Translations under genes and position numbers: made by a program
The notes under the pieces: generated by a model
Seen by the model: only the letters and a program-made list of their open reading frames with translations
Databases searched by the model: none
What the model was told of the DNA's origin: nothing
Source of the DNA: a virus
Virus record (IMG/VR): IMGVR_UViG_3300027710_000057
Location: 1 to 39,857 of that record
Reading direction: 5' to 3' (one strand)
DNA length: 39,857 nucleotides
Part shown: positions 1-39,857 of the stretch, in pieces
Position numbering within the stretch: position 1 is the stretch's first letter
Layout of the letters: the number at the start of each line of letters is the position of its first letter

Positions 1-1
1 A

Positions 2-232
2 ATGTATACAGATTCAATGAAGAGAGCATTTCATGCCGTACAAGCACCTAAAGGCTTTTCGGTTCAACTTATTGACAATGAGCACTTCCTTACTATAAAA
101 TTAGATGAAAGACATTTTGCTGGGCTTACACATGATGAAAAGATTGGGGCCTTACAATATGTTGTTCAACTAAAGAATGCTTTAGAAATGGAAGGTGCAA
201 TTGTTTTGGTCACTAGAGAGGCGCTGAAGTAA
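2..232 (+). CDS. Hypothetical phage protein (possibly 5'-truncated)
   Basis: Encodes 76 residues with no domain I recognise; the C-terminal half (LTHDEKIGALQYVVQLKNAL) looks helical and the rest mixed. The ATG lies at the second base of the window, so the true start could lie further upstream and outside what is visible. Its stop overlaps the next start in a TAATG junction, which indicates translational coupling with the membrane protein that follows and membership of the same late operon as the holin-like gene. Confidence 0.6.
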   Translation: MYTDSMKRAFHAVQAPKGFSVQLIDNEHFLTIKLDERHFAGLTHDEKIGALQYVVQLKNALEMEGAIVLVTREALK

Positions 233-657
233 TGGAGAATATACTAATCATTTCGCTTGGTTCTTCTTTGGCTGTAGTTTTTGTTGCATATTTAATTACA
301 CTGAAGAAATTAATTTCATCAAAGAAAATATCAAACAAACTATACATTGATAACTTTGCTTTAGAAGAATATGTAAAGTTATTACAGAGCAATAAAGAAG
401 ATAAGAGCGATCAGCAAATACATCAGGAAAATTTCTTAAAGTTTTTATCTGATTCTCGTGACTGGGCTTTTGAATACATTGAAGAGTTTCAGGCTGGATT
501 AGATGAGTTTGTTTCATCAATTGAGCCAGAAATCAACTACTTTAAAGAGTATGGAGATATAATTTCAATGTCTCCTAATTATTATTCATTAAAGAAGATA
601 GTTGAAGAGTATGAAAAGTTAAAAAAGTTGCTTCCTAAACAGGAAGAACAGCAATAA
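232..657 (+). CDS. Membrane-anchored coiled-coil protein in lysis region
   Basis: 141 residues. Residues about 4-24 form one hydrophobic segment with no clear signal-peptidase site, followed by a basic stretch (KKLISSKKISNK) and a long charged, helix-rich domain ending in KKLLPKQEEQQ. This is an N-anchored protein with a large soluble domain. It lies between a small gene and a holin-like gene, so a lysis-accessory or spanin-like role is possible, but no motif proves it. Start is fixed by the TAATG overlap with the upstream gene. Confidence 0.65.
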   Translation: MENILIISLGSSLAVVFVAYLITLKKLISSKKISNKLYIDNFALEEYVKLLQSNKEDKSDQQIHQENFLKFLSDSRDWAFEYIEEFQAGLDEFVSSIEPEINYFKEYGDIISMSPNYYSLKKIVEEYEKLKKLLPKQEEQQ

Positions 658-676
658 ATATATCCTAGGAGGAAAT

Positions 677-949
677 ATGAATAAGAAGACACAGGCACTA
701 CTAGCGTCATATGGTCGCTCAGTACTTGCATCAGGACTTGCGCTATACATGGCGGGAGTTACAGATCCAAAGGATCTATGGACAGCACTAGTAGCAGCGA
801 TTGCGCCAGTAGCACTAAGAGCAATTAACCCTAATGATAAGGCATTTGGAGTACTTCCAGATGTTGAAGTTGTAGAGAAGGCTCTTAAGTCTGCAAAGGC
901 ACCAGTCAAGAAGAAGGCTGTTGCAAAGAAGGCTGCGCCGAAGAAGTAA
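677..949 (+). CDS. Holin-like small membrane protein with Lys/Ala-rich tail
   Basis: 90 residues. Residues about 8-27 (ASYGRSVLASGLALYMAGVT) and 34-50 (LWTALVAAIAPVALRAI) give two hydrophobic segments, followed by a short loop and a highly basic Lys/Ala tail (KKKAVAKKAAPKK). Two TM segments with a charged C-terminus and this length fit phage holins, which permeabilise the membrane at lysis. A strong Shine-Dalgarno (AGGAGG, 667-672) precedes the ATG. A terminator follows directly, so this is the last gene of the leftmost operon. Holin is inferred from topology and position, not from a diagnostic motif. Confidence 0.6.
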   Translation: MNKKTQALLASYGRSVLASGLALYMAGVTDPKDLWTALVAAIAPVALRAINPNDKAFGVLPDVEVVEKALKSAKAPVKKKAVAKKAAPKK

Positions 950-964
950 GTCTATAAGTAGTTA

Positions 965-989
965 GGGCCAGTCTTTTTAGGCTGGCTCT
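965..989 (+). terminator. Rho-independent terminator after holin-like gene
   Basis: GGGCCAGTC, a TTTTTA loop and GGCTGGCTC form a 9-10 bp stem with one or two G-T pairs, followed by a T-rich run (TCTTTCT). It sits 16 bases past the holin-like stop and ends the plus-strand operon. Confidence 0.75.
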
Positions 990-995
990 TTCTAT

Positions 996-1003
996 GCTAT
1001 CAT
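996..1003 (+). promoter_or_regulatory. Extended -10 promoter for glycosyltransferase
   Basis: TGC-TATCAT, an extended -10 element, lies 8 bases before the ATG at 1012 and just past the preceding terminator. No good -35 is seen. GGAG at 1004-1007 could serve as a very short Shine-Dalgarno, so the message is leaderless or almost so. Confidence 0.45.
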
Positions 1004-1011
1004 GGAGATAT

Positions 1012-1698
1012 ATGTCAACAACAGCCCTAATTATGTGTACTTATATAAGGTTTGAGAACCTTAAGACTACTTTAGACTGCATAAAAAATCAAACTAATAA
1101 AGACTTTGACTTTTATATTGTAGACAATTCTAATAATAGCGAGAAGTTGTCAAAGTATTTAAATAAATTTGGACAAGGCATAGGTATCTCAGTTCACAGT
1201 TATAATAATGAGTTTAAACAATTTAGTAGGTTTCTACTTGCAAGAGATTTAGCAGAGCAAGGCTATGAAAATGTTATTTTTATTGATGACGACGAAATAC
1301 TTCCACATACATTCATACAAGAGTGTCATGATCAATATGATCAGACATGTTTAAAATCTTTTTGGGCTCACAGAATAAATGCAAGATATAAAAGAAAGAT
1401 TAAGATTGAGCGTGATGAGTATGGTAATTATGCTGGTACTGGTGGCTTAGTATGTGACATAAAACTATTTCTTAATGAAGACTTCTTTGACTGCCCTGAA
1501 GAATATTGGATTATTGATGATCTATGGCTATCCTATTATGTATTGAAGTTTACAGACTATAAGATTAAAGAACTCAAAACAGATATTAAGTTTATTAAAG
1601 ATAGGAAGGCAACATTCCTTACGCTTGGAGATTTAAAACAAAGGTTCTCCGAAGAGTTTATCCTTCCAGAATCTGAAGGTATTGATCCCTTAGAATAG
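1012..1698 (+). CDS. Family 2 (GT-A) glycosyltransferase
   Basis: 228 residues. The N-terminus (ALIMCTYIRFENLKTTLDCI) is the first strand and helix of a GT-A fold, DFYIVDNSNNSEKL the second, and FIDDDEILPHTF carries the acidic DxD-type metal/nucleotide-sugar motif at about residue 95. A later WIIDDLW could supply the catalytic acid. It would move a sugar from a nucleotide-sugar onto an acceptor. I chose ATG 1012 because 994 lies upstream of the -10 element and adds no family sequence. It is the only plus-strand gene of the sugar block and overlaps its convergent neighbour by 41 bases tail to tail. Confidence 0.85.
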   Translation: MSTTALIMCTYIRFENLKTTLDCIKNQTNKDFDFYIVDNSNNSEKLSKYLNKFGQGIGISVHSYNNEFKQFSRFLLARDLAEQGYENVIFIDDDEILPHTFIQECHDQYDQTCLKSFWAHRINARYKRKIKIERDEYGNYAGTGGLVCDIKLFLNEDFFDCPEEYWIIDDLWLSYYVLKFTDYKIKELKTDIKFIKDRKATFLTLGDLKQRFSEEFILPESEGIDPLE

Positions 1699-2689
1699 AT
1701 GGGTCAAAGTTTTCAAACCCAATAGTTGCAGCCTTTTCTTTTTGTAACTGCTTATCGCTATTAACATATCTATCAATCTTTTTACCAAGTTCTCTAACAT
1801 CTGCTTCATATACATCAAGTTTAATTCTTGTCATAAGTGTGCTAACCTTACTAGATGATACAAGCCAGTCCTTTGGAAGTATCTGGTTATTTGGAGATAT
1901 GTCTGTCATAAAAACAGGAAGACCACTTACCAATGCCTCATTCATTGGCAAGCAAAGTCCAGCGTATCTTCTTGGAAGAATCATTGCATCAAAGCCATCA
2001 TACATTGCAGAACGACTTTCAACATTTCCTATCTCAACTGTAAGCCTAGAGTCTTTATAGTTAATGTTTAGTTCGCTCTGGCTTCTAATAACTAATTCAT
2101 AATCAGCCTTGGAGTGACGAAGCATATCAATGACAGTTTGAGTACCGTTTCTATCCTGTGAGGCAGCCTTGCCACCAATATGAAGCAGCCTATTATGGTC
2201 TTTAGATAGGTTATTCTCTCTTACAGACTTAAACTCATCAGTGTCAACAGGCGGCGGTATATGAACAACAGTGGTCTCATTACCAAATCTAGCAATGATA
2301 TCATCTACCTTCCAATAACTTGGAGATATCATATAGGTAGGCAAAGGCATATCTGGCTTATTTAGATGATCAAGGAACTCATAGTTGTACTGCATTAAGG
2401 TTTTAACCTTACGTCTTTGAGCCAGGTGAATGAAGTGTGGATGATAAAAGGTTTCGCAAGTAAGAACAGAGTTTAGACCATCCATAAACATAGACACTTC
2501 TTGCTTTGTAGGAAAGCCATTGGTCATTGTGACATTATATCCGTCATACCATTCTGGATGCTGCTCATTATTATTAAACTTTGCAGAGTTAATAAGAAGG
2601 ATTCTGTCAGGATTAAGCATTCTAACTAAATCTCTTGTTTGATTACCAAGCCCTGTGTTGTCACATCTTGCAATCATTCCAAATGTCAT
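1658..2689 (-). CDS. GT-B fold glycosyltransferase (GT4-like)
   Basis: 343 residues. GLGNQTRDLVRML near the N-terminus is the Gly-rich donor/acceptor loop of GT-B enzymes; RLLHIGGKA opens the second Rossmann domain, and MILPRRYAGLCLPMNEALVSGLPVFMTD matches the nucleotide-sugar binding E-x7-E region of GT4 enzymes (here shortened). It probably transfers a sugar in the surface or virion glycan made by this cluster. The start ATG overlaps the upstream gene's stop (ATGA), so it is translated from the same message. Last gene of the minus-strand sugar operon. Confidence 0.8.
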   Translation of the reverse strand: MTFGMIARCDNTGLGNQTRDLVRMLNPDRILLINSAKFNNNEQHPEWYDGYNVTMTNGFPTKQEVSMFMDGLNSVLTCETFYHPHFIHLAQRRKVKTLMQYNYEFLDHLNKPDMPLPTYMISPSYWKVDDIIARFGNETTVVHIPPPVDTDEFKSVRENNLSKDHNRLLHIGGKAASQDRNGTQTVIDMLRHSKADYELVIRSQSELNINYKDSRLTVEIGNVESRSAMYDGFDAMILPRRYAGLCLPMNEALVSGLPVFMTDISPNNQILPKDWLVSSSKVSTLMTRIKLDVYEADVRELGKKIDRYVNSDKQLQKEKAATIGFENFDPSILRDQYLQILEG

Positions 2690-3417
2690 TCAGTATATCC
2701 CCAAACATCGTCATCTTGTGTAAACTTTCTTGTACCTGCACGACCATCTAAGTGATATGAGCGCTTGATACTGCCTTCTGGATGGTAGATCCAAAGTTTA
2801 TGCTTATCCCATCCGTCATCTTGAACTACTCCATGAAACTTATCTTCAATGAATGTTCTTTCATCGCAAGCAGGAAGCACTACTTCTCTATAATACTTAC
2901 TTAAACTAAGATGCGGTCTTTGGCTCCACTGAATAGTTTTCATAAATCCATCTTCAAGCCCAAGCATAAGATGATCATGTTCAACAGGAATTGATACTTC
3001 AAAGTGAAAACGAATAGTATTTGCTTTTTCATACTCAAGCATGTCTAAACATTTCTGCCAATCAATTTCCATATCAGAAGTTATTGGTGCATCTCCTTCT
3101 ACATAAAGTATTGCTGCGGTTTGAACAAGTCCAATAGTTTCTCTCATCATGTTTGTTTGATGGCTGTGCTCATCAAATATAATTGGCAAAACATTTTTCC
3201 ATTCATGAAGACATTTCCACAGAACCTTGCTCTTAAACTGATCGTAATCTTCTTTGCGTTCCAGCCTTTCTTCCCTTAGCCCATCAATTTGTAAAATGAT
3301 CTCATTATTTGGAAAATGGCTACGAATAGAAAGGATTGTCTCATCAAGTATAGTTGTATCTGGATGACTTGGCAAGATTGATGTTACAACAACTATAGTT
3401 ATATTATCTTTGTTCAT
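2686..3417 (-). CDS. Glycosyltransferase-like protein (GT-A type)
   Basis: 243 residues. ITIVVVTSILPSHPDTTIL, ILQIDGL and ILYVEGDAPIT follow the strand order of a GT-A fold; EGDAP occupies the place of the DxD motif. HLDGRAGTR and QDDDVWGY near the C-terminus resemble the late acidic and basic region of small phage glycosyltransferases. Overlaps the downstream GT by 4 bases and the upstream gene by 14, so it is firmly inside the operon. Donor and acceptor cannot be told from sequence. Confidence 0.65.
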   Translation of the reverse strand: MNKDNITIVVVTSILPSHPDTTILDETILSIRSHFPNNEIILQIDGLREERLERKEDYDQFKSKVLWKCLHEWKNVLPIIFDEHSHQTNMMRETIGLVQTAAILYVEGDAPITSDMEIDWQKCLDMLEYEKANTIRFHFEVSIPVEHDHLMLGLEDGFMKTIQWSQRPHLSLSKYYREVVLPACDERTFIEDKFHGVVQDDGWDKHKLWIYHPEGSIKRSYHLDGRAGTRKFTQDDDVWGYTE

Positions 3418-4264
3418 GTAAGTCCTTCATAATCTCAATAGAAAAATCTCTTTTATATTTAATCCACCAACTAACAATCTTATGCATATTGTTAGGGTAC
3501 TCTAATAGAATTCCTGGCAAAACTGAATTTAACTCACCCCAGTTATTCATTTTCTTAATTGGTAAATCATCTGGGTATACAAATGTAAAATAGTCTTGTT
3601 CTACACCCTTGGAATCAATAAGATCTCCAATAGGCATTGCTAACATTTCTATTGATTCAAAGAACCTAAAGGTATCAATTACCTGTGCTCCAGCGGGGCA
3701 AGGAGCCACCTTAGTCTTTGATAGTGTCTCGTAGTAGTCCTTTGGCTTTTGGCCCTGTGCAAAGCCTGCTGTGGGCTTGTAATGGGCATTTGGTAGAGAC
3801 TCCATAGCCTGACCTAACTCTTTTCTACGGTCATGAGTAATCTGCCCACCAAAATAAACATCATATTCTTTAGTAGGATAATTAGGCAAATTATCTTTTA
3901 AATGTTGTGGAACTCCAACAAAAAACTTATTATATTTTTTGTGTTTTTGATGAGGGTATTGAACCCATATAGAAATATTTGGATGATCTATCTTATCTAT
4001 ATTAAACTTAGCAGACTCATCACCTGTAATAAACAATACAACCCTACTAGAGTTTTGAAGTTGCTTAGAGATGTAAGCCTCTTTGCCAGCATTGCCTTGT
4101 CCAGGTATCACCACAAAACATCTTTCCTCATTTGGAATTGAGTCAACTGTTAGTTGCTCTACTCCATTTCTTTCAAAGGTTGATCTTAATAGTTCATAGT
4201 CCCACTTACCGTCTGCAGAGTCAAGAGGATTTACTGAATATAGATATGCTTTAGGCTTGTTCAT
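3404..4264 (-). CDS. Exostosin-like (GT47-type) glycosyltransferase
   Basis: 286 residues from the ATG at 4264, chosen because it overlaps the FkbM gene end by 14 bases and begins MNKPKAYLY. The C-terminal half reads YDVYFGGQITHDRRKEL then SKTKVAPCPAGAQVIDTFRF and FFESIEMLAMPIGD, close to the exostosin/GT47 signature (small-residue strand, C-P-x-G, then T-F-R-F-x-E-x-x). Likely a glycosyltransferase of the same pathway; exact sugar unknown. Hydrophobic segments are absent, so it is cytoplasmic. Confidence 0.65.
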   Translation of the reverse strand: MNKPKAYLYSVNPLDSADGKWDYELLRSTFERNGVEQLTVDSIPNEERCFVVIPGQGNAGKEAYISKQLQNSSRVVLFITGDESAKFNIDKIDHPNISIWVQYPHQKHKKYNKFFVGVPQHLKDNLPNYPTKEYDVYFGGQITHDRRKELGQAMESLPNAHYKPTAGFAQGQKPKDYYETLSKTKVAPCPAGAQVIDTFRFFESIEMLAMPIGDLIDSKGVEQDYFTFVYPDDLPIKKMNNWGELNSVLPGILLEYPNNMHKIVSWWIKYKRDFSIEIMKDLHEQR

Positions 4265-4976
4265 AGTAAAGATGAACCTCATGCTGATAGTCTAGAATTG
4301 TTTCTGTATATCCAATTTCTTTAATCCATTGTCTTAAGTTATATAGTGATTCATCCCATTGTTGCAGCATAAATTCTGGATGACCAGATAACCAAATCTT
4401 AGGTTTGTATTCTCTTAGCACCTTCTCAGCACCACCAAGCACACGCCACTCACTACCTTCTACATCTAAAGAGATAGCCGTAGGAGCCTGAATCCCATGA
4501 TCATATACACAAGAATCTATAGTAATCTGTCCATATGTATCTCCTTCAAGGTATAGTTCTTTAAATCCATGGGCTGCTTCAATTACATTATTAACTTCTG
4601 GTGGCCATTCGTTGTAATAAATTCTTGCAAGATCATTTATCTTATCAGATGCAAAGCCAGGGATACATACCATAGGAAGTTCTAGATTATTTGCAGTCCA
4701 AGTTGCAGGAAAGTGTGACCAAACTTTAGGATTTGGTTCAAACAAAACTACTTCTGCACCCCACATTTGACACAGTGCTGGGAACTCTCCCTCTTCTGCA
4801 CCAACATAATATACGGTGTCACCTTTGCCAATACGTTCTGACATATGTTTTAGTCTTGGCTTTTCCCAACCGCTTGGAAGATACCATTCTGCTCTATCTG
4901 CACGATGCTTTGGTAGCACTATTTCAAACTCTCCATTTAATACTGCTCTAACCATTTCTGTCATTTTTGAATCCAT
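4251..4976 (-). CDS. FkbM-family SAM-dependent methyltransferase
   Basis: 241 residues. VYYVGAEEGEFPALCQMWG is the SAM-binding motif I with the first Rossmann strand, VVLFEPNPKVW is the acidic ribose-binding strand (FEPNP is typical of FkbM), and AISLDVEGSEWRVLGGAEKVL matches the FkbM core D-V-E-G-x-E. It probably O-methylates a sugar of the glycan built by neighbouring enzymes. Overlaps the epimerase by 16 bases and the exostosin-like gene by 14. Confidence 0.85.
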   Translation of the reverse strand: MDSKMTEMVRAVLNGEFEIVLPKHRADRAEWYLPSGWEKPRLKHMSERIGKGDTVYYVGAEEGEFPALCQMWGAEVVLFEPNPKVWSHFPATWTANNLELPMVCIPGFASDKINDLARIYYNEWPPEVNNVIEAAHGFKELYLEGDTYGQITIDSCVYDHGIQAPTAISLDVEGSEWRVLGGAEKVLREYKPKIWLSGHPEFMLQQWDESLYNLRQWIKEIGYTETILDYQHEVHLYYEQA

Positions 4977-5845
4977 TCCATTAGAGATACCTTTGGCATC
5001 CAGCCAGTTAAATCTTTAAACTTTTGATTTGAAGCAAGTGTTTCTTGCACTTCTCCAACTCTTGGCGGGATAAACTTAATATCATTTGAAATGCTATTAG
5101 CAAGATCTAAGATAGAATAGTTACTACCAAATCCAATGTTATATACTTCTCCAAAACCAGAAGTTAATTCAGAGGCAATTATATTTGCATCAATAACATC
5201 TGATATGTGGGTAAAGTCTCTTCTTTGTGAGCCATCTCCAACTACTGTTAAAGGCTTTCCTTCTCCGTGCTGCTTCATAAATAGACCAATTACTGGTGCG
5301 TACTGACCTTTAAGTGGCTGCCTGTTACCATATACATTAAAGTATCTAAGAGATACAGTCTCCAAACCATATAGGTTGTAATAAACTCTTGCCAAGTTTT
5401 CTCCAAAAACCTTTGCTGTTGAGTATGGTGTTAGTGGATCAGATGGCTGTGTTTCTATATTGGGTATAGATGACTTCTTTCCATAGGCAGAGGAAGTGCT
5501 TGAGTATATAAATCTTTTTACATTATTTACCCTAGAAAGTTCAAGAATATTTGCAGTACCTACTGCATTTGATTCAATAGACTTTCTTGGATTGAGGATT
5601 GCTGGCTGAATTCTGGCATCTGATGCAACATGAAACACATTATCAACACCTACAAAAAGATCCTTAATGTCTTCATAGTTGCAGATATCATACTTATAAT
5701 TTTGAGCCTTATCATTCCAGTAAAATGTTTCATGACATTCAGCAGATTCGTTATCTATACAGATAACTTCATGACCTAAACTAATTAGTCTATCTACTAG
5801 GTTTGAACCAATAAATCCTGCTCCACCTGTAACCAAAGATTTCAT
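4961..5845 (-). CDS. NAD-dependent sugar epimerase/dehydratase (extended SDR)
   Basis: 294 residues. N-terminal TGGAGFIGSNLVD is the GxxGxxG NAD(P)-binding loop; VICIDN is the acidic strand; SSTSSAYG holds the catalytic Ser/Thr and YSTAK the Tyr-x3-Lys pair, about residues 120-145. RYFNVYGNRQ and DFTHISDV are the substrate-loop motifs of UDP-glucose 4-epimerase and dTDP-glucose 4,6-dehydratase relatives. It would interconvert or dehydrate a nucleotide sugar used by the neighbouring transferases. Starts at the stop of the upstream gene. Confidence 0.88.
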   Translation of the reverse strand: MKSLVTGGAGFIGSNLVDRLISLGHEVICIDNESAECHETFYWNDKAQNYKYDICNYEDIKDLFVGVDNVFHVASDARIQPAILNPRKSIESNAVGTANILELSRVNNVKRFIYSSTSSAYGKKSSIPNIETQPSDPLTPYSTAKVFGENLARVYYNLYGLETVSLRYFNVYGNRQPLKGQYAPVIGLFMKQHGEGKPLTVVGDGSQRRDFTHISDVIDANIIASELTSGFGEVYNIGFGSNYSILDLANSISNDIKFIPPRVGEVQETLASNQKFKDLTGWMPKVSLMEWIQK

Positions 5846-6801
5846 TAGATGCCTAACTCTTTAAGTATTTCTTTCCATCTATGAACATATGTGTGATCTT
5901 TTTTAGTTCTTTCATGGCCATTTAATCTAATGCGTTCTCTATCAAGGCTATCGTCAAGATACTTGTCTACCTTAGATTTTAGATCTTCTAGGTTGCCATG
6001 CTCATAGAAAACAATTTCATTGCCATCTTCAAAGTAATCTTCAAGCCCAACAATGCGAGGGTAGATAGTGAATCCACCACGACCAGTAGACTCAAATAAC
6101 CTATCGCTAGTATAGTAAGGATACTTAAAGTCAATGTTTAGACTATCTCCAACTGCAACCTTGCTCTGTGCATAAATCTTATTTAGTTCATCACCACGTA
6201 CTGTACCAGTATCTCCATCTCCACCTACATGAAGGAACCTATCTCCATATGTTTTTCTTAAAAAGTCTATTAGTTCTGAGCGATACTTGTGCTCATGGTG
6301 ATACCTCTTGCTTCCAACAAAGATAACATCATACTTAAAGTCATATGGGTTATAGGCTTCATGGATGTAGCATTCTTTGTCATAGACACCAGCAGGAATA
6401 AAGTGACCCTTTACGCTGGTGTTCTCATTAAACCAGTCTGCCATAAGTTTATCTACAGTAAAGAAATGTCCAATTGTCTTATAGAAGTTATCTTCTTTAA
6501 GATCTTTTTGACGGTCAAGACCAAACCAAAGATCAAGGTGATAGGTGATTGTTGGAACGCCTGCCTGCTTTAGTTGAAGCAAAACATTGTCCATCGTAAT
6601 ACGACCAGTTGTTTCCCAGCCGTGAGTGTGTACCCAGATAAACAGATCTGAGTCTAAGGCCTGGTCAAGGATGACATGACTCTTTGCCTTTCTTTCCTGC
6701 AATTTTACAACGGTATGTCCAAGAGATTCAAGACTCTTAACATGGTGATTCTCACTACTATAAGAAACCTCAAAGTTTCCTAGAAAAACAATTTTAGCCA
6801 A
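5845..6801 (-). CDS. CgeB-like glycosyltransferase, TTG start
   Basis: 318 residues. Translation starts at TTG (6799-6801) with AAAAGGGG about 7 bases upstream; no ATG fits. IVFLGNFE, TITYHLDLWFGLDR, FFTVDKLMADWF, DVIFVGSK and RLFESTGRGGFTIYP follow the CgeB/DUF3880-type GT-B layout, where the last motif is the donor-binding segment. It is the first gene of the minus-strand sugar operon, preceded by an extended -10 promoter between it and tRNA-Arg. Confidence 0.75.
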   Translation of the reverse strand: MAKIVFLGNFEVSYSSENHHVKSLESLGHTVVKLQERKAKSHVILDQALDSDLFIWVHTHGWETTGRITMDNVLLQLKQAGVPTITYHLDLWFGLDRQKDLKEDNFYKTIGHFFTVDKLMADWFNENTSVKGHFIPAGVYDKECYIHEAYNPYDFKYDVIFVGSKRYHHEHKYRSELIDFLRKTYGDRFLHVGGDGDTGTVRGDELNKIYAQSKVAVGDSLNIDFKYPYYTSDRLFESTGRGGFTIYPRIVGLEDYFEDGNEIVFYEHGNLEDLKSKVDKYLDDSLDRERIRLNGHERTKKDHTYVHRWKEILKELGI

Positions 6802-6827
6802 CGAATTACCCCTTTTAGTTTCATTCT

Positions 6828-6836
6828 ATTATAGCA
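6828..6836 (-). promoter_or_regulatory. Extended -10 promoter for sugar operon
   Basis: Minus strand TGC-TATAAT, 27 bases before the TTG start of the CgeB-like gene and just outside the tRNA-Arg gene. No convincing -35 is seen because that position falls inside the tRNA. It could restart transcription after tRNA processing. Confidence 0.5.
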
Positions 6837-6842
6837 TCTTTG

Positions 6843-6915
6843 TGTCCCAGGCAGGATTTGAACCTGCGACCTTTACCTTAGAAGGGTACTACTCTATCCA
6901 CTGAGTTACTGAGAC
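6843..6915 (-). tRNA. tRNA-Arg (anticodon UCU)
   Basis: Full cloverleaf by eye on the minus strand: acceptor GTCTCAG pairs with CTGGGAC, D-arm ACTC...GAGT, anticodon loop CTTCTAA (UCU), T-arm GCAGG-TTCGAAT-CCTGC, discriminator A. The closing pair of the anticodon stem is a mismatch. No CCA is encoded (ACA follows). It reads AGA, a codon favoured by AT-rich genomes. Confidence 0.9.
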
Positions 6916-6916
6916 T

Positions 6917-6993
6917 TGGTACGCCAGGTAGGACTTGAACCTACGATAACCGAATTATGAGTTCGGGGCCTTAACCAACTTGGCTACTGGCGT
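6917..6993 (-). tRNA. tRNA with CAU anticodon (Met or Ile2)
   Basis: Minus strand cloverleaf: acceptor ACGCCAG with CTGGCGT, D-arm GCC-AAGTTGGTTAA-GGC, anticodon stem CCGAA/TTCGG around loop CTCATAA (CAU), T-arm GTAGG-TTCAAGT-CCTAC, discriminator A and an encoded CCA (6917-6919). It is either elongator Met or an Ile tRNA whose C34 is modified to lysidine; the A1-U72 pair does not settle this. Overlaps the 3' end of the upstream small gene by 10 bases. Confidence 0.9.
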
Positions 6994-7253
6994 TTAGGTT
7001 TAGGCTTTGGCATTCTCTCTTTAATCAATTCTATCACAGTGTCAATGCCCTCTGCAAATGCCATAGCATCATCCTTAGCCCAAAACAAGGTTCCGTCTTT
7101 ATTAAAGGATGATCCACGGTAAACTAAATAGTCATTCTTAGTTTTTTCAAATAAGTCAATTAGTTGTTTCCGTTCCGCTGCAACTGTTTTTTGACAACCA
7201 CTACAAGGGCATACCCAGTCACCACGGGATGGGGTTTGATTTGGATCAGCCAT
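6984..7253 (-). CDS. Small cysteine-containing hypothetical protein
   Basis: 89 residues. The N-terminus has CPCSGC at about residues 15-20, a compact metal-ligand-like cluster with only three cysteines, followed by a helical region and a Pro/Lys-rich tail (MPKPKPKRQ). Shine-Dalgarno AGGAAA lies before the ATG. It sits between carbamoyltransferase and tRNA-Met, and its last codons overlap the tRNA. Function unknown. Confidence 0.65.
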   Translation of the reverse strand: MADPNQTPSRGDWVCPCSGCQKTVAAERKQLIDLFEKTKNDYLVYRGSSFNKDGTLFWAKDDAMAFAEGIDTVIELIKERMPKPKPKRQ

Positions 7254-7254
7254 A

Positions 7255-8913
7255 TTATTTCCTAACTACTACCTTAAGTTCTGGCAGATATAAATAGTCT
7301 ATATTAGAATTATACAGTGTCCAAAGTGCGTCGTCAAGTGTTTCTACTATGGTGTTTCCAGCAAGATTAAATGATGTATTAAACAGTATTGGTACACCAG
7401 TAATTTTTCTGAATTCATAGATTAGTTCATAATAGTTTATATTATCATTCTTTTCAAGAGTCTGAACCCTGCAAGTTCCATCAACATGAGTTATTGCGGG
7501 TATAAGTTCTTGCTTATCTTTTAAAACATCTACAGCAAACATCATAAACTTTGACTCATTTAAATGTCTAAGGTCAAACCATTCTTTTGCGTGTTCAATC
7601 ATAACTGTGCCAGCAAAAGGTCTAAACCATTCTCTCTTTTTTACTGAGTTAACATGATCTTTGCCGTCTCTATCTCTTGGATCATACAAAATGCTTCTAT
7701 TGCCAAGAGCACGTGGTCCAGACTCTGAGCCACCTTGATATATAGCAACAATATTTTTATCAGCAATTAACTGTGCAACATCTACTGGCGATACATTCTC
7801 TATAATGCTGTGATTGTTTAAAAGGTTATTATCATATTTATATTTTGGACCATAGTAAATGTCATTTCTTTTCTTTGGTTCTGTGTTATTTGATAAAGCA
7901 TGATGGATATATAATGCTGCACCTATCGCATTACCTGCATCACTTGACACTGGTTCTATATATATGTTTACATCATTGGGTAATTGCTTTAGCAAGTTAT
8001 AGTTTGATACGCAGTTCAGGAAAAACCCTCCAGACAAGCAAAGGTTTTTTTGTCCAGTTTGTTTTAGCATAAATAAAATATAGTCTGCAACTTTTTCTTG
8101 TATTTGAGTTTGTAATGCATATGCAAAGTCTGCTTTTTCTTGAAAGTTATCTTCTAAATTAATTTTAAAGACATACTCTCCATTTTCTATTGCAAAAATA
8201 TCATCATTGATTAATCCATTTTTATAAATAGATGGAAACTTTTTATTTGGTTTTCCATAGGCAGACAATCCCATTACCTTGCCAGCATCAAGATAATCAA
8301 AGCCAAGGTTAAATGCTGTAATCTCAAAAGCATGTGCCTCAGAGACAGTGTTTGTTGCATAAACTCCTGGACCAATCTCACATGGTGAAAATTTGGAAGG
8401 AACTGGAACAGTTACCATCTTATCAATCATAGTAAAGTTATTAGGGTATGATCCAACAAACGCTGTAGATGCTTCTTTACCAACAATATCGTTAGAATAG
8501 TTTTCATTATTGAAGCAATATTCTGAACCAGCACCATCTTTAACTATACATAATGCGTCTGTAAAACCAGAATTATAGAACGCTGTTGCTGCATGCATTT
8601 CATGGTGCTTGTCCCAAAGATCATGAACTGTTATATTGTTTTGTGTGAAAGATTTTCCTAGTCCAAGAACCATTGCTGTGTATGCATCATTATGTATATA
8701 TTTATCATATACAAGTGTTGGCGAAAACCCAGATAAAACTATGTGGTCCACATGGTCAACGTAATCTTTTATTTTAGACAAAGCCTGAAACTGAAACTTG
8801 TCATGCTTTATGTTTGAAAGACGCTCACCTTCAAGATGAAACAATAGTTCTCCATCTTTTAGTAAAGCAACAGACCCATTATGTGTAGTTTTATTTATTC
8901 CAAGAATAATCAT
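7255..8913 (-). CDS. Carbamoyltransferase, NodU/CmcH family
   Basis: 552 residues from the ATG at 8913, chosen because it overlaps the upstream stop (TAATG) and starts the family sequence MIILGINKTTHNGSVALL. HHEMHAATAFYNSGF is the metal-binding His-rich motif of the Kae1-like N-terminal domain (about residues 105-120); ESGPRALGNRSIL and REWFRPFAGTV are hallmark motifs of the C-terminal carbamoyl-transfer domain. The family transfers carbamoyl from carbamoyl phosphate via a carbamoyl-adenylate onto a hydroxyl, usually of a sugar. The length is normal for the family. In a phage this suggests carbamoylation of a glycan or of a modified base; the flanking glycosyltransferases favour the glycan. 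Confidence 0.92.
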   Translation of the reverse strand: MIILGINKTTHNGSVALLKDGELLFHLEGERLSNIKHDKFQFQALSKIKDYVDHVDHIVLSGFSPTLVYDKYIHNDAYTAMVLGLGKSFTQNNITVHDLWDKHHEMHAATAFYNSGFTDALCIVKDGAGSEYCFNNENYSNDIVGKEASTAFVGSYPNNFTMIDKMVTVPVPSKFSPCEIGPGVYATNTVSEAHAFEITAFNLGFDYLDAGKVMGLSAYGKPNKKFPSIYKNGLINDDIFAIENGEYVFKINLEDNFQEKADFAYALQTQIQEKVADYILFMLKQTGQKNLCLSGGFFLNCVSNYNLLKQLPNDVNIYIEPVSSDAGNAIGAALYIHHALSNNTEPKKRNDIYYGPKYKYDNNLLNNHSIIENVSPVDVAQLIADKNIVAIYQGGSESGPRALGNRSILYDPRDRDGKDHVNSVKKREWFRPFAGTVMIEHAKEWFDLRHLNESKFMMFAVDVLKDKQELIPAITHVDGTCRVQTLEKNDNINYYELIYEFRKITGVPILFNTSFNLAGNTIVETLDDALWTLYNSNIDYLYLPELKVVVRK

Positions 8914-9590
8914 TATTCGTATTTCTTCTTCTTCCAATATGTTTTCTTATACCATCCAGATAATACTAAATTACTTCTTTCTTTATTCAGCATTGAGTTT
9001 TCGTAAAGACCCTCTTCTTTTATTGCTTTCCACTCTTCTGTTTTAAATGGTATTAGTTGTGCAATTGGGGTTCCTTGTGGAATTACACCTTCAAAGTCAT
9101 TTTTTAGGAAAAAGGGTATTCTTCCAGGATGCATAGTAAAACTATCAACTACCCCACTTACAGTAATAAAGGGTAGATCAAATCTATTAATAGGCTGCAC
9201 GATTAGCATACTGTATCCGTCAGGGATTTCTATTGAAGTATGCATGACCCATGCAGTTGATGCTGGACTATATCCTACTGGAACTGGTAGTTCTCCAGAA
9301 AACTTTGAGTCTCTGAACTCAACAAGGTCATCTTTGCCACCCCAAGTTATTTCAGATGCAAATTCTCCTACCTTCTTTACCAATACATCTCCAACTAGGG
9401 GAATATAGTATCCAGTTGTAAGCGAGTCAAAGAATGGCATACAGTGTTTAATTGCTGTATCATAAAATGCTGGCTCTCCATTAATCCACTGCTTAGTATC
9501 TTTATACCATTTTGGAATAATATTTTTAATTGGCAAGATTGTTGGATATATTGAACTAGAAGATTCAGTTTTAATAATTTTTTTACTCAT
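8913..9590 (-). CDS. DUF6065-like family protein, copy A1
   Basis: 225 residues. Shares with the genes at 10318 and 35024 the ordered motifs IP-x-W-[YW]-K-D, C-M-P-[FV]-F-D-S-L-T-T-G-Y-x-I-P-L (about residues 50-67), P-x-G-Y-S, G-V-V-D, F-E-G-x-I-P-x-G-T-P-I-A-Q-L-I-P-F and a basic aromatic C-terminus. Beta-rich with no TM or signal. Biochemical role unknown. Start has GGAGATAG upstream; the ATG overlaps the preceding glycosyltransferase stop (ATGAGTAA) and its stop overlaps the carbamoyltransferase start, so it is tied to sugar modification. Confidence 0.7.
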   Translation of the reverse strand: MSKKIIKTESSSSIYPTILPIKNIIPKWYKDTKQWINGEPAFYDTAIKHCMPFFDSLTTGYYIPLVGDVLVKKVGEFASEITWGGKDDLVEFRDSKFSGELPVPVGYSPASTAWVMHTSIEIPDGYSMLIVQPINRFDLPFITVSGVVDSFTMHPGRIPFFLKNDFEGVIPQGTPIAQLIPFKTEEWKAIKEEGLYENSMLNKERSNLVLSGWYKKTYWKKKKYE

Positions 9591-10302
9591 GACTATCTCC
9601 GTTTTCTAGTTCCCACATTTTCCAATAAAGATTATAATAGTATTGATCAAAAGAAAATCTCTTCATATGTTGGACAACAGCACCAGTATGAGCAAAAAGA
9701 GGTATGCCAGCCTTCTTTAATTTTCTAAAAAATACAACATCTTCACTTACAAACTTACTGCCAGGGTATTCCTGCTCTGCAAATAAAGAGTACCCTGGAT
9801 CAATCTCTTGCATTTTTGAAATAATTGATTTGTGCATTAACACTAGTCCAAAACCAGCACAGTCAACCTGTATTAACTGATTTTCAGGCATTGGATGAAC
9901 TGCTTCTAATGAGTTTTGCTCTCCAGTTTCAAAGAATAATGCTGGAAGTGGTTGCATCAAAGGCATTTCATTTTGAGATGTAATGAAGTATGTTCCAGTT
10001 ACAACTGGATGAACCAGTTTGTCTGCTGAGTCCCAGATAGTTTTTAGTACTTCTTTTGTAATCACAATATCTGAGTCTACCCATAGTAACCAATCTGTTT
10101 TTACGTTATTGGCCCATTCATCAAAAACAACCTGCCTCTGTCTTCCAATTTGATTACCAGTTACACGAATCTTTTGCTTAATGTTTACTCCGATATCTTT
10201 GGCAGAAATTACAGTATTTAGCATTCCATCTGTAAATCTTGCATCAGTTAATCCGTTATCACACCAGGCAATTGCAACTGTTTCATCTTTAAAATGTGTC
10301 AA
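9583..10302 (-). CDS. GT-A glycosyltransferase, probable TTG start
   Basis: About 239 residues. The open frame begins with TTG at 10314, but GGGGAT lies ideally for a second in-frame TTG at 10302 (LTHFKDETVAIAW), which I prefer. RQRQVVFDEWA and WLLWVDSDIVIT give the GT-A nucleotide-sugar strand and DxD metal motif; CAGFGLVLMHKSI and FVSEDVVFFRKLKKAG hold the acceptor loop and the catalytic E-D. Typical of phage and cyanophage family 2 transferases. It lies between two DUF6065-like genes. Confidence 0.75.
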   Translation of the reverse strand: MTHFKDETVAIAWCDNGLTDARFTDGMLNTVISAKDIGVNIKQKIRVTGNQIGRQRQVVFDEWANNVKTDWLLWVDSDIVITKEVLKTIWDSADKLVHPVVTGTYFITSQNEMPLMQPLPALFFETGEQNSLEAVHPMPENQLIQVDCAGFGLVLMHKSIISKMQEIDPGYSLFAEQEYPGSKFVSEDVVFFRKLKKAGIPLFAHTGAVVQHMKRFSFDQYYYNLYWKMWELENGDSHE

Positions 10303-10317
10303 AATAATCCCCAATAA

Positions 10318-11049
10318 CTACTTGTATGTTTTCTTTGACCATATGTTTTTTACATAATGGTTAACTATTGTTCCTTCAAAACCACGAGCCATCGCTTTGT
10401 CAAACTCATCATTTTCAAAAAAAGAAAACTCAGATTGCCAAGAATCTCTTTTGAAAGGAGTTATCTGTATCAAAGGAGTTCCTTTTTCAATTATACCTTC
10501 AAAACCATCTTTAAGCCACATTGGAACTGTAAGATCATGAATAGATTTATCAGAGTCAATTACTCCTGGTATTGCATGTAATGGCAAGTCTCTATATCCA
10601 AATGGCGATGTAACTAAGCAAGAGTATCCACTTGGAGTTATTGGAACCCATCCGTTTAAGTATTTTAAAACCCCATCACGATATCCAGGAGGTCTTTCTA
10701 CCCATTTTGCGGAAGGTCCATGTATCTCAAATATACCCCTAGAGGTTCTCCAACTTAGACTTGGCTCTCCGTTATCCTCATCTTTATAAGAAACTAAAAC
10801 ATCAGCCCATAATGGAATTATATATCCAGTTGTTATGGCATCAAGCATTGGGGTACATTTTTTTGCTGTGGCATTTGAATGTCCACGCTCATTTACTATT
10901 AGTTTTTTACCATCAATGTTTTCGGGTGAAGGGAAGTATGGTTTCATCTCACGCCACCACCTTGGTATAGACTGAGATGCTGGGAAAGGTCTTAACTGTG
11001 TGTCAAACACGTACTGATCAAGTGCACGAAACTCAATTTTTTTTGTCAT
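10318..11049 (-). CDS. DUF6065-like family protein, copy A2
   Basis: 243 residues with the same motif order as the 8913 copy: IPRWWREM, KKCTPMLDAITTGYIIPL, ITPSGYSCLVTSPFGYRDLP, IPGVIDSD, FEGIIEKGTPLIQITPFKRDSW and a C-terminal NIWSKKTYK. The stretch P-x-G-Y ... G-V-I-D-S-D ... F-x-G-x-I-x-x-G-T-P-L-x-Q-I resembles the order of dUTPase/dCTP-deaminase beta-clip motifs, without the usual catalytic residues. Cytoplasmic by composition. Starts in a TAATG overlap with the gene at 11049. Function unknown. Confidence 0.7.
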   Translation of the reverse strand: MTKKIEFRALDQYVFDTQLRPFPASQSIPRWWREMKPYFPSPENIDGKKLIVNERGHSNATAKKCTPMLDAITTGYIIPLWADVLVSYKDEDNGEPSLSWRTSRGIFEIHGPSAKWVERPPGYRDGVLKYLNGWVPITPSGYSCLVTSPFGYRDLPLHAIPGVIDSDKSIHDLTVPMWLKDGFEGIIEKGTPLIQITPFKRDSWQSEFSFFENDEFDKAMARGFEGTIVNHYVKNIWSKKTYK

Positions 11050-11468
11050 TATACAATCTCTCCATTAATAAACCTAGCAACCATGTCAAATCCTTCTTTG
11101 AATCCATCATTAAAGTCTTTATTTGAAAAATCTTGCTTTGGCATTCTTTTTAGTTCATCTAAAAATTCATTTCTTATTTCAGATATAAACTTGCAGGTGC
11201 ATTCATTAAACTTATAGTTGGGGTGAAGAGTTTTTTTACAATAAGCATCATGAAATTTTTTATTATTTATCTCTTCTTTTGCTTCATCACAGGCAAGACA
11301 TTGAAAATTTTCAAACTTAGGATCTGTGTATGCCTCTCCAAGTTCATTAATAGTATATTCTTCAGTCTCTACCTTCATGCAATATGGATGAGAAAAAGGA
11401 ACAAAGACAATTTCACCATTTGCCTCAAAAAGTTTTCCCTTTTTTGTACCATTCATAAAAATAGCCAT
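11049..11468 (-). CDS. Cysteine-rich hypothetical protein
   Basis: 139 residues. Cysteines occur as NFQCLACDEAKEE (CxxC at about 58-61), HDAYCKKTLHP and NECTCKF (CxC), so two metal-binding pairs are plausible. The N-terminus is beta-rich (ANGEIVFVPFSHPYCM), the end helical. No known family recognised. TAATG overlaps on both sides place it in the same transcript as the DUF6065-like gene and the micro-genes upstream. Confidence 0.65.
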   Translation of the reverse strand: MAIFMNGTKKGKLFEANGEIVFVPFSHPYCMKVETEEYTINELGEAYTDPKFENFQCLACDEAKEEINNKKFHDAYCKKTLHPNYKFNECTCKFISEIRNEFLDELKRMPKQDFSNKDFNDGFKEGFDMVARFINGEIV

Positions 11469-11548
11469 TAGTCTTTATACTCCTTGTTCTGTACATAAGA
11501 AACTATCCAACCAAAAACAAATCCAACAAGAATTAATAATGCTTCCAT
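11468..11548 (-). CDS. 26-residue single-TM peptide
   Basis: MEALLILVGFVFGWIVSYVQ followed by NKEYKD: one hydrophobic helix and a short charged tail. TAATG overlaps with both neighbours support it as a real gene even though it is tiny. Likely inserted in the host inner membrane; role unknown. Confidence 0.6.
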   Translation of the reverse strand: MEALLILVGFVFGWIVSYVQNKEYKD

Positions 11549-11676
11549 TATACACCCCTAGCCAGCCAAAACATTTCTTTGTCGCAAGGGCAAGTAATTG
11601 AATCTCCCAAGTCATGAACTTCAGACTCAATAGTGATTACTGTATTACATTCCTGACACTTATAGATCTTTTTCAT
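11548..11676 (-). CDS. Small zinc-ribbon protein
   Basis: 42 residues starting MKKIYKCQECNTVITIE; CxxC at residues 7-10 and CPCDKE near 30 form a rubredoxin-like knuckle with one Cys pair spaced CxC. The ATG at 11676 lies within the end of the upstream membrane-protein gene; upstream in-frame ATGs would give a shadow of that gene and were not used. Confidence 0.6.
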   Translation of the reverse strand: MKKIYKCQECNTVITIESEVHDLGDSITCPCDKEMFWLARGV

Positions 11677-11899
11677 TGTCAATCTCCAGTCTTTCTTCTT
11701 TTCTCCAGTGAGCAAAGGACTTAATATAAACTGCTGCATAAGCAACAGCCATTGCAATAAATCCATACTGGTTTGTTGCTAGGGCATACATAATCCATAA
11801 ACATTCATTTACGCATAAGATAAGCCATCCCCATATAGTCTTACGACCAACAAGGAATATTCCAGTTACACCAATGACGGCAAGAATCCATGACCACAT
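11660..11899 (-). CDS. Small PnuC-like membrane protein
   Basis: 79 residues from MWSWILAVIGVTG. Three hydrophobic segments (about 2-17, 24-41, 47-64) with WGWLILCVNECLWIMY, which resembles a repeat unit of PnuC-type vitamin transporters, then a basic/acidic tail. It is far shorter than full PnuC (over 200 residues), so it may act as a multimer or do something else. The start ATG lies one base after the preceding stop. Confidence 0.65.
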   Translation of the reverse strand: MWSWILAVIGVTGIFLVGRKTIWGWLILCVNECLWIMYALATNQYGFIAMAVAYAAVYIKSFAHWRKEERLEIDNEKDL

Positions 11900-11900
11900 A

Positions 11901-12068
11901 TTATTTACCACCAATAGCAATAACTGCTAGTAGGAATCCAATAATTAATCCAGAAAAACCAAAAACCATATGATAAGATTTTTGATAATGGTCAATAATT
12001 ATTTTATGAATTAGGTCTTTTGGAATCAACACATCCTTACCATTATTCTCAATTATATACCTTTTCAT
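11901..12068 (-). CDS. 55-residue single-TM protein
   Basis: A charged N-terminal half (MKRYIIENNGKDVLIPKDLI) followed by a C-terminal hydrophobic helix of about 20 residues (VFGFSGLIIGFLLAVIAIGG), so a tail-anchored small membrane protein. TAATG overlap with the Zn-ribbon gene upstream and a one-base gap to the PnuC-like gene downstream support it. Confidence 0.6.
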   Translation of the reverse strand: MKRYIIENNGKDVLIPKDLIHKIIIDHYQKSYHMVFGFSGLIIGFLLAVIAIGGK

Positions 12069-12211
12069 TACTCAACCACCGTAACTGGAATCATAATGCT
12101 GCATCTTTCGCAATATCGGTATGTTGCGCCAGTAAATGGGCAAGACCCAGCAGGAACAAGTTCATGCCCAGAAAACTTACATTTGATAGATTTAATTAGA
12201 CTGATTAGCAT
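12068..12211 (-). CDS. Small zinc-ribbon protein
   Basis: 47 residues. CKFSGHELVPAGSCPFTG then YRYCERC gives four cysteines (11, 24, 34, 37) that could bind one zinc. The ATG lies inside the 3' end of the upstream gene in another frame; the stop overlaps the next start (TAATG). Reads in a different frame from any longer ORF here. Function unknown. Confidence 0.55.
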   Translation of the reverse strand: MLISLIKSIKCKFSGHELVPAGSCPFTGATYRYCERCSIMIPVTVVE

Positions 12212-12422
12212 CAACTTCGTTTTGCCCTCTCGCAATTGCAGCAGAAATTTTGAATGCCTTTTGAGTGCGACGAGACTTATTTAGACCCTTAGCAGCCCAA
12301 AGATCAGATGTAGCGAGTATGTCTACTGCAATCTGCTCTCTTATTTCTTTTACGGTAAATACAATAAAGTCCCAGACCTGTTGCTTCTGCTCATCTGTTA
12401 GTTCGTCTGTCCAGTTACTCAT
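12192..12422 (-). CDS. Hypothetical helical protein
   Basis: 76 residues from MSNWTDELTDEQKQQVWDFI. Almost wholly helical and mixed-charge, with KSRRTQKAFKISAAIARGQ as a basic segment. The ATG at 12422 overlaps the upstream micro-gene's stop region by 8 bases. No domain recognised. Confidence 0.6.
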   Translation of the reverse strand: MSNWTDELTDEQKQQVWDFIVFTVKEIREQIAVDILATSDLWAAKGLNKSRRTQKAFKISAAIARGQNEVDANQSN

Positions 12423-12516
12423 CTTCTTCCTCAAACTCTCTTAGTGCATTCTTGTTCTTAAAGCAATTATTGCAGTCTCCGTTTATCAACTTGACCCCAC
12501 ACCAATTACAAAACAT
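12415..12516 (-). CDS. Leaderless 33-residue zinc-knuckle protein
   Basis: MFCNWCGVKLINGDCNNCFK has two CxxC pairs (residues 3-6 and 15-18), then an acidic tail (EFEEEDE). A perfect promoter ends 6 bases before the ATG at 12516, so the transcript would begin at or beside the A of the ATG. An in-frame ATG at 12534 would lie upstream of the -10 and is rejected. First gene of the operon running down to about 6.8 kb. Confidence 0.65.
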   Translation of the reverse strand: MFCNWCGVKLINGDCNNCFKNKNALREFEEEDE

Positions 12517-12522
12517 ATATCC

Positions 12523-12551
12523 ATTATAGCGCATACCCGTGGCACAGTCAA
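12523..12551 (-). promoter_or_regulatory. Consensus sigma70 promoter, leaderless output
   Basis: Minus strand TTGACT (12546-12551), a 17-base spacer and TATAAT (12523-12528). The next ATG begins 7 bases beyond the -10, matching the expected start of transcription. Confidence 0.85.
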
Positions 12552-12596
12552 CTATGGTATGATTCTTACATGGACTGTAAAATATGTAATATTATA

Positions 12597-12731
12597 ATGA
12601 CCCCAATAATCTATGGGAGCGTTACTCCAGACCTTATTTACCGTGCAAATTGCGGGGAATTGATAATAGGTGATCCAAAGGCTATAGATAAGCCACACTG
12701 GTACTGCAACACCTGCACAGAAGCCTTCTAG
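12597..12731 (+). CDS. Plus-strand micro-protein, cysteine-rich
   Basis: 44 residues (MTPIIYGSVTPDLIYRANCG to TEAF). One Cys at 19 and a YCNTC pair near 37-40 suggest a small metal site. TATTATA directly abuts the ATG and TAATAT lies 4 bases before it, suggesting a leaderless start from a promoter divergent to the minus one at 12523. The end overlaps the HAD gene tail to tail by 4 bases. Isolated on this strand, so less certain. Confidence 0.5.
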   Translation: MTPIIYGSVTPDLIYRANCGELIIGDPKAIDKPHWYCNTCTEAF

Positions 12732-13192
12732 CCCCTGCTACCATCCCAATCACCAATCTTTGTAGTAGGAATACCATACTCAAACCACAATCGTAATACT
12801 GCTGGATTATCGTCTACGGCATGGACAACATTCCAATGTTTCTTAATCTTATAAAGGATATCTTTCTTTACCTCATAGTCAGGTCTGAAGTCTCCATCTT
12901 TACGCATATAAAGTGCATGATGACCAATATCGTGTTTAGCCATCCACATAGAGGTAACTCCACGCCAGTATTCTCTGCGTGAAGTAACTACAATCACATG
13001 CTTTTGATCAAAGAAAGCCTTATTAAGCATTTCAACTACTTCAAGGTTTGGCAAAGCATTGATAGATTCTTCATGGAACTTGTCGTAATCTTTCTTAAAG
13101 TCTGGATCATCATTAATATTTCTAACATAATGAAGGTATGGACTAACATCTGCTAGTGTTCCATCAACATCAAAGATTATTGCATCATGCAT
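12728..13192 (-). CDS. HAD-superfamily phosphatase
   Basis: 154 residues. IIFDVDGTLAD near the N-terminus is HAD motif I (nucleophile Asp 8 and acid/base Asp 10), VIVVTSRRE is motif II, a Lys in YEVKKDILYKIKK serves motif III, and HAVDDNPAVLRLW is motif IV. The sequence resembles the 3'-phosphatase domain of T4 polynucleotide kinase, but no kinase domain is present. Likely removes phosphate from a nucleic-acid end or nucleotide. The ATG overlaps the upstream HNH-like gene by 8 bases. Confidence 0.85.
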   Translation of the reverse strand: MHDAIIFDVDGTLADVSPYLHYVRNINDDPDFKKDYDKFHEESINALPNLEVVEMLNKAFFDQKHVIVVTSRREYWRGVTSMWMAKHDIGHHALYMRKDGDFRPDYEVKKDILYKIKKHWNVVHAVDDNPAVLRLWFEYGIPTTKIGDWDGSRG

Positions 13193-13637
13193 TTTTTAGT
13201 GTCCTCACTATTTCGTGAAACTTATCAAAGTCGCACACATTCCTGCCGAAGTTGGCAAATCTTGTTGTAATAACTATGTTATCTTTGGTGTAATCTCCAT
13301 TAACATCAATCTTATCTATACTAGGACACATAGGGTGCTTTGGCATCCAATCAGGGTGTGACTTGTATAGAAGGTCTAAATCTAATTCTACACCAAACCA
13401 GTAGCATTTGCCAAATTGCCTATCCCAGATTTCTTTTAATTCATCTGGTGTAACATAAATCTTTGCGGGGATCCAAGGTTGCTGTTGTGAACCTGCAATA
13501 CCACCAACACTAGAAGCCTTGCCTTCCATCCTGCGCTTATTGGTAGAGGAATTAATGATAGTCCAGTTACCATCAGCATCTTGTCTTACACCATTAGACA
13601 GGATGGTTGACCAAAGTTTCTTAAAATGATCTCTCAT
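13185..13637 (-). CDS. HNH-like endonuclease (degenerate zinc ligands)
   Basis: 150 residues. FGKCYWFGVELD then PMCPSIDKIDVNGDYTKDNIVITTRFANFGR matches the Cys/ligand strand and the beta-beta-alpha region of phage HNH proteins (P-S-x-D-[KR]-I-D-x-x-x-x-Y-T-x-D-N-[IV]). The catalytic histidine of the first HNH position is replaced by Asp or Lys here, so activity is uncertain. N-terminus is Gly/Ser/Asn-rich. Overlaps both neighbours by 4-8 bases. It could be a homing or packaging nuclease relic. Confidence 0.6.
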   Translation of the reverse strand: MRDHFKKLWSTILSNGVRQDADGNWTIINSSTNKRRMEGKASSVGGIAGSQQQPWIPAKIYVTPDELKEIWDRQFGKCYWFGVELDLDLLYKSHPDWMPKHPMCPSIDKIDVNGDYTKDNIVITTRFANFGRNVCDFDKFHEIVRTLKNA

Positions 13638-13852
13638 ATATTACGAGTGCGCCACATCATATACTTGTTCACAATCTTTCCGTAAAAAGTCGGGGTACAC
13701 CTCTTAATACCATCTTGTCCCCAGTGATCAAGCATAAATAGGCTTAGTCTAGCCTTATCCTTAGTGCGAACATATGCACCACATGTCCAACAGGTTTGAG
13801 AAACATACCTGCTTAACTTCTTATCAAAATCAATCTTGTTCTGGAATATCAT
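13634..13852 (-). CDS. Small CxxC protein
   Basis: 72 residues. QTCWTCGAYVRTKDKARL holds one CxxC at about 21-24, with a further Cys near 51 (KRCTP). Basic C-terminus (YMMWRTRNI). Overlaps the HNH-like gene start by 4 bases (ATGA). No family recognised. Confidence 0.55.
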   Translation of the reverse strand: MIFQNKIDFDKKLSRYVSQTCWTCGAYVRTKDKARLSLFMLDHWGQDGIKRCTPTFYGKIVNKYMMWRTRNI

Positions 13853-13946
13853 GAATTGACTTATATCCTTTCTTCACTATCCAAATAGAAAACTCAATGT
13901 TGGCAACAATGTACCCAGCAAGCATACCAAATAAAAACTTAAGCAT
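13830..13946 (-). CDS. 38-residue TM peptide
   Basis: MLKFLFGMLAGYIVANIEFS continues into IWIVKKGYKSIHDIPEQD: one TM helix followed by a soluble, partly charged tail. It overlaps neighbours on both sides in different frames, typical of this genome. Function unknown. Confidence 0.5.
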   Translation of the reverse strand: MLKFLFGMLAGYIVANIEFSIWIVKKGYKSIHDIPEQD

Positions 13947-14055
13947 TAGTCACTGACCTATGATCTTTCTTTAAATGATTAGTCAAAGTTGCATGTGCAA
14001 AAGGTGAGCGTGATTCAATTTCTTTTTTACAAATATCACAGATTACAATTCTCAT
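13939..14055 (-). CDS. Single C2H2 zinc-finger micro-protein
   Basis: 38 residues. ICDICKKEIESRSPFAHATL then TNHLKKDHRS gives C-x2-C-x(n)-H-x4-H, a classical C2H2 spacing with a basic helix. Such a finger could bind nucleic acid or protein. Single C2H2 fingers are unusual in bacteria and their phages but known. The stop overlaps the TM-peptide start. Confidence 0.6.
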   Translation of the reverse strand: MRIVICDICKKEIESRSPFAHATLTNHLKKDHRSVTNA

Positions 14056-14126
14056 GCGTTCCAAATCCAAATCGCTAAGGCTGTACACAAAACAAATGGT
14101 GTCAGCGAAAATAATATAAAGTCCAT
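14052..14126 (-). CDS. 24-residue TM peptide
   Basis: MDFILFSLTPFVLCTALAIW then IWNA: a single hydrophobic helix. AAGGGG lies 7 bases upstream of the ATG, the stop overlaps the C2H2 gene start (ATGA), and a consensus promoter lies just upstream, so it is the first gene of its operon. Confidence 0.5.
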   Translation of the reverse strand: MDFILFSLTPFVLCTALAIWIWNA

Positions 14127-14143
14127 TTTTACCCCTTTATACA

Positions 14144-14172
14144 AGTATAGCAAAATTACTCAGGTTTGTCAA
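14144..14172 (-). promoter_or_regulatory. Consensus sigma70 promoter (TTGACA-17-TATACT)
   Basis: Minus strand TTGACA (14167-14172), 17 bases, TATACT (14144-14149), preceded by TGC, so extended -10 as well. It overlaps the 3' end of the upstream gene and drives the operon from 14126 leftward. Confidence 0.85.
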
Positions 14173-14506
14173 ATTCTTCCCAATAAGGTATTCCATCCCC
14201 ATTATAGTCTTTAAGTCTTTGCATTAACTCTTGATGGTTAGGGTCTTTAGCCCAAGCATCCTTGATTGCATCCATATCTAGTTTATATACTGTCCCCCAC
14301 TTAAAATATGGTTTATAGAAAAGATTTGACATATATCCGTGGTATCTATAGACAAACCCACGGATCTTAAGATCGTCACAGCGCAAGAATTTATCTAGAT
14401 GATAATGAGCAGGTATCTCACAAAGATTAGCAAACCATCTAAGCGGAAGTATCTTCGTCCTGTGTTCCTTTATAAAGTTCCATTGGAACCCATCGTAATC
14501 TTCCAT
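14156..14506 (-). CDS. Hypothetical protein, uncertain start
   Basis: About 116 residues from MEDYDGFQWNF at 14506. Aromatic- and charge-rich (CEIPAHYHLDKFLRC, YHGYMSNLFYKPYFKWG), ending in KDYNGDGIPYWEEFDKPE. The N-terminal 68 bases overlap the small gene at 14439 in another frame, an unusually long overlap, so the true start may be a later non-ATG codon. No domain recognised; DYNGDG looks like a single calcium-loop motif but is isolated. Confidence 0.55.
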   Translation of the reverse strand: MEDYDGFQWNFIKEHRTKILPLRWFANLCEIPAHYHLDKFLRCDDLKIRGFVYRYHGYMSNLFYKPYFKWGTVYKLDMDAIKDAWAKDPNHQELMQRLKDYNGDGIPYWEEFDKPE

Positions 14507-14552
14507 CTTTATACTCTCTTTCATAACCAAGTGACTTCCAGTCCATCTTCAT
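14439..14552 (-). CDS. 37-residue hypothetical protein
   Basis: MKMDWKSLGYEREYKDGRLR and then WVPMELYKGTQDEDTSA. The ATG follows the upstream stop by 4 bases, so it was preferred over longer in-frame starts that run back through the Zn-ribbon gene. No function suggested. Confidence 0.5.
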   Translation of the reverse strand: MKMDWKSLGYEREYKDGRLRWVPMELYKGTQDEDTSA

Positions 14553-14556
14553 AATC

Positions 14557-14676
14557 TTAGGCTCTTTTGGCATTAACGCACCAAATCTTTCCGTCTGGCA
14601 TTGTCTGGTGTGACTCCCAGAACCAATCAAAACTACTGTTGCCGTTGCATGAATAACATCTGACGATATCTGTCAT
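14557..14676 (-). CDS. Small CxxC protein with strong RBS
   Basis: 39 residues with CYSCNGNSSFDWFW (CxxC at 7-10) and a later WCVNAKRA. AGGAGGT precedes the ATG. It overlaps the end of the gene at 14673 by 4 bases. A half zinc-ribbon; three cysteines only. Confidence 0.6.
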   Translation of the reverse strand: MTDIVRCYSCNGNSSFDWFWESHQTMPDGKIWCVNAKRA

Positions 14677-15047
14677 AATACCTCCTGTATAGCCTTAATA
14701 ATAGCATCTGTCTTAGCCTTAGTCAAACCACGAAGTTCATAACTAGGAAATCCAACTTTATCGTTTTCATCCCAGTACTCAGTACCGCTTAGTTGTCTGA
14801 TAGTATCTTTAAGTTCTCTCTTTAACTTATCACGCAAAAGAGTGTGGGCCATTTCTTCTGTAGCACATCTAGGGCTAGTCCAATGGTCCAATATATATCC
14901 GTGATGATATGCAATATAGTATGGTTCCTCTCCATATGACCAGGTTTTATGAATATACCAGTGACAATCACGATCCTTGTGATGGTCTTGGTTTATATAT
15001 TCATACCATATGTCAGTTAGTTTAGTTATTTCTTCTTCTATGGTCAT
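14673..15047 (-). CDS. Hypothetical protein, His/Tyr-rich
   Basis: 124 residues, starting MTIEEEITKLTDIWYEYINQ. Contains DHHKDRDCHWYIHKTW and YYIAYHHGYILDHW, then a helical C-terminus (LRGLTKAKTDAIIKAIQEVL). The many histidines might bind metal but no known motif fits. ATGA overlap with the upstream gene. Confidence 0.6.
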   Translation of the reverse strand: MTIEEEITKLTDIWYEYINQDHHKDRDCHWYIHKTWSYGEEPYYIAYHHGYILDHWTSPRCATEEMAHTLLRDKLKRELKDTIRQLSGTEYWDENDKVGFPSYELRGLTKAKTDAIIKAIQEVL

Positions 15048-15223
15048 TGAAAATCCCTTGGGCTAAACAAATTTCTCCATGAATGAAATGCCCAACCATT
15101 GCGGGTACGATAATAAGTAAGTTCAAATATAGCATACTCAGTTCTTACATGATCAATAACTGTTTGAGTTATCTCTGAAGTATTATAAAATTTACCCTGC
15201 ATTGGTCCATTAATTGCGATCAT
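15044..15223 (-). CDS. 59-residue hypothetical protein
   Basis: MIAINGPMQGKFYNTSEITQ then TVIDHVRTEYAIFELTYYRT: likely an alpha/beta mini-domain. Both ends overlap neighbours by ATGA junctions, which is the main evidence that it is a gene. Confidence 0.6.
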   Translation of the reverse strand: MIAINGPMQGKFYNTSEITQTVIDHVRTEYAIFELTYYRTRNGWAFHSWRNLFSPRDFQ

Positions 15224-15588
15224 GCTTTTCTCAATTCTGCTTTTAGTTCTCGTTTAATAGTTTTCCACTCATGCTCATGATAGTACCAACGATTAGCATG
15301 ATCATTAATAGCATAGGCTTCTACTTCTTCTGCAGTCCCCCAGAAAATACCCTTTACGATTTCTTCTTTTAATTCGTTAACCTGCTCTTGGTTTTCACAA
15401 CTTTCAAGGGCATCACAATAAGAGCATGATCCATACCCAACTACAGTAAAGCCAAACTTATTGCCATTTTTTAGTAGGTAGACATAATCACCCTGCCAAT
15501 CACCAATGTTCCAATCTTTAATAATAGTTCCAGCAGATGCAACTAAAGAGTCATATGAATCTTCTGGTAAAAACCATTCATCTTCCAT
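15220..15588 (-). CDS. Hypothetical acidic protein
   Basis: 122 residues from MEDEWFLPEDSYDSLVASAG, with the start set by a TAATG overlap with the upstream stop. YGSCSYCDALESCENQEQVN holds three or four cysteines; the C-terminus is helical (WKTIKRELKAELRKA). Probably a small soluble protein; function unknown. Confidence 0.65.
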   Translation of the reverse strand: MEDEWFLPEDSYDSLVASAGTIIKDWNIGDWQGDYVYLLKNGNKFGFTVVGYGSCSYCDALESCENQEQVNELKEEIVKGIFWGTAEEVEAYAINDHANRWYYHEHEWKTIKRELKAELRKA

Positions 15589-15842
15589 TACATACACTCC
15601 TTACTATTTTGAATTACTGCTGTACCTTTACCATTAATAATTAAATTAGTTCCATCACAAACTTTATTAATGTTACCAGAAATATAAACCCTACCCTTGC
15701 GGGGATCTTTATTAGGAGTATCTGTTATTGTTAAAAATAAACCAATAAACATGGCAAGTGCAACTGCTCCAATAATCATGAGTGCATAACCATAATCATT
15801 TAGCCAGTCTTTTTCATAAGGTCTGTTTAAATAGTTCGCCAT
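15588..15842 (-). CDS. Single-pass membrane protein with outer beta domain
   Basis: 84 residues. Residues about 18-42 (YALMIIGAVALAMFIGLFLT) form a TM helix preceded by a charged N-terminus; the rest (RVYISGNINKVCDGTNLIIN) is beta-like with two cysteines that could form a disulfide outside. TAATG overlaps on both sides. Possibly a surface-exposed protein made early in infection, for example in exclusion, but nothing proves it. Confidence 0.6.
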   Translation of the reverse strand: MANYLNRPYEKDWLNDYGYALMIIGAVALAMFIGLFLTITDTPNKDPRKGRVYISGNINKVCDGTNLIINGKGTAVIQNSKECM

Positions 15843-16060
15843 TAGTATCCTCCTAGACACTCGTTACGGGTATGATAAAGCCTAATCTTAACCATGGTTT
15901 TCTTATTTGGTGCGTAGAGTTCTTCCCCACAGCAAGCAGTTTTTAGATACCACTCCTTAGCAAAGAAATCATACTTAAGACCAGTAGCCTTGGCATACTT
16001 ATTGGCTACAAAAGTTTCAAATGGATCTGGAATCTCAAGACTGGCTAACATCTGCAACAT
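15842..16060 (-). CDS. Small hypothetical with CC pair
   Basis: 72 residues from MLQMLASLEIPDPFETFVAN (alternative start at 16051). ACCGEELYAPNKKTM has adjacent cysteines and the end RNECLGGY one more. Overlaps the upstream Zn-finger gene by 26 bases in another frame. Function unknown. Confidence 0.55.
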   Translation of the reverse strand: MLQMLASLEIPDPFETFVANKYAKATGLKYDFFAKEWYLKTACCGEELYAPNKKTMVKIRLYHTRNECLGGY

Positions 16061-16187
16061 CCTGTGCTGGGATACATTCCATACAGAATGCAACGCCAGT
16101 AGCAGACACCCTACCATTGGCGGGATTTACAAAGAAAGTGCTCTTCTCATCAATATGCCTACGGCATACATAACATTTTCTAGTCAT
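16035..16187 (-). CDS. Small zinc-finger protein (two CxxC)
   Basis: 50 residues. KCYVCRRHIDEKSTFFVNPA then FCMECIPAQDV: CxxC pairs at 5-8 and 35-38 give a typical zinc ribbon of the sort found in many actinophage micro-proteins. The start overlaps the upstream gene end by 8 bases. Confidence 0.65.
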   Translation of the reverse strand: MTRKCYVCRRHIDEKSTFFVNPANGRVSATGVAFCMECIPAQDVADVSQS

Positions 16188-16407
16188 TATAACCTTTCAC
16201 TAGGTCTAGCACTACACGAATACCATCAATATGGTCCATGTTGTAATCAGCATCTTTACGAGACTGGAGGAGGGATTCAATCTTCTCTACCAGGTCATAC
16301 TTTATCTGATCATACATATCGTTGACACGCTCAACTGCATCCTCTTCATAAAAATCTAGGTCTACAATGAAGTCGTTGATTAATAGGTCTTTTGTATTGT
16401 TTGTCAT
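16180..16407 (-). CDS. Leaderless acidic helical protein
   Basis: 75 residues, MTNNTKDLLINDFIVDLDFY, acidic with amphipathic helices (VERVNDMYDQIKYDLVEKIE). Its ATG begins 7 bases beyond a TATAAT, so no Shine-Dalgarno exists. First gene of the operon running down to about 14.1 kb. Function unknown. Confidence 0.65.
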   Translation of the reverse strand: MTNNTKDLLINDFIVDLDFYEEDAVERVNDMYDQIKYDLVEKIESLLQSRKDADYNMDHIDGIRVVLDLVKGYND

Positions 16408-16413
16408 ATATCA

Positions 16414-16442
16414 ATTATATCCTTTCGGGCGAGTAAAGTCAA
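16414..16442 (-). promoter_or_regulatory. Consensus promoter driving leaderless gene
   Basis: Minus strand TTGACT (16437-16442), 17-base spacer, TATAAT (16414-16419), then TGATAT and the ATG. The geometry is identical to the 12523 promoter. Confidence 0.85.
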
Positions 16443-16517
16443 GCGCAAAAATAGGGGTTAAAGTTCGGCGGAATAGAGGGATTTAAACCTCCCTATGACC
16501 TACACGGTCACTATCGG

Positions 16518-16700
16518 TTAGAATGGCCCATATACAGCCCATACTAAATAACCTATAACTTCATCTGATCGTCCTTTTTTCATCATCTCATCTGGAGACA
16601 TGTCAAAGTGAGTGTTATATCCGTATAGCCATTGTCTAATCTGTAAATCATCGCTAAGCATCATTTGTAGTAATGACAGAATTATCTGATTGTCGTTCAT
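16518..16700 (-). CDS. 60-residue hypothetical protein
   Basis: MNDNQIILSLLQMMLSDDLQ opens a helical region, followed by QWLYGYNTHFDMSPDEMMKK and a hydrophobic end (VIGYLVWAVYGPF). ATG 16700 overlaps the upstream Zn gene's end in another frame. No domain recognised. Confidence 0.5.
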   Translation of the reverse strand: MNDNQIILSLLQMMLSDDLQIRQWLYGYNTHFDMSPDEMMKKGRSDEVIGYLVWAVYGPF

Positions 16701-16788
16701 CCATCTCCTTTGTCCACAATATGAGACACTTGGTACATGTAATACCATCCTGTCTCATATACCAAGTATGGCTACACTCTTTCGGCAT
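16654..16788 (-). CDS. Small zinc-ribbon-like protein
   Basis: 44 residues beginning MPKECSHTWYMRQDGITCTK: C5, H7, then CTKC at 18-21, a C-x-H...C-x2-C zinc-site pattern often seen in phage micro-proteins. Starts inside the end of the upstream gene (17-base overlap). Confidence 0.55.
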   Translation of the reverse strand: MPKECSHTWYMRQDGITCTKCLILWTKEMDERQSDNSVITTNDA

Positions 16789-17239
16789 GAGTTGGCCAAT
16801 AGTATAAACATTTATCACAGCAAGGTTTGGCGGTATAGGATTGATACTCTGCATAAATAAGAGCATCCTTCCTATATAGATTAGCCTTATGGCTTTCTAC
16901 TACACGCTTAACATGTTCTGGCTTCTGCCAAATAGGAAGTGACTTACCCCACATATGGCTAAAGGCTGACTTGAGGGTTTTAAGGTTTGATACATTTTTA
17001 TCAGTCTTGATACCACGCCAGTCTGCTTCGTAAACCATATGATCAATGTAGTCCATAAGGGAGTTCTCAGCGTTCTTCCACATAAGCACTGCTGGATGGT
17101 TTCGCCAAGCACCAGACTCACTAGCGCCAGATAAGACTTTGAGTATTTGATATCCTTCTAGGATTTGTTTATTAAGGCGCTTAGAGTCTAAGGCTTGGGC
17201 TGAGTATTCGTAATCTGATGACGGTAGAAATGTTTGCAT
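16772..17239 (-). CDS. MSMEG_6728-like / pyrimidine-dimer glycosylase-related protein
   Basis: 155 residues. MQTFLPSSDYEYSAQALDSK, KRLNKQILEGYQIL and AWRNHPAVLMWKNAENSL match the mycobacterial MSMEG_6728 family, which is classified with the T4 endonuclease V (pyrimidine-dimer DNA glycosylase) superfamily; SHKANLYRKDALIY fits its C-terminal motif. The family's chemistry in vivo is poorly settled, but DNA-damage repair is the usual proposal. A short C-terminal extension has CCDKC, which could bind zinc and is not typical. Last large gene before the HNH protein; TTG/ATG choice is clear. Confidence 0.8.
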   Translation of the reverse strand: MQTFLPSSDYEYSAQALDSKRLNKQILEGYQILKVLSGASESGAWRNHPAVLMWKNAENSLMDYIDHMVYEADWRGIKTDKNVSNLKTLKSAFSHMWGKSLPIWQKPEHVKRVVESHKANLYRKDALIYAEYQSYTAKPCCDKCLYYWPTHAERV

Positions 17240-17270
17240 GTATCTAGTATCTCACCTTTGAGAAGGGTTG

Positions 17271-17825
17271 TCAAGAAGCCTTTGATAGATAGTACTTATA
17301 TTCTGAAACTAGCCTAGCCTTCTTGCGTGAGTTACATTTTCTACATAAAGGCTGAATATTTCCAATAGAGTGATTTCCTCCACGGGATATGGGAATAATA
17401 TGATCCATCGTAATGTCATCTTTACTACCACAGAAAGCACAGGCAGATGCATATAAGGCTTTTAACTCACGCTCTGAGATAACGAAGGTTTGGCTATTGA
17501 GGATAGCCTTGCGTTTAAGATGAGATGTTCTCACATTATTTTGATACTTTAGTTTATTATTTTGATTCCAAACCTTGGCTCGCTCAGTACGCTTTTCACG
17601 AGTTGCTTGGCGATAGAGTTGTTTCTTTAAAAGATAGTCCTTATCTTCTTTTTGTTTTTGCCATGACTTCTTGTTAGACTTCTTAGTATACTTGCGGACT
17701 TTATCTGGATTAGCCTTCTGCCAGGAACGAGTATAAGCCTTATGGCAAGGTTTACACTTTGAGGCAGTTCCATAGAAGTTATCTAGTTGTAACTCTTCTT
17801 TACATTTTGTACAGGTTTTAGTCAT
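17271..17825 (-). CDS. HNH endonuclease with N-terminal zinc ribbon
   Basis: 184 residues. N-terminal CTKCKEELQLDNFYG then SKCKPCHKAYTRSWQ is a CxxC...CxxC ribbon common in free-standing phage HNH proteins, followed by a very basic linker. C-terminal CAFCGSKDD, MDHIIPISRGGNHSIGNIQP and LCRKCNSRK give the full HNH core (D-H, N, and two CxxC zinc pairs), so it should be catalytically intact. Probably a selfish homing-type or nicking endonuclease. The ATG overlaps the preceding micro-gene by 8 bases. Confidence 0.9.
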   Translation of the reverse strand: MTKTCTKCKEELQLDNFYGTASKCKPCHKAYTRSWQKANPDKVRKYTKKSNKKSWQKQKEDKDYLLKKQLYRQATREKRTERAKVWNQNNKLKYQNNVRTSHLKRKAILNSQTFVISERELKALYASACAFCGSKDDITMDHIIPISRGGNHSIGNIQPLCRKCNSRKKARLVSEYKYYLSKAS

Positions 17826-17916
17826 AGTCTACAATTGAATAGAAAATATCATCTACGGCTTGATCGGATAGGTCTGGAAACTTAGTATTAATCTCACAGA
17901 TTGCACACTCACACAT
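17818..17916 (-). CDS. 32-residue cysteine micro-protein
   Basis: MCECAICEINTKFPDLSDQA has C-x-C-x2-C at residues 2-7. Strong AAAGGAG Shine-Dalgarno 8 bases upstream, and an 8-base overlap with the HNH gene. It follows a structured 5' leader, and may serve as a leader peptide for the HNH gene. Confidence 0.55.
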   Translation of the reverse strand: MCECAICEINTKFPDLSDQAVDDIFYSIVDYD

Positions 17917-17928
17917 GGTAACTCCTTT

Positions 17929-18007
17929 AATATTAGAAGCCTTTTTTCGTCATGCTCAGGACTAGATAAAAGATGGGAATGGCTTCCCATGTAGGTGACT
18001 AGCCTAC
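17929..18007 (-). other. Structured 5' leader with two stable hairpins
   Basis: Between promoter 18014-18042 and the ribosome site, the minus-strand transcript would carry GTAGG-loop-CCTAC (17991-18007) and ATGGGAA-GCCA-TTCCCAT (17973-17990), then CCTGAGCATGACGAAAAAAG, the partial form of the repeated CCTGAGCA element. Stems are perfect over 5 and 7 bp. This could control the HNH or micro-gene translation, but no known riboswitch class is recognised. Confidence 0.5.
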
Positions 18008-18013
18008 TTTACA

Positions 18014-18042
18014 AGTATAGCGATTTTGGCGGGGGAAGTCAA
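18014..18042 (-). promoter_or_regulatory. Consensus sigma70 promoter for HNH operon
   Basis: Minus strand TTGACT (18037-18042), 17 bases, TATACT (18014-18019). It reads toward the HNH and MSMEG_6728-like genes. Confidence 0.85.
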
Positions 18043-18259
18043 GATAGGTTCGTAATCCCTAGTATAACAAATAACCCTAGTAAGGACATATCCCAGATAT
18101 GCCAGATAGCCCCATAGCCAGAACAACCCCAGAGTTATTTATCCCCTGGTTTTATACCCTATAACACCTTAGAATGAATCATCTTAAGGTATTGCAGACA
18201 CTTAAAGTAAATGGCGTTTTACTTTAAAATAGGGAAATGTTTTAAAGTTTTGGACATAG

Positions 18260-18280
18260 TTATCCACAGGTTTATCCACA
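18260..18280 (+). promoter_or_regulatory. Pair of DnaA boxes
   Basis: Two perfect TTATCCACA boxes at 18260-18268 and 18272-18280, 12 bases apart (start to start), same orientation. The consensus is the E. coli and actinobacterial R box. Confidence 0.75.
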
Positions 18281-18400
18281 GATAAATCTTACTGTTATTT
18301 TTTAGATATGGTTTACACCTGGTTTGATAATGTCTAATGGGTTACTATTCATTTATAGATGGGCGTTCGTAATGTCTGCTGGCCCAAACCCCCTACCACA

Positions 18401-18480
18401 CAAACCTTCATATGTCAAACCTTCATATCCCGATAGCGGATTATACCCCCAAACCTCATATTTGTCAAACCTTTGTATCC
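18401..18480 (+). repeat. Iteron-like CAAACCTTCATAT repeats
   Basis: Copies begin at 18401, 18416, 18450 and 18466 (CAAACCTTCATATGT, CAAACCTTCATATCC, CAAACCTCATATTTG, CAAACCTTTGTATCC), spaced 15, 34 and 16 bases. A fifth, CAAACCTTTATAG, is at 18723. Two pairs of near-tandem copies suggest protein-binding iterons. Confidence 0.7.
18440..18468 (-). promoter_or_regulatory. Consensus promoter inside origin candidate
   Basis: Minus strand TTGACA (18463-18468), 17 bases, TATAAT (18440-18445). The iteron-like repeats overlap its -35 and spacer, so whatever binds them could repress it. No gene lies close downstream; it might make a primer or regulatory RNA. Confidence 0.75.
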
Positions 18481-18718
18481 AAAAAACCCTAGACAAAATG
18501 TAGCAAAATGTCCAGTATTTGTAGGAAAAATGATTAAAAGGTTTGGATAATATTCAAAAACCAGGGAAAAAGGTTTGATATCGTAATGTCTTATTTGGGT
18601 GTAGTTATACTAGGGGGATTTGGTATGCTTTGCTGGATCCCCCGTGATTTTTCCCCTGGATCGTAATGTCTGATAGGCCTGACAGTGATGCTGGGTGCGG
18701 GGATCGTAAAGGAAAGAC

Positions 18719-18747
18719 TTGACAAACCTTTATAGTTGGAGTATACT
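18719..18747 (+). promoter_or_regulatory. Plus-strand consensus promoter
   Basis: TTGACA (18719-18724), 17 bases, TATACT (18742-18747). It points into the 3' ends of minus-strand genes and has no plus-strand gene after it, so it should make a noncoding or antisense RNA. Confidence 0.75.
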
Positions 18748-18753
18748 GTGCCC

Positions 18754-18812
18754 CGAATATGGGGATATAAGGTTTGGGATCGTAATGTCCAAAAGCCCCG
18801 TGAATTTTTTTC
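18754..18812 (+). ncRNA. Candidate small RNA
   Basis: Starts at the predicted site of the plus promoter: CCCCGAATATGGGG forms a 4-bp stem, a second G-rich to CCCC pairing is possible across 18763-18799, and a run of seven T's (18805-18811) could terminate it near 18812. Size about 60 bases. Prediction only. Confidence 0.35.
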
Positions 18813-18845
18813 GAGGGTTCGTAATAGGGCCTTTTGGTGGTTCGA

Positions 18846-19121
18846 CTATTTCTTGAACCCTGCTGCGTCAAACATCTCATCTAATGAGTCATAGGCTACT
18901 TTATCATCAATGCCTAGAGCCGCAATCAGGAAGTTGAATGTCTCGTTAATGTACGCCTCAGAAGCGGGGGTAGAGATAACGATACTTTCATTAATAAAAT
19001 AAGCAAGAGGAAGACCCAAATCGTTATAGCCAACAAACTCCTTTAGGTCATCCAAGTCTCTATAATCAATCCAGAACTCAGCAAGGATCTCACACATATC
19101 ATCAAATGGTGTCATCTTCAT
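18846..19121 (-). CDS. Hypothetical acidic protein
   Basis: 91 residues, MKMTPFDDMCEILAEFWIDY; acidic and helical with a hydrophobic middle (LGLPLAYFINESIVISTPAS). Last gene of a three-gene operon. The start overlaps the upstream gene by 20 bases; MTPFDD at 19115 is an alternative. No family recognised. Confidence 0.65.
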   Translation of the reverse strand: MKMTPFDDMCEILAEFWIDYRDLDDLKEFVGYNDLGLPLAYFINESIVISTPASEAYINETFNFLIAALGIDDKVAYDSLDEMFDAAGFKK

Positions 19122-19386
19122 CTACCTCTTGTTCTAGGAAGAAATCCTCAATAGTCTCAAACTCTGTCTCTGCACCGATATCACGGATACTACACATAGT
19201 GTCATAGATGATATCAATTGCTTTCTGCCCTGCCTCAGTAGCCTCTGCCCAGCCAGCAGAGATAAGGTCTGCTAGTAGAAGCACATCATATGCCTCTTCC
19301 CAAAAGTCGGCAGGAAGGAACTGTGCCTCTCTTAGTTCAGGTTCTCTATCTGCAATGAATGAAAGAATGTCTGCTCGTGTTATCAT
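19102..19386 (-). CDS. Hypothetical acidic protein
   Basis: 94 residues, MITRADILSFIADREPELRE, mostly helical and strongly acidic at the C-terminus (FFLEQEVDEDDTI). ATGA overlap with the upstream gene. Composition fits a small protein that mimics DNA or binds a host protein, but there is no specific evidence. Confidence 0.65.
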   Translation of the reverse strand: MITRADILSFIADREPELREAQFLPADFWEEAYDVLLLADLISAGWAEATEAGQKAIDIIYDTMCSIRDIGAETEFETIEDFFLEQEVDEDDTI

Positions 19387-19634
19387 TCGTCCTCAAATCT
19401 CCAGTTTCTGTAGTCGTGGTGTAACTTTGGTTCTTCTCTTACTTTGTGTCTCTCAAACTCTGCTGACTCTAATACTACCATTAGTCGGTTAAAGGTTAGT
19501 TCAGGCAATACCCTCGCTACCATGATACCAAGTTGCTCAAGGTTTAGATTAAGGTCAGAGACCATGATATTAAGTTTTTCTGCTAATTTTTCTTCTTTGC
19601 TTGCTCCGCTAACTCTGCGTACGCTATAACTCAT
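19383..19634 (-). CDS. Hypothetical helical protein, operon leader
   Basis: 83 residues, MSYSVRRVSGASKEEKLAEK. The middle (MVSDLNLNLEQLGIMVARVL) could form an HTH-like helix pair, with a basic/aromatic C-terminus (DYRNWRFEDE). GAGAGGAG Shine-Dalgarno upstream. First gene of its operon. DNA binding is only a possibility. Confidence 0.6.
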   Translation of the reverse strand: MSYSVRRVSGASKEEKLAEKLNIMVSDLNLNLEQLGIMVARVLPELTFNRLMVVLESAEFERHKVREEPKLHHDYRNWRFEDE

Positions 19635-19651
19635 GATACTCCTCTCTATCC

Positions 19652-19680
19652 ATTATACCAAAAAGTAGGGGAGAGGGCAA
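19652..19680 (-). promoter_or_regulatory. Promoter (TTGCCC-17-TATAAT)
   Basis: Minus strand TTGCCC (19675-19680), 17 bases, TATAAT (19652-19657), 17 bases before the ATG with a normal Shine-Dalgarno. Confidence 0.75.
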
Positions 19681-19719
19681 CCCACCACAGATGCCCCCTC
19701 ACCCTGAACTGAAGTGACC

Positions 19720-20076
19720 CTACCCCAGTTCTTGCTCGGCCAAAACTGTATGATAAGCAATATAATCAAACACTGTATGGGTCCCTGTCTCATCAATAAC
19801 AGTATTATTAGTCAGGTCAACGGTCACGGGAGAGTATTGCTCTTCTCCGCCCATGTCATCCAGATAGATGCCAAACCCTGTTTCTTGGTTCCACTCATGT
19901 CCGATAATATTACTAATGATGATACGTAGTGCATATCCAGTGTCACCTTGAATACGTGGCAATGCGGCCTGTAGTGCCCTTGCTAGGTCCTGCTTCTTGG
20001 TATCCCCACCCCAATGGCTATAAAGGGTCATGACACCTTGCTCAGTCTTGAAATGAAAGTTAGTTCTAGCACCCAT
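19720..20076 (-). CDS. Hypothetical protein
   Basis: 118 residues from MGARTNFHFKTEQGVMTLYS, starting 1 base past the upstream stop. Alpha/beta-like (GVMTLYSHWGGDTKKQDLAR, ALRIIISNIIG). The N-terminal beta strands plus SHWGGD recur in several actinophage hypotheticals as I remember, but no function is known. Confidence 0.65.
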   Translation of the reverse strand: MGARTNFHFKTEQGVMTLYSHWGGDTKKQDLARALQAALPRIQGDTGYALRIIISNIIGHEWNQETGFGIYLDDMGGEEQYSPVTVDLTNNTVIDETGTHTVFDYIAYHTVLAEQELG

Positions 20077-20077
20077 C

Positions 20078-20233
20078 TTATTCGTCCTCATCTACTCTGT
20101 CTAGCGCTACAATTGATAAATCATATAGTATCTCTTTGTATACCTCGTCTTGCTCATCAGTATCTGTATAAGCAGTGAAGTTCATGTATTGGCCAGTAGG
20201 CTCGTGTATTACTTCAATATTCCATTTAGGCAT
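20078..20233 (-). CDS. 51-residue acidic hypothetical protein
   Basis: MPKWNIEVIHEPTGQYMNFT, a beta strand pair, followed by an acidic helix (DTDEQDEVYKEILYDLSIVA). Overlaps the upstream gene by 8 bases; one base separates it from the next ATG. Confidence 0.6.
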   Translation of the reverse strand: MPKWNIEVIHEPTGQYMNFTAYTDTDEQDEVYKEILYDLSIVALDRVDEDE

Positions 20234-20669
20234 TTGCTTCCTCAATCTCCTTCAGTTGTTCGGGGGTAGCACAGAGAGGGCAGCATTCCCACTCATAGAA
20301 CTTATCATTAATTAATTGGCCATCGTCTTCAATCTCTGCTTGGCAACCTTCACAGTAGTACCAGTATGAAGAGACTTTGATTTGAATCGTGGTATTTTCG
20401 GGGAATGGAATCTCAGTAATGAAATAGCCAATGCGATTAACAAAAGACCATTCACTCCATATATAACTACCGCCATCATCGCCATCACCATAGGTCCAGA
20501 TATGTCTAGGGTCTGCCTTCTTGACAAACTCATACTCATCGCCATAGGTTTCAAACATAATGCCTTTGCCTGATTCATCTTGGAATGAGGCATTCTCAAC
20601 TATATTATTAGGGATTGGTTTGTAGGTTTGGACCCATTCATCATAGTCCATCTCAATAAAGTTATTCAT
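20226..20669 (-). CDS. Hypothetical protein with C-terminal zinc ribbon
   Basis: 147 residues. A soluble, aromatic N-terminal domain (YDEWVQTYKPIPNNIV, IWTYGDGDDGGSYIW) then YYCEGCQAEIEDDGQLIND and WECCPLCATPEQLKEIEE, which give a CxxC...CxxC zinc ribbon at about 106-135. Preceded by a TTGACA-TATACT promoter. Function unknown; the ribbon suggests a protein or nucleic-acid contact. Confidence 0.7.
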   Translation of the reverse strand: MNNFIEMDYDEWVQTYKPIPNNIVENASFQDESGKGIMFETYGDEYEFVKKADPRHIWTYGDGDDGGSYIWSEWSFVNRIGYFITEIPFPENTTIQIKVSSYWYYCEGCQAEIEDDGQLINDKFYEWECCPLCATPEQLKEIEEANA

Positions 20670-20701
20670 GGTGGTTTCTTTCTCTTAGGTGGTTTATATC
20701 A

Positions 20702-20730
20702 AGTATACAGGTTTGACATTAATCTGTCAA
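20702..20730 (-). promoter_or_regulatory. Consensus promoter (TTGACA-17-TATACT)
   Basis: Minus strand TTGACA (20725-20730), 17 bases, TATACT (20702-20707), overlapping the end of the upstream gene. It restarts transcription for 20669 leftward. Confidence 0.8.
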
Positions 20731-20973
20731 CTTCATACGGATAATGTCATAGGCATCAATAGCCCCTGCGGTATAGTCATCCATCTCATAGTCACCCTCA
20801 CCCTGATATTCATCACGGAGCAGGGTTAGTTCTTTAATGCGACCTTCAACAAATGCTAATAGATCCTGTGCAACATTATCTGCTGAACAATCACCACAGT
20901 AGGTTTCATCTGCATCATCGTAGGGAACAGAGGTTCCACAGCCATTGCACCAAGACTCATCACGCATTCCCAT
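20719..20973 (-). CDS. Small zinc-ribbon protein
   Basis: 84 residues. SWCNGCGTSVPYDDADETYC and GDCSADN give CxxC at 9-12 and 26-29, then a long acidic helix (LLAFVEGRIKELTLLRDEYQ). Start from TAATG overlap with the upstream gene (a second in-frame ATG lies two codons on). Confidence 0.65.
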   Translation of the reverse strand: MGMRDESWCNGCGTSVPYDDADETYCGDCSADNVAQDLLAFVEGRIKELTLLRDEYQGEGDYEMDDYTAGAIDAYDIIRMKLTD

Positions 20974-21191
20974 TACTCTGACTCCTCTGGTAGTTCAACG
21001 GTAGAGTTATACTCCTTGCCATAAACAACAGAGTAAGCAGAAGATAAACCATCTAGCCAGCCCTGTGCCTCTGTGCGTTCCATAGACTGCATGGCATCTC
21101 CATAGTCGTTCTCCTCTTCTTCCTTAGATATTTCTAGGAAGGCAAGAGTAGCCTTATCAATCATCTGCTCTAGCATTTCTTGTGGTGTCAT
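20973..21191 (-). CDS. Hypothetical acidic helical protein
   Basis: 72 residues from MTPQEMLEQMIDKATLAFLE, acidic, probably all helix up to YNSTVELPEESE. Earlier in-frame ATG would run into the upstream gene. GGAGACCC Shine-Dalgarno is present 8 bases before. Role unknown. Confidence 0.6.
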   Translation of the reverse strand: MTPQEMLEQMIDKATLAFLEISKEEEENDYGDAMQSMERTEAQGWLDGLSSAYSVVYGKEYNSTVELPEESE

Positions 21192-21201
21192 TTGGGTCTC
21201 C

Positions 21202-21729
21202 TTAAAAGTGAAAATCAATTGGTACTAAAAATTGTATCAGACCACTAGACGACTTGTCAAGACGGTCTTTAATGTAGCCTATGTGGGCTGTGTATTCAAC
21301 CATGTCGTAGAAGTAGGAATCAGATGAATAGATATCTGATAACAAATCCCCTGCTTTTCTTACATAGTATGAGTTCATATCAAACCGTTGCTCATCGTTT
21401 GGCTGTCCACTGTTTGAGATATAGTCAACCATATCACTGATAAACTTATCTGGCTTGATTCGTTCTAGGAATGTATTCATCTCATCAATACGGAACTGCT
21501 GACAACGCTTGATAGTCTCATTAAACTTATCAGGCTCATCCTTATATGAGATAACCATATCAGATGAGTTTTCATACTGTGAGTCAGACCAGCGACCACC
21601 ACCTACTACGTGCCAGTCAGACCATTCAACAAAGTTGCCACCGTCATCATTAATTAATCTAGCAACAACTTGATTAAAAGCGTCCTCTTTATCTTCAGCC
21701 TCAACAGCCCACCAGTGTAGTGTATGCAT
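21202..21729 (-). CDS. Hypothetical protein
   Basis: 175 residues. N-terminal MHTLHWWAVEAEDKEDAFNQ looks like the ferredoxin-like strand-helix of small viral regulators seen in several genes here (compare 21956 and 31051). The rest is helical and acidic. Start overlaps the upstream stop by 1 base (TAATG). No known family. Confidence 0.65.
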   Translation of the reverse strand: MHTLHWWAVEAEDKEDAFNQVVARLINDDGGNFVEWSDWHVVGGGRWSDSQYENSSDMVISYKDEPDKFNETIKRCQQFRIDEMNTFLERIKPDKFISDMVDYISNSGQPNDEQRFDMNSYYVRKAGDLLSDIYSSDSYFYDMVEYTAHIGYIKDRLDKSSSGLIQFLVPIDFHF

Positions 21730-21956
21730 TACATATTCTCCCTTACAAGATTATTACTAACTAACTCATCAATCACAACTGCGTTGCCATAGTGTTGGAC
21801 AACCTGCTCAAACTTGTCCTCACCCCAACCACCCCACTCTTCTTCAATCTCATCAATCTCGTTTTGGTTGAGTTGGTCGGTATCCAGAATAAAAAGCGGG
21901 GAGCGAGAGTCAAACTCCCACCAATCGCCATTAGCATTAGAGATATAGATAGTCAT
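21729..21956 (-). CDS. Small acidic hypothetical protein
   Basis: 75 residues, MTIYISNANGDWWEFDSRSP, then NQNEIDEIEEEWGGWGEDKF. Strand-rich start and acidic helix. TAATG overlaps at both ends. Function unknown. Confidence 0.6.
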   Translation of the reverse strand: MTIYISNANGDWWEFDSRSPLFILDTDQLNQNEIDEIEEEWGGWGEDKFEQVVQHYGNAVVIDELVSNNLVRENM

Positions 21957-22135
21957 TACTCTGACTCCTCTTCATCTTCTTCATCATCTGAGGTTTGTGT
22001 TACATCAATTGAATAGACTTCGCCAGAGAAAGCATAATCCTCATAGTGCCAGCCCAGTTCTTCTGCTTCTGTTTCATTATCTGCTTCTACTTCGTAGAAA
22101 TACTCTACTACTACTTTGATATCAAATGTTGCCAT
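21956..22135 (-). CDS. Small acidic protein, beta start
   Basis: 59 residues: MATFDIKVVVEYFYEVEADN then ETEAEELGWHYEDYAFSGEV and a very acidic tail. The start resembles the VYNVLISYVVEAEDEMRA pattern of the gene at 31051, suggesting a shared small alpha/beta fold. It follows promoter 22165. Confidence 0.6.
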   Translation of the reverse strand: MATFDIKVVVEYFYEVEADNETEAEELGWHYEDYAFSGEVYSIDVTQTSDDEEDEEESE

Positions 22136-22161
22136 TGGGGTCTCCTTTTTTTGGTTATATA

Positions 22162-22383
22162 TTAATTATAGGGGTTTGAGTTGATTTTTACAACTTGTGG
22201 GGGTGTGAGGTTTGTCACATCATCAGGGCTAGTCTTAACTGTGGCATCTTCCCAGCCTAAAAGGATCAGTTCATCAGGATAATCACACACGCAGGTGGGA
22301 GCCTTCTTAAAGTCCTGGGTAGTGACTTCAAAGAGGGTATCACAGTAGGTACAGATAAGATTATACTTAAGCCAGGTAGTCAT
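22162..22383 (-). CDS. Small zinc-ribbon protein
   Basis: 73 residues. LICTYCDTLFEVTTQDFKKA then TCVCDYPDEL: CxxC and CxC pairs give a zinc ribbon, followed by a Pro/Asn-rich tail. The start overlaps the upstream stop (TAATG). Its 3' end covers the -10 and -35 of the downstream promoter. Confidence 0.6.
   Translation of the reverse strand: MTTWLKYNLICTYCDTLFEVTTQDFKKAPTCVCDYPDELILLGWEDATVKTSPDDVTNLTPPQVVKINSNPYN
22165..22193 (-). promoter_or_regulatory. Promoter (TTGTAA-17-TATAAT)
   Basis: Minus strand TTGTAA (22188-22193), 17 bases, TATAAT (22165-22170), for the gene at 22135 and beyond. Confidence 0.7.
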
Positions 22384-22493
22384 TATAGGTATCCTTCCTC
22401 ATCTACACATTCAAAGCACCAGTTAAAGGTATGTCCATTAACTAGATAGGGAGCAGTATCTACTGGGTTTCTATCACACATATCGCAATACAT
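22383..22493 (-). CDS. 36-residue cysteine-rich micro-protein
   Basis: MYCDMCDRNPVDTAPYLVNG then HTFNWCFECVDEEGYL: CxxC at 3-6 and CxxC at 26-29, a complete mini zinc ribbon. Overlaps both neighbours by TAATG. Function unknown. Confidence 0.6.
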   Translation of the reverse strand: MYCDMCDRNPVDTAPYLVNGHTFNWCFECVDEEGYL

Positions 22494-22582
22494 TATTCCC
22501 CCTGATTAACTAGATAGGCACGGATTTCTTCAAGGGTATTGATGGCTTCCTCAGCCAAAACAATTATATCTTCTCTAGTCAT
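22493..22582 (-). CDS. 29-residue acidic helical peptide
   Basis: MTREDIIVLAEEAINTLEEI followed by RAYLVNQGE: one amphipathic acidic helix. TAATG coupled on the downstream side and overlapped by 8 bases upstream. Supported by reading-frame continuity only. Confidence 0.5.
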   Translation of the reverse strand: MTREDIIVLAEEAINTLEEIRAYLVNQGE

Positions 22583-22754
22583 TATCAGGTACAAGCCCTT
22601 CCTCATACATAGCGATTACATTCATGGTTTGGTGTAGGTTGCAATCACAGTCTCCCCCATTCATGTTATCCATGAAATCAAAGTGAGAGTAGTTGTCCTC
22701 ATATATAGCGGTGATTAGTTCGTGTATGGCGTATGGTTTGTATGGTGTAGTCAT
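22575..22754 (-). CDS. Leaderless 59-residue hypothetical protein
   Basis: MTTPYKPYAIHELITAIYED then DFMDNMNGGDCDCNL and a helical end. The ATG begins 7 bases past the -10 TAGAAT, so it is the leaderless first gene of its operon. Two cysteines (CDC) might contact a metal. Confidence 0.6.
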   Translation of the reverse strand: MTTPYKPYAIHELITAIYEDNYSHFDFMDNMNGGDCDCNLHQTMNVIAMYEEGLVPDND

Positions 22755-22760
22755 AATCCA

Positions 22761-22789
22761 ATTCTAGCAAAAAATGGGAGAAATATCAA
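22761..22789 (-). promoter_or_regulatory. Type II repeated promoter, leaderless
   Basis: Minus strand TTGATA (22784-22789), 17-base T-rich spacer ending TTTTTTGC, TAGAAT (22761-22766). Shares the string TTTGATATTTCTC...ATTTTTTGC with promoters at 25775 and 26812. Confidence 0.7.
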
Positions 22790-22844
22790 ATCGTTCTTAA
22801 TCGTAAAATGTCCGAATTATGGTGGTTTGGTACGTAATCGTAAT

Positions 22845-22860
22845 TGTGATTTAGGACACA
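22845..22860. promoter_or_regulatory. CRP/GlxR-type palindrome (near-perfect)
   Basis: TGTGATTTAGGACACA, one mismatch from TGTGA-N6-TCACA. Centre about 98 bases upstream of the predicted start at 22754. Confidence 0.5.
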
Positions 22861-22877
22861 TCGTTCGAAAAATCTTG

Positions 22878-22951
22878 CGAAGCGTACGGGACTTGAACCC
22901 GTGATCTCTACCGTGACAGGGTAGCGCATTAACCAACTATGCTAACGCTCC
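22878..22951 (-). tRNA. tRNA-Asp (anticodon GUC)
   Basis: Minus strand: acceptor GGAGCGT with ACGCTTC (one G-T pair), D-arm GCAT-AGTTGGTTA-ATGC, anticodon stem CTACC/GGTAG around CTGTCAC (GUC), T-arm ACGGG-TTCAAGT-CCCGT, discriminator G as in Asp tRNAs. No CCA is encoded. It lies just downstream of the DUF932 gene and is cut from the same transcript or a separate one. Confidence 0.93.
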
Positions 22952-22956
22952 ATGCG

Positions 22957-22977
22957 GAGCAGTTTTAAATCATGCTC
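22957..22977 (-). other. GAGCA/TGCTC hairpin element copy
   Basis: Minus strand GAGCA-loop-TGCTC between the DUF932 stop and tRNA-Asp, preceded by CCT. One of seven copies; no T-run follows here, so it is not a plain terminator. It may guide tRNA processing. Confidence 0.5.
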
Positions 22978-22989
22978 AGGATTTTTTTG

Positions 22990-24009
22990 CTATGCGAGTT
23001 GCATTACATTTTTTACAACTTTGAGCAAACGATTCTTCTCTGCGTTAATTGCAGGGTCAAATCCACTTGCGCTTGCGAGGATAGATTCGTTATTGCCACC
23101 ACGAGCAGAACGATACCAGTCAAGGCGCTCTGTAAGTGCATTGAACGCACCCCACGCATTACCAGCAATCATGCCGTTAAACTCGCCTGTGTAGATATCG
23201 TTAATCATATCCACTTTGGTTTCCCACTTCTTGTTGCTACCCTTAGCGTCCTTCTCAGGCTTTGGGTAAGCAGCGAGAATGATATCATTGAAAGACTTAG
23301 CAGAGACCTCAGTCTCAATCATAGCCTTAGCCATTTTATCAAACTCGTCCATGTACTGATTAGCAAGACCAAGAGTCTCACGAGCAATCTGTACCTTGCC
23401 GTTAGCGGTCTGTGTGTGGCGAATCTTGAATGATTGCTTAGGGCCATTCTTCTTACGACCTACGCCATTGAGCGCAAGGTTAAGAGTATTAGCGCACACA
23501 ACACGAACAGGTGTAATGCTTGCTTGAATAGCGATTGAGCCATCATGTGAGGTGTTAATGAGAAGATAAGTCTTTACCTTATCTGCAACACCGCTAGGGT
23601 CAAGAACAGTCTCACGCTCTAGTGCTAATGCACCGAACACAACACGCCCACCCTTGATAGAGCCAGCGGTTTCCCAACGACCACCGCCGTCAAGAATGTT
23701 ATCACCGAATGAAAATAGGTCTTCATTCTGCAATACATGGTATCGCTCACCTACAACACCAAGAACATCTGTCTGTGTGTTATCGGTAGGATTGGTACGC
23801 AAAACATATTGGTATGCCTTGTCGCTTGTTAAGTGTGCAGGGATAGGCATATCTTCAAGACGAACATTCCAACCATTGAGGTTTGCAGCCTCTAACATTT
23901 CTGCGGTGGTTTTTTCTTCTGTGAATACAGTACCCAATCCATGCCATGCGGGTTCACGGAAAGAAGCAAAAGATGTTTTTCCGTTTTGTGTTTCTAGGTC
24001 ATGTGCCAT
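22990..24009 (-). CDS. DUF932 phage/plasmid-like protein
   Basis: 339 residues, near the usual family length. EPAWHGLGTVF near the start is a signature of the DUF932 (TIGR03299-type) family; VLGVVGERYHVLQNEDLFSF, GRVVFGALAL and ASITPVRVVCANTLNLAL follow in the expected order, with KIRHTQTANGKVQIARETLG later. These proteins are encoded by many phages and plasmids and are often supposed to modulate DNA transactions, but the function is not established. The operon has a type I promoter, a CRP-type site and DnaA boxes upstream. Confidence 0.92.
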   Translation of the reverse strand: MAHDLETQNGKTSFASFREPAWHGLGTVFTEEKTTAEMLEAANLNGWNVRLEDMPIPAHLTSDKAYQYVLRTNPTDNTQTDVLGVVGERYHVLQNEDLFSFGDNILDGGGRWETAGSIKGGRVVFGALALERETVLDPSGVADKVKTYLLINTSHDGSIAIQASITPVRVVCANTLNLALNGVGRKKNGPKQSFKIRHTQTANGKVQIARETLGLANQYMDEFDKMAKAMIETEVSAKSFNDIILAAYPKPEKDAKGSNKKWETKVDMINDIYTGEFNGMIAGNAWGAFNALTERLDWYRSARGGNNESILASASGFDPAINAEKNRLLKVVKNVMQLA

Positions 24010-24041
24010 GAGTTTTCTCCTTTTGTTTGTTGATACTTCTA

Positions 24042-24070
24042 ATCATACACCCACGGACTGACAAATGCAA
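24042..24070 (-). promoter_or_regulatory. Type I repeated promoter (TGTCAG-N10-TATGAT)
   Basis: Minus strand TGTCAG (24058-24063), exactly 10 bases, TATGAT (24042-24047); TTGCAT at 24065-24070 is a possible -35 with 17-base spacing. Drives DUF932. Confidence 0.65.
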
Positions 24071-24093
24071 ATCAGGCTAGTTAGATATGGGAT

Positions 24094-24107
24094 AAATCGG
24101 ACATTCC
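24094..24107 (+). repeat. CGGACATT box
   Basis: AAATCGGACATTCC. Similar boxes (AAATCGGACATTT or AAAACGGACATTT) occur at 26867, 28280, 30796, 31869 and 36427, each in an intergenic region. Inverse form AATGTCCGAATT at 22808. Confidence 0.6.
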
Positions 24108-24111
24108 TTAA

Positions 24112-24127
24112 TGTGACTAAAATCACG
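24112..24127. promoter_or_regulatory. CRP/GlxR-type palindrome (near-perfect)
   Basis: TGTGACTAAAATCACG, one mismatch. Centre about 84 bases upstream of the predicted DUF932 start of transcription. Confidence 0.55.
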
Positions 24128-24151
24128 GGATCTTAAACGGCGTGTCGTAAC

Positions 24152-24172
24152 TTATCCACAGAGTTATCCACA
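24152..24172 (+). promoter_or_regulatory. Pair of DnaA boxes
   Basis: Two perfect TTATCCACA boxes at 24152-24160 and 24164-24172, 12 bases apart, upstream of the DUF932 promoter. Confidence 0.7.
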
Positions 24173-24182
24173 GGCGGGTCGA

Positions 24183-24217
24183 AAAAAGTAGTGAGCCGTT
24201 TACATGGACAATGCTCA
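24183..24217 (-). terminator. Terminator of the 24269 gene
   Basis: Minus strand TGAGC-loop-GCTCA followed after 4 bases by TTTTTT then CGACC. One member of the seven-copy hairpin family. Confidence 0.6.
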
Positions 24218-24268
24218 GGTCCCTTACCCAGTTTAAAGACGTGTGGCAGGTCTTGCATTCATAGCCCC

Positions 24269-24730
24269 CTATGAAATATTATCTTCCGCCTGAATTGAAC
24301 GTGTGTCAACGTTGAAGTCATCAATTGAATAATCAAATGAGTCAACACTGAACTCAAGCCCATTCGCAACATCGTCTGCATCAACATCAAATGGAACTTC
24401 TAGTTCAATTTCAAAATCAACTGTTGCTGTAATTGTAACAGTCTTAGTTAATTCAAAGTCACAAATCTCAGCAAGCGCTTCTGCAACTTCTGCGCTAATG
24501 GTTCCATCACGCACTGCATCAACTACGTAGTTTTTAATTGAGTTCATGACTTCTTGGTGTGCACGACGTTCTGTAAAAAGATTTTGTGAATGTTCTGATG
24601 AACGGTCCTGCAATGAAATAATCAATGCATCCTTCTTCTCAATTGCTTCTTGCAATGCAGCAATCTGACGCTCAAGAAACTCTCGTGTCATATAGTATTC
24701 GTTTGTTAGTGTTGGCTTTGTGTGGTCCAT
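24269..24730 (-). CDS. Hypothetical coiled-coil + beta protein
   Basis: 153 residues. Residues about 15-55 form a coiled coil (FLERQIAALQEAIEKKDALI), then a helical hairpin and a beta-rich tail (TKTVTITATVDFEIELEVPF) ending acidic. The layout resembles small proteins seen in actinophages, but no function is known. It is a single-gene unit with its own type I promoter and terminator. Confidence 0.7.
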   Translation of the reverse strand: MDHTKPTLTNEYYMTREFLERQIAALQEAIEKKDALIISLQDRSSEHSQNLFTERRAHQEVMNSIKNYVVDAVRDGTISAEVAEALAEICDFELTKTVTITATVDFEIELEVPFDVDADDVANGLEFSVDSFDYSIDDFNVDTRSIQAEDNIS

Positions 24731-24760
24731 GGGGGCCTCTTTCTATTGGTTATTAATATA

Positions 24761-24790
24761 AGTATAGCAATGGCCACTGACAAATGCCAA
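24761..24790 (-). promoter_or_regulatory. Type I repeated promoter
   Basis: Minus strand TGTCAG (24777-24782), 10 bases, TATACT (24761-24766) with TGC extension; TTGGCA at 24785-24790 could be -35. Confidence 0.7.
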
Positions 24791-24829
24791 TCCAGATGCC
24801 AGAGATCTTAAATAATGAGACTTAATGCC

Positions 24830-24845
24830 TGTGAGAAATATCACA
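24830..24845. promoter_or_regulatory. CRP/GlxR-type palindrome (perfect)
   Basis: TGTGAGAAATATCACA, matching TGTGA-N6-TCACA in full. Centre about 83 bases upstream of the predicted start of the 24269 transcript. Confidence 0.65.
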
Positions 24846-24851
24846 TGGATC

Positions 24852-24884
24852 GAAAAAAATGTGAGCAGTTTTGGCACTTGCTCA
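24852..24884 (-). terminator. Terminator of the 25016 gene
   Basis: Minus strand TGAGCA (rc 24879-24884), a loop, TGCTCA (rc 24862-24867), then ACATTTTTTTCG: a 6-bp stem followed by a seven-T run. Part of the repeated hairpin family. Confidence 0.7.
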
Positions 24885-24967
24885 GGTGGTCTGCGTCTTT
24901 AGGTCGGCAGTAACCTTGCTCTAGAGTATTTCTATAATCGCCCTCATCAGCCTGGCGAATTATTGTG

Positions 24968-24988
24968 GAGCAGTTTTACTTCATGCTC
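24968..24988 (-). other. GAGCA/TGCTC hairpin element copy
   Basis: Minus strand GAGCA-TGAAGTAAAAC-TGCTC with no T-run; 27 bases after the 25016 stop. The space between this and 24884 (about 80 bases) has no start codon-led gene. Confidence 0.45.
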
Positions 24989-25015
24989 AGGAAGTTGTAT
25001 CCCCGTTGTTGGGAA

Positions 25016-25441
25016 TTATAGGTAGCGAGCCACCGCATTATATGTGGAAGTATTTACAACTTCCTCGTCGGTCATCTTTAGAATACGGATTGCGTTTGAG
25101 AGTTCCTCACGCTTTTCCTTGTATTCATATTGGCTCATTGTAACGAAATCCTTTTCAGGACAGGTTGGCAACTCTGACTCTGAAACTGTTAGGTCAAAGT
25201 CAATGTTAAGTTGGTTGTTCCAAGAACGATAAGATGTGCGGAAGTTTTCTGCATTTTCAATATGCTTAACTGCATAAGCAACGAGTTCCTTCTTATACTT
25301 ATCGTGCAACTTCTGCCAGTTTGCTTCGTGGGCTTCTTGTGTTGTGTAGTCAAGTTCTAGTTTGGCGAGTGCGCCCTCTAGTGCGTTGATTACCTTTACT
25401 GTTGCGATTTTTACTGATATTGCTTTTCCTCTTGTTGCCAT
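25016..25441 (-). CDS. Hypothetical helical protein
   Basis: 141 residues from MATRGKAISVKIATVKVINA at 25441; the longer frame upstream covers the leader and hairpin. Charged helices (KLHDKYKKELVAYAVKHIEN, EKREELSNAIRILKMTDEEV), one CP motif. Weak Shine-Dalgarno AAAGAGA. I do not recognise a family. Confidence 0.65.
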   Translation of the reverse strand: MATRGKAISVKIATVKVINALEGALAKLELDYTTQEAHEANWQKLHDKYKKELVAYAVKHIENAENFRTSYRSWNNQLNIDFDLTVSESELPTCPEKDFVTMSQYEYKEKREELSNAIRILKMTDEEVVNTSTYNAVARYL

Positions 25442-25487
25442 TTGTTTATCTCTTTTCTTTGGTGGGTATATTTTAGGGGGTTTGGTT

Positions 25488-25508
25488 GAGCCTTTTTGCA
25501 ACTTGCTC
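25488..25508 (-). other. GAGC/GCTC hairpin element in leader
   Basis: Minus strand GAGCAAGTTGCAAAAAGGCTC, 4-bp stem, in the 5' leader of the 25441 gene. It lies about 47-67 bases before the ATG. No strong promoter is seen between it and the upstream gene apart from a weak TATAAA near 25530. Confidence 0.4.
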
Positions 25509-25560
25509 AGGTTGGTTCTCGCCCCTTATTTATAGTGCCTGTACGACCGACACTTGCTAA

Positions 25561-25725
25561 CTACTTGTTAGTCCAAGTTGTGTAGCGTGTGTTACCATCT
25601 ACATCTAACTTGACTCGGACATTACCATTTGCCAATGGCTTGATTTCCTGAATTGTGCCTGTGACCTTTGACTTCTGTGAAGTGTATGTGTCGCCGACCT
25701 TGTAAGTTGCTGTTGATACTGCCAT
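25561..25725 (-). CDS. Small beta-barrel-like protein
   Basis: 54 residues starting MAVSTATYKVGDTYTSQKSK, then VTGTIQEIKPLANGNVRVKL: five short strands suggest an SH3/KOW-like fold. AAGGAGAAACACAAC precedes the ATG. First gene of an operon with a type II promoter and a perfect CRP-type site. Likely binds nucleic acid or protein; unproven. Confidence 0.6.
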   Translation of the reverse strand: MAVSTATYKVGDTYTSQKSKVTGTIQEIKPLANGNVRVKLDVDGNTRYTTWTNK

Positions 25726-25774
25726 GTTGTGTTTCTCCTTATTAGTAGTTGGAAGCATTTTTGCTTATGTATTA

Positions 25775-25803
25775 AGTGTAGCAAAAAATCTAAGAAATAT
25801 CAA
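25775..25803 (-). promoter_or_regulatory. Type II repeated promoter
   Basis: Minus strand TTGATA (25798-25803), 17 bases ending TTTTTTGC, TACACT (25775-25780), with extended TGC. Nearly the same upstream string as the promoters at 22761 and 26812. Confidence 0.7.
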
Positions 25804-25843
25804 ATCATTTCCCTAGATTTCTCATATTTTGAGACGATTTCTG

Positions 25844-25859
25844 TGTGATTTAGGTCACA
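25844..25859. promoter_or_regulatory. CRP/GlxR-type palindrome (perfect)
   Basis: TGTGATTTAGGTCACA. Centre about 83 bases upstream of the predicted start of transcription for 25725. Confidence 0.65.
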
Positions 25860-25862
25860 CGC

Positions 25863-25928
25863 CTAGTGTCCCGAACCCGCTATGGCTAAGATAGTGAGTA
25901 ATAGGGCTATTAGATATAGCATTTCCAT
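25863..25928 (-). CDS. 21-residue TM peptide downstream of Gp88
   Basis: MEMLYLIALLLTILAIAGSG ending H. AGGGG lies 5 bases before the ATG, beginning right after the Gp88 stop, so it is translationally tied to it. Comparable to the 18-residue TM peptide at 28404. Confidence 0.45.
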   Translation of the reverse strand: MEMLYLIALLLTILAIAGSGH

Positions 25929-25937
25929 TTAGACCCC

Positions 25938-26660
25938 TCATTTTTTGGTTGCACTAAACACTATATCAGATTTTCCATAAATACACAAACCGCAAGATAC
26001 GCAAGCGCTACCACTTTGAGAGATAAGTGGGATAGCCTTTTTATTCTCAGGGCATTTAGCCCCAGGGCGGTTAGTGAGTTCCTTCATGTCTGATTGTCCT
26101 AGTGCAAAGTTTTTTGCAAGGTATGCAAGGCGTATCCCATGATCTGTTTTGAGTCCGATACCTATTGCCTTATTCTCACTATCTGTTGAATAGTATAGTG
26201 AGAGATTAGGTTGGTCTTTAAGCATTACCGCTGCCGATTCAACACGGGTATAAACCCAGAATTGTACATGGCGATAATCCATGATTACTTGCTTCCATGC
26301 ATATGCATATGTATCGCTAAAGAAATCTCCGTCCCAGTGGATACGGAATAGCAAGGGTGCGTCTTTCTTTGCACAGTCCTTGATAAAGTCAACTATCATT
26401 TCTTTAAGTAGTGCGACCATAGTTTCATAGTCTGCGTCTTTAAGTAAATCCCAGTTATGGAGTAGGTTAGTCTTTACTCCTGGGAATATCTTTTCCAATT
26501 TGCCTGCATAGCAAACAGTCTCACAGACAGTCGTTGCGCCAGGACATGAATAGTTTTTTCCTGCGGGTAGTCCGAATGTATTAGCAATACTTGCTTGTTT
26601 TCCGTTAGGTGTGACGGCATTAGTTACTTTCCTATCTTTGGAGCGTAGTAGTTTAGTCAT
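25938..26660 (-). CDS. Gp88-like phage protein (Cys-rich)
   Basis: 240 residues. IANTFGLPAGKNYSCPGATT and VCETVCYAGKLEKIFPGV give Cys-rich motifs near the N-terminus, RIHWDGDFFSDTYAYAWKQV in the middle and GAKCPENKKAIPLIS, ACVSCGLCIYG at the end. These match the 'gene product 88' family of mycobacteriophages. The cysteines, arranged like Fe-S ligands, hint at a redox or radical enzyme, but the biochemistry is unknown. Type I promoter upstream, overlapping the preceding micro-gene. Confidence 0.85.
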   Translation of the reverse strand: MTKLLRSKDRKVTNAVTPNGKQASIANTFGLPAGKNYSCPGATTVCETVCYAGKLEKIFPGVKTNLLHNWDLLKDADYETMVALLKEMIVDFIKDCAKKDAPLLFRIHWDGDFFSDTYAYAWKQVIMDYRHVQFWVYTRVESAAVMLKDQPNLSLYYSTDSENKAIGIGLKTDHGIRLAYLAKNFALGQSDMKELTNRPGAKCPENKKAIPLISQSGSACVSCGLCIYGKSDIVFSATKK

Positions 26661-26805
26661 TGATTGACCTTCTTTCTTTTCTTAATTCTAGCATTTGGGA
26701 CTGACATTTTTTTCTATCGTATTTCTTTTTATTTGGCACGGCAGAGGCTGCATTGCTACGGCGTAGTTCCATAAGCCTGCGTAATTCCTCTGGTGTTTTT
26801 TTCAT
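26653..26805 (-). CDS. Leaderless basic 50-residue protein
   Basis: MKKTPEELRRLMELRRSNAA then NKKKYDRKKCQSQMLELRKE: strongly basic and helical, likely nucleic-acid binding. ATG begins 7 bases past TATGAT. The stop overlaps the Gp88 start by 8 bases, and the Gp88 promoter lies inside it. Confidence 0.6.
   Translation of the reverse strand: MKKTPEELRRLMELRRSNAASAVPNKKKYDRKKCQSQMLELRKERRSIND
26685..26706 (-). promoter_or_regulatory. Type I repeated promoter for Gp88-like gene
   Basis: Minus strand TGTCAG (26701-26706), 10 bases, TAGAAT (26685-26690) with TGC extension. No CRP-type site at the usual distance because it is inside a gene. Confidence 0.6.
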
Positions 26806-26811
26806 ACCTTA

Positions 26812-26840
26812 ATCATACCAAAAATCTTAAAAAATATCAA
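26812..26840 (-). promoter_or_regulatory. Type II repeated promoter, leaderless
   Basis: Minus strand TTGATA (26835-26840), 17 bases, TATGAT (26812-26817), then 6 bases and ATG. An AAAACGGACATTTGG box follows upstream at 26867-26881. Confidence 0.7.
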
Positions 26841-26892
26841 ATCCAGGGTATAGGGAGAGTCTGCGTAAAACGGACATTTGGGACGGCGGGTC

Positions 26893-26917
26893 GAAAAATC
26901 TTGGGGGGAAGCCCAAG
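26893..26917 (-). terminator. Terminator of the 26919-28205 operon
   Basis: Minus strand CTTGGG-CTTCCC-CCCAAG stem, then ATTTTTCGACC. It begins 2 bases after the stop of the gene at 26919. Confidence 0.75.
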
Positions 26918-26918
26918 A

Positions 26919-27164
26919 CTATTCATCATCTCTATCTACAAACACATAGAGTTTAAACATCTCTTCATGTGTGCAGAAGTATTCTTCTTCCTCGCCATAT
27001 TCATTACGATGAGTGATTACATAGTTATCACCAGTAGCATCATCAGCAATCGCAATTACCTCTACAATATCCATATCAATATTGATCAAGTCACCCTCCA
27101 TTAACTGGCTTGGTGTGAGTAGGTCTGCATATACTAGTTCCATGTTTGCTATTGTAGCAGTCAT
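26919..27164 (-). CDS. Small beta-rich acidic protein
   Basis: 81 residues: MTATIANMELVYADLLTPSQ, DLINIDMDIVEVIAIADDAT, DNYVITHRNEYGEEEEYFCT. Alternating strands suggest a small barrel. Last gene of a seven-gene operon; ATGA overlap upstream. Unknown function. Confidence 0.65.
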   Translation of the reverse strand: MTATIANMELVYADLLTPSQLMEGDLINIDMDIVEVIAIADDATGDNYVITHRNEYGEEEEYFCTHEEMFKLYVFVDRDDE

Positions 27165-27289
27165 TTTATAGCCTCCACTATTACGTCGTCATATCCCAGT
27201 TCAATCATTTCTTGAGCCCAGTACTCTGCATCTTGTCTAGTTAGGTAGTTAGAATTTAATTCGCTACCGCCAACCCATAAGGAATACAT
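27161..27289 (-). CDS. 42-residue hypothetical protein
   Basis: MYSLWVGGSELNSNYLTRQD then AEYWAQEMIELGYDDVIVEA: beta strand, helix, strand, like a DUF of the sort 'edit-distance' small phage proteins. ATGA and TAATG overlaps on both sides give good support. Confidence 0.6.
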   Translation of the reverse strand: MYSLWVGGSELNSNYLTRQDAEYWAQEMIELGYDDVIVEAIK

Positions 27290-27627
27290 TATTCCCCCTC
27301 ATCATATTCTAATGATAGTGGAAAGTCATCTGACCTGTCCTCCCAGTCATCTACTGAGTCAATGAATACCTGAAGGTGGTGTTGCTCCACGATAGCCCAA
27401 GCAGGTGCGACTGTTGAATTCTTGTAGAGAATCTGAAAGTCACCCACCTTTGGCATATCAATCATGCGGTCATAGTCCTCATCATAGTAGGCATCAATAG
27501 CCTCAATGCAGGGAGTTACCATTTCTGCGGGGACAGGTGGATAGTGATTACCTTTAAGGTGATAGAGAATCTGAGTCTCCAAGTCCAAGACTGTATCCTG
27601 AATTCCTAGTGCTGTAATTGTTCCCAT
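27289..27627 (-). CDS. Hypothetical protein
   Basis: 112 residues from MGTITALGIQDTVLDLETQI at 27627, with upstream frame discarded as antisense to the operon's own preceding gene. VTPCIEAIDAYYDEDYDRMI is acidic helix, followed by strands. TAATG with the downstream gene; start overlaps the upstream stop. Confidence 0.65.
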   Translation of the reverse strand: MGTITALGIQDTVLDLETQILYHLKGNHYPPVPAEMVTPCIEAIDAYYDEDYDRMIDMPKVGDFQILYKNSTVAPAWAIVEQHHLQVFIDSVDDWEDRSDDFPLSLEYDEGE

Positions 27628-27842
27628 TATGCGACCACCTTTACTGTTCCGTTGCGATAAAATAACTTTGTATAGCATTTGCCTGTTGGCGTGTATAGAT
27701 TAACTGTGCGGTATTCATTAGCCATACCCCAGTCGGTGAATAGGAAAAAGTTTTCCCATGCGCCATATTCTTTCTCATAGCGTTGTGTCCAATGAGGTGC
27801 TTCTCCGTCATAGGCACTTGTGATTACATATTCATAGTCCAT
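27627..27842 (-). CDS. Hypothetical protein
   Basis: 71 residues from MDYEYVITSAYDGEAPHWTQ; aromatic-rich alpha/beta with C-terminal strand (LFYRNGTVKVVA). Start fixed by TAATG overlap with the upstream micro-gene. No family recognised. Confidence 0.6.
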   Translation of the reverse strand: MDYEYVITSAYDGEAPHWTQRYEKEYGAWENFFLFTDWGMANEYRTVNLYTPTGKCYTKLFYRNGTVKVVA

Positions 27843-27940
27843 TAGTATTGCTCCTTCTCGCAAGAACGACATAGTGTGTTGGTGGTACATGAGCAGTTAG
27901 ATACTGTCATGAGTATTTCATTATCAAAATCACGATACAT
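27842..27940 (-). CDS. 32-residue cysteine micro-protein
   Basis: NCSCTTNTLCRSCEKEQY holds CxC and CxxC, a mini zinc site, after a short acidic start. TAATG at both ends. Confidence 0.55.
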   Translation of the reverse strand: MYRDFDNEILMTVSNCSCTTNTLCRSCEKEQY

Positions 27941-28089
27941 TATTTAGCCTCCGCTGTTAAAAATAGTGAGTTAATTTCATCTGAGTATTGCATACTTTCT
28001 GCAAGCATTTCTAGTGAGCAGTGTGAGCAGTAAATTTCTAATACATCTACTGAGTTTTCATTACACTTCATGCAAGTATATTCGGTCAT
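27940..28089 (-). CDS. Small zinc-ribbon protein
   Basis: 49 residues: YTCMKCNENSVDVLEIYCSH then CSLEMLAESMQYSDEIN; CxxC at 6-9 and CxxC at 21-24, a complete ribbon with a helical tail. TAATG overlaps at both ends. Confidence 0.65.
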   Translation of the reverse strand: MTEYTCMKCNENSVDVLEIYCSHCSLEMLAESMQYSDEINSLFLTAEAK

Positions 28090-28205
28090 TAGTTGCCTTC
28101 TTTCTTTGGTGTAGTATCTACCTTACCAGCAAGGACTGACATGGCGAGGGTTGTGTTTGCCTTGCGTGTAGCGAGGACATGGGCTTTGTATTCTTCTAGG
28201 TTCAT
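28089..28205 (-). CDS. 38-residue helical protein, operon leader
   Basis: MNLEEYKAHVLATRKANTTL then AMSVLAGKVDTTPKKEGN. AGAAGG Shine-Dalgarno upstream. First gene after a type I promoter. Function unknown. Confidence 0.55.
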   Translation of the reverse strand: MNLEEYKAHVLATRKANTTLAMSVLAGKVDTTPKKEGN

Positions 28206-28236
28206 ATGAGACCTTCTTTCTTAAGTTGATATAAAT

Positions 28237-28258
28237 ATCCTATCATTTATGACTGACA
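28237..28258 (-). promoter_or_regulatory. Type I repeated promoter (TGTCAG-N10-TAGGAT)
   Basis: Minus strand TGTCAG (28253-28258), 10 bases, TAGGAT (28237-28242) with TGA extension. Confidence 0.6.
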
Positions 28259-28279
28259 TTCTCAAATCCTTAAAGGTAT

Positions 28280-28312
28280 AAATCGGACATTCGGAATGTG
28301 ATAAATCTCACA
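28280..28312. promoter_or_regulatory. GACATT box plus perfect CRP/GlxR-type palindrome
   Basis: AAATCGGACATTCGG at 28280-28294 abuts TGTGATAAATCTCACA at 28297-28312. The palindrome's centre lies about 74 bases upstream of the predicted start for the 28205 operon. Confidence 0.65.
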
Positions 28313-28321
28313 CGTAAAGCC

Positions 28322-28351
28322 TGTGGATAACTTAATGGTGGTTGTGGATAA
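28322..28351 (-). promoter_or_regulatory. Pair of DnaA boxes
   Basis: TGTGGATAA at 28322-28330 and 28343-28351 (inverse of TTATCCACA), 21 bases apart, the only pair not spaced by 12. Confidence 0.7.
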
Positions 28352-28361
28352 CTGCGGGTCG

Positions 28362-28393
28362 AAAAAAATTTGAACAGTTTTACATCGTGTTCA
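28362..28393 (-). terminator. Terminator with covarying stem
   Basis: Minus strand TGAACA-loop-TGTTCA then AATTTTTTTCGACC. The G-C pair of other copies (GAGCA/TGCTC) is replaced by A-T here on both arms, so base pairing is maintained. Confidence 0.7.
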
Positions 28394-28403
28394 GGATGAT
28401 CCG

Positions 28404-28460
28404 TTAGGAGCCGCTAATCAGAAGGACCGTTAGCAAAGTAAGAACTGCAATTGTTATCAT
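28404..28460 (-). CDS. 18-residue TM peptide
   Basis: MITIAVLTLLTVLLISGS: one hydrophobic helix. ATGA overlap with the upstream gene. Too short to be sure, but similar to the Gp88-coupled TM peptide. Confidence 0.4.
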   Translation of the reverse strand: MITIAVLTLLTVLLISGS

Positions 28461-28612
28461 CGGTTCAATAACCTCTCTGCTCTCAGCAATGCTTTTAGCG
28501 CTTTGTTTTGTTTTCTTAGGTCAACATTTTCTGCAATTGTGTAAACCATTACAAGACATGATGTTGATAGTGCAATTCCAATTGCGATAATTGTTCCAGT
28601 ATCTAGTGTCAT
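28457..28612 (-). CDS. 51-residue single-TM protein
   Basis: MTLDTGTIIAIGIALSTSCL forms a TM helix, followed by AENVDLRKQNKALKALLRAE, a basic amphipathic helix on the inside. ATGA overlaps on both sides. Confidence 0.6.
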   Translation of the reverse strand: MTLDTGTIIAIGIALSTSCLVMVYTIAENVDLRKQNKALKALLRAERLLNR

Positions 28613-28776
28613 TTGTTGCAAGCCTCTCTAAACTTATCTAATTTGAAATTAGGATTATCAGCAGAAAACATATCCGCAAACTCATCTACCAAGTCCTCAA
28701 ATGTAAATTGGTCTGCTATCAGAGGTTTGAAGTCAGATAGGATTTCTGCAACTGCTACGTAGTCTTTACGTGTCAT
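28609..28776 (-). CDS. 55-residue hypothetical protein
   Basis: MTRKDYVAVAEILSDFKPLI then FTFEDLVDEFADMFSADNPN and FKLDKFREACNK. The MTRKDY ... NPNF-x-x-x-KF-x-x-AC layout recurs in many actinophage small proteins as I recall; function unknown. An ATG one codon earlier is possible. Confidence 0.65.
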   Translation of the reverse strand: MTRKDYVAVAEILSDFKPLIADQFTFEDLVDEFADMFSADNPNFKLDKFREACNK

Positions 28777-28781
28777 CATTG

Positions 28782-29036
28782 TTATTCACCTGCCAATTCT
28801 AGAAACATTTCTGTGCCCCCGTCATTGATGTGTGCAATTACTGCCTGTAACTCTTCAAGTGAAGTTGTTTCTTCAATATTGATAAGTTCATCAACGGCAT
28901 CTCGGTTCATCTGAATGAATACATCACCGATTAGCATGATTTGTGGAAGGTAGCGAGAAGTTTCTGCAACCTTTGAAACGAAATTAATTCCCTTATGTGT
29001 GAATGGGAATGTAGCGAATTTGATTGTCTGTGTCAT
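28782..29036 (-). CDS. Hypothetical protein
   Basis: 84 residues; strands FATFPFTHKGINFVSKVAET and IMLIGDVFIQMNRD suggest a small beta-sheet, then a helix (SLEELQAVIAHINDGG). AAAGAAGAAC precedes the ATG. No family recognised. Confidence 0.6.
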   Translation of the reverse strand: MTQTIKFATFPFTHKGINFVSKVAETSRYLPQIMLIGDVFIQMNRDAVDELINIEETTSLEELQAVIAHINDGGTEMFLELAGE

Positions 29037-29054
29037 TGTCTGTTCTTCTTTCTT

Positions 29055-29156
29055 TTAGTTATTTGTTTGGCATTTGCATTTTGTTATTTTAATTGTATCG
29101 CCTACCACTGACACGCTGGCCAGTGTTGAGCAATTATCACATAGATAGATGTGCAT
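29055..29156 (-). CDS. 33-residue zinc-ribbon micro-protein
   Basis: MHIYLCDNCSTLASVSVVGD then TIKITKCKCQTNN: CxxC at 6-9 and CxC at 27-29. TAATG overlap with the upstream gene. Confidence 0.55.
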   Translation of the reverse strand: MHIYLCDNCSTLASVSVVGDTIKITKCKCQTNN

Positions 29157-29317
29157 TAGTCCACGCACCCATCACATTGAGAGTAAGGGTCAAACTCGCA
29201 GAACTGGCAACCCATGAACTCGCTACAAGTTTTGCAATAGTAGCGGAACTGGTGTTCATCACAACACACGAACGCCTGTTCTGAGATATCATAGAACTCT
29301 GTTTGGTCAATAAACAT
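29156..29317 (-). CDS. Cysteine-rich 53-residue protein
   Basis: Nine cysteines: FVCCDEHQFRYYCKTCSEFM, GCQFCEFDPYSQ, CDGCVD. Likely binds two zinc ions in a B-box or RING-like cross-brace, which would suit protein-protein contacts. TAATG overlaps on both sides. Confidence 0.65.
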   Translation of the reverse strand: MFIDQTEFYDISEQAFVCCDEHQFRYYCKTCSEFMGCQFCEFDPYSQCDGCVD

Positions 29318-29520
29318 TAGTCACCAACTTTTACTGCAACTGTGCGGTAGTGGTCTTTGTATGAGTGCGGTGTGCGAATCTTTACTAGATAAGTATCGCA
29401 ACCCTCATACCATACCGCATGAGGGTGTGGCTCTGCGGTTACAATTTCACCCTGAAGTGTTGCTGAACGATATTGCTTACCTACCAAGAGGTTCTGAACT
29501 GTGTATACATTTGCTGACAT
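29317..29520 (-). CDS. Small beta-rich protein
   Basis: 67 residues: MSANVYTVQNLLVGKQYRSA, LQGEIVTAEPHPHAVWYEG, TYLVKIRTP. Barrel-like. First gene of its operon under a type I promoter with two CRP-type sites upstream. Confidence 0.6.
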   Translation of the reverse strand: MSANVYTVQNLLVGKQYRSATLQGEIVTAEPHPHAVWYEGCDTYLVKIRTPHSYKDHYRTVAVKVGD

Positions 29521-29554
29521 GGTGTCACCTTCTTTTCTTTTTCTTTATATTTCA

Positions 29555-29576
29555 AGTATAGCATTTTGGTCTGACA
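29555..29576 (-). promoter_or_regulatory. Type I repeated promoter
   Basis: Minus strand TGTCAG (29571-29576), 10 bases, TATACT (29555-29560), TGC extended. Confidence 0.7.
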
Positions 29577-29624
29577 ATTTCACATTACTAGCCAGTAAAT
29601 CCAGATAGTGAGACGCTCAAGGCG

Positions 29625-29640
29625 TGTGATATGTATCACA
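29625..29640. promoter_or_regulatory. CRP/GlxR-type palindrome (perfect)
   Basis: TGTGATATGTATCACA, centre about 84 bases upstream of the predicted start at about 29548. Confidence 0.65.
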
Positions 29641-29705
29641 TCAATTTGCTACTTTATTTAATTGTTATAGTATTAATACTAGCAGATAAACCTTAAAAAG
29701 TCAAA

Positions 29706-29764
29706 CCGACACGCCGTAAATTGGGTGTGATTAAAATCATACTTAATGCAGATCACGACACGCC
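29706..29764. promoter_or_regulatory. Second CRP-type site flanked by CGACACGCC boxes
   Basis: TGTGATTAAAATCATA (29726-29741, near-perfect) lies between CGACACGCCGT at 29707 and CGACACGCC at 29756. CGACACGCC also occurs at 24138 (inverse), 30887 and 32024. Confidence 0.5.
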
Positions 29765-29781
29765 CGAACCCGTCGAAAAAA

Positions 29782-29883
29782 TTATTCGCCTTTCACAAAT
29801 AAATAGAATCCAGTAATTCCACACGCAAGTGAAAACCATAGCAACGCATTACCACTTACAAAAAAAGTTTGATAGAAACTCAT
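29782..29883 (-). CDS. 33-residue single-TM protein
   Basis: MSFYQTFFVSGNALLWFSLA then CGITGFYLFVKGE: one long hydrophobic helix. TAATG overlap with the upstream gene; a T-run followed by CGA lies right after its stop, probably the operon's end. Confidence 0.55.
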   Translation of the reverse strand: MSFYQTFFVSGNALLWFSLACGITGFYLFVKGE

Positions 29884-30029
29884 TACATTCCCCATTCTAA
29901 AAAGTGAAATAAAAAGTTAATTAGAATCTGCAAAGATAGAACAAGGTTTGAAATCTGTTCTGGTGATTCTGCATTATCTAACCAGCCTAGGTACTGGTCA
30001 ATGCTTTCAAATAGTCCTTGAATATTCAT
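29883..30029 (-). CDS. 48-residue hypothetical protein
   Basis: MNIQGLFESIDQYLGWLDNA, ESPEQISNLVLSLQ then ILINFLFHFLEWGM: amphipathic helices with a hydrophobic C-terminus, perhaps membrane associated. ATGA and TAATG overlaps. Confidence 0.55.
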   Translation of the reverse strand: MNIQGLFESIDQYLGWLDNAESPEQISNLVLSLQILINFLFHFLEWGM

Positions 30030-30205
30030 CGGTTTAGTTCCTCATTTTCTCTTAGGTAGTCTGCAAAATCCAGCAGACCTTGGTCATATGCAACAGGGTC
30101 ACACATTTTTAGAACTTGTGAAGGTAGAAACTTGTAGATACCAATTTCAATTTCACCTTGCTCATCTAGCAATTCATTGTAGTATTCTTCAACAGCATTT
30201 ATCAT
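30026..30205 (-). CDS. 59-residue acidic protein
   Basis: MINAVEEYYNELLDEQGEIE then IGIYKFLPSQVLKMCDPVAY and an acidic end (LRENEELNR). Mainly helical. One base separates it from the gene upstream. Confidence 0.6.
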   Translation of the reverse strand: MINAVEEYYNELLDEQGEIEIGIYKFLPSQVLKMCDPVAYDQGLLDFADYLRENEELNR

Positions 30206-30304
30206 TTACTCACCTGCACAATCTACGCAGGTAGCAATTTCATTTTCTGTGAGCCACATTGACTCAATAGGCTCATCACATGAGCGACAGTTAACAGTTA
30301 TCAT
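30206..30304 (-). CDS. 32-residue zinc-ribbon micro-protein
   Basis: MITVNCRSCDEPIESMWLTE then NEIATCVDCAGE: CxxC at 6-9 and 26-29, a complete minimal ribbon with a beta turn between. Weak Shine-Dalgarno. Confidence 0.6.
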   Translation of the reverse strand: MITVNCRSCDEPIESMWLTENEIATCVDCAGE

Positions 30305-30306
30305 TT

Positions 30307-30534
30307 TTATCGGTTCACTTTCTTGAACTCTGAGTAAGGAATCTCTACATTGAGTAGATTCTTGCCGTTAGTGCTAACGGTAGCGTTGCTAATTGTGTAG
30401 CGTTGCAAAACGACATGAGCCATTTTGGTTTCATCATTTATTGAGATGACATTTACTAGTTTGTGATTCACATAGTCTGAATCAGCATTGAAAAAATTGC
30501 CAGCGAACATGGCATTAACGAGAGATAGGTTCAT
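30307..30534 (-). CDS. Small beta-rich protein
   Basis: 75 residues: DSDYVNHKLVNVISINDETK, AHVVLQRYTISNATVS, NLLNVEIPYSEFKKVNR. Strand-rich; a small barrel is likely. ATGA overlap upstream. Confidence 0.6.
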   Translation of the reverse strand: MNLSLVNAMFAGNFFNADSDYVNHKLVNVISINDETKMAHVVLQRYTISNATVSTNGKNLLNVEIPYSEFKKVNR

Positions 30535-30713
30535 TTAGACACCTTCCAATCTGACCAACCACTTAGGCGGTCTGAATCAAAATCCATGTAGAAACTTTCT
30601 ACATTTTGTTCACATTCTTCGCAGAATGTATAAGCCACATCATTGTGGAATGAGATAGACTCTTTATGAGCCTTATGAGTAACGCATATTGCGTTATTTG
30701 TTAGTGTAGTCAT
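30531..30713 (-). CDS. Zinc-binding micro-protein, paralogue of 32440 gene
   Basis: 60 residues from MTTLTNNAICVTHKAHKESI at 30713. C9, H12 and YTFCEECEQNVESFY provide zinc ligands; the end SGWSDWKVSK is shared. Aligns along its whole length with the plus-strand gene at 32440 (MTTLT..., C-x2-H, YTFC-x2-CEQN, W-S-x-WKV). First gene under a type I promoter. Confidence 0.7.
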   Translation of the reverse strand: MTTLTNNAICVTHKAHKESISFHNDVAYTFCEECEQNVESFYMDFDSDRLSGWSDWKVSK

Positions 30714-30760
30714 ATTGACCACCTTTCTTGTTGAAACCTTTTCAACCTTGTATATATACA

Positions 30761-30782
30761 AGTATAACAGGGGGGTCTGACA
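30761..30782 (-). promoter_or_regulatory. Type I repeated promoter
   Basis: Minus strand TGTCAG (30777-30782), 10 bases (ACCCCCCTGT), TATACT (30761-30766). Almost identical over the spacer to the promoter at 31824. Confidence 0.7.
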
Positions 30783-30795
30783 TTTTGAGGGGTAC

Positions 30796-30838
30796 AAATC
30801 GGACATTTAGGAAATAAGGGATTGTGATATAGACCACA
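30796..30838. promoter_or_regulatory. GACATT box plus near-perfect CRP-type site
   Basis: AAATCGGACATTTAGG at 30796-30811 and TGTGATATAGACCACA at 30823-30838 (one mismatch). Centre about 76 bases upstream of the predicted start. Confidence 0.55.
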
Positions 30839-30925
30839 TTTTCATGTCTGACTGGTCAAATTGTGGTCATTTCCAAAGATTTTTTGCGACACGCCGTATT
30901 TGAACTTGACAAGATCGAACGTTCG

Positions 30926-30950
30926 AAAAAAATATGCACCGAAGTGCATA
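30926..30950 (-). terminator. Strong terminator with UUCG tetraloop
   Basis: Minus strand TATGCAC-TTCG-GTGCATA, perfect 7-bp stem with a UUCG loop, then TTTTTTT and CGAA. Starts 5 bases after the stop of the gene at 30956. Confidence 0.9.
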
Positions 30951-30955
30951 CTTAT

Positions 30956-31051
30956 TTACTTATCAAAAATCTTTAGCAACTCTTCACATTGTTCATCAGT
31001 TAAATGTTCAATGCTAATTGCTTTTTGAAATAAGTCAGTGATTTCATTCAT
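30956..31051 (-). CDS. 31-residue acidic helical peptide
   Basis: MNEITDLFQKAISIEHLTDE then QCEELLKIFDK. TAATG overlap upstream and a strong terminator directly downstream, so it is the last gene of the operon. Confidence 0.55.
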   Translation of the reverse strand: MNEITDLFQKAISIEHLTDEQCEELLKIFDK

Positions 31052-31197
31052 TATTGAACCTCCTCAATATGGAACGCATCAAACTTAGCAATTTCATCCT
31101 CGCTAAGTGGATAGAGTGATTTGTTTAGAGCGAATACCGCTCTCATTTCATCTTCTGCCTCTACGACATAAGAAATAAGTACATTGTATTTAGTCAT
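31051..31197 (-). CDS. Small alpha/beta protein
   Basis: 48 residues from MTKYNVLISYVVEAEDEMRA: strand, helix, then ALNKSLYPLSEDEIAKFDAF. Similar start to the genes at 21956 and 21202, suggesting a repeated small fold. TAATG junctions at both ends. Confidence 0.6.
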   Translation of the reverse strand: MTKYNVLISYVVEAEDEMRAVFALNKSLYPLSEDEIAKFDAFHIEEVQ

Positions 31198-31373
31198 TAG
31201 TTTTTTCCTTTCAAGTGACCTGATATTCCTAGAGTATCGCAAGATACCTGCAACACTACCGACTTAGGTAGTGCATTACTTAGTGCGCTGATATATGTAC
31301 GCACATCTGACGGGGTATTAAAGGCTAGTGCCTTAGTAGTACCATTGAATGAAGTTAGTTTAAGCGTTATCAT
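31197..31373 (-). CDS. Small protein, paralogue of 32889 gene
   Basis: 58 residues: MITLKLTSFNGTTKALAFNT, PSDVRTYISALSN, VVLQVSCDTLGISGHLKG. Shares the start (I-T-L ... T-S), the V-x-V-x-C-D-x-L-G-I-x-G-x-L-x-G end and length with the plus-strand gene at 32889. Alpha/beta mini-domain of unknown function. Confidence 0.65.
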   Translation of the reverse strand: MITLKLTSFNGTTKALAFNTPSDVRTYISALSNALPKSVVLQVSCDTLGISGHLKGKN

Positions 31374-31537
31374 TACTTAACCCCCTTATAGAGAAAATCC
31401 CACGCCTTACGGCAAATCATTATGCTTTCGCAATTATCACAGCAGATAGAGCCATGAGGATTTAGGTTTAAGTCATATGAATCTACATATGACACGGACT
31501 TACCGCACACAGACGGCATTGAATATAGGGTACTCAT
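31373..31537 (-). CDS. Cysteine-containing 54-residue protein
   Basis: MSTLYSMPSVCGKSVSYVDS ... HGSICCDNCESIMICRKAW: cysteines at 11 and a C-C-x2-C...C cluster near 32-42, a plausible zinc site. TAATG overlaps at both ends. Confidence 0.6.
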   Translation of the reverse strand: MSTLYSMPSVCGKSVSYVDSYDLNLNPHGSICCDNCESIMICRKAWDFLYKGVK

Positions 31538-31773
31538 TATTTAGTACCACCTTTCTTTAGAACGGACATGATAGCGACATATCGCTGAGCGATTACTACC
31601 GCTTTAGGGTTAAGGGTAGAGTTGAATCTACCTTGTGAGAAATCGCTAGGGTATTTGTTAGCAATACGCTGAGCGATACGGATAGGGAGAGCATATGTAT
31701 GAGGTGCATATCCTGCACTCTCTAAGCCAAACTCTATGGCTATATCCTTACGGATTTCGTTATAGTGAGTCAT
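31537..31773 (-). CDS. Hypothetical helical protein, operon leader
   Basis: 78 residues: MTHYNEIRKDIAIEFGLESA, LPIRIAQRIANKYPSDFSQG, PKAVVIAQRYVAIMSVLKKG. Helical and basic. The first gene leftward from the divergent control region. A nucleic-acid-binding role is possible but not shown. Confidence 0.6.
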   Translation of the reverse strand: MTHYNEIRKDIAIEFGLESAGYAPHTYALPIRIAQRIANKYPSDFSQGRFNSTLNPKAVVIAQRYVAIMSVLKKGGTK

Positions 31774-31823
31774 GATTGACTCCTTTCTTTATTGATAACC
31801 TTTATCAACTTTCTATACATAGA

Positions 31824-31845
31824 AGTATAGCAGGGGGGTCTGACA
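31824..31845 (-). promoter_or_regulatory. Type I repeated promoter
   Basis: Minus strand TGTCAG (31840-31845), 10 bases (ACCCCCCTGC), TATACT (31824-31829), TGC extended. Confidence 0.7.
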
Positions 31846-31868
31846 AATGGACTTGGACATTATGGGCG

Positions 31869-31903
31869 AAATCGGACATTTGGGATATGTGATTAAACTC
31901 ACA
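31869..31903. promoter_or_regulatory. GACATT box plus perfect CRP/GlxR-type palindrome
   Basis: AAATCGGACATTTGGG (31869-31884) followed by TGTGATTAAACTCACA (31888-31903). Centre about 78 bases upstream of the leftward start. Confidence 0.65.
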
Positions 31904-31912
31904 TTTCTAAGT

Positions 31913-31964
31913 ATGACTGGTCATGGGTTGGGTAGCCTAAGCAGGGTAGCCTATGACTGGTCAT
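31913..31964. repeat. Twin ATGACTGGTCAT inverted repeats with tandem core
   Basis: ATGAC-TG-GTCAT at 31913-31924 and 31953-31964; between them GGGTAGCCTAAGCA and GGGTAGCCTATGA are direct repeats. TGACTGGTCA also occurs at 30849. Looks like operator DNA. Confidence 0.6.
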
Positions 31965-31984
31965 GTGGATAACCCTGTGGATAA
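31964..31984 (-). promoter_or_regulatory. Pair of DnaA boxes
   Basis: TGTGGATAA at 31964-31972 and 31976-31984, 12 bases apart, in the divergent control region. Confidence 0.7.
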
Positions 31985-32005
31985 CTTTTTGTCGACCAAA
32001 ATTTT

Positions 32006-32021
32006 TGTGGTCTAAATCACA
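32006..32021. promoter_or_regulatory. CRP/GlxR-type palindrome (near-perfect) for rightward promoter
   Basis: TGTGGTCTAAATCACA, one mismatch. Centre about 64 bases upstream of the rightward start near 32078, close to the class I CRP position. Confidence 0.55.
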
Positions 32022-32042
32022 TCCGACACGCCGTGTTTGGAC

Positions 32043-32071
32043 TTGACTTTTTGACATTTCTATGCTATACT
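32043..32071 (+). promoter_or_regulatory. Rightward consensus promoter
   Basis: TTGACT (32043-32048), 17 bases, TGC-TATACT (-10 at 32066-32071). It drives the plus-strand operon beginning at 32120. Confidence 0.85.
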
Positions 32072-32119
32072 TCCAGTATTAGATAGTTAAAGTTTAACTA
32101 TAAAAGAAAGGTAGTCAAA

Positions 32120-32326
32120 ATGATTACATTAAACATTACTCCAGAGGCCGATTGGTCTATTTCATGCGGTGACGATTACTGCGACGGATACGGTTGCGAT
32201 ATCCACTCAGACTATCAGGGTGAGGCTTGTGAGGTCACAGGTTGCACCTCTCCAGTGTCTTCCTATCTAGTAGAGGTAGAGGGTATGGCCATGGATATGT
32301 GCCACTACCACTACAATGTGGGCTAA
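32120..32326 (+). CDS. Cysteine/aspartate-rich 68-residue protein
   Basis: MITLNITPEADWSISCGDDY, CDGYGCDIHSDYQ, EACEVTGCTSPVSSYLVEVE, MDMCHYHYNVG. Six cysteines and several histidines suggest one or two metal sites. AAAGAAAGGTAG precedes the ATG. First gene of the rightward operon. Confidence 0.65.
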   Translation: MITLNITPEADWSISCGDDYCDGYGCDIHSDYQGEACEVTGCTSPVSSYLVEVEGMAMDMCHYHYNVG

Positions 32327-32372
32327 GTCACATGGCCCACGCTCCACATAGTGAGACTACTAGCCAGTATAC

Positions 32373-32401
32373 TTGACAGTACGGCTTTTATCTGTTAGAC
32401 T
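32373..32401 (+). promoter_or_regulatory. Promoter (TTGACA-17-TAGACT)
   Basis: TTGACA (32373-32378), 17 bases, TAGACT (32396-32401) in the 113-base gap before the 32440 gene. A TATACT at 32368-32373 overlaps its -35. Confidence 0.65.
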
Positions 32402-32439
32402 TACAGAGTAAGATTAAATAAAAAGAAAGGTGGTCTCAA

Positions 32440-32625
32440 ATGACTACATTAACAACTACAGTATGCACAGTGCATACACCTCAAATGTCCGCTATCTCTA
32501 CTATCTCAAACATGGCGTTTGATGAACAGTACACTTTCTGCACAACTTGTGAGCAGAACATAGAGCGTTGGGCTGATATAGACAACCCATACTCTTCATG
32601 GTCTAAGTGGAAAGTTACACAGTAA
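32440..32625 (+). CDS. Zinc-binding micro-protein, paralogue of 30531 gene
   Basis: 61 residues: MTTLTTTVCTVHTPQMSAIS, YTFCTTCEQNIERWADIDNP, SSWSKWKVTQ. C9, H12 and CxxC provide ligands. AGAAAGGTGG Shine-Dalgarno. It is the opposite-strand copy of the 30531 gene, about 1.7 kb away in mirror position around the divergent promoter region. Confidence 0.7.
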   Translation: MTTLTTTVCTVHTPQMSAISTISNMAFDEQYTFCTTCEQNIERWADIDNPYSSWSKWKVTQ

Positions 32626-32684
32626 CACACTAAGCCCCCTACAATTAAATAAAACAAATAAACTTATTAGAAAAGAGAAAAAAT

Positions 32685-32876
32685 ATGAATTGCAAAGTTA
32701 TCAACTGTGAATCAACAGAACTAGTCTACTCAGGAACTGATGCCTTTATGCTAGGTATCCCTACTGAAACCTATTGCTATAAGTGTGCTAACGCTTATGC
32801 TCAAATAGACAGAGTTATGTCTAAAGTGCGTGAGGACTATCTCGCATCCGTCTCAACATCTACAACATCTTGCTAA
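32685..32876 (+). CDS. Small zinc-binding protein
   Basis: 63 residues: MNCKVINCESTELVYSGTDA, ETYCYKCANAYAQIDRVMSK. CxxxxC at 3-8 and YCYKC at 32-35 give a ribbon, then a helical tail. GAAAAGAG precedes the ATG. Unknown function. Confidence 0.6.
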   Translation: MNCKVINCESTELVYSGTDAFMLGIPTETYCYKCANAYAQIDRVMSKVREDYLASVSTSTTSC

Positions 32877-32888
32877 GGAGATACAAAT

Positions 32889-33068
32889 ATGAAAATTACA
32901 CTAACATCTATGCAGGGTAACACCCGAAACATTGAACTTGCAACAAAGCAAGAGGTTTATGACTTCATTGAATTGTTTAAGAGTACGCTACTACCTAACC
33001 AGCGCATGAAAGTAACTTGCGACCTACTAGGTATTGACGGATACCTGCAAGGGGTCAATAAAATTTAG
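32889..33068 (+). CDS. Small protein, paralogue of 31197 gene
   Basis: 59 residues: MKITLTSMQGNTRNIELATK, KQEVYDFIELFKS, MKVTCDLLGIDGYLQGVNKI. AAGGAGAT lies 6 bases before the ATG. Its stop lies inside the first 24-base repeat. Alpha/beta mini-domain; mirror-image copy of the minus-strand gene at 31197. Confidence 0.65.
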   Translation: MKITLTSMQGNTRNIELATKQEVYDFIELFKSTLLPNQRMKVTCDLLGIDGYLQGVNKI

Positions 33069-33133
33069 CGGGTACCACTCGCAATAATTTTGCGGGTACC
33101 AGTGCAACTAATTTAGTGGGCACCAGTATGTAG
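33062..33133 (+). repeat. Three 24-base tandem repeats
   Basis: Units at 33062-33085, 33086-33109 and 33110-33133, sharing AATTT-x-GCGGGTACCA-like cores (third GTGGGCACCA). In one frame they read N-[LF]-[AV]-G-T-[ST]-x-x three times, but there is no start codon and a stop precedes them, so they are probably noncoding. Confidence 0.75.
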
Positions 33134-33177
33134 AGCGATCTCCGTAGTGTGCTCACTAATTAATTTGCTTATTTTCT

Positions 33178-33195
33178 TGTGAGATATGTATCATA
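33178..33195. promoter_or_regulatory. Degenerate CRP-like palindrome with 8-base spacer
   Basis: TGTGA-GATATGTA-TCATA. It matches the 29625 site apart from a two-base insertion and one mismatch. Centre about 85 bases before the leaderless gene at 33272. Confidence 0.3.
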
Positions 33196-33258
33196 CATCT
33201 GACAAAAATATTCAGATTTTGGCTATTTTGGTTTTTACAAAATTTTTCAGATTTCGGG

Positions 33259-33264
33259 TATAAT
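33259..33264 (+). promoter_or_regulatory. -10 box of leaderless gene
   Basis: TATAAT followed by 7 bases and the ATG at 33272. A weak -35-like TTTACA lies 19 bases upstream. The 33134-33230 stretch before it shows nothing coding. Confidence 0.6.
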
Positions 33265-33271
33265 GGACGGT

Positions 33272-33406
33272 ATGGGAATATTAGATAATCTAGAATCTGC
33301 CTGGGATGAAGAATTCGTATTTGAATCCAAACCTATAGTACCAATCAACCATAAGGGAGATCCTATAACATGGGAGAACTCAGACCAATCAACAAGTCCA
33401 AACTAG
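33272..33406 (+). CDS. Leaderless 44-residue acidic protein
   Basis: MGILDNLESAWDEEFVFESK then PIVPINHKGDPITWENSDQS. No Shine-Dalgarno; ATG 7 bases past TATAAT. Overlaps the next small gene by 37 bases in another frame. Function unknown. Confidence 0.6.
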   Translation: MGILDNLESAWDEEFVFESKPIVPINHKGDPITWENSDQSTSPN

Positions 33407-33486
33407 GTTTGGTAAATGGGGCTATAGGTATAGTTGAGCCTAAGCCAGTAGAAGTAGATCTGGACGAAGAGGTTTTAGACATATAG
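33370..33486 (+). CDS. 38-residue hypothetical protein
   Basis: MGELRPINKSKLGLVNGAIG then IVEPKPVEVDLDEEVLDI, acidic at the end. AAGGGAGAT provides a Shine-Dalgarno inside the preceding gene. Confidence 0.55.
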   Translation: MGELRPINKSKLGLVNGAIGIVEPKPVEVDLDEEVLDI

Positions 33487-33512
33487 ACACCTGTCGCATT
33501 GTTTGATATACT
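33484..33512 (+). promoter_or_regulatory. Promoter for DUF6065-like pair
   Basis: TAGACA (33484-33489), 17 bases, TATACT (33507-33512). GGGGGA Shine-Dalgarno then follows before the ATG at 33534. Confidence 0.65.
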
Positions 33513-33533
33513 TGATACATGGGGGAATATTAA

Positions 33534-34286
33534 ATGATAAACAGTGGGGTAGATGTTCCTGAAAATGTTATAGCAATATTTAAAACTGCTGACAACTCCT
33601 TAACAGATGATAGATTAAATTCAATATTATTTAAATCTCCTAAACGCAGAGATTGGTTTGAGCCAAACTTCTATAGATGTTTGCCATTAGCCATAGGAAA
33701 TCAATATGGATTTCAAATAGCCTGTGAGTTTGATTTTGGTGTAAAGTGGGATGGCACAAATAATACAGATGCCATAACTTTCTATTTCAACAAAGAAGAA
33801 GAAGAACTCTCTACAATGTTTCCAATGCTTAGTTCACATTTTGGCAACGGCATATTAACAATAACTGTTCCATTTGTAATAAGAACACCTCCTGGCGTAA
33901 ACATTATGACGATAAATCCTCCAAACTCAATTGTAGAGAATATGACAGTTATGACAGGGGTTGTAGAAACAGATAATCTGCGACATAACTTTACATTTAA
34001 TATTCGCATACAAAAGCCAAACGAGACTACATACTATAAAGCAGGAACTCCGCTTGCTGCCTTTATCCCTATTCCTAGATACTTTGCTGATGGGTTTGAA
34101 CTTGTGATGGCTGAAGATATTTTTGATCAAGAAACTATTTACGAAGAGATGCAATCTGTAAAAGACTTTTTTATACAAAGAACTGACATAGATCCAAATC
34201 TGCCTAACGAAGTAAATAGACAATATTTCAACGGTATAGATGTTTATGGTAATAATTTTTCTGATCATCAAAAGGCTGGTAGATAA
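33534..34286 (+). CDS. DUF6065 family protein, copy B1
   Basis: 250 residues. NFYRCLPLAIGNQYGFQIAC, FGVKWDG, LSSHFGNGILTITVPFVIRT, TPPGVNIMTINPPN, MTGVVETDNLRHNFTFNIRI and KAGTPLAAFIPIPR follow the conserved order of the DUF6065 family. Family function is unknown. It is beta-rich, cytoplasmic and followed by a second copy. The last three motifs align with those in the genes at 35024, 10318 and 8913, so all five belong to one superfamily. Confidence 0.8.
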   Translation: MINSGVDVPENVIAIFKTADNSLTDDRLNSILFKSPKRRDWFEPNFYRCLPLAIGNQYGFQIACEFDFGVKWDGTNNTDAITFYFNKEEEELSTMFPMLSSHFGNGILTITVPFVIRTPPGVNIMTINPPNSIVENMTVMTGVVETDNLRHNFTFNIRIQKPNETTYYKAGTPLAAFIPIPRYFADGFELVMAEDIFDQETIYEEMQSVKDFFIQRTDIDPNLPNEVNRQYFNGIDVYGNNFSDHQKAGR

Positions 34287-35023
34287 TGTTAAACGATGGA
34301 ATAAACAATGTGCCTGATAACACTATAGTTGCGTTTTCAGATAATTTAGATTTTGATATCAACCTTATTGATCACTTAATCACAAAGCCAGATAAGCGCA
34401 GGCAATGGTTTAATCCTGAGTTCTATCACTGTCTGCCATTAGTCATTGGTAACCAACAAGGCTTTATGATTCGTGCTGCATTTGACTTTGCTTTTGAGTG
34501 GGATGGTGGAGAAGGTCCTGAATCTATAAAACTATGGACTGATGCTCCTCATCATAATAGGTTTGATCCAATTCATTCATCTTTTGGAAAAGGGGTATTG
34601 TCAATCAATCCTCCATACATACTAAGAACTCCACCAGGAGTAAATCTCATAACAATAAATCCGCCTAACTTTATTATTCCAAATATCACAGTTATGACGG
34701 GTACTGTTGAAACAGATAATCTTCGTCGTAACTTTACACTCAACCTAAAGATACATATGCCTAACATAAAGGTTCAAGTATCTGCTGGAGATCCAATAGG
34801 ATGCATATTGCCAGTGCCTAGAGGTTTTGCTGACGGCTTTACCTTAAAGAAGGATTACGAAGTATTTGATGAAGATGTTATTCTAGAAGAAATGAATGCA
34901 AGCCTAGATAGCGGAACACATAGATCTGAAATAGAACCTAGCATGCCAAATCAAGTTAGTAGACACTACTTCGAAGGAAGAGATGTTTATGGCAACTATT
35001 TTGAAGATCACCAAAAGCCTTAA
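34286..35023 (+). CDS. DUF6065 family protein, copy B2
   Basis: 245 residues, a close paralogue of the preceding gene throughout: RRQWFNPEFYHCLPLVIGNQ, FAFEWDGG, SSFGKGVLSINPPYILRTPP, GVNLITINPPN, MTGTVETDNLRRNFTLNLKI, SAGDPIGCILPVPRGFADGF and YGNYFEDHQKP. TAATG overlap with copy B1, so a tandem duplication. Converges with copy A3 with no gap. Confidence 0.8.
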   Translation: MLNDGINNVPDNTIVAFSDNLDFDINLIDHLITKPDKRRQWFNPEFYHCLPLVIGNQQGFMIRAAFDFAFEWDGGEGPESIKLWTDAPHHNRFDPIHSSFGKGVLSINPPYILRTPPGVNLITINPPNFIIPNITVMTGTVETDNLRRNFTLNLKIHMPNIKVQVSAGDPIGCILPVPRGFADGFTLKKDYEVFDEDVILEEMNASLDSGTHRSEIEPSMPNQVSRHYFEGRDVYGNYFEDHQKP

Positions 35024-35725
35024 TTATTTAAAACTTTTGCGGGACCAGAACTGATTCTTATAAGAGTGAAAGAACCTAGTATGTAATGCAATGCTATTCT
35101 GATCAGCGCTCTCAATGTCCCTATTAGATCTACTTACCTCACTTGTCCAGTTTTCTCTTCTAAATGGAATAACCTGCACTAGCGGTGTTCCAGCAGGGAT
35201 AAGACCATGGAATGTTTCATCTGTTAGCACAAATGGAAAGTTCACTGGTGAGAAATAATGATCTGTATCTACAATTCCAGGGAGTATGGTTATTGGAGAT
35301 TCTCTATTAAACGGTTGTTGGAAAATACAAGAATATCCTTTAGGTGTACGAATTGACCAGGGACTCATAATCTTAGGAATATCCAATCCATTATTCATAG
35401 GATGAAACTCAGCCTGCTTCTGGCTATGATACTCAATAAGATCAAAGTTAGCCCAACTAAAGAGTGGTTTGTGTGTTCCATCTTCTCTCACAGGGTTATC
35501 AACCCAAATATCGCAGGGTAGAGGGATTATATATCCCGAAGTCAAAGAATCAAATACTGGCATACACTGTTTAATCGTCTTAGTAGTACCTTGCCCAATG
35601 TTTGGCTGCTTGACGTTACCCATATAGTTCTCTGTATCCTTATACCACTCTGGCAGTACATTTTTTGCTGGCTTAGGATAGAACTCTTCTGGCACAAACC
35701 TCATTAGAGTAAATTTGATATTCAT
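35024..35725 (-). CDS. DUF6065-like family protein, copy A3
   Basis: 233 residues from MNIKFTLMRFVPEEFYPKPA at 35725 (TAATG overlap with the upstream stop). NVLPEWYKDTENYMGN, KQCMPVFDSLTSGYIIPLPC, IRTPKGYSCIFQQPFN, LPGIVDTDHYF, HGLIPAGTPLVQVIPFRREN and FWSRKSFK match copies A1 and A2 and also link to copies B1 and B2 through R-T-P-x-G, G-[IV]-V-[DE]-T-D and A-G-T-P-L. Function unknown. Confidence 0.75.
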   Translation of the reverse strand: MNIKFTLMRFVPEEFYPKPAKNVLPEWYKDTENYMGNVKQPNIGQGTTKTIKQCMPVFDSLTSGYIIPLPCDIWVDNPVREDGTHKPLFSWANFDLIEYHSQKQAEFHPMNNGLDIPKIMSPWSIRTPKGYSCIFQQPFNRESPITILPGIVDTDHYFSPVNFPFVLTDETFHGLIPAGTPLVQVIPFRRENWTSEVSRSNRDIESADQNSIALHTRFFHSYKNQFWSRKSFK

Positions 35726-35922
35726 TACCATTTCCCTACTGGACAGGAAGCCTTGTCAATCAAAGTCTTCAACTTCATAAAGCAGCCACATTTCTTACAA
35801 CTTAAATTTCCTTTACGAAAGAACTCACAGCCCTTACATATAGCCAAACGCTCTGCTGCTATCTCTTCAGGTGCTCTAGGAGATCCGTTAATCAAATCCC
35901 AAGGCTTTGCATCTTTACTCAT
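35725..35922 (-). CDS. DUF6171-like cysteine-rich protein, leaderless
   Basis: 65 residues from MSKDAKPWDLINGSPRAPEE. ICKGCEFFRKGNLSCKKCGC, FMKLKTLIDKASCPVGKW: six cysteines in the layout CxxC...CxxCGC-M...CP-x-GKW, which I associate with the small DUF6171 family. It probably binds two metals. The ATG is 6 bases past a TATAAT (35929-35934 on minus), so it is leaderless. Confidence 0.7.
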   Translation of the reverse strand: MSKDAKPWDLINGSPRAPEEIAAERLAICKGCEFFRKGNLSCKKCGCFMKLKTLIDKASCPVGKW

Positions 35923-35928
35923 ATCTCT

Positions 35929-35934
35929 ATTATA
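35929..35934 (-). promoter_or_regulatory. -10 box of leaderless gene
   Basis: Minus strand TATAAT, then AGAGAT, then ATG. No strong -35 seen. Confidence 0.6.
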
Positions 35935-36092
35935 GCCCATATAAGGGTTTGAAGCCACTTTTAGACATAGTTGGGAGTGTGTCCCATAGATTGTCTATAG
36001 GGAGGTTTGCTATCCTCTATTTTCGGCTTGACTCGTATCCCGCCGAATTTTAAACCAGTATCATTATATATATTGTTAATCTTAAATAGTGA

Positions 36093-36098
36093 TATAAT
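36093..36098 (+). promoter_or_regulatory. -10 box of leaderless holin-like gene
   Basis: TATAAT, then 7 bases, then ATG 36106. The only -35-like match is a weak TTGTTA upstream. Confidence 0.6.
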
Positions 36099-36105
36099 AA
36101 TCCTT

Positions 36106-36318
36106 ATGACTCCACAAGACTGGGCAGCATTTATTCTTACAGTTCTCACAATAGGTGGAGTTCTAGTAGGTGTTATTAAATTTTTAATTAAGCACTACCT
36201 AAGCGAACTTAAACCGAATTCAGGATCATCGCTAAAAGATTCAGTCACTAGACTTGAAGAAAAAACTGACAAGATGTTTGATCTTTTGATTGAACATATT
36301 AAAGATCATAATAAATAA
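36106..36318 (+). CDS. Holin-like membrane protein, leaderless
   Basis: 70 residues from MTPQDWAAFILTVLTIGGVL, with one strong TM helix (about 6-25), then KHYLSELKPNSGSSLKDSVT and a coiled-coil region (RLEEKTDKMFDLLIEHIKDH). Such TM plus coiled-coil proteins are common holin or holin-accessory candidates in actinophages. The longer upstream frame is rejected because a TATAAT precedes this ATG. A second holin-like gene lies at 677, so both may act in lysis or one may have another task. Confidence 0.6.
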   Translation: MTPQDWAAFILTVLTIGGVLVGVIKFLIKHYLSELKPNSGSSLKDSVTRLEEKTDKMFDLLIEHIKDHNK

Positions 36319-36610
36319 TTTCTTCTATATATAATATATACTATATATAAGTATATAACTTTTACAGTATATTCTTTTCTTTATATATTTTAAGTATACA
36401 CTATCAATACCCTGGCCATTTAGGATAAAACGGACATTTGGTATATATCTATTTATAACTCTTTTATAACGATATTATTCTATAACTATTTGTTATCAAA
36501 TCCTATATATCTGGAAACTTTAAAATAATGAGTTATAATCTTAATTGCTGGCACTCAGGATCTTTCTACCCACCCCACTGCTCTTGAGTGTCCAGCATTA
36601 TTATTTATGG
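36319..36610. other. Very AT-rich non-coding gap
   Basis: About 290 bases with many TATA runs, an AAAACGGACATTTGG box at 36427-36441, and a strong hairpin near 36550. I see no gene. Confidence 0.6.
36547..36596 (+). other. Long hairpin before the tail genes
   Basis: GCTGGCACTCA (36547-36557) pairs with TGAGTGTCCAGC (36585-36596) with one bulged base, loop of 27 bases rich in C. ATTATTATTT follows, so it could terminate transcription or form an RNA structure. Arms include CACTCAGGAT, reminiscent of the CCTGAG hairpin family. Confidence 0.6.
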
Positions 36611-36616
36611 TATAAT
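36611..36616 (+). promoter_or_regulatory. -10 box, leaderless tail gene
   Basis: TGGTATAAT, then 7 bases, then ATG 36624. First of four similar boxes in the tail region. Confidence 0.6.
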
Positions 36617-36623
36617 CATTGAT

Positions 36624-37040
36624 ATGTGCACACCAACAACAGAAAAATTTGGGGCCACCCCAGCAAATATTCAGTGGGCCGTTGTCCGTGGAGACTATGC
36701 TTCATTTACAGTCTCATTTCTTGAAAATGACGAAGTTACAGAGTTTGATACAGATGGCTGGGAATTTGCTGCTACAGCCTATGATCCTACCACAGACGTA
36801 CTTGACGAACTAGAGGTTTCTGTTGATGGTTCTGTTGTGACAGTTAGCGCTCCAGCATCTATAACTGAAAACTGGGGAACCAAATACAGATCAGTAGTTG
36901 CAGAATTATCTTTTGACTTACAGGCAGTAATTCCAGATGGATTGTCGACAATTACCTGGACTCCAGTAATAGGAACAATCTGTGTGCTTGGAGATGTTTC
37001 TCCAGTATCTGCAAGAGGCACAATTGGGGGAGTATCATAA
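36624..37040 (+). CDS. Virion beta-sandwich protein (BppU-N-like)
   Basis: 138 residues from MCTPTTEKFGATPANIQWAV. RGDYASFTVSFLENDEVTEF, WEFAATAYDPTTDVL then repeated strands are typical of the phage tail/baseplate BppU N-terminal Ig-like fold (Y/V-R-G-D ... F ... W-x-[AF]). It resembles the gene at 37897. Likely a tail or baseplate component. Start chosen because the leaderless ATG follows a TATAAT; the longer frame has no support. Confidence 0.6.
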   Translation: MCTPTTEKFGATPANIQWAVVRGDYASFTVSFLENDEVTEFDTDGWEFAATAYDPTTDVLDELEVSVDGSVVTVSAPASITENWGTKYRSVVAELSFDLQAVIPDGLSTITWTPVIGTICVLGDVSPVSARGTIGGVS

Positions 37041-37124
37041 ATGATAATCAAGATTAAAGACGTTAATCCTAAACTTCCACCACTTATAAAAGTTAATGGT
37101 ACTGTTTTTAAAGTAAAGAAATAA
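37041..37124 (+). CDS. 27-residue basic peptide
   Basis: MIIKIKDVNPKLPPLIKVNG then TVFKVKK. Immediately follows the previous stop. Beta-like and basic. Its size makes it uncertain, but it fills the only gap in this operon. Confidence 0.5.
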   Translation: MIIKIKDVNPKLPPLIKVNGTVFKVKK

Positions 37125-37127
37125 TTC

Positions 37128-37871
37128 ATGGCCATATCAAAAAATATGGATGCTCCAAAAACTAAATACTCTGAAGTAATTAAGTCAACAAAGAGTATAG
37201 AGTCTAGTGGCACTGAGTATGTTGCTGTTCCAGGCATTCAAGGAGAAAAAGGTGAAGTTGGTCCACAAGGACCAGCAGGCCCAGAAGGTCCTAGAGGCGA
37301 AAGAGGAATTCCAGGTAAAGATGGCAAGGATGGGCCACAAGGTCCTCAAGGCCCCAAAGGAGACCCTGGTAGAGGCGGGGGAGAAGGATATGAAAGTCCT
37401 TCAGGTCAATACCCAGGATGGGCATACTATGAGAATAAAAACAAAAAACCATTATTTCTAGGACCTGATAGAGGAGATGATGGTTGGGTTAATATATTAA
37501 TGGATGATGATGAGAATAATAATATTTTAAGGTTTCTTCCAGAAGGATCCGCTTCACTGTGGAATACAGTTACCCAAAGAATTAACTTTAAGCAACTTAA
37601 GGTGGGAGCCAAGGTAGATATTAGATATGATATAGCATTGACTACCGACACAAATAGCACAGAGGCATGGATAAGAACTTATATCCCAAAGGTAGAATCC
37701 CCTACTGGATATATCGGAATGCTCAAGTATAAGTATCCCTATGAAATGTCTATTCACCAAACCTTATATGTCGATTTACTAAAGATTAGGTCAGAAGGCG
37801 CAATCATACAAGCAAGGGCAGATAACGAAAGTACCATCTTCCTTAAAGGTATGTATATTTCAGTTTCTTAA
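37128..37871 (+). CDS. Tail fibre with collagen-like repeat
   Basis: 247 residues. Residues about 37-84 are a Gly-X-Y repeat run (GEKGEVGPQGPAGPEG, GPRGERGIPGKDGKDG) of about 16 triplets that should form a triple helix. A beta-rich C-terminal domain (NFKQLKVGAKVDIRYD, EAWIRTYIPKVESPTG) follows and probably trimerises the fibre and contacts the receptor. Starts 3 bases after the tiny gene; no Shine-Dalgarno is strong. Confidence 0.85.
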   Translation: MAISKNMDAPKTKYSEVIKSTKSIESSGTEYVAVPGIQGEKGEVGPQGPAGPEGPRGERGIPGKDGKDGPQGPQGPKGDPGRGGGEGYESPSGQYPGWAYYENKNKKPLFLGPDRGDDGWVNILMDDDENNNILRFLPEGSASLWNTVTQRINFKQLKVGAKVDIRYDIALTTDTNSTEAWIRTYIPKVESPTGYIGMLKYKYPYEMSIHQTLYVDLLKIRSEGAIIQARADNESTIFLKGMYISVS

Positions 37872-37874
37872 TGG

Positions 37875-37880
37875 TATAAT
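37875..37880 (+). promoter_or_regulatory. -10-like box before tail gene
   Basis: TGGTATAAT, then AGGAGG at 37886-37891 and ATG 37897. Confidence 0.5.
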
Positions 37881-37896
37881 AAAACTAGGAGGAATA

Positions 37897-38241
37897 ATGG
37901 CATTTCCAAGCACTTATAATTTTAACTACTATCGTGGTGACACGGCAGAATTTGTTGCACGTCCAAAGAACGCAAATAATGGATCAAACTTTGATCTTAC
38001 AGACTATGATGCAAGTTTTACAATTGCAAACCAGCGTGGAGCATTAGGGACACAGTATGATGCAGATGCTGTAGTTAATGAAACGACAGATATTGTTACA
38101 TGCACTATTACTCCAACATTAGGACGAGAACTAGAAGCAGGAACATATGTCTATGACGTTCAAATTGATAACGGTGTTCAGATCTATACCTTGCTTACTG
38201 GAACAATTACAGTAACTGATGATATTACTGGAGCAGTTTAA
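37897..38241 (+). CDS. BppU N-terminal-like tail/baseplate protein
   Basis: 114 residues. FNYYRGDTAEFVARPKNANN, DLTDYDASFTIANQRGALG, AGTYVYDVQIDNGV, TLLTGTITVTDDIT are the strand motifs of the BppU N-terminal (Ig-like) family that joins receptor-binding proteins to the baseplate. Good AGGAGG site. Confidence 0.8.
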   Translation: MAFPSTYNFNYYRGDTAEFVARPKNANNGSNFDLTDYDASFTIANQRGALGTQYDADAVVNETTDIVTCTITPTLGRELEAGTYVYDVQIDNGVQIYTLLTGTITVTDDITGAV

Positions 38242-38819
38242 TGGCAGATGTTGTATTATCAAATGATGATATTACAGTACTTGGGCCACCAGAGATTGTA
38301 GAACTTCTTGTAGATATTGGTCCAACTGGTCAAAGAGGTAGTAAGTTTTTTGTTGGTTCTGGAGAGCCAAATTCATTGACAACAAGTGGATCTATCTTTG
38401 GTGAAGTTATTAATCTATATGATATGTACATCAACTCTACTCCTGGAGTAAACTATGGATACCTTTATCAGTATAAGTCTGAGACTGGTGGAAATACTTG
38501 GGTTCAGGTCTTAAAGATTGCTCCAACACTTTATTCAAAGCGTCACACAGTTACTTTTGCATCAGGAGAGGCATCAGTTGCTATTCCAATTGCAAATATA
38601 GTAACTGTTTCTGGAACACCTCTTACAGCATCTAACTTTAATGTTCAATATAGTATTGAAAACACAGTTCCAATTGCTTCTTCAGTTGAGATCCCCGCAC
38701 TTTCTGGAGCAGGCACAAACCTGGTAGTAAATTTAAATGCTGCCAAGTATGCAAGCAGTACCTGGTCTAACTTAACAGGAGAGGTAACGGTACATATCTT
38801 TATATCTGTAGTTATCTAA
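38241..38819 (+). CDS. Minor tail/fibre protein
   Basis: 192 residues. PPEIVELLVDIGPTGQRGSK holds a short GPTGQRG collagen-like motif; a linker and a beta-rich C-terminal domain follow (HTVTFASGEASVAIPIANIV). TAATG overlap with the previous gene. Probably a fibre or adhesin subunit. Confidence 0.7.
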   Translation: MADVVLSNDDITVLGPPEIVELLVDIGPTGQRGSKFFVGSGEPNSLTTSGSIFGEVINLYDMYINSTPGVNYGYLYQYKSETGGNTWVQVLKIAPTLYSKRHTVTFASGEASVAIPIANIVTVSGTPLTASNFNVQYSIENTVPIASSVEIPALSGAGTNLVVNLNAAKYASSTWSNLTGEVTVHIFISVVI

Positions 38820-38825
38820 TTATGG

Positions 38826-38831
38826 TATAAT
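38826..38831 (+). promoter_or_regulatory. -10-like box before fibre gene
   Basis: TGGTATAAT, then GATGAGGTGA and ATG 38849. Confidence 0.5.
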
Positions 38832-38848
38832 CTTGATGAGGTGAAAAT

Positions 38849-39514
38849 ATGGCAGCAGAATCAATAGGTACTTTAGTACCAACAAAAATTCCAGGTTTAG
38901 CAGACCAAGCAGATATTCAGGCTGCACTACGTCTTTATCATTACGGATCCTATACATTTGATACAGCAGAAACAGATGCAACAGAACTTGTAAATCCATC
39001 TATTGCATATACACTTAATGATCTGCAGGATCAGGTTGATGCATTATCTGGTGGCAGCGCAATTTCATCAACAAGTTTTAATGCTAAAGGAGACATTCTT
39101 TCAGCCTCAGCAAATGATACACTCTCGGTTCTAAGTGTTGGTTCAAATGGCAGAGTTCTTACTGCAAACTCTGCAACTGCAACAGGTCTAGAATGGTCCA
39201 TCCCAGAAGTAACATTATCAAACTCTGTAACATTGAGTGGAAAAACATTAACTGCCCCCAAGTTTGCAGATCTTGGATATATAGCAGATGCTAATGGCAA
39301 TGAACTTATCGTTATGGATACCGTGGCTTCTGCGGTAAATGAAGTTAAGGTAGCAAACGCAGCAACTGGTGGAAAGCCATCAATTGCAGCACAGGGTGGA
39401 GATACAGACGTATCTTTAAACCTAGTCTCAAAGGGTGCTGGAGAAATTCAGTCAAATGGTGTAAGAGTAGCAACTAATGATGACATTTTGTTATCTATGG
39501 TTGGGGCATTATAA
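38849..39514 (+). CDS. Tail fibre-like protein
   Basis: 221 residues. LNDLQDQVDALSGGSAISST resembles a trimeric coil, followed by FNAKGDILSASANDTLSVLS, VGSNGRVLTANSATATGLEW, repeated in many phage and prophage fibre proteins (the A-K-G-D-[IL] ... S-x-G-x-x-L-x-A-x-S motif). The C-terminus is beta-helical or fibrous. Likely a distal fibre. Confidence 0.8.
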   Translation: MAAESIGTLVPTKIPGLADQADIQAALRLYHYGSYTFDTAETDATELVNPSIAYTLNDLQDQVDALSGGSAISSTSFNAKGDILSASANDTLSVLSVGSNGRVLTANSATATGLEWSIPEVTLSNSVTLSGKTLTAPKFADLGYIADANGNELIVMDTVASAVNEVKVANAATGGKPSIAAQGGDTDVSLNLVSKGAGEIQSNGVRVATNDDILLSMVGAL

Positions 39515-39521
39515 TATGCCG

Positions 39522-39527
39522 TATAAT
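39522..39527 (+). promoter_or_regulatory. -10-like box before last gene
   Basis: GTATAAT, then GAGGAG and ATG 39552. Confidence 0.45.
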
Positions 39528-39551
39528 AATATGGAAATAGAGGAGTAATTT

Positions 39552-39854
39552 ATGGCAACAACAATTAAGGCTTTTGGGCGTGGAGCGTTTGAAACTTCCT
39601 CTGCAACACTATATGAAGTACCATCTTCTACTACATCTTTAGTCACAAATATTGTAGTTGCAAATGCAAGTGAGACAGATGCTACATTTACTATTACTTT
39701 TGATGGTGTAGAGGTAATCCCCAACTCTACTATAGTTGCTAACTCAGTAGCAACATTTGACATGAAGCAAGCATTGGCTACAACTAAGATTATTGCAGGT
39801 TATGCAAGTTCTACAGATGTAAAGTACCATATAACTGGTGCTGAAATTGCATAA
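39552..39854 (+). CDS. Small virion-associated beta protein
   Basis: 100 residues. FETSSATLYEVPSSTTSLVT, NIVVANASETDATFTITFDG, EVIPNSTIVANSVATFDMKQ: a single beta-sandwich of the sort found as small phage tail-associated proteins. GAGGAG Shine-Dalgarno. The stop lies just inside the window end. Confidence 0.7.
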   Translation: MATTIKAFGRGAFETSSATLYEVPSSTTSLVTNIVVANASETDATFTITFDGVEVIPNSTIVANSVATFDMKQALATTKIIAGYASSTDVKYHITGAEIA

Positions 39855-39857
39855 TAA

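Follow-up and report, generated by a model that had tools for sequence, protein, structure and literature searches.

A conserved glycosyltransferase core with exchangeable decorator genes in an uncultured actinobacterial phage, and its probable role in virion glycosylation

Introduction

Phage glycosylation is so far known from a small number of cultured phages. In mycobacteriophages of cluster O and their relatives, proteins of the capsid and tail reportedly carry glycans made by tandem glycosyltransferases (GTs) together with an O-methyltransferase (Freeman 2023, as cited in PMC11600133 and PMC12619734). Cyanomyoviruses carry sugar/LPS clusters next to tRNAs (PMC3037559). Here, we describe a gene block from an uncultured phage, located in a window of 39,857 nt (the whole stretch of DNA analysed, positions 1 to 39,857 of IMG/VR record IMGVR_UViG_3300027710_000057). 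The minus strand between positions 1,658 and 11,049 codes for five GTs, an SDR epimerase, an FkbM methyltransferase, a NodU/CmcH carbamoyltransferase, and two tRNAs, a set which the initial annotation had interpreted as a single carbamoyl-methyl-sugar pathway.

TerL matches those of Streptomyces phages at 54–56%, and WhiB is present in 6 of 9 related records, both of which point to actinobacterial hosts. The source is probably an actinobacterial siphovirus-like phage.

Results

Gene content of the block

The features are listed in the order of transcription on the minus strand, followed by the convergent gene on the plus strand.

11049–11468, minus: 139-aa ORF at the head of the run
10318–11049, minus: DUF6065/phrog_7084 paralogue a, dUTPase fold (AlphaFold pLDDT 95.6; VIA Z 9.7 to dUTPase)
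9583–10314, minus: GT2-like GT, a common phage singleton (phrog_34859, 2.2e-103), absent from the closest relative (G001)
8913–9590, minus: DUF6065/phrog_7084 paralogue b (phrog_7084, 7.1e-32)
7255–8937, minus: NodU/CmcH (Nol-like) carbamoyltransferase (PF16861, 5.7e-59; PF02543, 1.3e-27; phrog_1601, 7e-158)
6984–7253, minus: small 89-aa ORF (homologue in 17/80 loci)
6917–6993, minus: tRNA-Met (cat) (ARAGORN and Rfam; position kept in many relatives)
6842–6915, minus: tRNA-Arg (tct) (ARAGORN and Rfam; position kept in many relatives)
5845–6801, minus: GT-B glycosyltransferase (Glyco_trans_1_2), first gene of the conserved core (PF13524, 2.6e-25)
4961–5845, minus: SDR nucleotide-sugar epimerase (UDP-glucose 4-epimerase-like), variable slot (PF01370, 6.6e-58, 196 bits)
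4251–4976, minus: FkbM-type methyltransferase, core gene (PF05050, 42.5 bits vs. cutoff 22.7; phrog_8156 methyltransferase)
3404–4282, minus: exostosin/RXYLT1-like (GT-B) GT, core gene (family matches in relatives)
2686–3417, minus: GT-A fold GT, core gene (AlphaFold pLDDT 82; no Pfam/PHROG family)
1658–2689, minus: GT4-type (GT-B) GT, last core gene (phrog_2170 glycosyltransferase, 5.9e-17)
994–1698, plus: GT2-family (GT-A) GT (PF00535, E = 2.2e-7, above cutoff)

All genes named in the initial annotation proved to be present as intact, overlapping ORFs at the positions originally given, together with the two tRNAs; that inventory had overlooked the sixth GT (994–1698), which is convergent with the block (41-bp overlap), and the two DUF6065 genes (8913–9590 and 10318–11049). 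The stretch 994–6801 is encoded with 100% protein identity in an independent assembly (IMGVR 3300028025_001494). The neighbors of the block in this genome are small genes and not those for structural proteins. No match in INPHARED was obtained by megablast with the first 12 kb.

Two of the five GTs have no family match of their own. For the GT at 3404, relatives match RXYLT1_C in 18 of 24 cases (best 1.2e-6) and Exostosin_GT47 in 11 of 24 (best 6e-4), while the protein encoded in the window lacks a family match; profile comparison with the GT at 5845 returned nothing significant. The model of the GT at 2686 has a GT-A fold: Foldseek links it to glycosyltransferases (E 3e-7), and the nearest folds are B4GALNT1 (VIA Z 16.2, 180 aligned, 3.3 Å) and polypeptide GalNAc-transferases. 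The original count of five GTs is therefore correct. Neither of these two proteins has a match in INPHARED (tblastn). The GT4-type enzyme additionally matches Glyco_trans_1_4 at 3.9e-5, which is below cutoff. FkbM enzymes also methylate non-sugar substrates.

The carbamoyltransferase carries both Carbam_trans_N (97.6 bits) and Carbam_trans_C (198.9 bits), above the respective cutoffs of 24 and 27. The listed ORF starts with TTG at 8937; the probable true start is the ATG at 8913 (552 aa). The Kae1-like domain retains its HxxxH metal-site motif, with WDKHHEMHA aligning to PHHLAHA of the novobiocin carbamoyltransferase 9s2t. The epimerase matches the UDP-glucose 4-epimerase 4zrm (2.8e-47) and has both the GxxGxxG cofactor motif (GGAGFIG) and the YxxxK catalytic pair (YSTAK).

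A fixed core and exchangeable neighbors

Eighty loci were selected as best matches to one GT (identity at least 77%) and thus represent related viruses; identities for other genes go down to about 51–60%. Among the 54 related viral contigs with room for it, 51 carry GT-FkbM-GT(exostosin-like)-GT(GT-A)-GT4 on one strand and in the same order, and the other three are missing FkbM alone. Because this five-gene order is so widely kept, and because an independent assembly is identical at the protein level over 994–6801, the block is far beyond chance. The dN/dS values are 0.06–0.14 for core genes (0.08 for the GT at 2686; 0.07 for the GT4-type enzyme vs. G001) and 0.09 for the epimerase. The block is under purifying selection, which supports functional genes rather than remnants.

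The remaining genes are distributed differently. An epimerase orthologue occurs in 34/80 loci and a carbamoyltransferase homologue in 11/80, only three of these being close. G001 has neither the epimerase nor the GT2-like gene at 9583, and its carbamoyltransferase has an in-frame N-terminal deletion (about 80 residues). Loci of relatives also show other epimerases, methyltransferases, a PIG-L-like deacetylase, a halogenase, and a sulfotransferase. The epimerase, the carbamoyltransferase, and the other decorators occupy swappable slots beside a fixed core, and the single pathway proposed initially is not upheld. The GT at 994 has a convergent orthologue in 17/80 loci, and the GT at 5845 has 429 relatives in IMG/VR. 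The GT at 9583 was ruled out as a cassette marker, its 53 viral relatives being without the cassette. The two tRNAs were rejected as pathway members, a tRNA-Met/Arg pair being found at that spot in many relatives whatever the decorators.

DUF6065 paralogues

Three further members of this family are encoded in the window:

33534–34286, plus: DUF6065 paralogue beside tail-fibre genes (PF19541, 1e-39)
34286–35023, plus: DUF6065 paralogue (phrog_7084, 8e-9)
35024–35731, minus: DUF6065/phrog_7084 paralogue, clustering with G003_33322 in the tree (phrog_7084, 2.3e-54)

Related phages have 1–8 paralogues per record. These are position-specific; paralogue a, for example, is the positional orthologue of G003_60038 in the tree. 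The top Foldseek matches for the model of paralogue a are dUTPases and one dCTP deaminase (best E 9.5e-4), and superposition gave VIA Z 9.7 to dUTPase (128 aligned, 5.2 Å) and Z 9.5 at 2.8 Å over 117 positions. Shared with the dUTPase superfamily are the fold and two aspartates that correspond to Asp90 and Asp92 of the E. coli enzyme: the motif III catalytic Asp (Asp90) corresponds to Asp165 of DUF6065, which is invariant in 68/68 sequences and aligned with GLIDSDY in the profile comparison. Unlike in dUTPases, PRSG (motif II) is replaced by P-x-G/N and GERIAQ (with the motif IV Arg) by GTPxxQ, GGFGSSG (the C-terminal motif V) is absent, and Tyr93 is lost too; there are also extra conserved residues (Lys63, Cys65, Asp70, Asp83, Arg201) and position-specific paralogues. 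A canonical dUTPase was rejected on motifs II, IV-Arg, and V. PF00692 dUTPase was detected in none of the related records. Bacterial DUF6065 genes (mostly Rhizobiales; adjoined by S8 protease-like and anti-sigma/ECF genes) have no sugar link in their context, and we found no paper on DUF6065 in the open-licence literature. We tentatively propose, while considering it rather doubtful, that these are re-tooled dUTPase-fold enzymes with a substrate other than dUTP, whose position-specific paralogues work with glycan loci and tail-fibre genes. Such an enzyme might, for example, process a nucleotide, or a nucleotide sugar, that is required to decorate the virion.

Discussion

The block is probably a cytosolic glycan cassette of the phage, and virion proteins are its most likely target. 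The five core enzymes (GT-B at 5845, FkbM, the GT at 3404, GT-A at 2686, and GT4 at 1658) are cytosolic and would draw on nucleotide sugars of the host to assemble a short oligosaccharide that is methylated; the epimerase may supply a sugar. The swappable modules (epimerase, carbamoyltransferase, extra GT2, decorators of relatives) would alter glycan composition, with methyl and carbamoyl groups presumably placed on sugar hydroxyls. We infer that, in the host cytosol, the glycan is joined to proteins of the tail or capsid; it would then shield the particle or alter how it adsorbs. The overlapping genes and the lack of predicted membrane segments in any block protein are more in keeping with transfer in the cytosol than with lipid-linked export. 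The position of the block away from structural genes and the activity of FkbM enzymes on non-sugar substrates count against this reading. The data support a glycan locus carried by the phage, with enzymes for methylation and potentially for carbamoylation.

The initial annotation had left the placement of the glycan between host surface and virion. We favor the virion as the likelier of the two. Remodeling of a host surface glycan during infection (for superinfection exclusion or receptor masking) has been proposed for phage GTs in general (PMC10202952), and cyanophages have LPS clusters (PMC3037559). For the present block we consider it unlikely: Pfam and PHROG family searches revealed no flippase, polymerase, or lipid-phosphate sugar transferase, membrane segments are not predicted, and homologues in Streptomyces phage Dryad are located beside tail genes. 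A further point against host-surface remodeling is that actinobacterial hosts are not known to have O-antigen. Even less probable is that the enzymes glycosylate and further modify phage DNA bases, which the initial annotation had also considered. GTs hypermodify DNA in some phages (Pyle 2024, as cited in PMC12619734), base modification has been proposed for Nanopelagicales phages (PMC10202952), and the GT at 994 has a weak, insignificant TAGT match (E 0.056). Against this, the thymidylate-synthase/hydroxymethylase family was detected in 0/9 related records, which may be fragments, with positive controls; nor did a member stand out on visual inspection of the larger ORFs in a 107.7-kb relative.

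Acquired genes in decay ("stuffer"), with no working pathway, might be suspected from the losses and the shortened carbamoyltransferase in G001, but decay is confined to decorator genes of this one relative, and the low dN/dS values and the core order in 51/54 loci make this very improbable. We give equally little credence to the idea that the product is a small metabolite bearing sugar or carbamoyl groups, as made by the CmcH, TobZ, and GdmN relatives in antibiotic clusters. Solved relatives of the carbamoyltransferase do act on antibiotics and relatives of the phage have Trp-halogenase-like genes, but the block has no scaffold-building enzyme (PKS, NRPS, aminocyclitol), and the presence of four to six GTs rather suggests an oligosaccharide.

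A five-gene glycan core with interchangeable decorators is kept in dozens of contigs from uncultured actinophages, and GT relatives number more than 400 overall. Decorator exchange resembles the bacterial variation of surface sugars. If virions are coated, phages would have a coat that is widespread, changes fast, and could govern which hosts are recognized. Also part of this picture are two core GTs without a named family of their own and a dUTPase-fold family without described function.

The combination of genes had been regarded as unusual for a phage, a view contradicted by Nol-like carbamoyltransferases in 144 INPHARED records and by the cyanomyovirus sugar clusters beside tRNAs (PMC3037559). 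We found no paper in the open-licence literature that joins phage, carbamoyltransferase, glycosyltransferase, and FkbM. Cyanomyoviruses (S-SSM7, P-SSM2, S-CAM8) share in their LPS/sugar clusters a Nol-like carbamoyltransferase (40–50% identity), and some of them also a nucleotide-sugar epimerase, sugar clusters near tRNAs, and tail-fibre neighbors. They differ in being T4-like, in their cyanobacterial hosts, and in having heptose-pathway genes, 2OG oxygenases, and other neighboring genes. The mycobacteriophage virion-glycosylation loci have in common with the present block that tandem GTs occur with a methyltransferase gene in an actinophage; glycans on capsid and tail are a mycobacteriophage feature, whereas the present locus, for which they are predicted, adds an FkbM methyltransferase, an SDR epimerase, and a carbamoyltransferase. 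In Streptomyces phage Dryad, genes 34–36 code in a row for a protein homologous to the first core GT (31% identity), an NTP-transferase-like protein, and FkbM. They immediately follow the gene for a 1206-aa protein that has BppL_N repeats, and minor tail genes are nearby. Unlike in our block, neither a carbamoyltransferase nor an epimerase is annotated at these genes. As a cultured cousin, Dryad represents a test system.

Genes of the block

The initial annotation described a carbamoyl-methyl-sugar pathway, and every gene that it named was found to be present and intact. Two DUF6065 genes, absent from that account, also lie in the block, and a sixth glycosyltransferase (GT) gene is convergent on it.

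994-1698, plus strand: sixth GT
1658-2689, minus strand: GT4
2686-3417, minus strand: GT (GT-A)
3404-4282, minus strand: exostosin-like GT
4251-4976, minus strand: FkbM methyltransferase
4961-5845, minus strand: SDR epimerase
5845-6801, minus strand: first core GT (GT-B)
6842-6915: tRNA-Arg
6917-6993: tRNA-Met
7255-8937, minus strand: carbamoyltransferase (NodU/CmcH)
8913-9590, minus strand: DUF6065
9583-10314, minus strand: GT2-like
10318-11049, minus strand: DUF6065

Most neighbouring genes of the block overlap by 1-32 bp, and hydropathy predicted no membrane segments in the encoded proteins. The most likely carbamoyltransferase start, judged from the sequence, is ATG 8913, which overlaps the preceding gene's stop codon. 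Each of the two GT-like genes lacking a family was tested on its own. GT 3404 was assigned via its relatives (RXYLT1_C in 18/24, Exostosin_GT47 in 11/24). The predicted structure of GT 2686 (pLDDT 82) has a GT-A fold and matches B4GALNT1 (VIA Z 16.2, 180 residues, 3.3 Å), with many polypeptide GalNAc-transferases ranking below.

A conserved core with exchangeable decorations

The first core GT has 429 relatives in IMG/VR, the best 80 of which were fetched; gene order was counted in the 54 of these loci that extend 6.5 kb or more downstream. The order GT-FkbM-GT-GT-GT4 on one strand is kept in 51/54, and the remaining three lack only FkbM. The dN/dS of core genes is about 0.06-0.14 against several relatives, with GT4 reaching 0.20 against the most distant one; the GT 994 homologue from the fetched stretch L152 was left out because of an apparent internal stop codon (near 6401), which appears to be a sequencing error or to mark a pseudogene. 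The tRNA-Met/tRNA-Arg pair lies upstream of the first core GT in many relatives.

In the stretch separating the first GT from the exostosin-like GT, 34 of the best 80 of 429 loci carry an orthologous epimerase, 22 a different SDR, and 24 neither; further methyltransferases, the unassigned family c18, and a gene for a deacetylase of PIG-L-like type (E 1.6e-4, under its cutoff) also occur there in relatives. A carbamoyltransferase homologue is found upstream in 11 of the 80, only three being close (99, 62, and 59%; others 30-33%). The closest relative, G001, lacks the epimerase and GT 9583. An in-frame deletion has removed about 80 residues from the N-terminus of its carbamoyltransferase, which is 99% identical to that of the window, whereas the flanks are mostly 73-93% identical. 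A recent exchange of this gene is indicated because its synonymous difference is 0.02 versus 0.33-0.62 in its neighbours. The nearly identical carbamoyltransferases correspond to window 7255-8937 and L007 10717-12129, where the phage flanks differ by 7-30%. It follows from the variability of the slots and from the losses and exchange in G001 that carbamoylation and the product made by the epimerase are optional decorations, outside the pathway core; the proposed pathway is partly supported.

The related 107.7-kb virus G003 encodes a Trp-halogenase-like protein, a sulfotransferase, an APS-kinase-like protein, NTP transferases, and a TylF methyltransferase, and its glycan is possibly sulfated or halogenated. 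The first three genes lie in the fetched stretches L229 (sulfotransferase, 1913-2794) and L230 (9502-11058, 11580-12341).

The DUF6065 family

For the model of DUF6065 10318-11049 (pLDDT 95.6), the top Foldseek rows are dUTPases and one dCTP deaminase (VIA Z 9.7), in independent agreement with dUTPase sequence profiles (hhalign E 1.1e-4, probability 57%). The invariant Asp165 aligns opposite the catalytic Asp of E. coli dUTPase, which is thus kept, but motif II, the motif IV Arg, Tyr93, and motif V are lost, so that a canonical dUTPase was rejected. Further conserved residues (Lys63, Cys65, Asp70, Asp83, Ser143, Gln195, Arg201) suggest a putative active site.

Five paralogues occur in the window, and seven related records have between one and eight apiece; a scan revealed at least 572 viral stretches encoding relatives. 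In the tree, the block copy 10318-11049 pairs with the copy at the G003 GT cassette (support 93/95), and the tail-fibre copies of the two viruses likewise group together (100/95), which thus indicates that the copies are old and position-specific.

Three of the five window paralogues lie in a row at 33534-35731, adjoining collagen-like tail-fibre genes. In haloviruses, too, a DUF6065 relative is flanked by genes for ribonucleotide reductase on one side and adhesin/tail fibre on the other. In L231 (G003 96608-97342, 99254-100000), single-gene DUF6065 insertions lie beside dnaE and between primase-like and DnaB-like genes, the latter two being directly adjacent in G001; this placement is moron- or homing-like. 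Chromosomal DUF6065 genes (L236-L312, mostly Rhizobiales) have an S8 protease-like gene and genes for anti-sigma and ECF sigma factors as neighbours.

Virus and host

The window is an entire IMG/VR virus record (39,857 bp); ORFs outside the block include GP88, DUF932, PNKP-phosphatase, HNH, Pyr_excise, and collagen-like tail-fibre genes. At 11500-33000 there is a long run of about 40 very small ORFs, with few family matches and several Cys-rich, zinc-ribbon-like products. At 22877-24009 a tRNA-Asp(gtc) lies beside a DUF932 gene, and several relatives likewise have a tRNA-Asp near DUF932.

G001 (IMGVR 3300008116_000069, 52.5 kb) is the closest relative found and aligns over window 1-14 kb; its leftward 40 kb extension carries apparent tail, DnaE, RecA-like, and terminase genes (judged by eye). 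Because its TerL is 54-56% identical to those of Streptomyces phages, and because 6/9 related records carry WhiB, which is found in Actinobacteria and in the phages that infect them (PMC10202952), we infer that the host is actinobacterial. A DUF6065 protein 49% identical to that of the window is encoded on L233 (3.5 kb), which was binned to an uncultured Microbacteriaceae MAG and is perhaps a phage contig hinting at such a host.

Probable target of glycosylation

Host surface, virion, and DNA bases had all been proposed as targets. We favour virion proteins, to which the glycan would be transferred, because the block has several cytosolic GTs, because no export or polymerisation gene was found in it, and because homologous GT and FkbM genes of a cultured cousin, Streptomyces phage Dryad, directly follow a BppL_N-repeat protein gene, near minor tail genes. 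Glycosylation of virion proteins is described for mycobacteriophages that carry tandem GTs together with an O-methyltransferase (Freeman 2023, as cited in PMC11600133 and PMC12619734). The enzymes may instead remodel the host surface. Modification of phage DNA is disfavoured, as thymidylate-synthase-family genes were not found in the nine related records searched, which may be fragments.

Relation to known systems

The combination had been considered unusual in a phage. However, cyanomyoviruses are already known to have carbamoyltransferases and sugar clusters adjoining tRNAs (PMC3037559), and Pelagibacter phage Mosig has epimerase, methyltransferase, and carbamoyltransferase genes near one another. 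What is new is the form found in this actinophage: a glycan cassette in which a defined core is conserved and the decorators are swappable, and which includes two unnamed GT families and an unstudied dUTPase-fold family (DUF6065).

Follow-up and report, generated by a model that had tools for sequence, protein, structure and literature searches.

A candidate replication origin with tandem DnaA boxes and DnaA-trios in a gene-free region of a large phage group

A gene-free gap in the viral DNA analysed here is predicted, with a probability of roughly 0.6, to be where a lytic-type actinobacterial phage with a large genome (~110-120 kb) starts its replication; host DnaA would open this origin and transcription would activate it. 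The analysed DNA, called the window, was a 39,857-base virus record from IMG/VR, and the record consisted of the window only. No close match to the window was found among isolated phages. To our knowledge, most large lytic phages have no mapped origin. If this reading is true, an abundant phage group has an origin that is delimited to 200 bp and whose parts can be tested, and a host oriC-type unwinding module is used by a virus. Relatives that naturally have or lack the DnaA boxes would then make it possible to ask about the contribution of DnaA and about the effect of the trio element by itself.

The gene-free region

A sequence-only reading of the window had described positions 18050-18840 as gene-free. 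The stretch was free of genes, and the ORF lists gave it a slightly greater extent, 17917-18845. A 91-aa ORF at 18605-18880 looks spurious. The gap, its borders and its features were as follows.

17818-17916, leftward: 32-aa ORF, left border of the gap (ORF list)
17917-18845, no strand: gene-free gap with the candidate origin (ORF lists; flanking ORFs both leftward)
18014-18042, minus strand: separate leftward promoter, 10/12, for the 32-aa ORF and the HNH gene (promoter score)
18260-18268, plus strand: DnaA box 1, TTATCCACA (exact match)
18272-18280, plus strand: DnaA box 2, TTATCCACA, 12 nt from box 1 (exact match)
18286-18303, minus strand: predicted AT-rich unwinding element of six NAN DnaA-trios, 5'-AAA-AAA-TAA-CAG-TAA-GAT-3', with a 5-nt spacer to box 2
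18367-18376, minus strand: conserved GACATTACGA box between the promoter and the unwinding element (repeat search, alignment of relatives)
18401-18478, minus strand: AAGGTTTG iteron-like repeats (CAAACC on the plus strand at 18401, 18416, 18450 and 18466; another at 18385)
18440-18468, minus strand: perfect sigma-70 promoter TTGACA-17-TATAAT, 12/12, directed through the trios and DnaA boxes
18581-18789, plus strand: three further TCGTAATGTC copies at 18581, 18661 and 18780 (repeat search)
18613-18643, plus strand: terminator-like stem of 13 pairs, then a T run (sequence scan)
18719-18747, plus strand: rightward promoter TTGACA-17-TATACT, 11/12, with no gene before the antisense end of 18846-19121
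18846-19121, leftward: 91-aa ORF, right border of the gap (ORF list)

The motifs named by the earlier reading were recovered. Its two perfect DnaA boxes were exact tandem copies of TTATCCACA at 18260 and 18272. Its four iteron-like copies of CAAACCTT were found as CAAACC(TT) at 18401, 18416, 18450 and 18466, with a fifth at 18385; the gap contained seven copies of AAGGTTTG, whereas its frequency in the window predicts 0.35. The CAAACCTT repeats may be initiator-binding iterons or repeats of a promoter or operator. The other repeat that it had listed, TCGTAATGTC, had five exact copies, four in the gap (18367, 18581, 18661, 18780) and one at 17408, where 1.8 were expected even with one mismatch. 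The copy at 17408-17417 falls within the HNH endonuclease gene, outside the gap. The leftward promoter, which had been placed with its -35 under an iteron, ran from 18468 to 18440 at 12/12, and its -35 overlapped the 18466 repeat. The rightward promoter (TTGACA-17-TATACT, 11/12, 18719-18747) was likewise present. The leftward promoter lay 188 nt upstream of the box pair, and a sequence test found no leftward terminator between it and the trios and boxes. A perfect, operator-like inverted repeat, TTAAAGTAAA/TTTACTTTAA, was seen past the DnaA boxes at 18202-18227.

DnaA boxes and the unwinding element

Exact TTATCCACA occurred eight times in the window, in pairs only (18260/18272, 24152/24164, 28322/28343 and 31964/31976), whereas 0.3-0.7 perfect boxes per 40 kb were expected. 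The four pairs occupied four intergenic sites, three of which the earlier reading had missed.

24152-24172, plus strand: second tandem pair, upstream of the DUF932 gene, without the trio element (exact match, trio count)
28322-28351, minus strand: third pair, 21-nt spacing, without the trio element (exact match, trio count)
31964-31984, minus strand: fourth tandem pair, in a module between leftward and rightward genes, without the trio element (exact match, trio count)

Because TTATCCACA pairs stood at four sites of the window, the box pair alone does not identify the 18260/18272 site. Recognition of an origin by tandem boxes alone was rejected, as they occurred four times in the window and in many unrelated viral contigs. 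The pair at 31964-31984 adjoins a rightward promoter, TTGACT-17-TATACT, at 32043. A recurring intergenic module was also observed at 24130-24190, 28280-28370, 29690-29780, 30800-30930 and 31860-32040. Its common blocks were AAATCGGACATT, CGACACGCCG, a TGTGAT-like half site and TTTTTTCGA, with a DnaA-box pair at three places, and it resembles a promoter/operator cassette that recurs in the early region.

The sequence next to the boxes was compared with the basal unwinding system (BUS) of bacterial oriC, which has one or two DnaA boxes, a spacer of at most 16 nt and at least three DnaA-trios; published trios have a middle A and read 5'-TAG-3' towards the boxes (PMC8287927, PMC10316083, PMC8235120). 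Sites were assessed for tandem boxes, with at most two mismatches in the better one, and for at least three NAN trios within 16 nt on the correct strand (PMC8287927). At 18260/18272, both boxes were exact TTATCCACA, and six trios began 5 nt from the box, the minus strand reading 5'-AAA-AAA-TAA-CAG-TAA-GAT-TTATC-TGTGGATAA. A GC-rich BUS spacer was absent, the spacer of the window being TTATC. The published search program takes spacer length as a criterion, not content (PMC8287927), and a GC-rich spacer is therefore a common, not a required, feature of a BUS.

The helical instability of the element was at the 97th percentile of the window (40-60-nt windows). NAN trios are a degenerate motif, and 6% of composition-shuffled sequences reached five of them. 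At least five consecutive trios were found on the unwinding side in 39 of the 40 relatives with the exact pair, and on the opposite side of the box pair in none of these 40. The other three pairs of the window had two trios each. Unselected viral contigs supplied a further 108 tandem pairs, and on the unwinding side all of these had fewer than five. Among the sites examined, the predicted full BUS-like module is particular to the 18260/18272 pair and its phage group.

Phage group and hosts

A search with the DUF932 gene (22990-24009) found hundreds of relatives among metagenomic viral contigs of up to 119 kb. The samples of these relatives were presumably mainly freshwater. One relative, G001 (118,981 bases), carried genes for a DnaB-like helicase, a DNA polymerase (PHROG 405), a UvsX-like recombinase, a ribonucleotide reductase, a portal and a terminase. 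The nearest isolate matches of its polymerase were the DnaE-like polymerases of Streptomyces phages of Stanwilliamsviridae (BillNye, 54.6%). WhiB genes were found in 13 of 14 relatives and, among 14 control genomes, in Corynebacterium only, so the hosts are very probably Actinomycetota.

The DNA-binding domain IV of DnaA (Bac_DnaA_C) had no match in 10 long relatives, while 10 of the 14 control genomes matched. A phage-encoded DnaA was rejected on this result.

Conservation in relatives

The 91-aa gene to the right of the gap was used as an anchor, and the region was extracted from 59 distinct loci. The element was located in 55 of these, and the promoter was scored in the same 55. Read leftward, the order was promoter TTGACA-17-TATAAT, AAGGTTTG repeats, (G)ATTACGA, in most relatives CTCCAC repeats, AT-rich element and boxes. 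In relatives, the AT-rich element ended in ATCAGTAA(G/C)AT and was followed by TGTGGATAAACCTGTGGATAACT. The leftward promoter scored 12/12 in 45 of the 55 and 11/12 in the remaining 10; shuffled segments mostly scored 8-9. Its distance to the box pair was ~165-230 nt, and the AAGGTTTG repeats often made a second tandem promoter. The opposing promoter was present in some relatives only. The (G)ATTACGA box and the element TAT-CAG-TAA-GAT were found in nearly all of the ~55 relatives. In most relatives CTCCAC was repeated two or three times at 10-nt intervals; the window and its nearest relatives have lost these repeats. The same tandem pair was present in 38-40 of the 55, and the element then lay 2-5 nt from the tandem TGTGGATAA boxes.

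Viral contigs were also scanned, with the pattern given both as element-plus-box and as element alone. This gave 100 distinct sites, which lay partly within contigs already in the set of relatives. The promoter reached 11-12/12 at 86 of the sites, an ATTACG box was present at 89, and CTCCAC was repeated at least twice at 82. In genome contigs, the element-plus-box pattern occurred in only two, one of them with the whole phage module. Capture of a host oriC was rejected, since a pattern in only two genome contigs does not indicate that the region was recently copied from a sequenced host. The contig with the complete phage module (L220, CANGYR010000020.1), which is assigned to a Chitinophagaceae genome, is probably viral and mis-binned.

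The boxes were lost, and the promoter, ATTACGA and the CAGTAA element were kept, in ~11 of the 55 relatives (L018, L019, L043, L048, L051, L056, L058, L063, L065, L067 and L068). Five more had one weakened or displaced box (L030, L061, L071, L083 and L085), and a 111-kb relative had a single exact box across its whole contig. The box-less relatives mean that DnaA is not strictly required and is accessory, or that the boxes of their hosts are divergent. The CAGTAA element may have a further, DnaA-independent role.

In many relatives, the contig ended within ~2 kb downstream of the 91-aa gene, at scattered positions and seemingly more often than elsewhere (L012, L018, L021, L026, L038, L041, L046, L053, L061, L080-L082 and L085). 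A genome terminus at the gap was rejected; these ends were spread over 2 kb past the region, with no single point.

Promoters that persist without boxes would also be expected if the gap were a transcription control region, a possible but doubtful explanation. A strong leftward early promoter would then be combined with AAGGTTTG operators and DnaA boxes, through which a repressor or DnaA tunes the leftward genes, and the four box pairs would form a four-site DnaA regulon. All four pairs are intergenic or promoter-like, the pair near DUF932 occurs in either orientation among relatives, and the repeats overlap the -35. However, the downstream leftward genes of the window have their own promoter at 18042, and the 18468 promoter is therefore not needed for the 32-aa ORF and the HNH gene. 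Several relatives have another promoter directly past the boxes, and control of transcription leaves unexplained why the trio element is in register at the 18260/18272 pair only.

The number of boxes bears on a second explanation, which is very unlikely: the phage would titrate host DnaA, stopping host initiation or freeing the replication machinery, and the gap would be one such sink. Boxes were ~40-fold enriched in relatives near the arm that bears the candidate origin (390 in 1.35 Mb). This enrichment and the eight perfect boxes in 40 kb exceed expectation; however, eight boxes are few by general knowledge of titration loci, and the conserved promoter, ATTACGA box and trios are left unexplained. 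It is also very unlikely that the perfect promoter yields a non-coding RNA which is conserved for its own function: no ORF lies behind this promoter and the conserved CTCCAC repeats could pair with GGAGG of the same transcript, but a structured RNA was rejected because folding energy was not in excess (mean z +0.39, 52 sequences), alifold gave no consensus structure and Rfam no match, and the conserved blocks resemble DNA sites. As the transcript is unstructured, conservation acts on DNA.

Proposed mechanism

The reading of the gap as an origin opened by host DnaA predicts the following course. Host RNA polymerase would start at the near-invariant perfect-consensus promoter. Its leftward course would take it across the iteron repeats, the ATTACGA box and the AT-rich element, and this transcription would activate or prime the origin. 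Host DnaA would bind the tandem boxes just past the AT-rich element. It would then load onto the adjacent trios (TAT-CAG-TAA-GAT in relatives, TAA-CAG-TAA-GAT here) and melt the duplex. The opened duplex would admit the phage DnaB-like helicase and DnaE-like polymerase, and replication would start at the gap.

The earlier claim that the gap is the strongest origin candidate of the window held in part. It is the best supported reading, given the conservation in relatives and the trios at this pair alone; GC skew is silent and a minority of relatives is box-less. The clustering of boxes in one ~13-kb non-structural arm of a 119-kb genome also speaks for it. No inflection of GC skew was found at 18 kb in the window, and in G001 the skew followed gene direction, which makes it uninformative. 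The sequence patterns suggest that these freshwater actinobacterial viruses probably borrow host DnaA. The chances are about even that a large family of lytic-type actinobacterial phages recruits host DnaA to a composite origin, an oriC-type module under an invariant perfect promoter, and that relatives with the trio element but no boxes show escape from DnaA.

Comparison with known systems

In the open-access literature, no described origin of the freshwater actinobacterial phage group was found. The module resembles the BUS of B. subtilis, H. pylori and T. maritima in its tandem boxes, short spacer and at least three middle-A trios of the same polarity. The CAG-TAA of the element resembles the H. 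pylori trios TAG-TAA-CAG-TAG-TAG (PMC8287927, PMC10316083, PMC8235120). Unlike a BUS, it occurs in a phage without a dnaA gene, its spacer is AT-rich, an invariant strong promoter lies ahead of it, and some relatives have trios without boxes.

In ori-lambda, an iteron origin with two opposing promoters, transcriptional activation is needed and host DnaA has an influence (PMC3985674). The gap is similar in its iteron-like repeats, its promoter through the origin and its opposing promoter. By sequence, a 12/12 promoter 188 nt upstream would transcribe through the candidate origin. Ori-lambda has its own O initiator, whereas here the DnaA boxes and trios are the predicted direct unwinding module.

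Phages of Stanwilliamsviridae, which have a related DNA polymerase, are the third comparison. In these Streptomyces phages the pair lies in gene-free DNA of 1.4-1.5 kb. Faust and Annadreamy have an identical CTGTGGATAAACCTGTGGATAAC pair, and in Faust and its kin the exact 24-nt box pair recurs within 1.5 kb of non-coding sequence. Wakanda and BillNye have a near-identical CTGTGGATAAACCTGTGGATAAC pair with an inverted neighbour. Unlike in the window, the Stanwilliamsviridae pair has an inverted box or half-box beside it, with a third box ~255 nt away; the CAGTAA trio element and the CTCCAC blocks were not seen in these phages. A similar box pair was found in Microbacterium phage Big4 and a degenerate one in a T5-like Salmonella phage. 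With pairs in Streptomyces phages, Big4 and the T5-like Salmonella phage, the use of tandem DnaA boxes in large phages extends beyond the freshwater family. The candidate origin is a variant of known origin types and forms no separate category.

Follow-up and report, generated by a model that had tools for sequence, protein, structure and literature searches.

Closest to the sites described here are the operators of the CRP family. GlxR of Corynebacterium glutamicum uses TGTGA-N6-TCACA (PMC7999487), E. coli CRP has the same palindrome, and Mycobacterium tuberculosis Crp has a similar one, with upstream Crp binding accompanying activation in that species (PMC4117774). In class I activation by E. 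coli CRP, the position of the activator follows a 10.5-bp periodicity with optima at −61.5, −71.5, and −82.5 (PMC6301791). Host regulators also reach phage promoters: the cAMP-CRP of the host acts directly on the pir, dam, and recE promoters of phage T1 (PMC6737242), and cyanophage Pho boxes are bound by host PhoB, so that a nutrient-response regulator of the host controls genes of lytic phages, with a putative Pho box at 7 of the 14 up-regulated genes of one cyanophage (PMC10976474).

The phage sites have their palindrome in common with the operators of GlxR and of M. tuberculosis Crp (Rv3676), proteins with an orthologue in the candidate host order. They differ from these in being on a phage, at up to 8 perfect sites per ∼10 kb in relatives, and in being phased to promoters; M. 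tuberculosis Crp sites cluster at −60 to −40, whereas the phage sites lie mostly at −64.5 to −85. Their likeness to E. coli class I promoters is the 10.5-bp periodicity of an activator several turns upstream. However, the phage register (−64.5, −74.5, and −84.5, relative to the −10 and predicted starts) is 3 to 4 bp further from the −10, and in many phage promoters a TGTCAG box replaces the −35. The T1 case involves repression, E. coli, and few promoters. Unlike the cyanophage Pho boxes, a single operator with fixed geometry is found here at many operons of one region throughout a phage family. A search of openly accessible papers turned up none that deals with CRP/GlxR sites in actinophages.

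The window (the whole stretch analyzed, 39,857 nucleotides) contains six perfect and six one-mismatch TGTGA-N6-TCACA sites, all inside 22.2 to 32.3 kb. They are listed without a strand, with distances to the predicted start:

22204–22219: perfect site TGTGAGGTTTGTCACA, in the 3′ part of ORF 22162–22383; −53.5 from the promoter at 22165–22193 (minus strand)
22845–22860: one-mismatch site TGTGATTTAGGACACA, adjoining a tRNA-Asp gene; −98.5 from TTGATA-N17-TAGAAT (22761–22789, minus strand)
24112–24127: one-mismatch site upstream of the DUF932 gene (22990–24009, minus strand); −84.5 from a TGTCAG promoter
24830–24845: perfect site TGTGAGAAATATCACA, upstream of ORF 24269–24730 (minus strand); −83.5
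25844–25859: perfect site TGTGATTTAGGTCACA, upstream of ORF 25561–25758 (minus strand); −83.5 from TTGATA-N17-TACACT (25775–25803, minus strand)
28297–28312: perfect site TGTGATAAATCTCACA; −74.5
29625–29640: perfect site TGTGATATGTATCACA, upstream of ORF 29317–29520 (minus strand); −84.5
29726–29741: one-mismatch site, second in the intergenic region of site 29625; −64.5 from TTGACT-N17-TAGTAT (29676–29704, minus strand)
30823–30838: one-mismatch site TGTGATATAGACCACA, upstream of ORF 30531–30806 (minus strand); −76.5
31888–31903: perfect site TGTGATTAAACTCACA, upstream of ORF 31537–31773 (minus strand); −78.5
32006–32021: one-mismatch site TGTGGTCTAAATCACA, serving a divergent plus-strand promoter, TTGACT-N17-TATACT; −64.5
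32317–32332: one-mismatch site TGTGGGCTAAGTCACA, overlapping the end of ORF 32120–32326; −83.5 from TTGACA-N17-TAGACT

The sequence-only reading had listed ten of these (five perfect, five one-mismatch), and each was found where it had been placed; the perfect site at 22204 and the one-mismatch site at 32317 were absent from its list. Its view that the sites are exclusively intergenic holds for those ten but fails for the two additions, one inside an ORF and the other overlapping an ORF end. The excess over chance is stronger than it had put it: between 22.0 and 33.3 kb, 6 sites are perfect and 12 have ≤1 mismatch, whereas 300 shuffles gave on average 0.03 and 0.61 (maxima, 1 and 4), and the remaining 28.6 kb of the window has none at ≤1 mismatch. 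A chance origin is rejected by these shuffles and by palindrome counts in two sets of 80 related loci. We also rejected an RNA hairpin or terminator by reasoning, because a stem would tolerate compensatory changes, yet the half-sites are fixed in sequence.

Scanning related phages, a check that had been proposed, showed both the sites and their spacing to be conserved. In a count of all 5-6-5 palindromes over 80 related viral contigs, TGTGA ranks first (339 copies; next, 53), while versions with a spacer of 5 or 7 occur 0 to 1 times in the 80 loci; a second 80-locus set holds 242 nonredundant copies. Perfect sites cluster in one stretch in 14 contigs of 80 to 119 kb, with up to 8 within ∼10 kb, and in this large lake-water actinophage family up to a dozen CRP/GlxR-type sites lie upstream of small-gene operons. 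In the N6 logo, A is almost absent at N1, and ∼88% of sites have A/T at the two center bases (positions 3 and 4). An exact 6-base spacer with an A/T (TA-like) center is typical of Crp/GlxR operators, and motif, spacer, and logo together support the proposal that the palindromes are a putative CRP/GlxR-type operator set.

All 12 window sites lie 53 to 99 bp upstream of a predicted sigma70-like promoter. Distances were measured to predicted starts taken from explicit promoter patterns, and the distances given earlier agree with these values. Besides the promoters placed above, the patterns mark the following:

24042–24063, minus strand: TGTCAG-N10-TAnnnT promoter of the DUF932 gene
24761–24782, minus strand: TGTCAG-N10-TATACT promoter, site 24830
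28237–28258, minus strand: TGTCAG-N10-TAGGAT promoter, site 28297
29555–29576, minus strand: TGTCAG-N10-TATACT promoter, site 29625
30761–30782, minus strand: TGTCAG-N10-TATACT promoter, site 30823
31824–31845, minus strand: TGTCAG-N10-TATACT promoter, site 31888
32043–32071, plus strand: TTGACT-N17-TATACT promoter of ORF 32120–32326, site 32006
32373–32401, plus strand: TTGACA-N17-TAGACT promoter of ORF 32440–32625, site 32317

Phasing within the window alone is imperfect (−76.5 and −78.5) and becomes clear only across relatives, where distances, after collapsing by the family of the downstream gene, have maxima at −64.5, −74.5, and −84.5. The best period is 10.25 to 10.5 bp (scan, 6 to 20 bp; Rayleigh P ∼ 4 × 10−7 for perfect sites and ∼5 × 10−13 at ≤1 mismatch). 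The pattern was replicated in a second data set of promoters outside the first set and in the TTGACW-N17 promoter class (−53.5, −64.5, and −74.5; R = 0.84 to 0.89), so that the claim of helical phasing is borne out, as is that of small-gene operons as targets. The sites thus show the one-face placement and 10.5-bp period of class I activators, although off-phase sites exist (−69.5, −76.5, and −78.5). A perfect site lies ≤200 bp upstream of 177 of 533 nonredundant TGTCAG promoters, compared with 0 to 1 for 29 permuted palindromes. This phased architecture recurs in one genome region of at least 150 metagenomic phage contigs.

The stretch with the site cluster corresponds to the terminal repeat of Stanwilliamsviridae, Boydwoodruffvirinae (Streptomyces phages NootNoot, MindFlayer, and EGole), in which the region is repeated at both genome ends; the order of the DUF932 and GP88-family genes at the left end is also shared (DUF932 … GP88). 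Streptomyces has a Crp. Sixteen loci from these relatives contained no TGTGA-N6-TCACA and no TGTCAG-N7-TGn-TAnnnT promoters. The idea of shared promoter boxes was dropped, as TGTCCG copies are mostly on the other strand with no promoter evident.

That the sites stand whole DNA turns from promoters suggests a host regulator driving takeover genes. Our preferred reading, to which we give a probability of about 0.68, is that host Crp/GlxR activates the promoters of the phage small-gene operons, probably early, in class I fashion. Here we infer Crp binding, its activating sign, the timing, and the host. A Crp/GlxR-type dimer made by the host, from the mycobacterial Crp lineage, would bind the palindromes as its operators; sitting whole helical turns upstream on one DNA face, the dimer would recruit host RNA polymerase and raise expression of the small-gene operons, probably early host-takeover genes, in the stretch whose homologue in the Streptomyces relatives is the long terminal repeat. 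As judged by its sequence, the Crp of the candidate host order is mycobacterial in type: an orthologue is present in 58 of 61 genomes, its best PDB match is M. tuberculosis Crp 3d0s (6.5e-77), followed by GlxR 4byy, and its SRETVNKALADFA helix is identical to that of M. tuberculosis Crp.

Several observations weigh against host Crp as the activator. In the candidate order, no host regulon of this motif is visible, with only 2 perfect sites across 16 genomes and no ≤1-mismatch intergenic site in one of them (G016). No class III cyclase was found in 26 genomes of the order or in 15 phage records, so the suggested control by cAMP level gains no support, and cAMP dependence of the candidate operators is doubtful for this order. 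Compared with the optimum for E. coli class I promoters, the register is displaced by 3 to 4 bp, not every site keeps the phase, and the Streptomyces relatives lack sites although their host genus has a Crp. The candidate order is that of the sole genome-collection match, a 4.7-kb contig of one MAG, which with WhiB is the basis of the host assignment. Separately, counts in G016 seemed to place TGTGA with its most depleted palindromes, but depletion of near-sites in the host was not upheld across the 16 genomes and was dropped because the TGTGA near-sites, summed over these genomes, are only slightly fewer than those of the reversed control (243 versus 268).

The lack of a matching host site set would also fit an unlikely alternative in which the palindromes form a phage regulon run by a phage-encoded binder with no recognizable likeness to CRP, as activator or repressor, in the manner of repressor "stoperators." Known domains are lacking in most of the small early ORFs, and such a binder could therefore be among them. 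However, the motif with its spacing and its preference for A/T at the center is of the Crp/GlxR type, and the absence of a phage-encoded CRP HTH stands for the 14 contigs searched (PF13545 in 0 of 14 relatives; controls detected in 14 of 14). Among the Pfam matches listed for the 122 ORFs of a relative with 8 sites (G004), WhiB is the sole transcription factor domain, with one additional sub-threshold HTH match. Moreover, unlike repressor operators, the sites hardly ever overlap the core promoter. The same placement makes it quite improbable that Crp represses or insulates these promoters in the way that cAMP-CRP acts as a repressor at T1 pir, dam, and recE (PMC6737242). A site used for repression should sit close to the start or on its downstream side (PMC4117774), but a ≤1-mismatch site lies at −50 to 0 in just 3 of the 533 TGTCAG promoters, against 203 at −95 to −50. 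A sponge drawing Crp off host promoters could make use of the large number of consensus sites that each genome has, in a region doubled at both ends in the Streptomyces relatives; as the main function it is very improbable, because a sponge needs no fixed promoter distance, yet promoter association and 10.5-bp phasing are seen, and the candidate order shows no regulon to titrate. The box of the NADH sensor Rex, TGTGAA-N4-TTCACA, has identical outer half-sites and also fits TGTGA-N6-TCACA, but it requires A at N1 (with T at N6), present in just 3 to 5% of nonredundant sites, and the N6 logo leaves Rex hardly credible.

Returning to host Crp as activator, a wider version is conceivable but doubtful: a freshwater actinophage family may have built its regulon on the single Crp of a streamlined host, making it the main activator of takeover genes together with the phage TGTCAG box. 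The phage regulon would then be more consensus-like than anything in the host, whose Crp has no visible consensus regulon and may work there without cAMP, and the TGTCAG box would be phage specific and act jointly with Crp; WhiB of the phage is a candidate for the factor at this box. To our knowledge, host regulators on lytic phage promoters are limited to a few cases. Because at least 150 phage contigs share the phased operator architecture in one region, one protein and a few DNA fragments would be enough to test directly what host state these lake phages read, and the phasing offers evidence, from sequence alone, for the geometry of Crp and polymerase in Actinobacteria.

A pattern search for TGTGA-N6-TCACA found six perfect and six one-mismatch sites in the window, all confined to 22.2 to 32.3 kb. 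Dinucleotide shuffles of 22.0 to 33.3 kb gave means of only 0.03 perfect sites and 0.61 sites at ≤1 mismatch, and the 28.6 kb outside this interval had no palindrome at ≤1 mismatch, so the excess over chance claimed from the sequence alone is borne out. The ten sites listed in that sequence-only reading were all recovered; two others, at 22204 (perfect) and 32317 (one mismatch), had been missed. Because both of these touch ORFs, the statement that sites are only intergenic, which holds for the ten, is slightly too strong. Pairing by three explicit promoter patterns gave each of the 12 sites a sigma70-like promoter, with site centres at −53.5 to −98.5 from the predicted start, in agreement with the distances read earlier.

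The window (IMG/VR virus; linear, 39,857 bases, 38% G+C) carries DUF932 and GP88-family genes with 46 to 55% identical relatives in Streptomyces phages (Stanwilliamsviridae, Boydwoodruffvirinae), where they lie near the left end in the same order. In the Streptomyces phages, DUF932 is present at both genome ends (paired loci, e.g., L191/L192), and the matching region of the window is therefore the counterpart of a long terminal repeat. WhiB, which marks actinophages, was found in 12 of 15 records and was not found in the window fragment itself. Other genes of the window include a cluster of glycosyltransferase-like, epimerase-like, and carbamoyltransferase genes at 1658-8937 (the carbamoyltransferase with both Pfam domains), possibly for surface or DNA modification, and the following pair, with similar proteins encoded at 35024-35731, 8913-9590, and 10318-11049.

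33534-34286: DUF6065 gene
34286-35023: DUF6065-like tandem copy

Relatives of the DUF932 protein are encoded in 436 viral stretches, of which the best 80 formed set 1; set 2 was fetched using another DUF932 protein. Among all 5-6-5 palindromes in the 80 loci, TGTGA led by a wide margin (339 copies versus 53 for the next), and spacers of 5 and 7 gave 0 and 1 copies. Set 2 held 242 nonredundant sites, 194 of them absent from set 1. Both sets gave the logo TGTGA-[not A]-N-W-W-N-[not T]-TCACA, which is, by its sequence, the Crp/GlxR pattern; the Rex pattern was ruled out by the excluded A and T at the first and last N6 bases. In 14 contigs of 80 to 119 kb, perfect sites clustered in one stretch with none elsewhere, this stretch being split across both contig ends in two. 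Since 16 Streptomyces-phage relative loci had no sites, the operators characterize the freshwater lineage.

The operator region is served by two main core promoter types. The first lacks a −35 and carries, 10 nt before an extended −10 (TGnTAnnnT), a TGTCAG box, a placement reminiscent of T4 MotA-box promoters; the other is TTGACW or TTGATA, N17, TAnnnT.

24042-31845 (e.g., 31824-31845), − strand: TGTCAG-type promoters (AWTGTCAG, 7 nt, TGn, TAnnnT, without −35), also in relative loci L005 to L084

Matches to the first type, which is phage specific, lay within or adjoining the operator region in four relatives; genomes of the candidate host order contained no more of them than chance would give. 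A perfect palindrome lay ≤200 bp upstream of 177 of 533 nonredundant TGTCAG promoters, against 0 to 1 for each of 29 letter permutations.

Further repeats accompany these promoters. Paired, DnaA-box-like TTATCCACA repeats occur in operator-bearing intergenic regions (24151-24172, 28325-28350, and 31963-31988); relatives have ∼467 nonredundant copies versus 70 expected, mostly 90 to 140 bp upstream of TGTCAG promoters. CGACACGCC/GGCGTGTCG repeats (24138, 29708, 30887, and 32022; 350 in relatives versus 30 expected), frequently at positions −46 to −54 relative to TGTCAG promoters, are possibly another operator. A AAATCGGACATT (TGTCCG) box lies between palindrome and core promoter (24093, 26867, 28280, 30796, and 31869), with preferred starts at −51, −60, and −68, and TGACTGGTCA near-palindromes (30849, 31914, and 31954) lie near the CRP-type sites 30823 and 31888. 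Repeated TGAGCA ... TGCTCA hairpins (22953-22981, 24859-24887, 24964-24992, and 28368-28396), two directly followed by T runs (− strand), are apparently terminators of small operons.

To examine phasing, we sorted promoters into families by their downstream gene and let each combination of family and distance count once. The collapsed distances concentrate at −64.5, −74.5, and −84.5 (±1), as the proposed helical phasing predicts. The best periods (range tested, 6 to 20 bp) were 10.25 bp for perfect sites (n = 39; Rayleigh P ∼ 4 × 10−7) and 10.5 bp at ≤1 mismatch (n = 76; P ∼ 5 × 10−13), and new set 2 promoters replicated this (n = 51, P ∼ 4 × 10−7; n = 84, P ∼ 3 × 10−10), all P values being indicative only because of residual relatedness. 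In set 1, none of 5,000 random sets did as well. Inside a single gene family, the site shifts by ∼10 or 20 bp (−64.5, −74.5, and −84.5/−85.5). TTGACW-N17 promoters, defined independently of the TGTCAG box, keep the same register plus −53.5 (R = 0.84 to 0.89 at 10.5 bp, counts uncollapsed by gene family). Sites at ≤1 mismatch occupy −95 to −50 in 203 of 533 promoters and −50 to 0 in 3, a distribution typical of an upstream activator rather than a repressor.

Which protein might bind? No CRP-type HTH was found in 14 relatives, and each of 14 control genomes gave a hit in the same search. Across 122 ORFs in G004, a relative phage contig with eight sites, Pfam scans gave WhiB as the sole recognizable transcription factor among the families listed, besides one subthreshold HTH match. 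The single genome-collection match was a 4.7-kb contig of an actinobacterial MAG, whose order has genomes mostly of 1.2 to 1.5 Mb, compatible with Nanopelagicales. These streamlined actinobacteria keep a mycobacterial-type Crp (58 of 61 genomes); one such Crp (L100) has matches to that of M. tuberculosis (6.5e-77) and to GlxR, and it carries the SRETVNKALADFA recognition helix. Class III adenylate cyclase was found neither in 26 genomes of the order nor in 15 phage records. At the level of the class (198 genomes), the palindrome is clearly more frequent than the reversed control, but 16 genomes of the order had just two perfect sites, and G016, a genome of that order, had none between genes. 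This leaves two readings: the true host is a different actinobacterium, or the phage consensus sites serve a Crp with a weak regulon of its own, perhaps cAMP independent.

We propose that host Crp would bind the operators and recruit polymerase to the phage promoters. In M. tuberculosis, upstream Crp binding accompanies activation (PMC4117774), and class I CRP activation has a 10.5-bp periodicity (PMC6301791); however, the phage register lies 3 to 4 bp further upstream relative to the −10 than the E. coli class I optimum, a misfit. The small-gene operons are probably expressed early, since the region is homologous to the terminal-repeat region. Host regulators at phage promoters are already known, as with CRP in phage T1 (PMC6737242) and Pho boxes in cyanophages (PMC10976474). 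The literature searched described no phased, family-wide Crp/GlxR operator set on early-type operons of actinophages.
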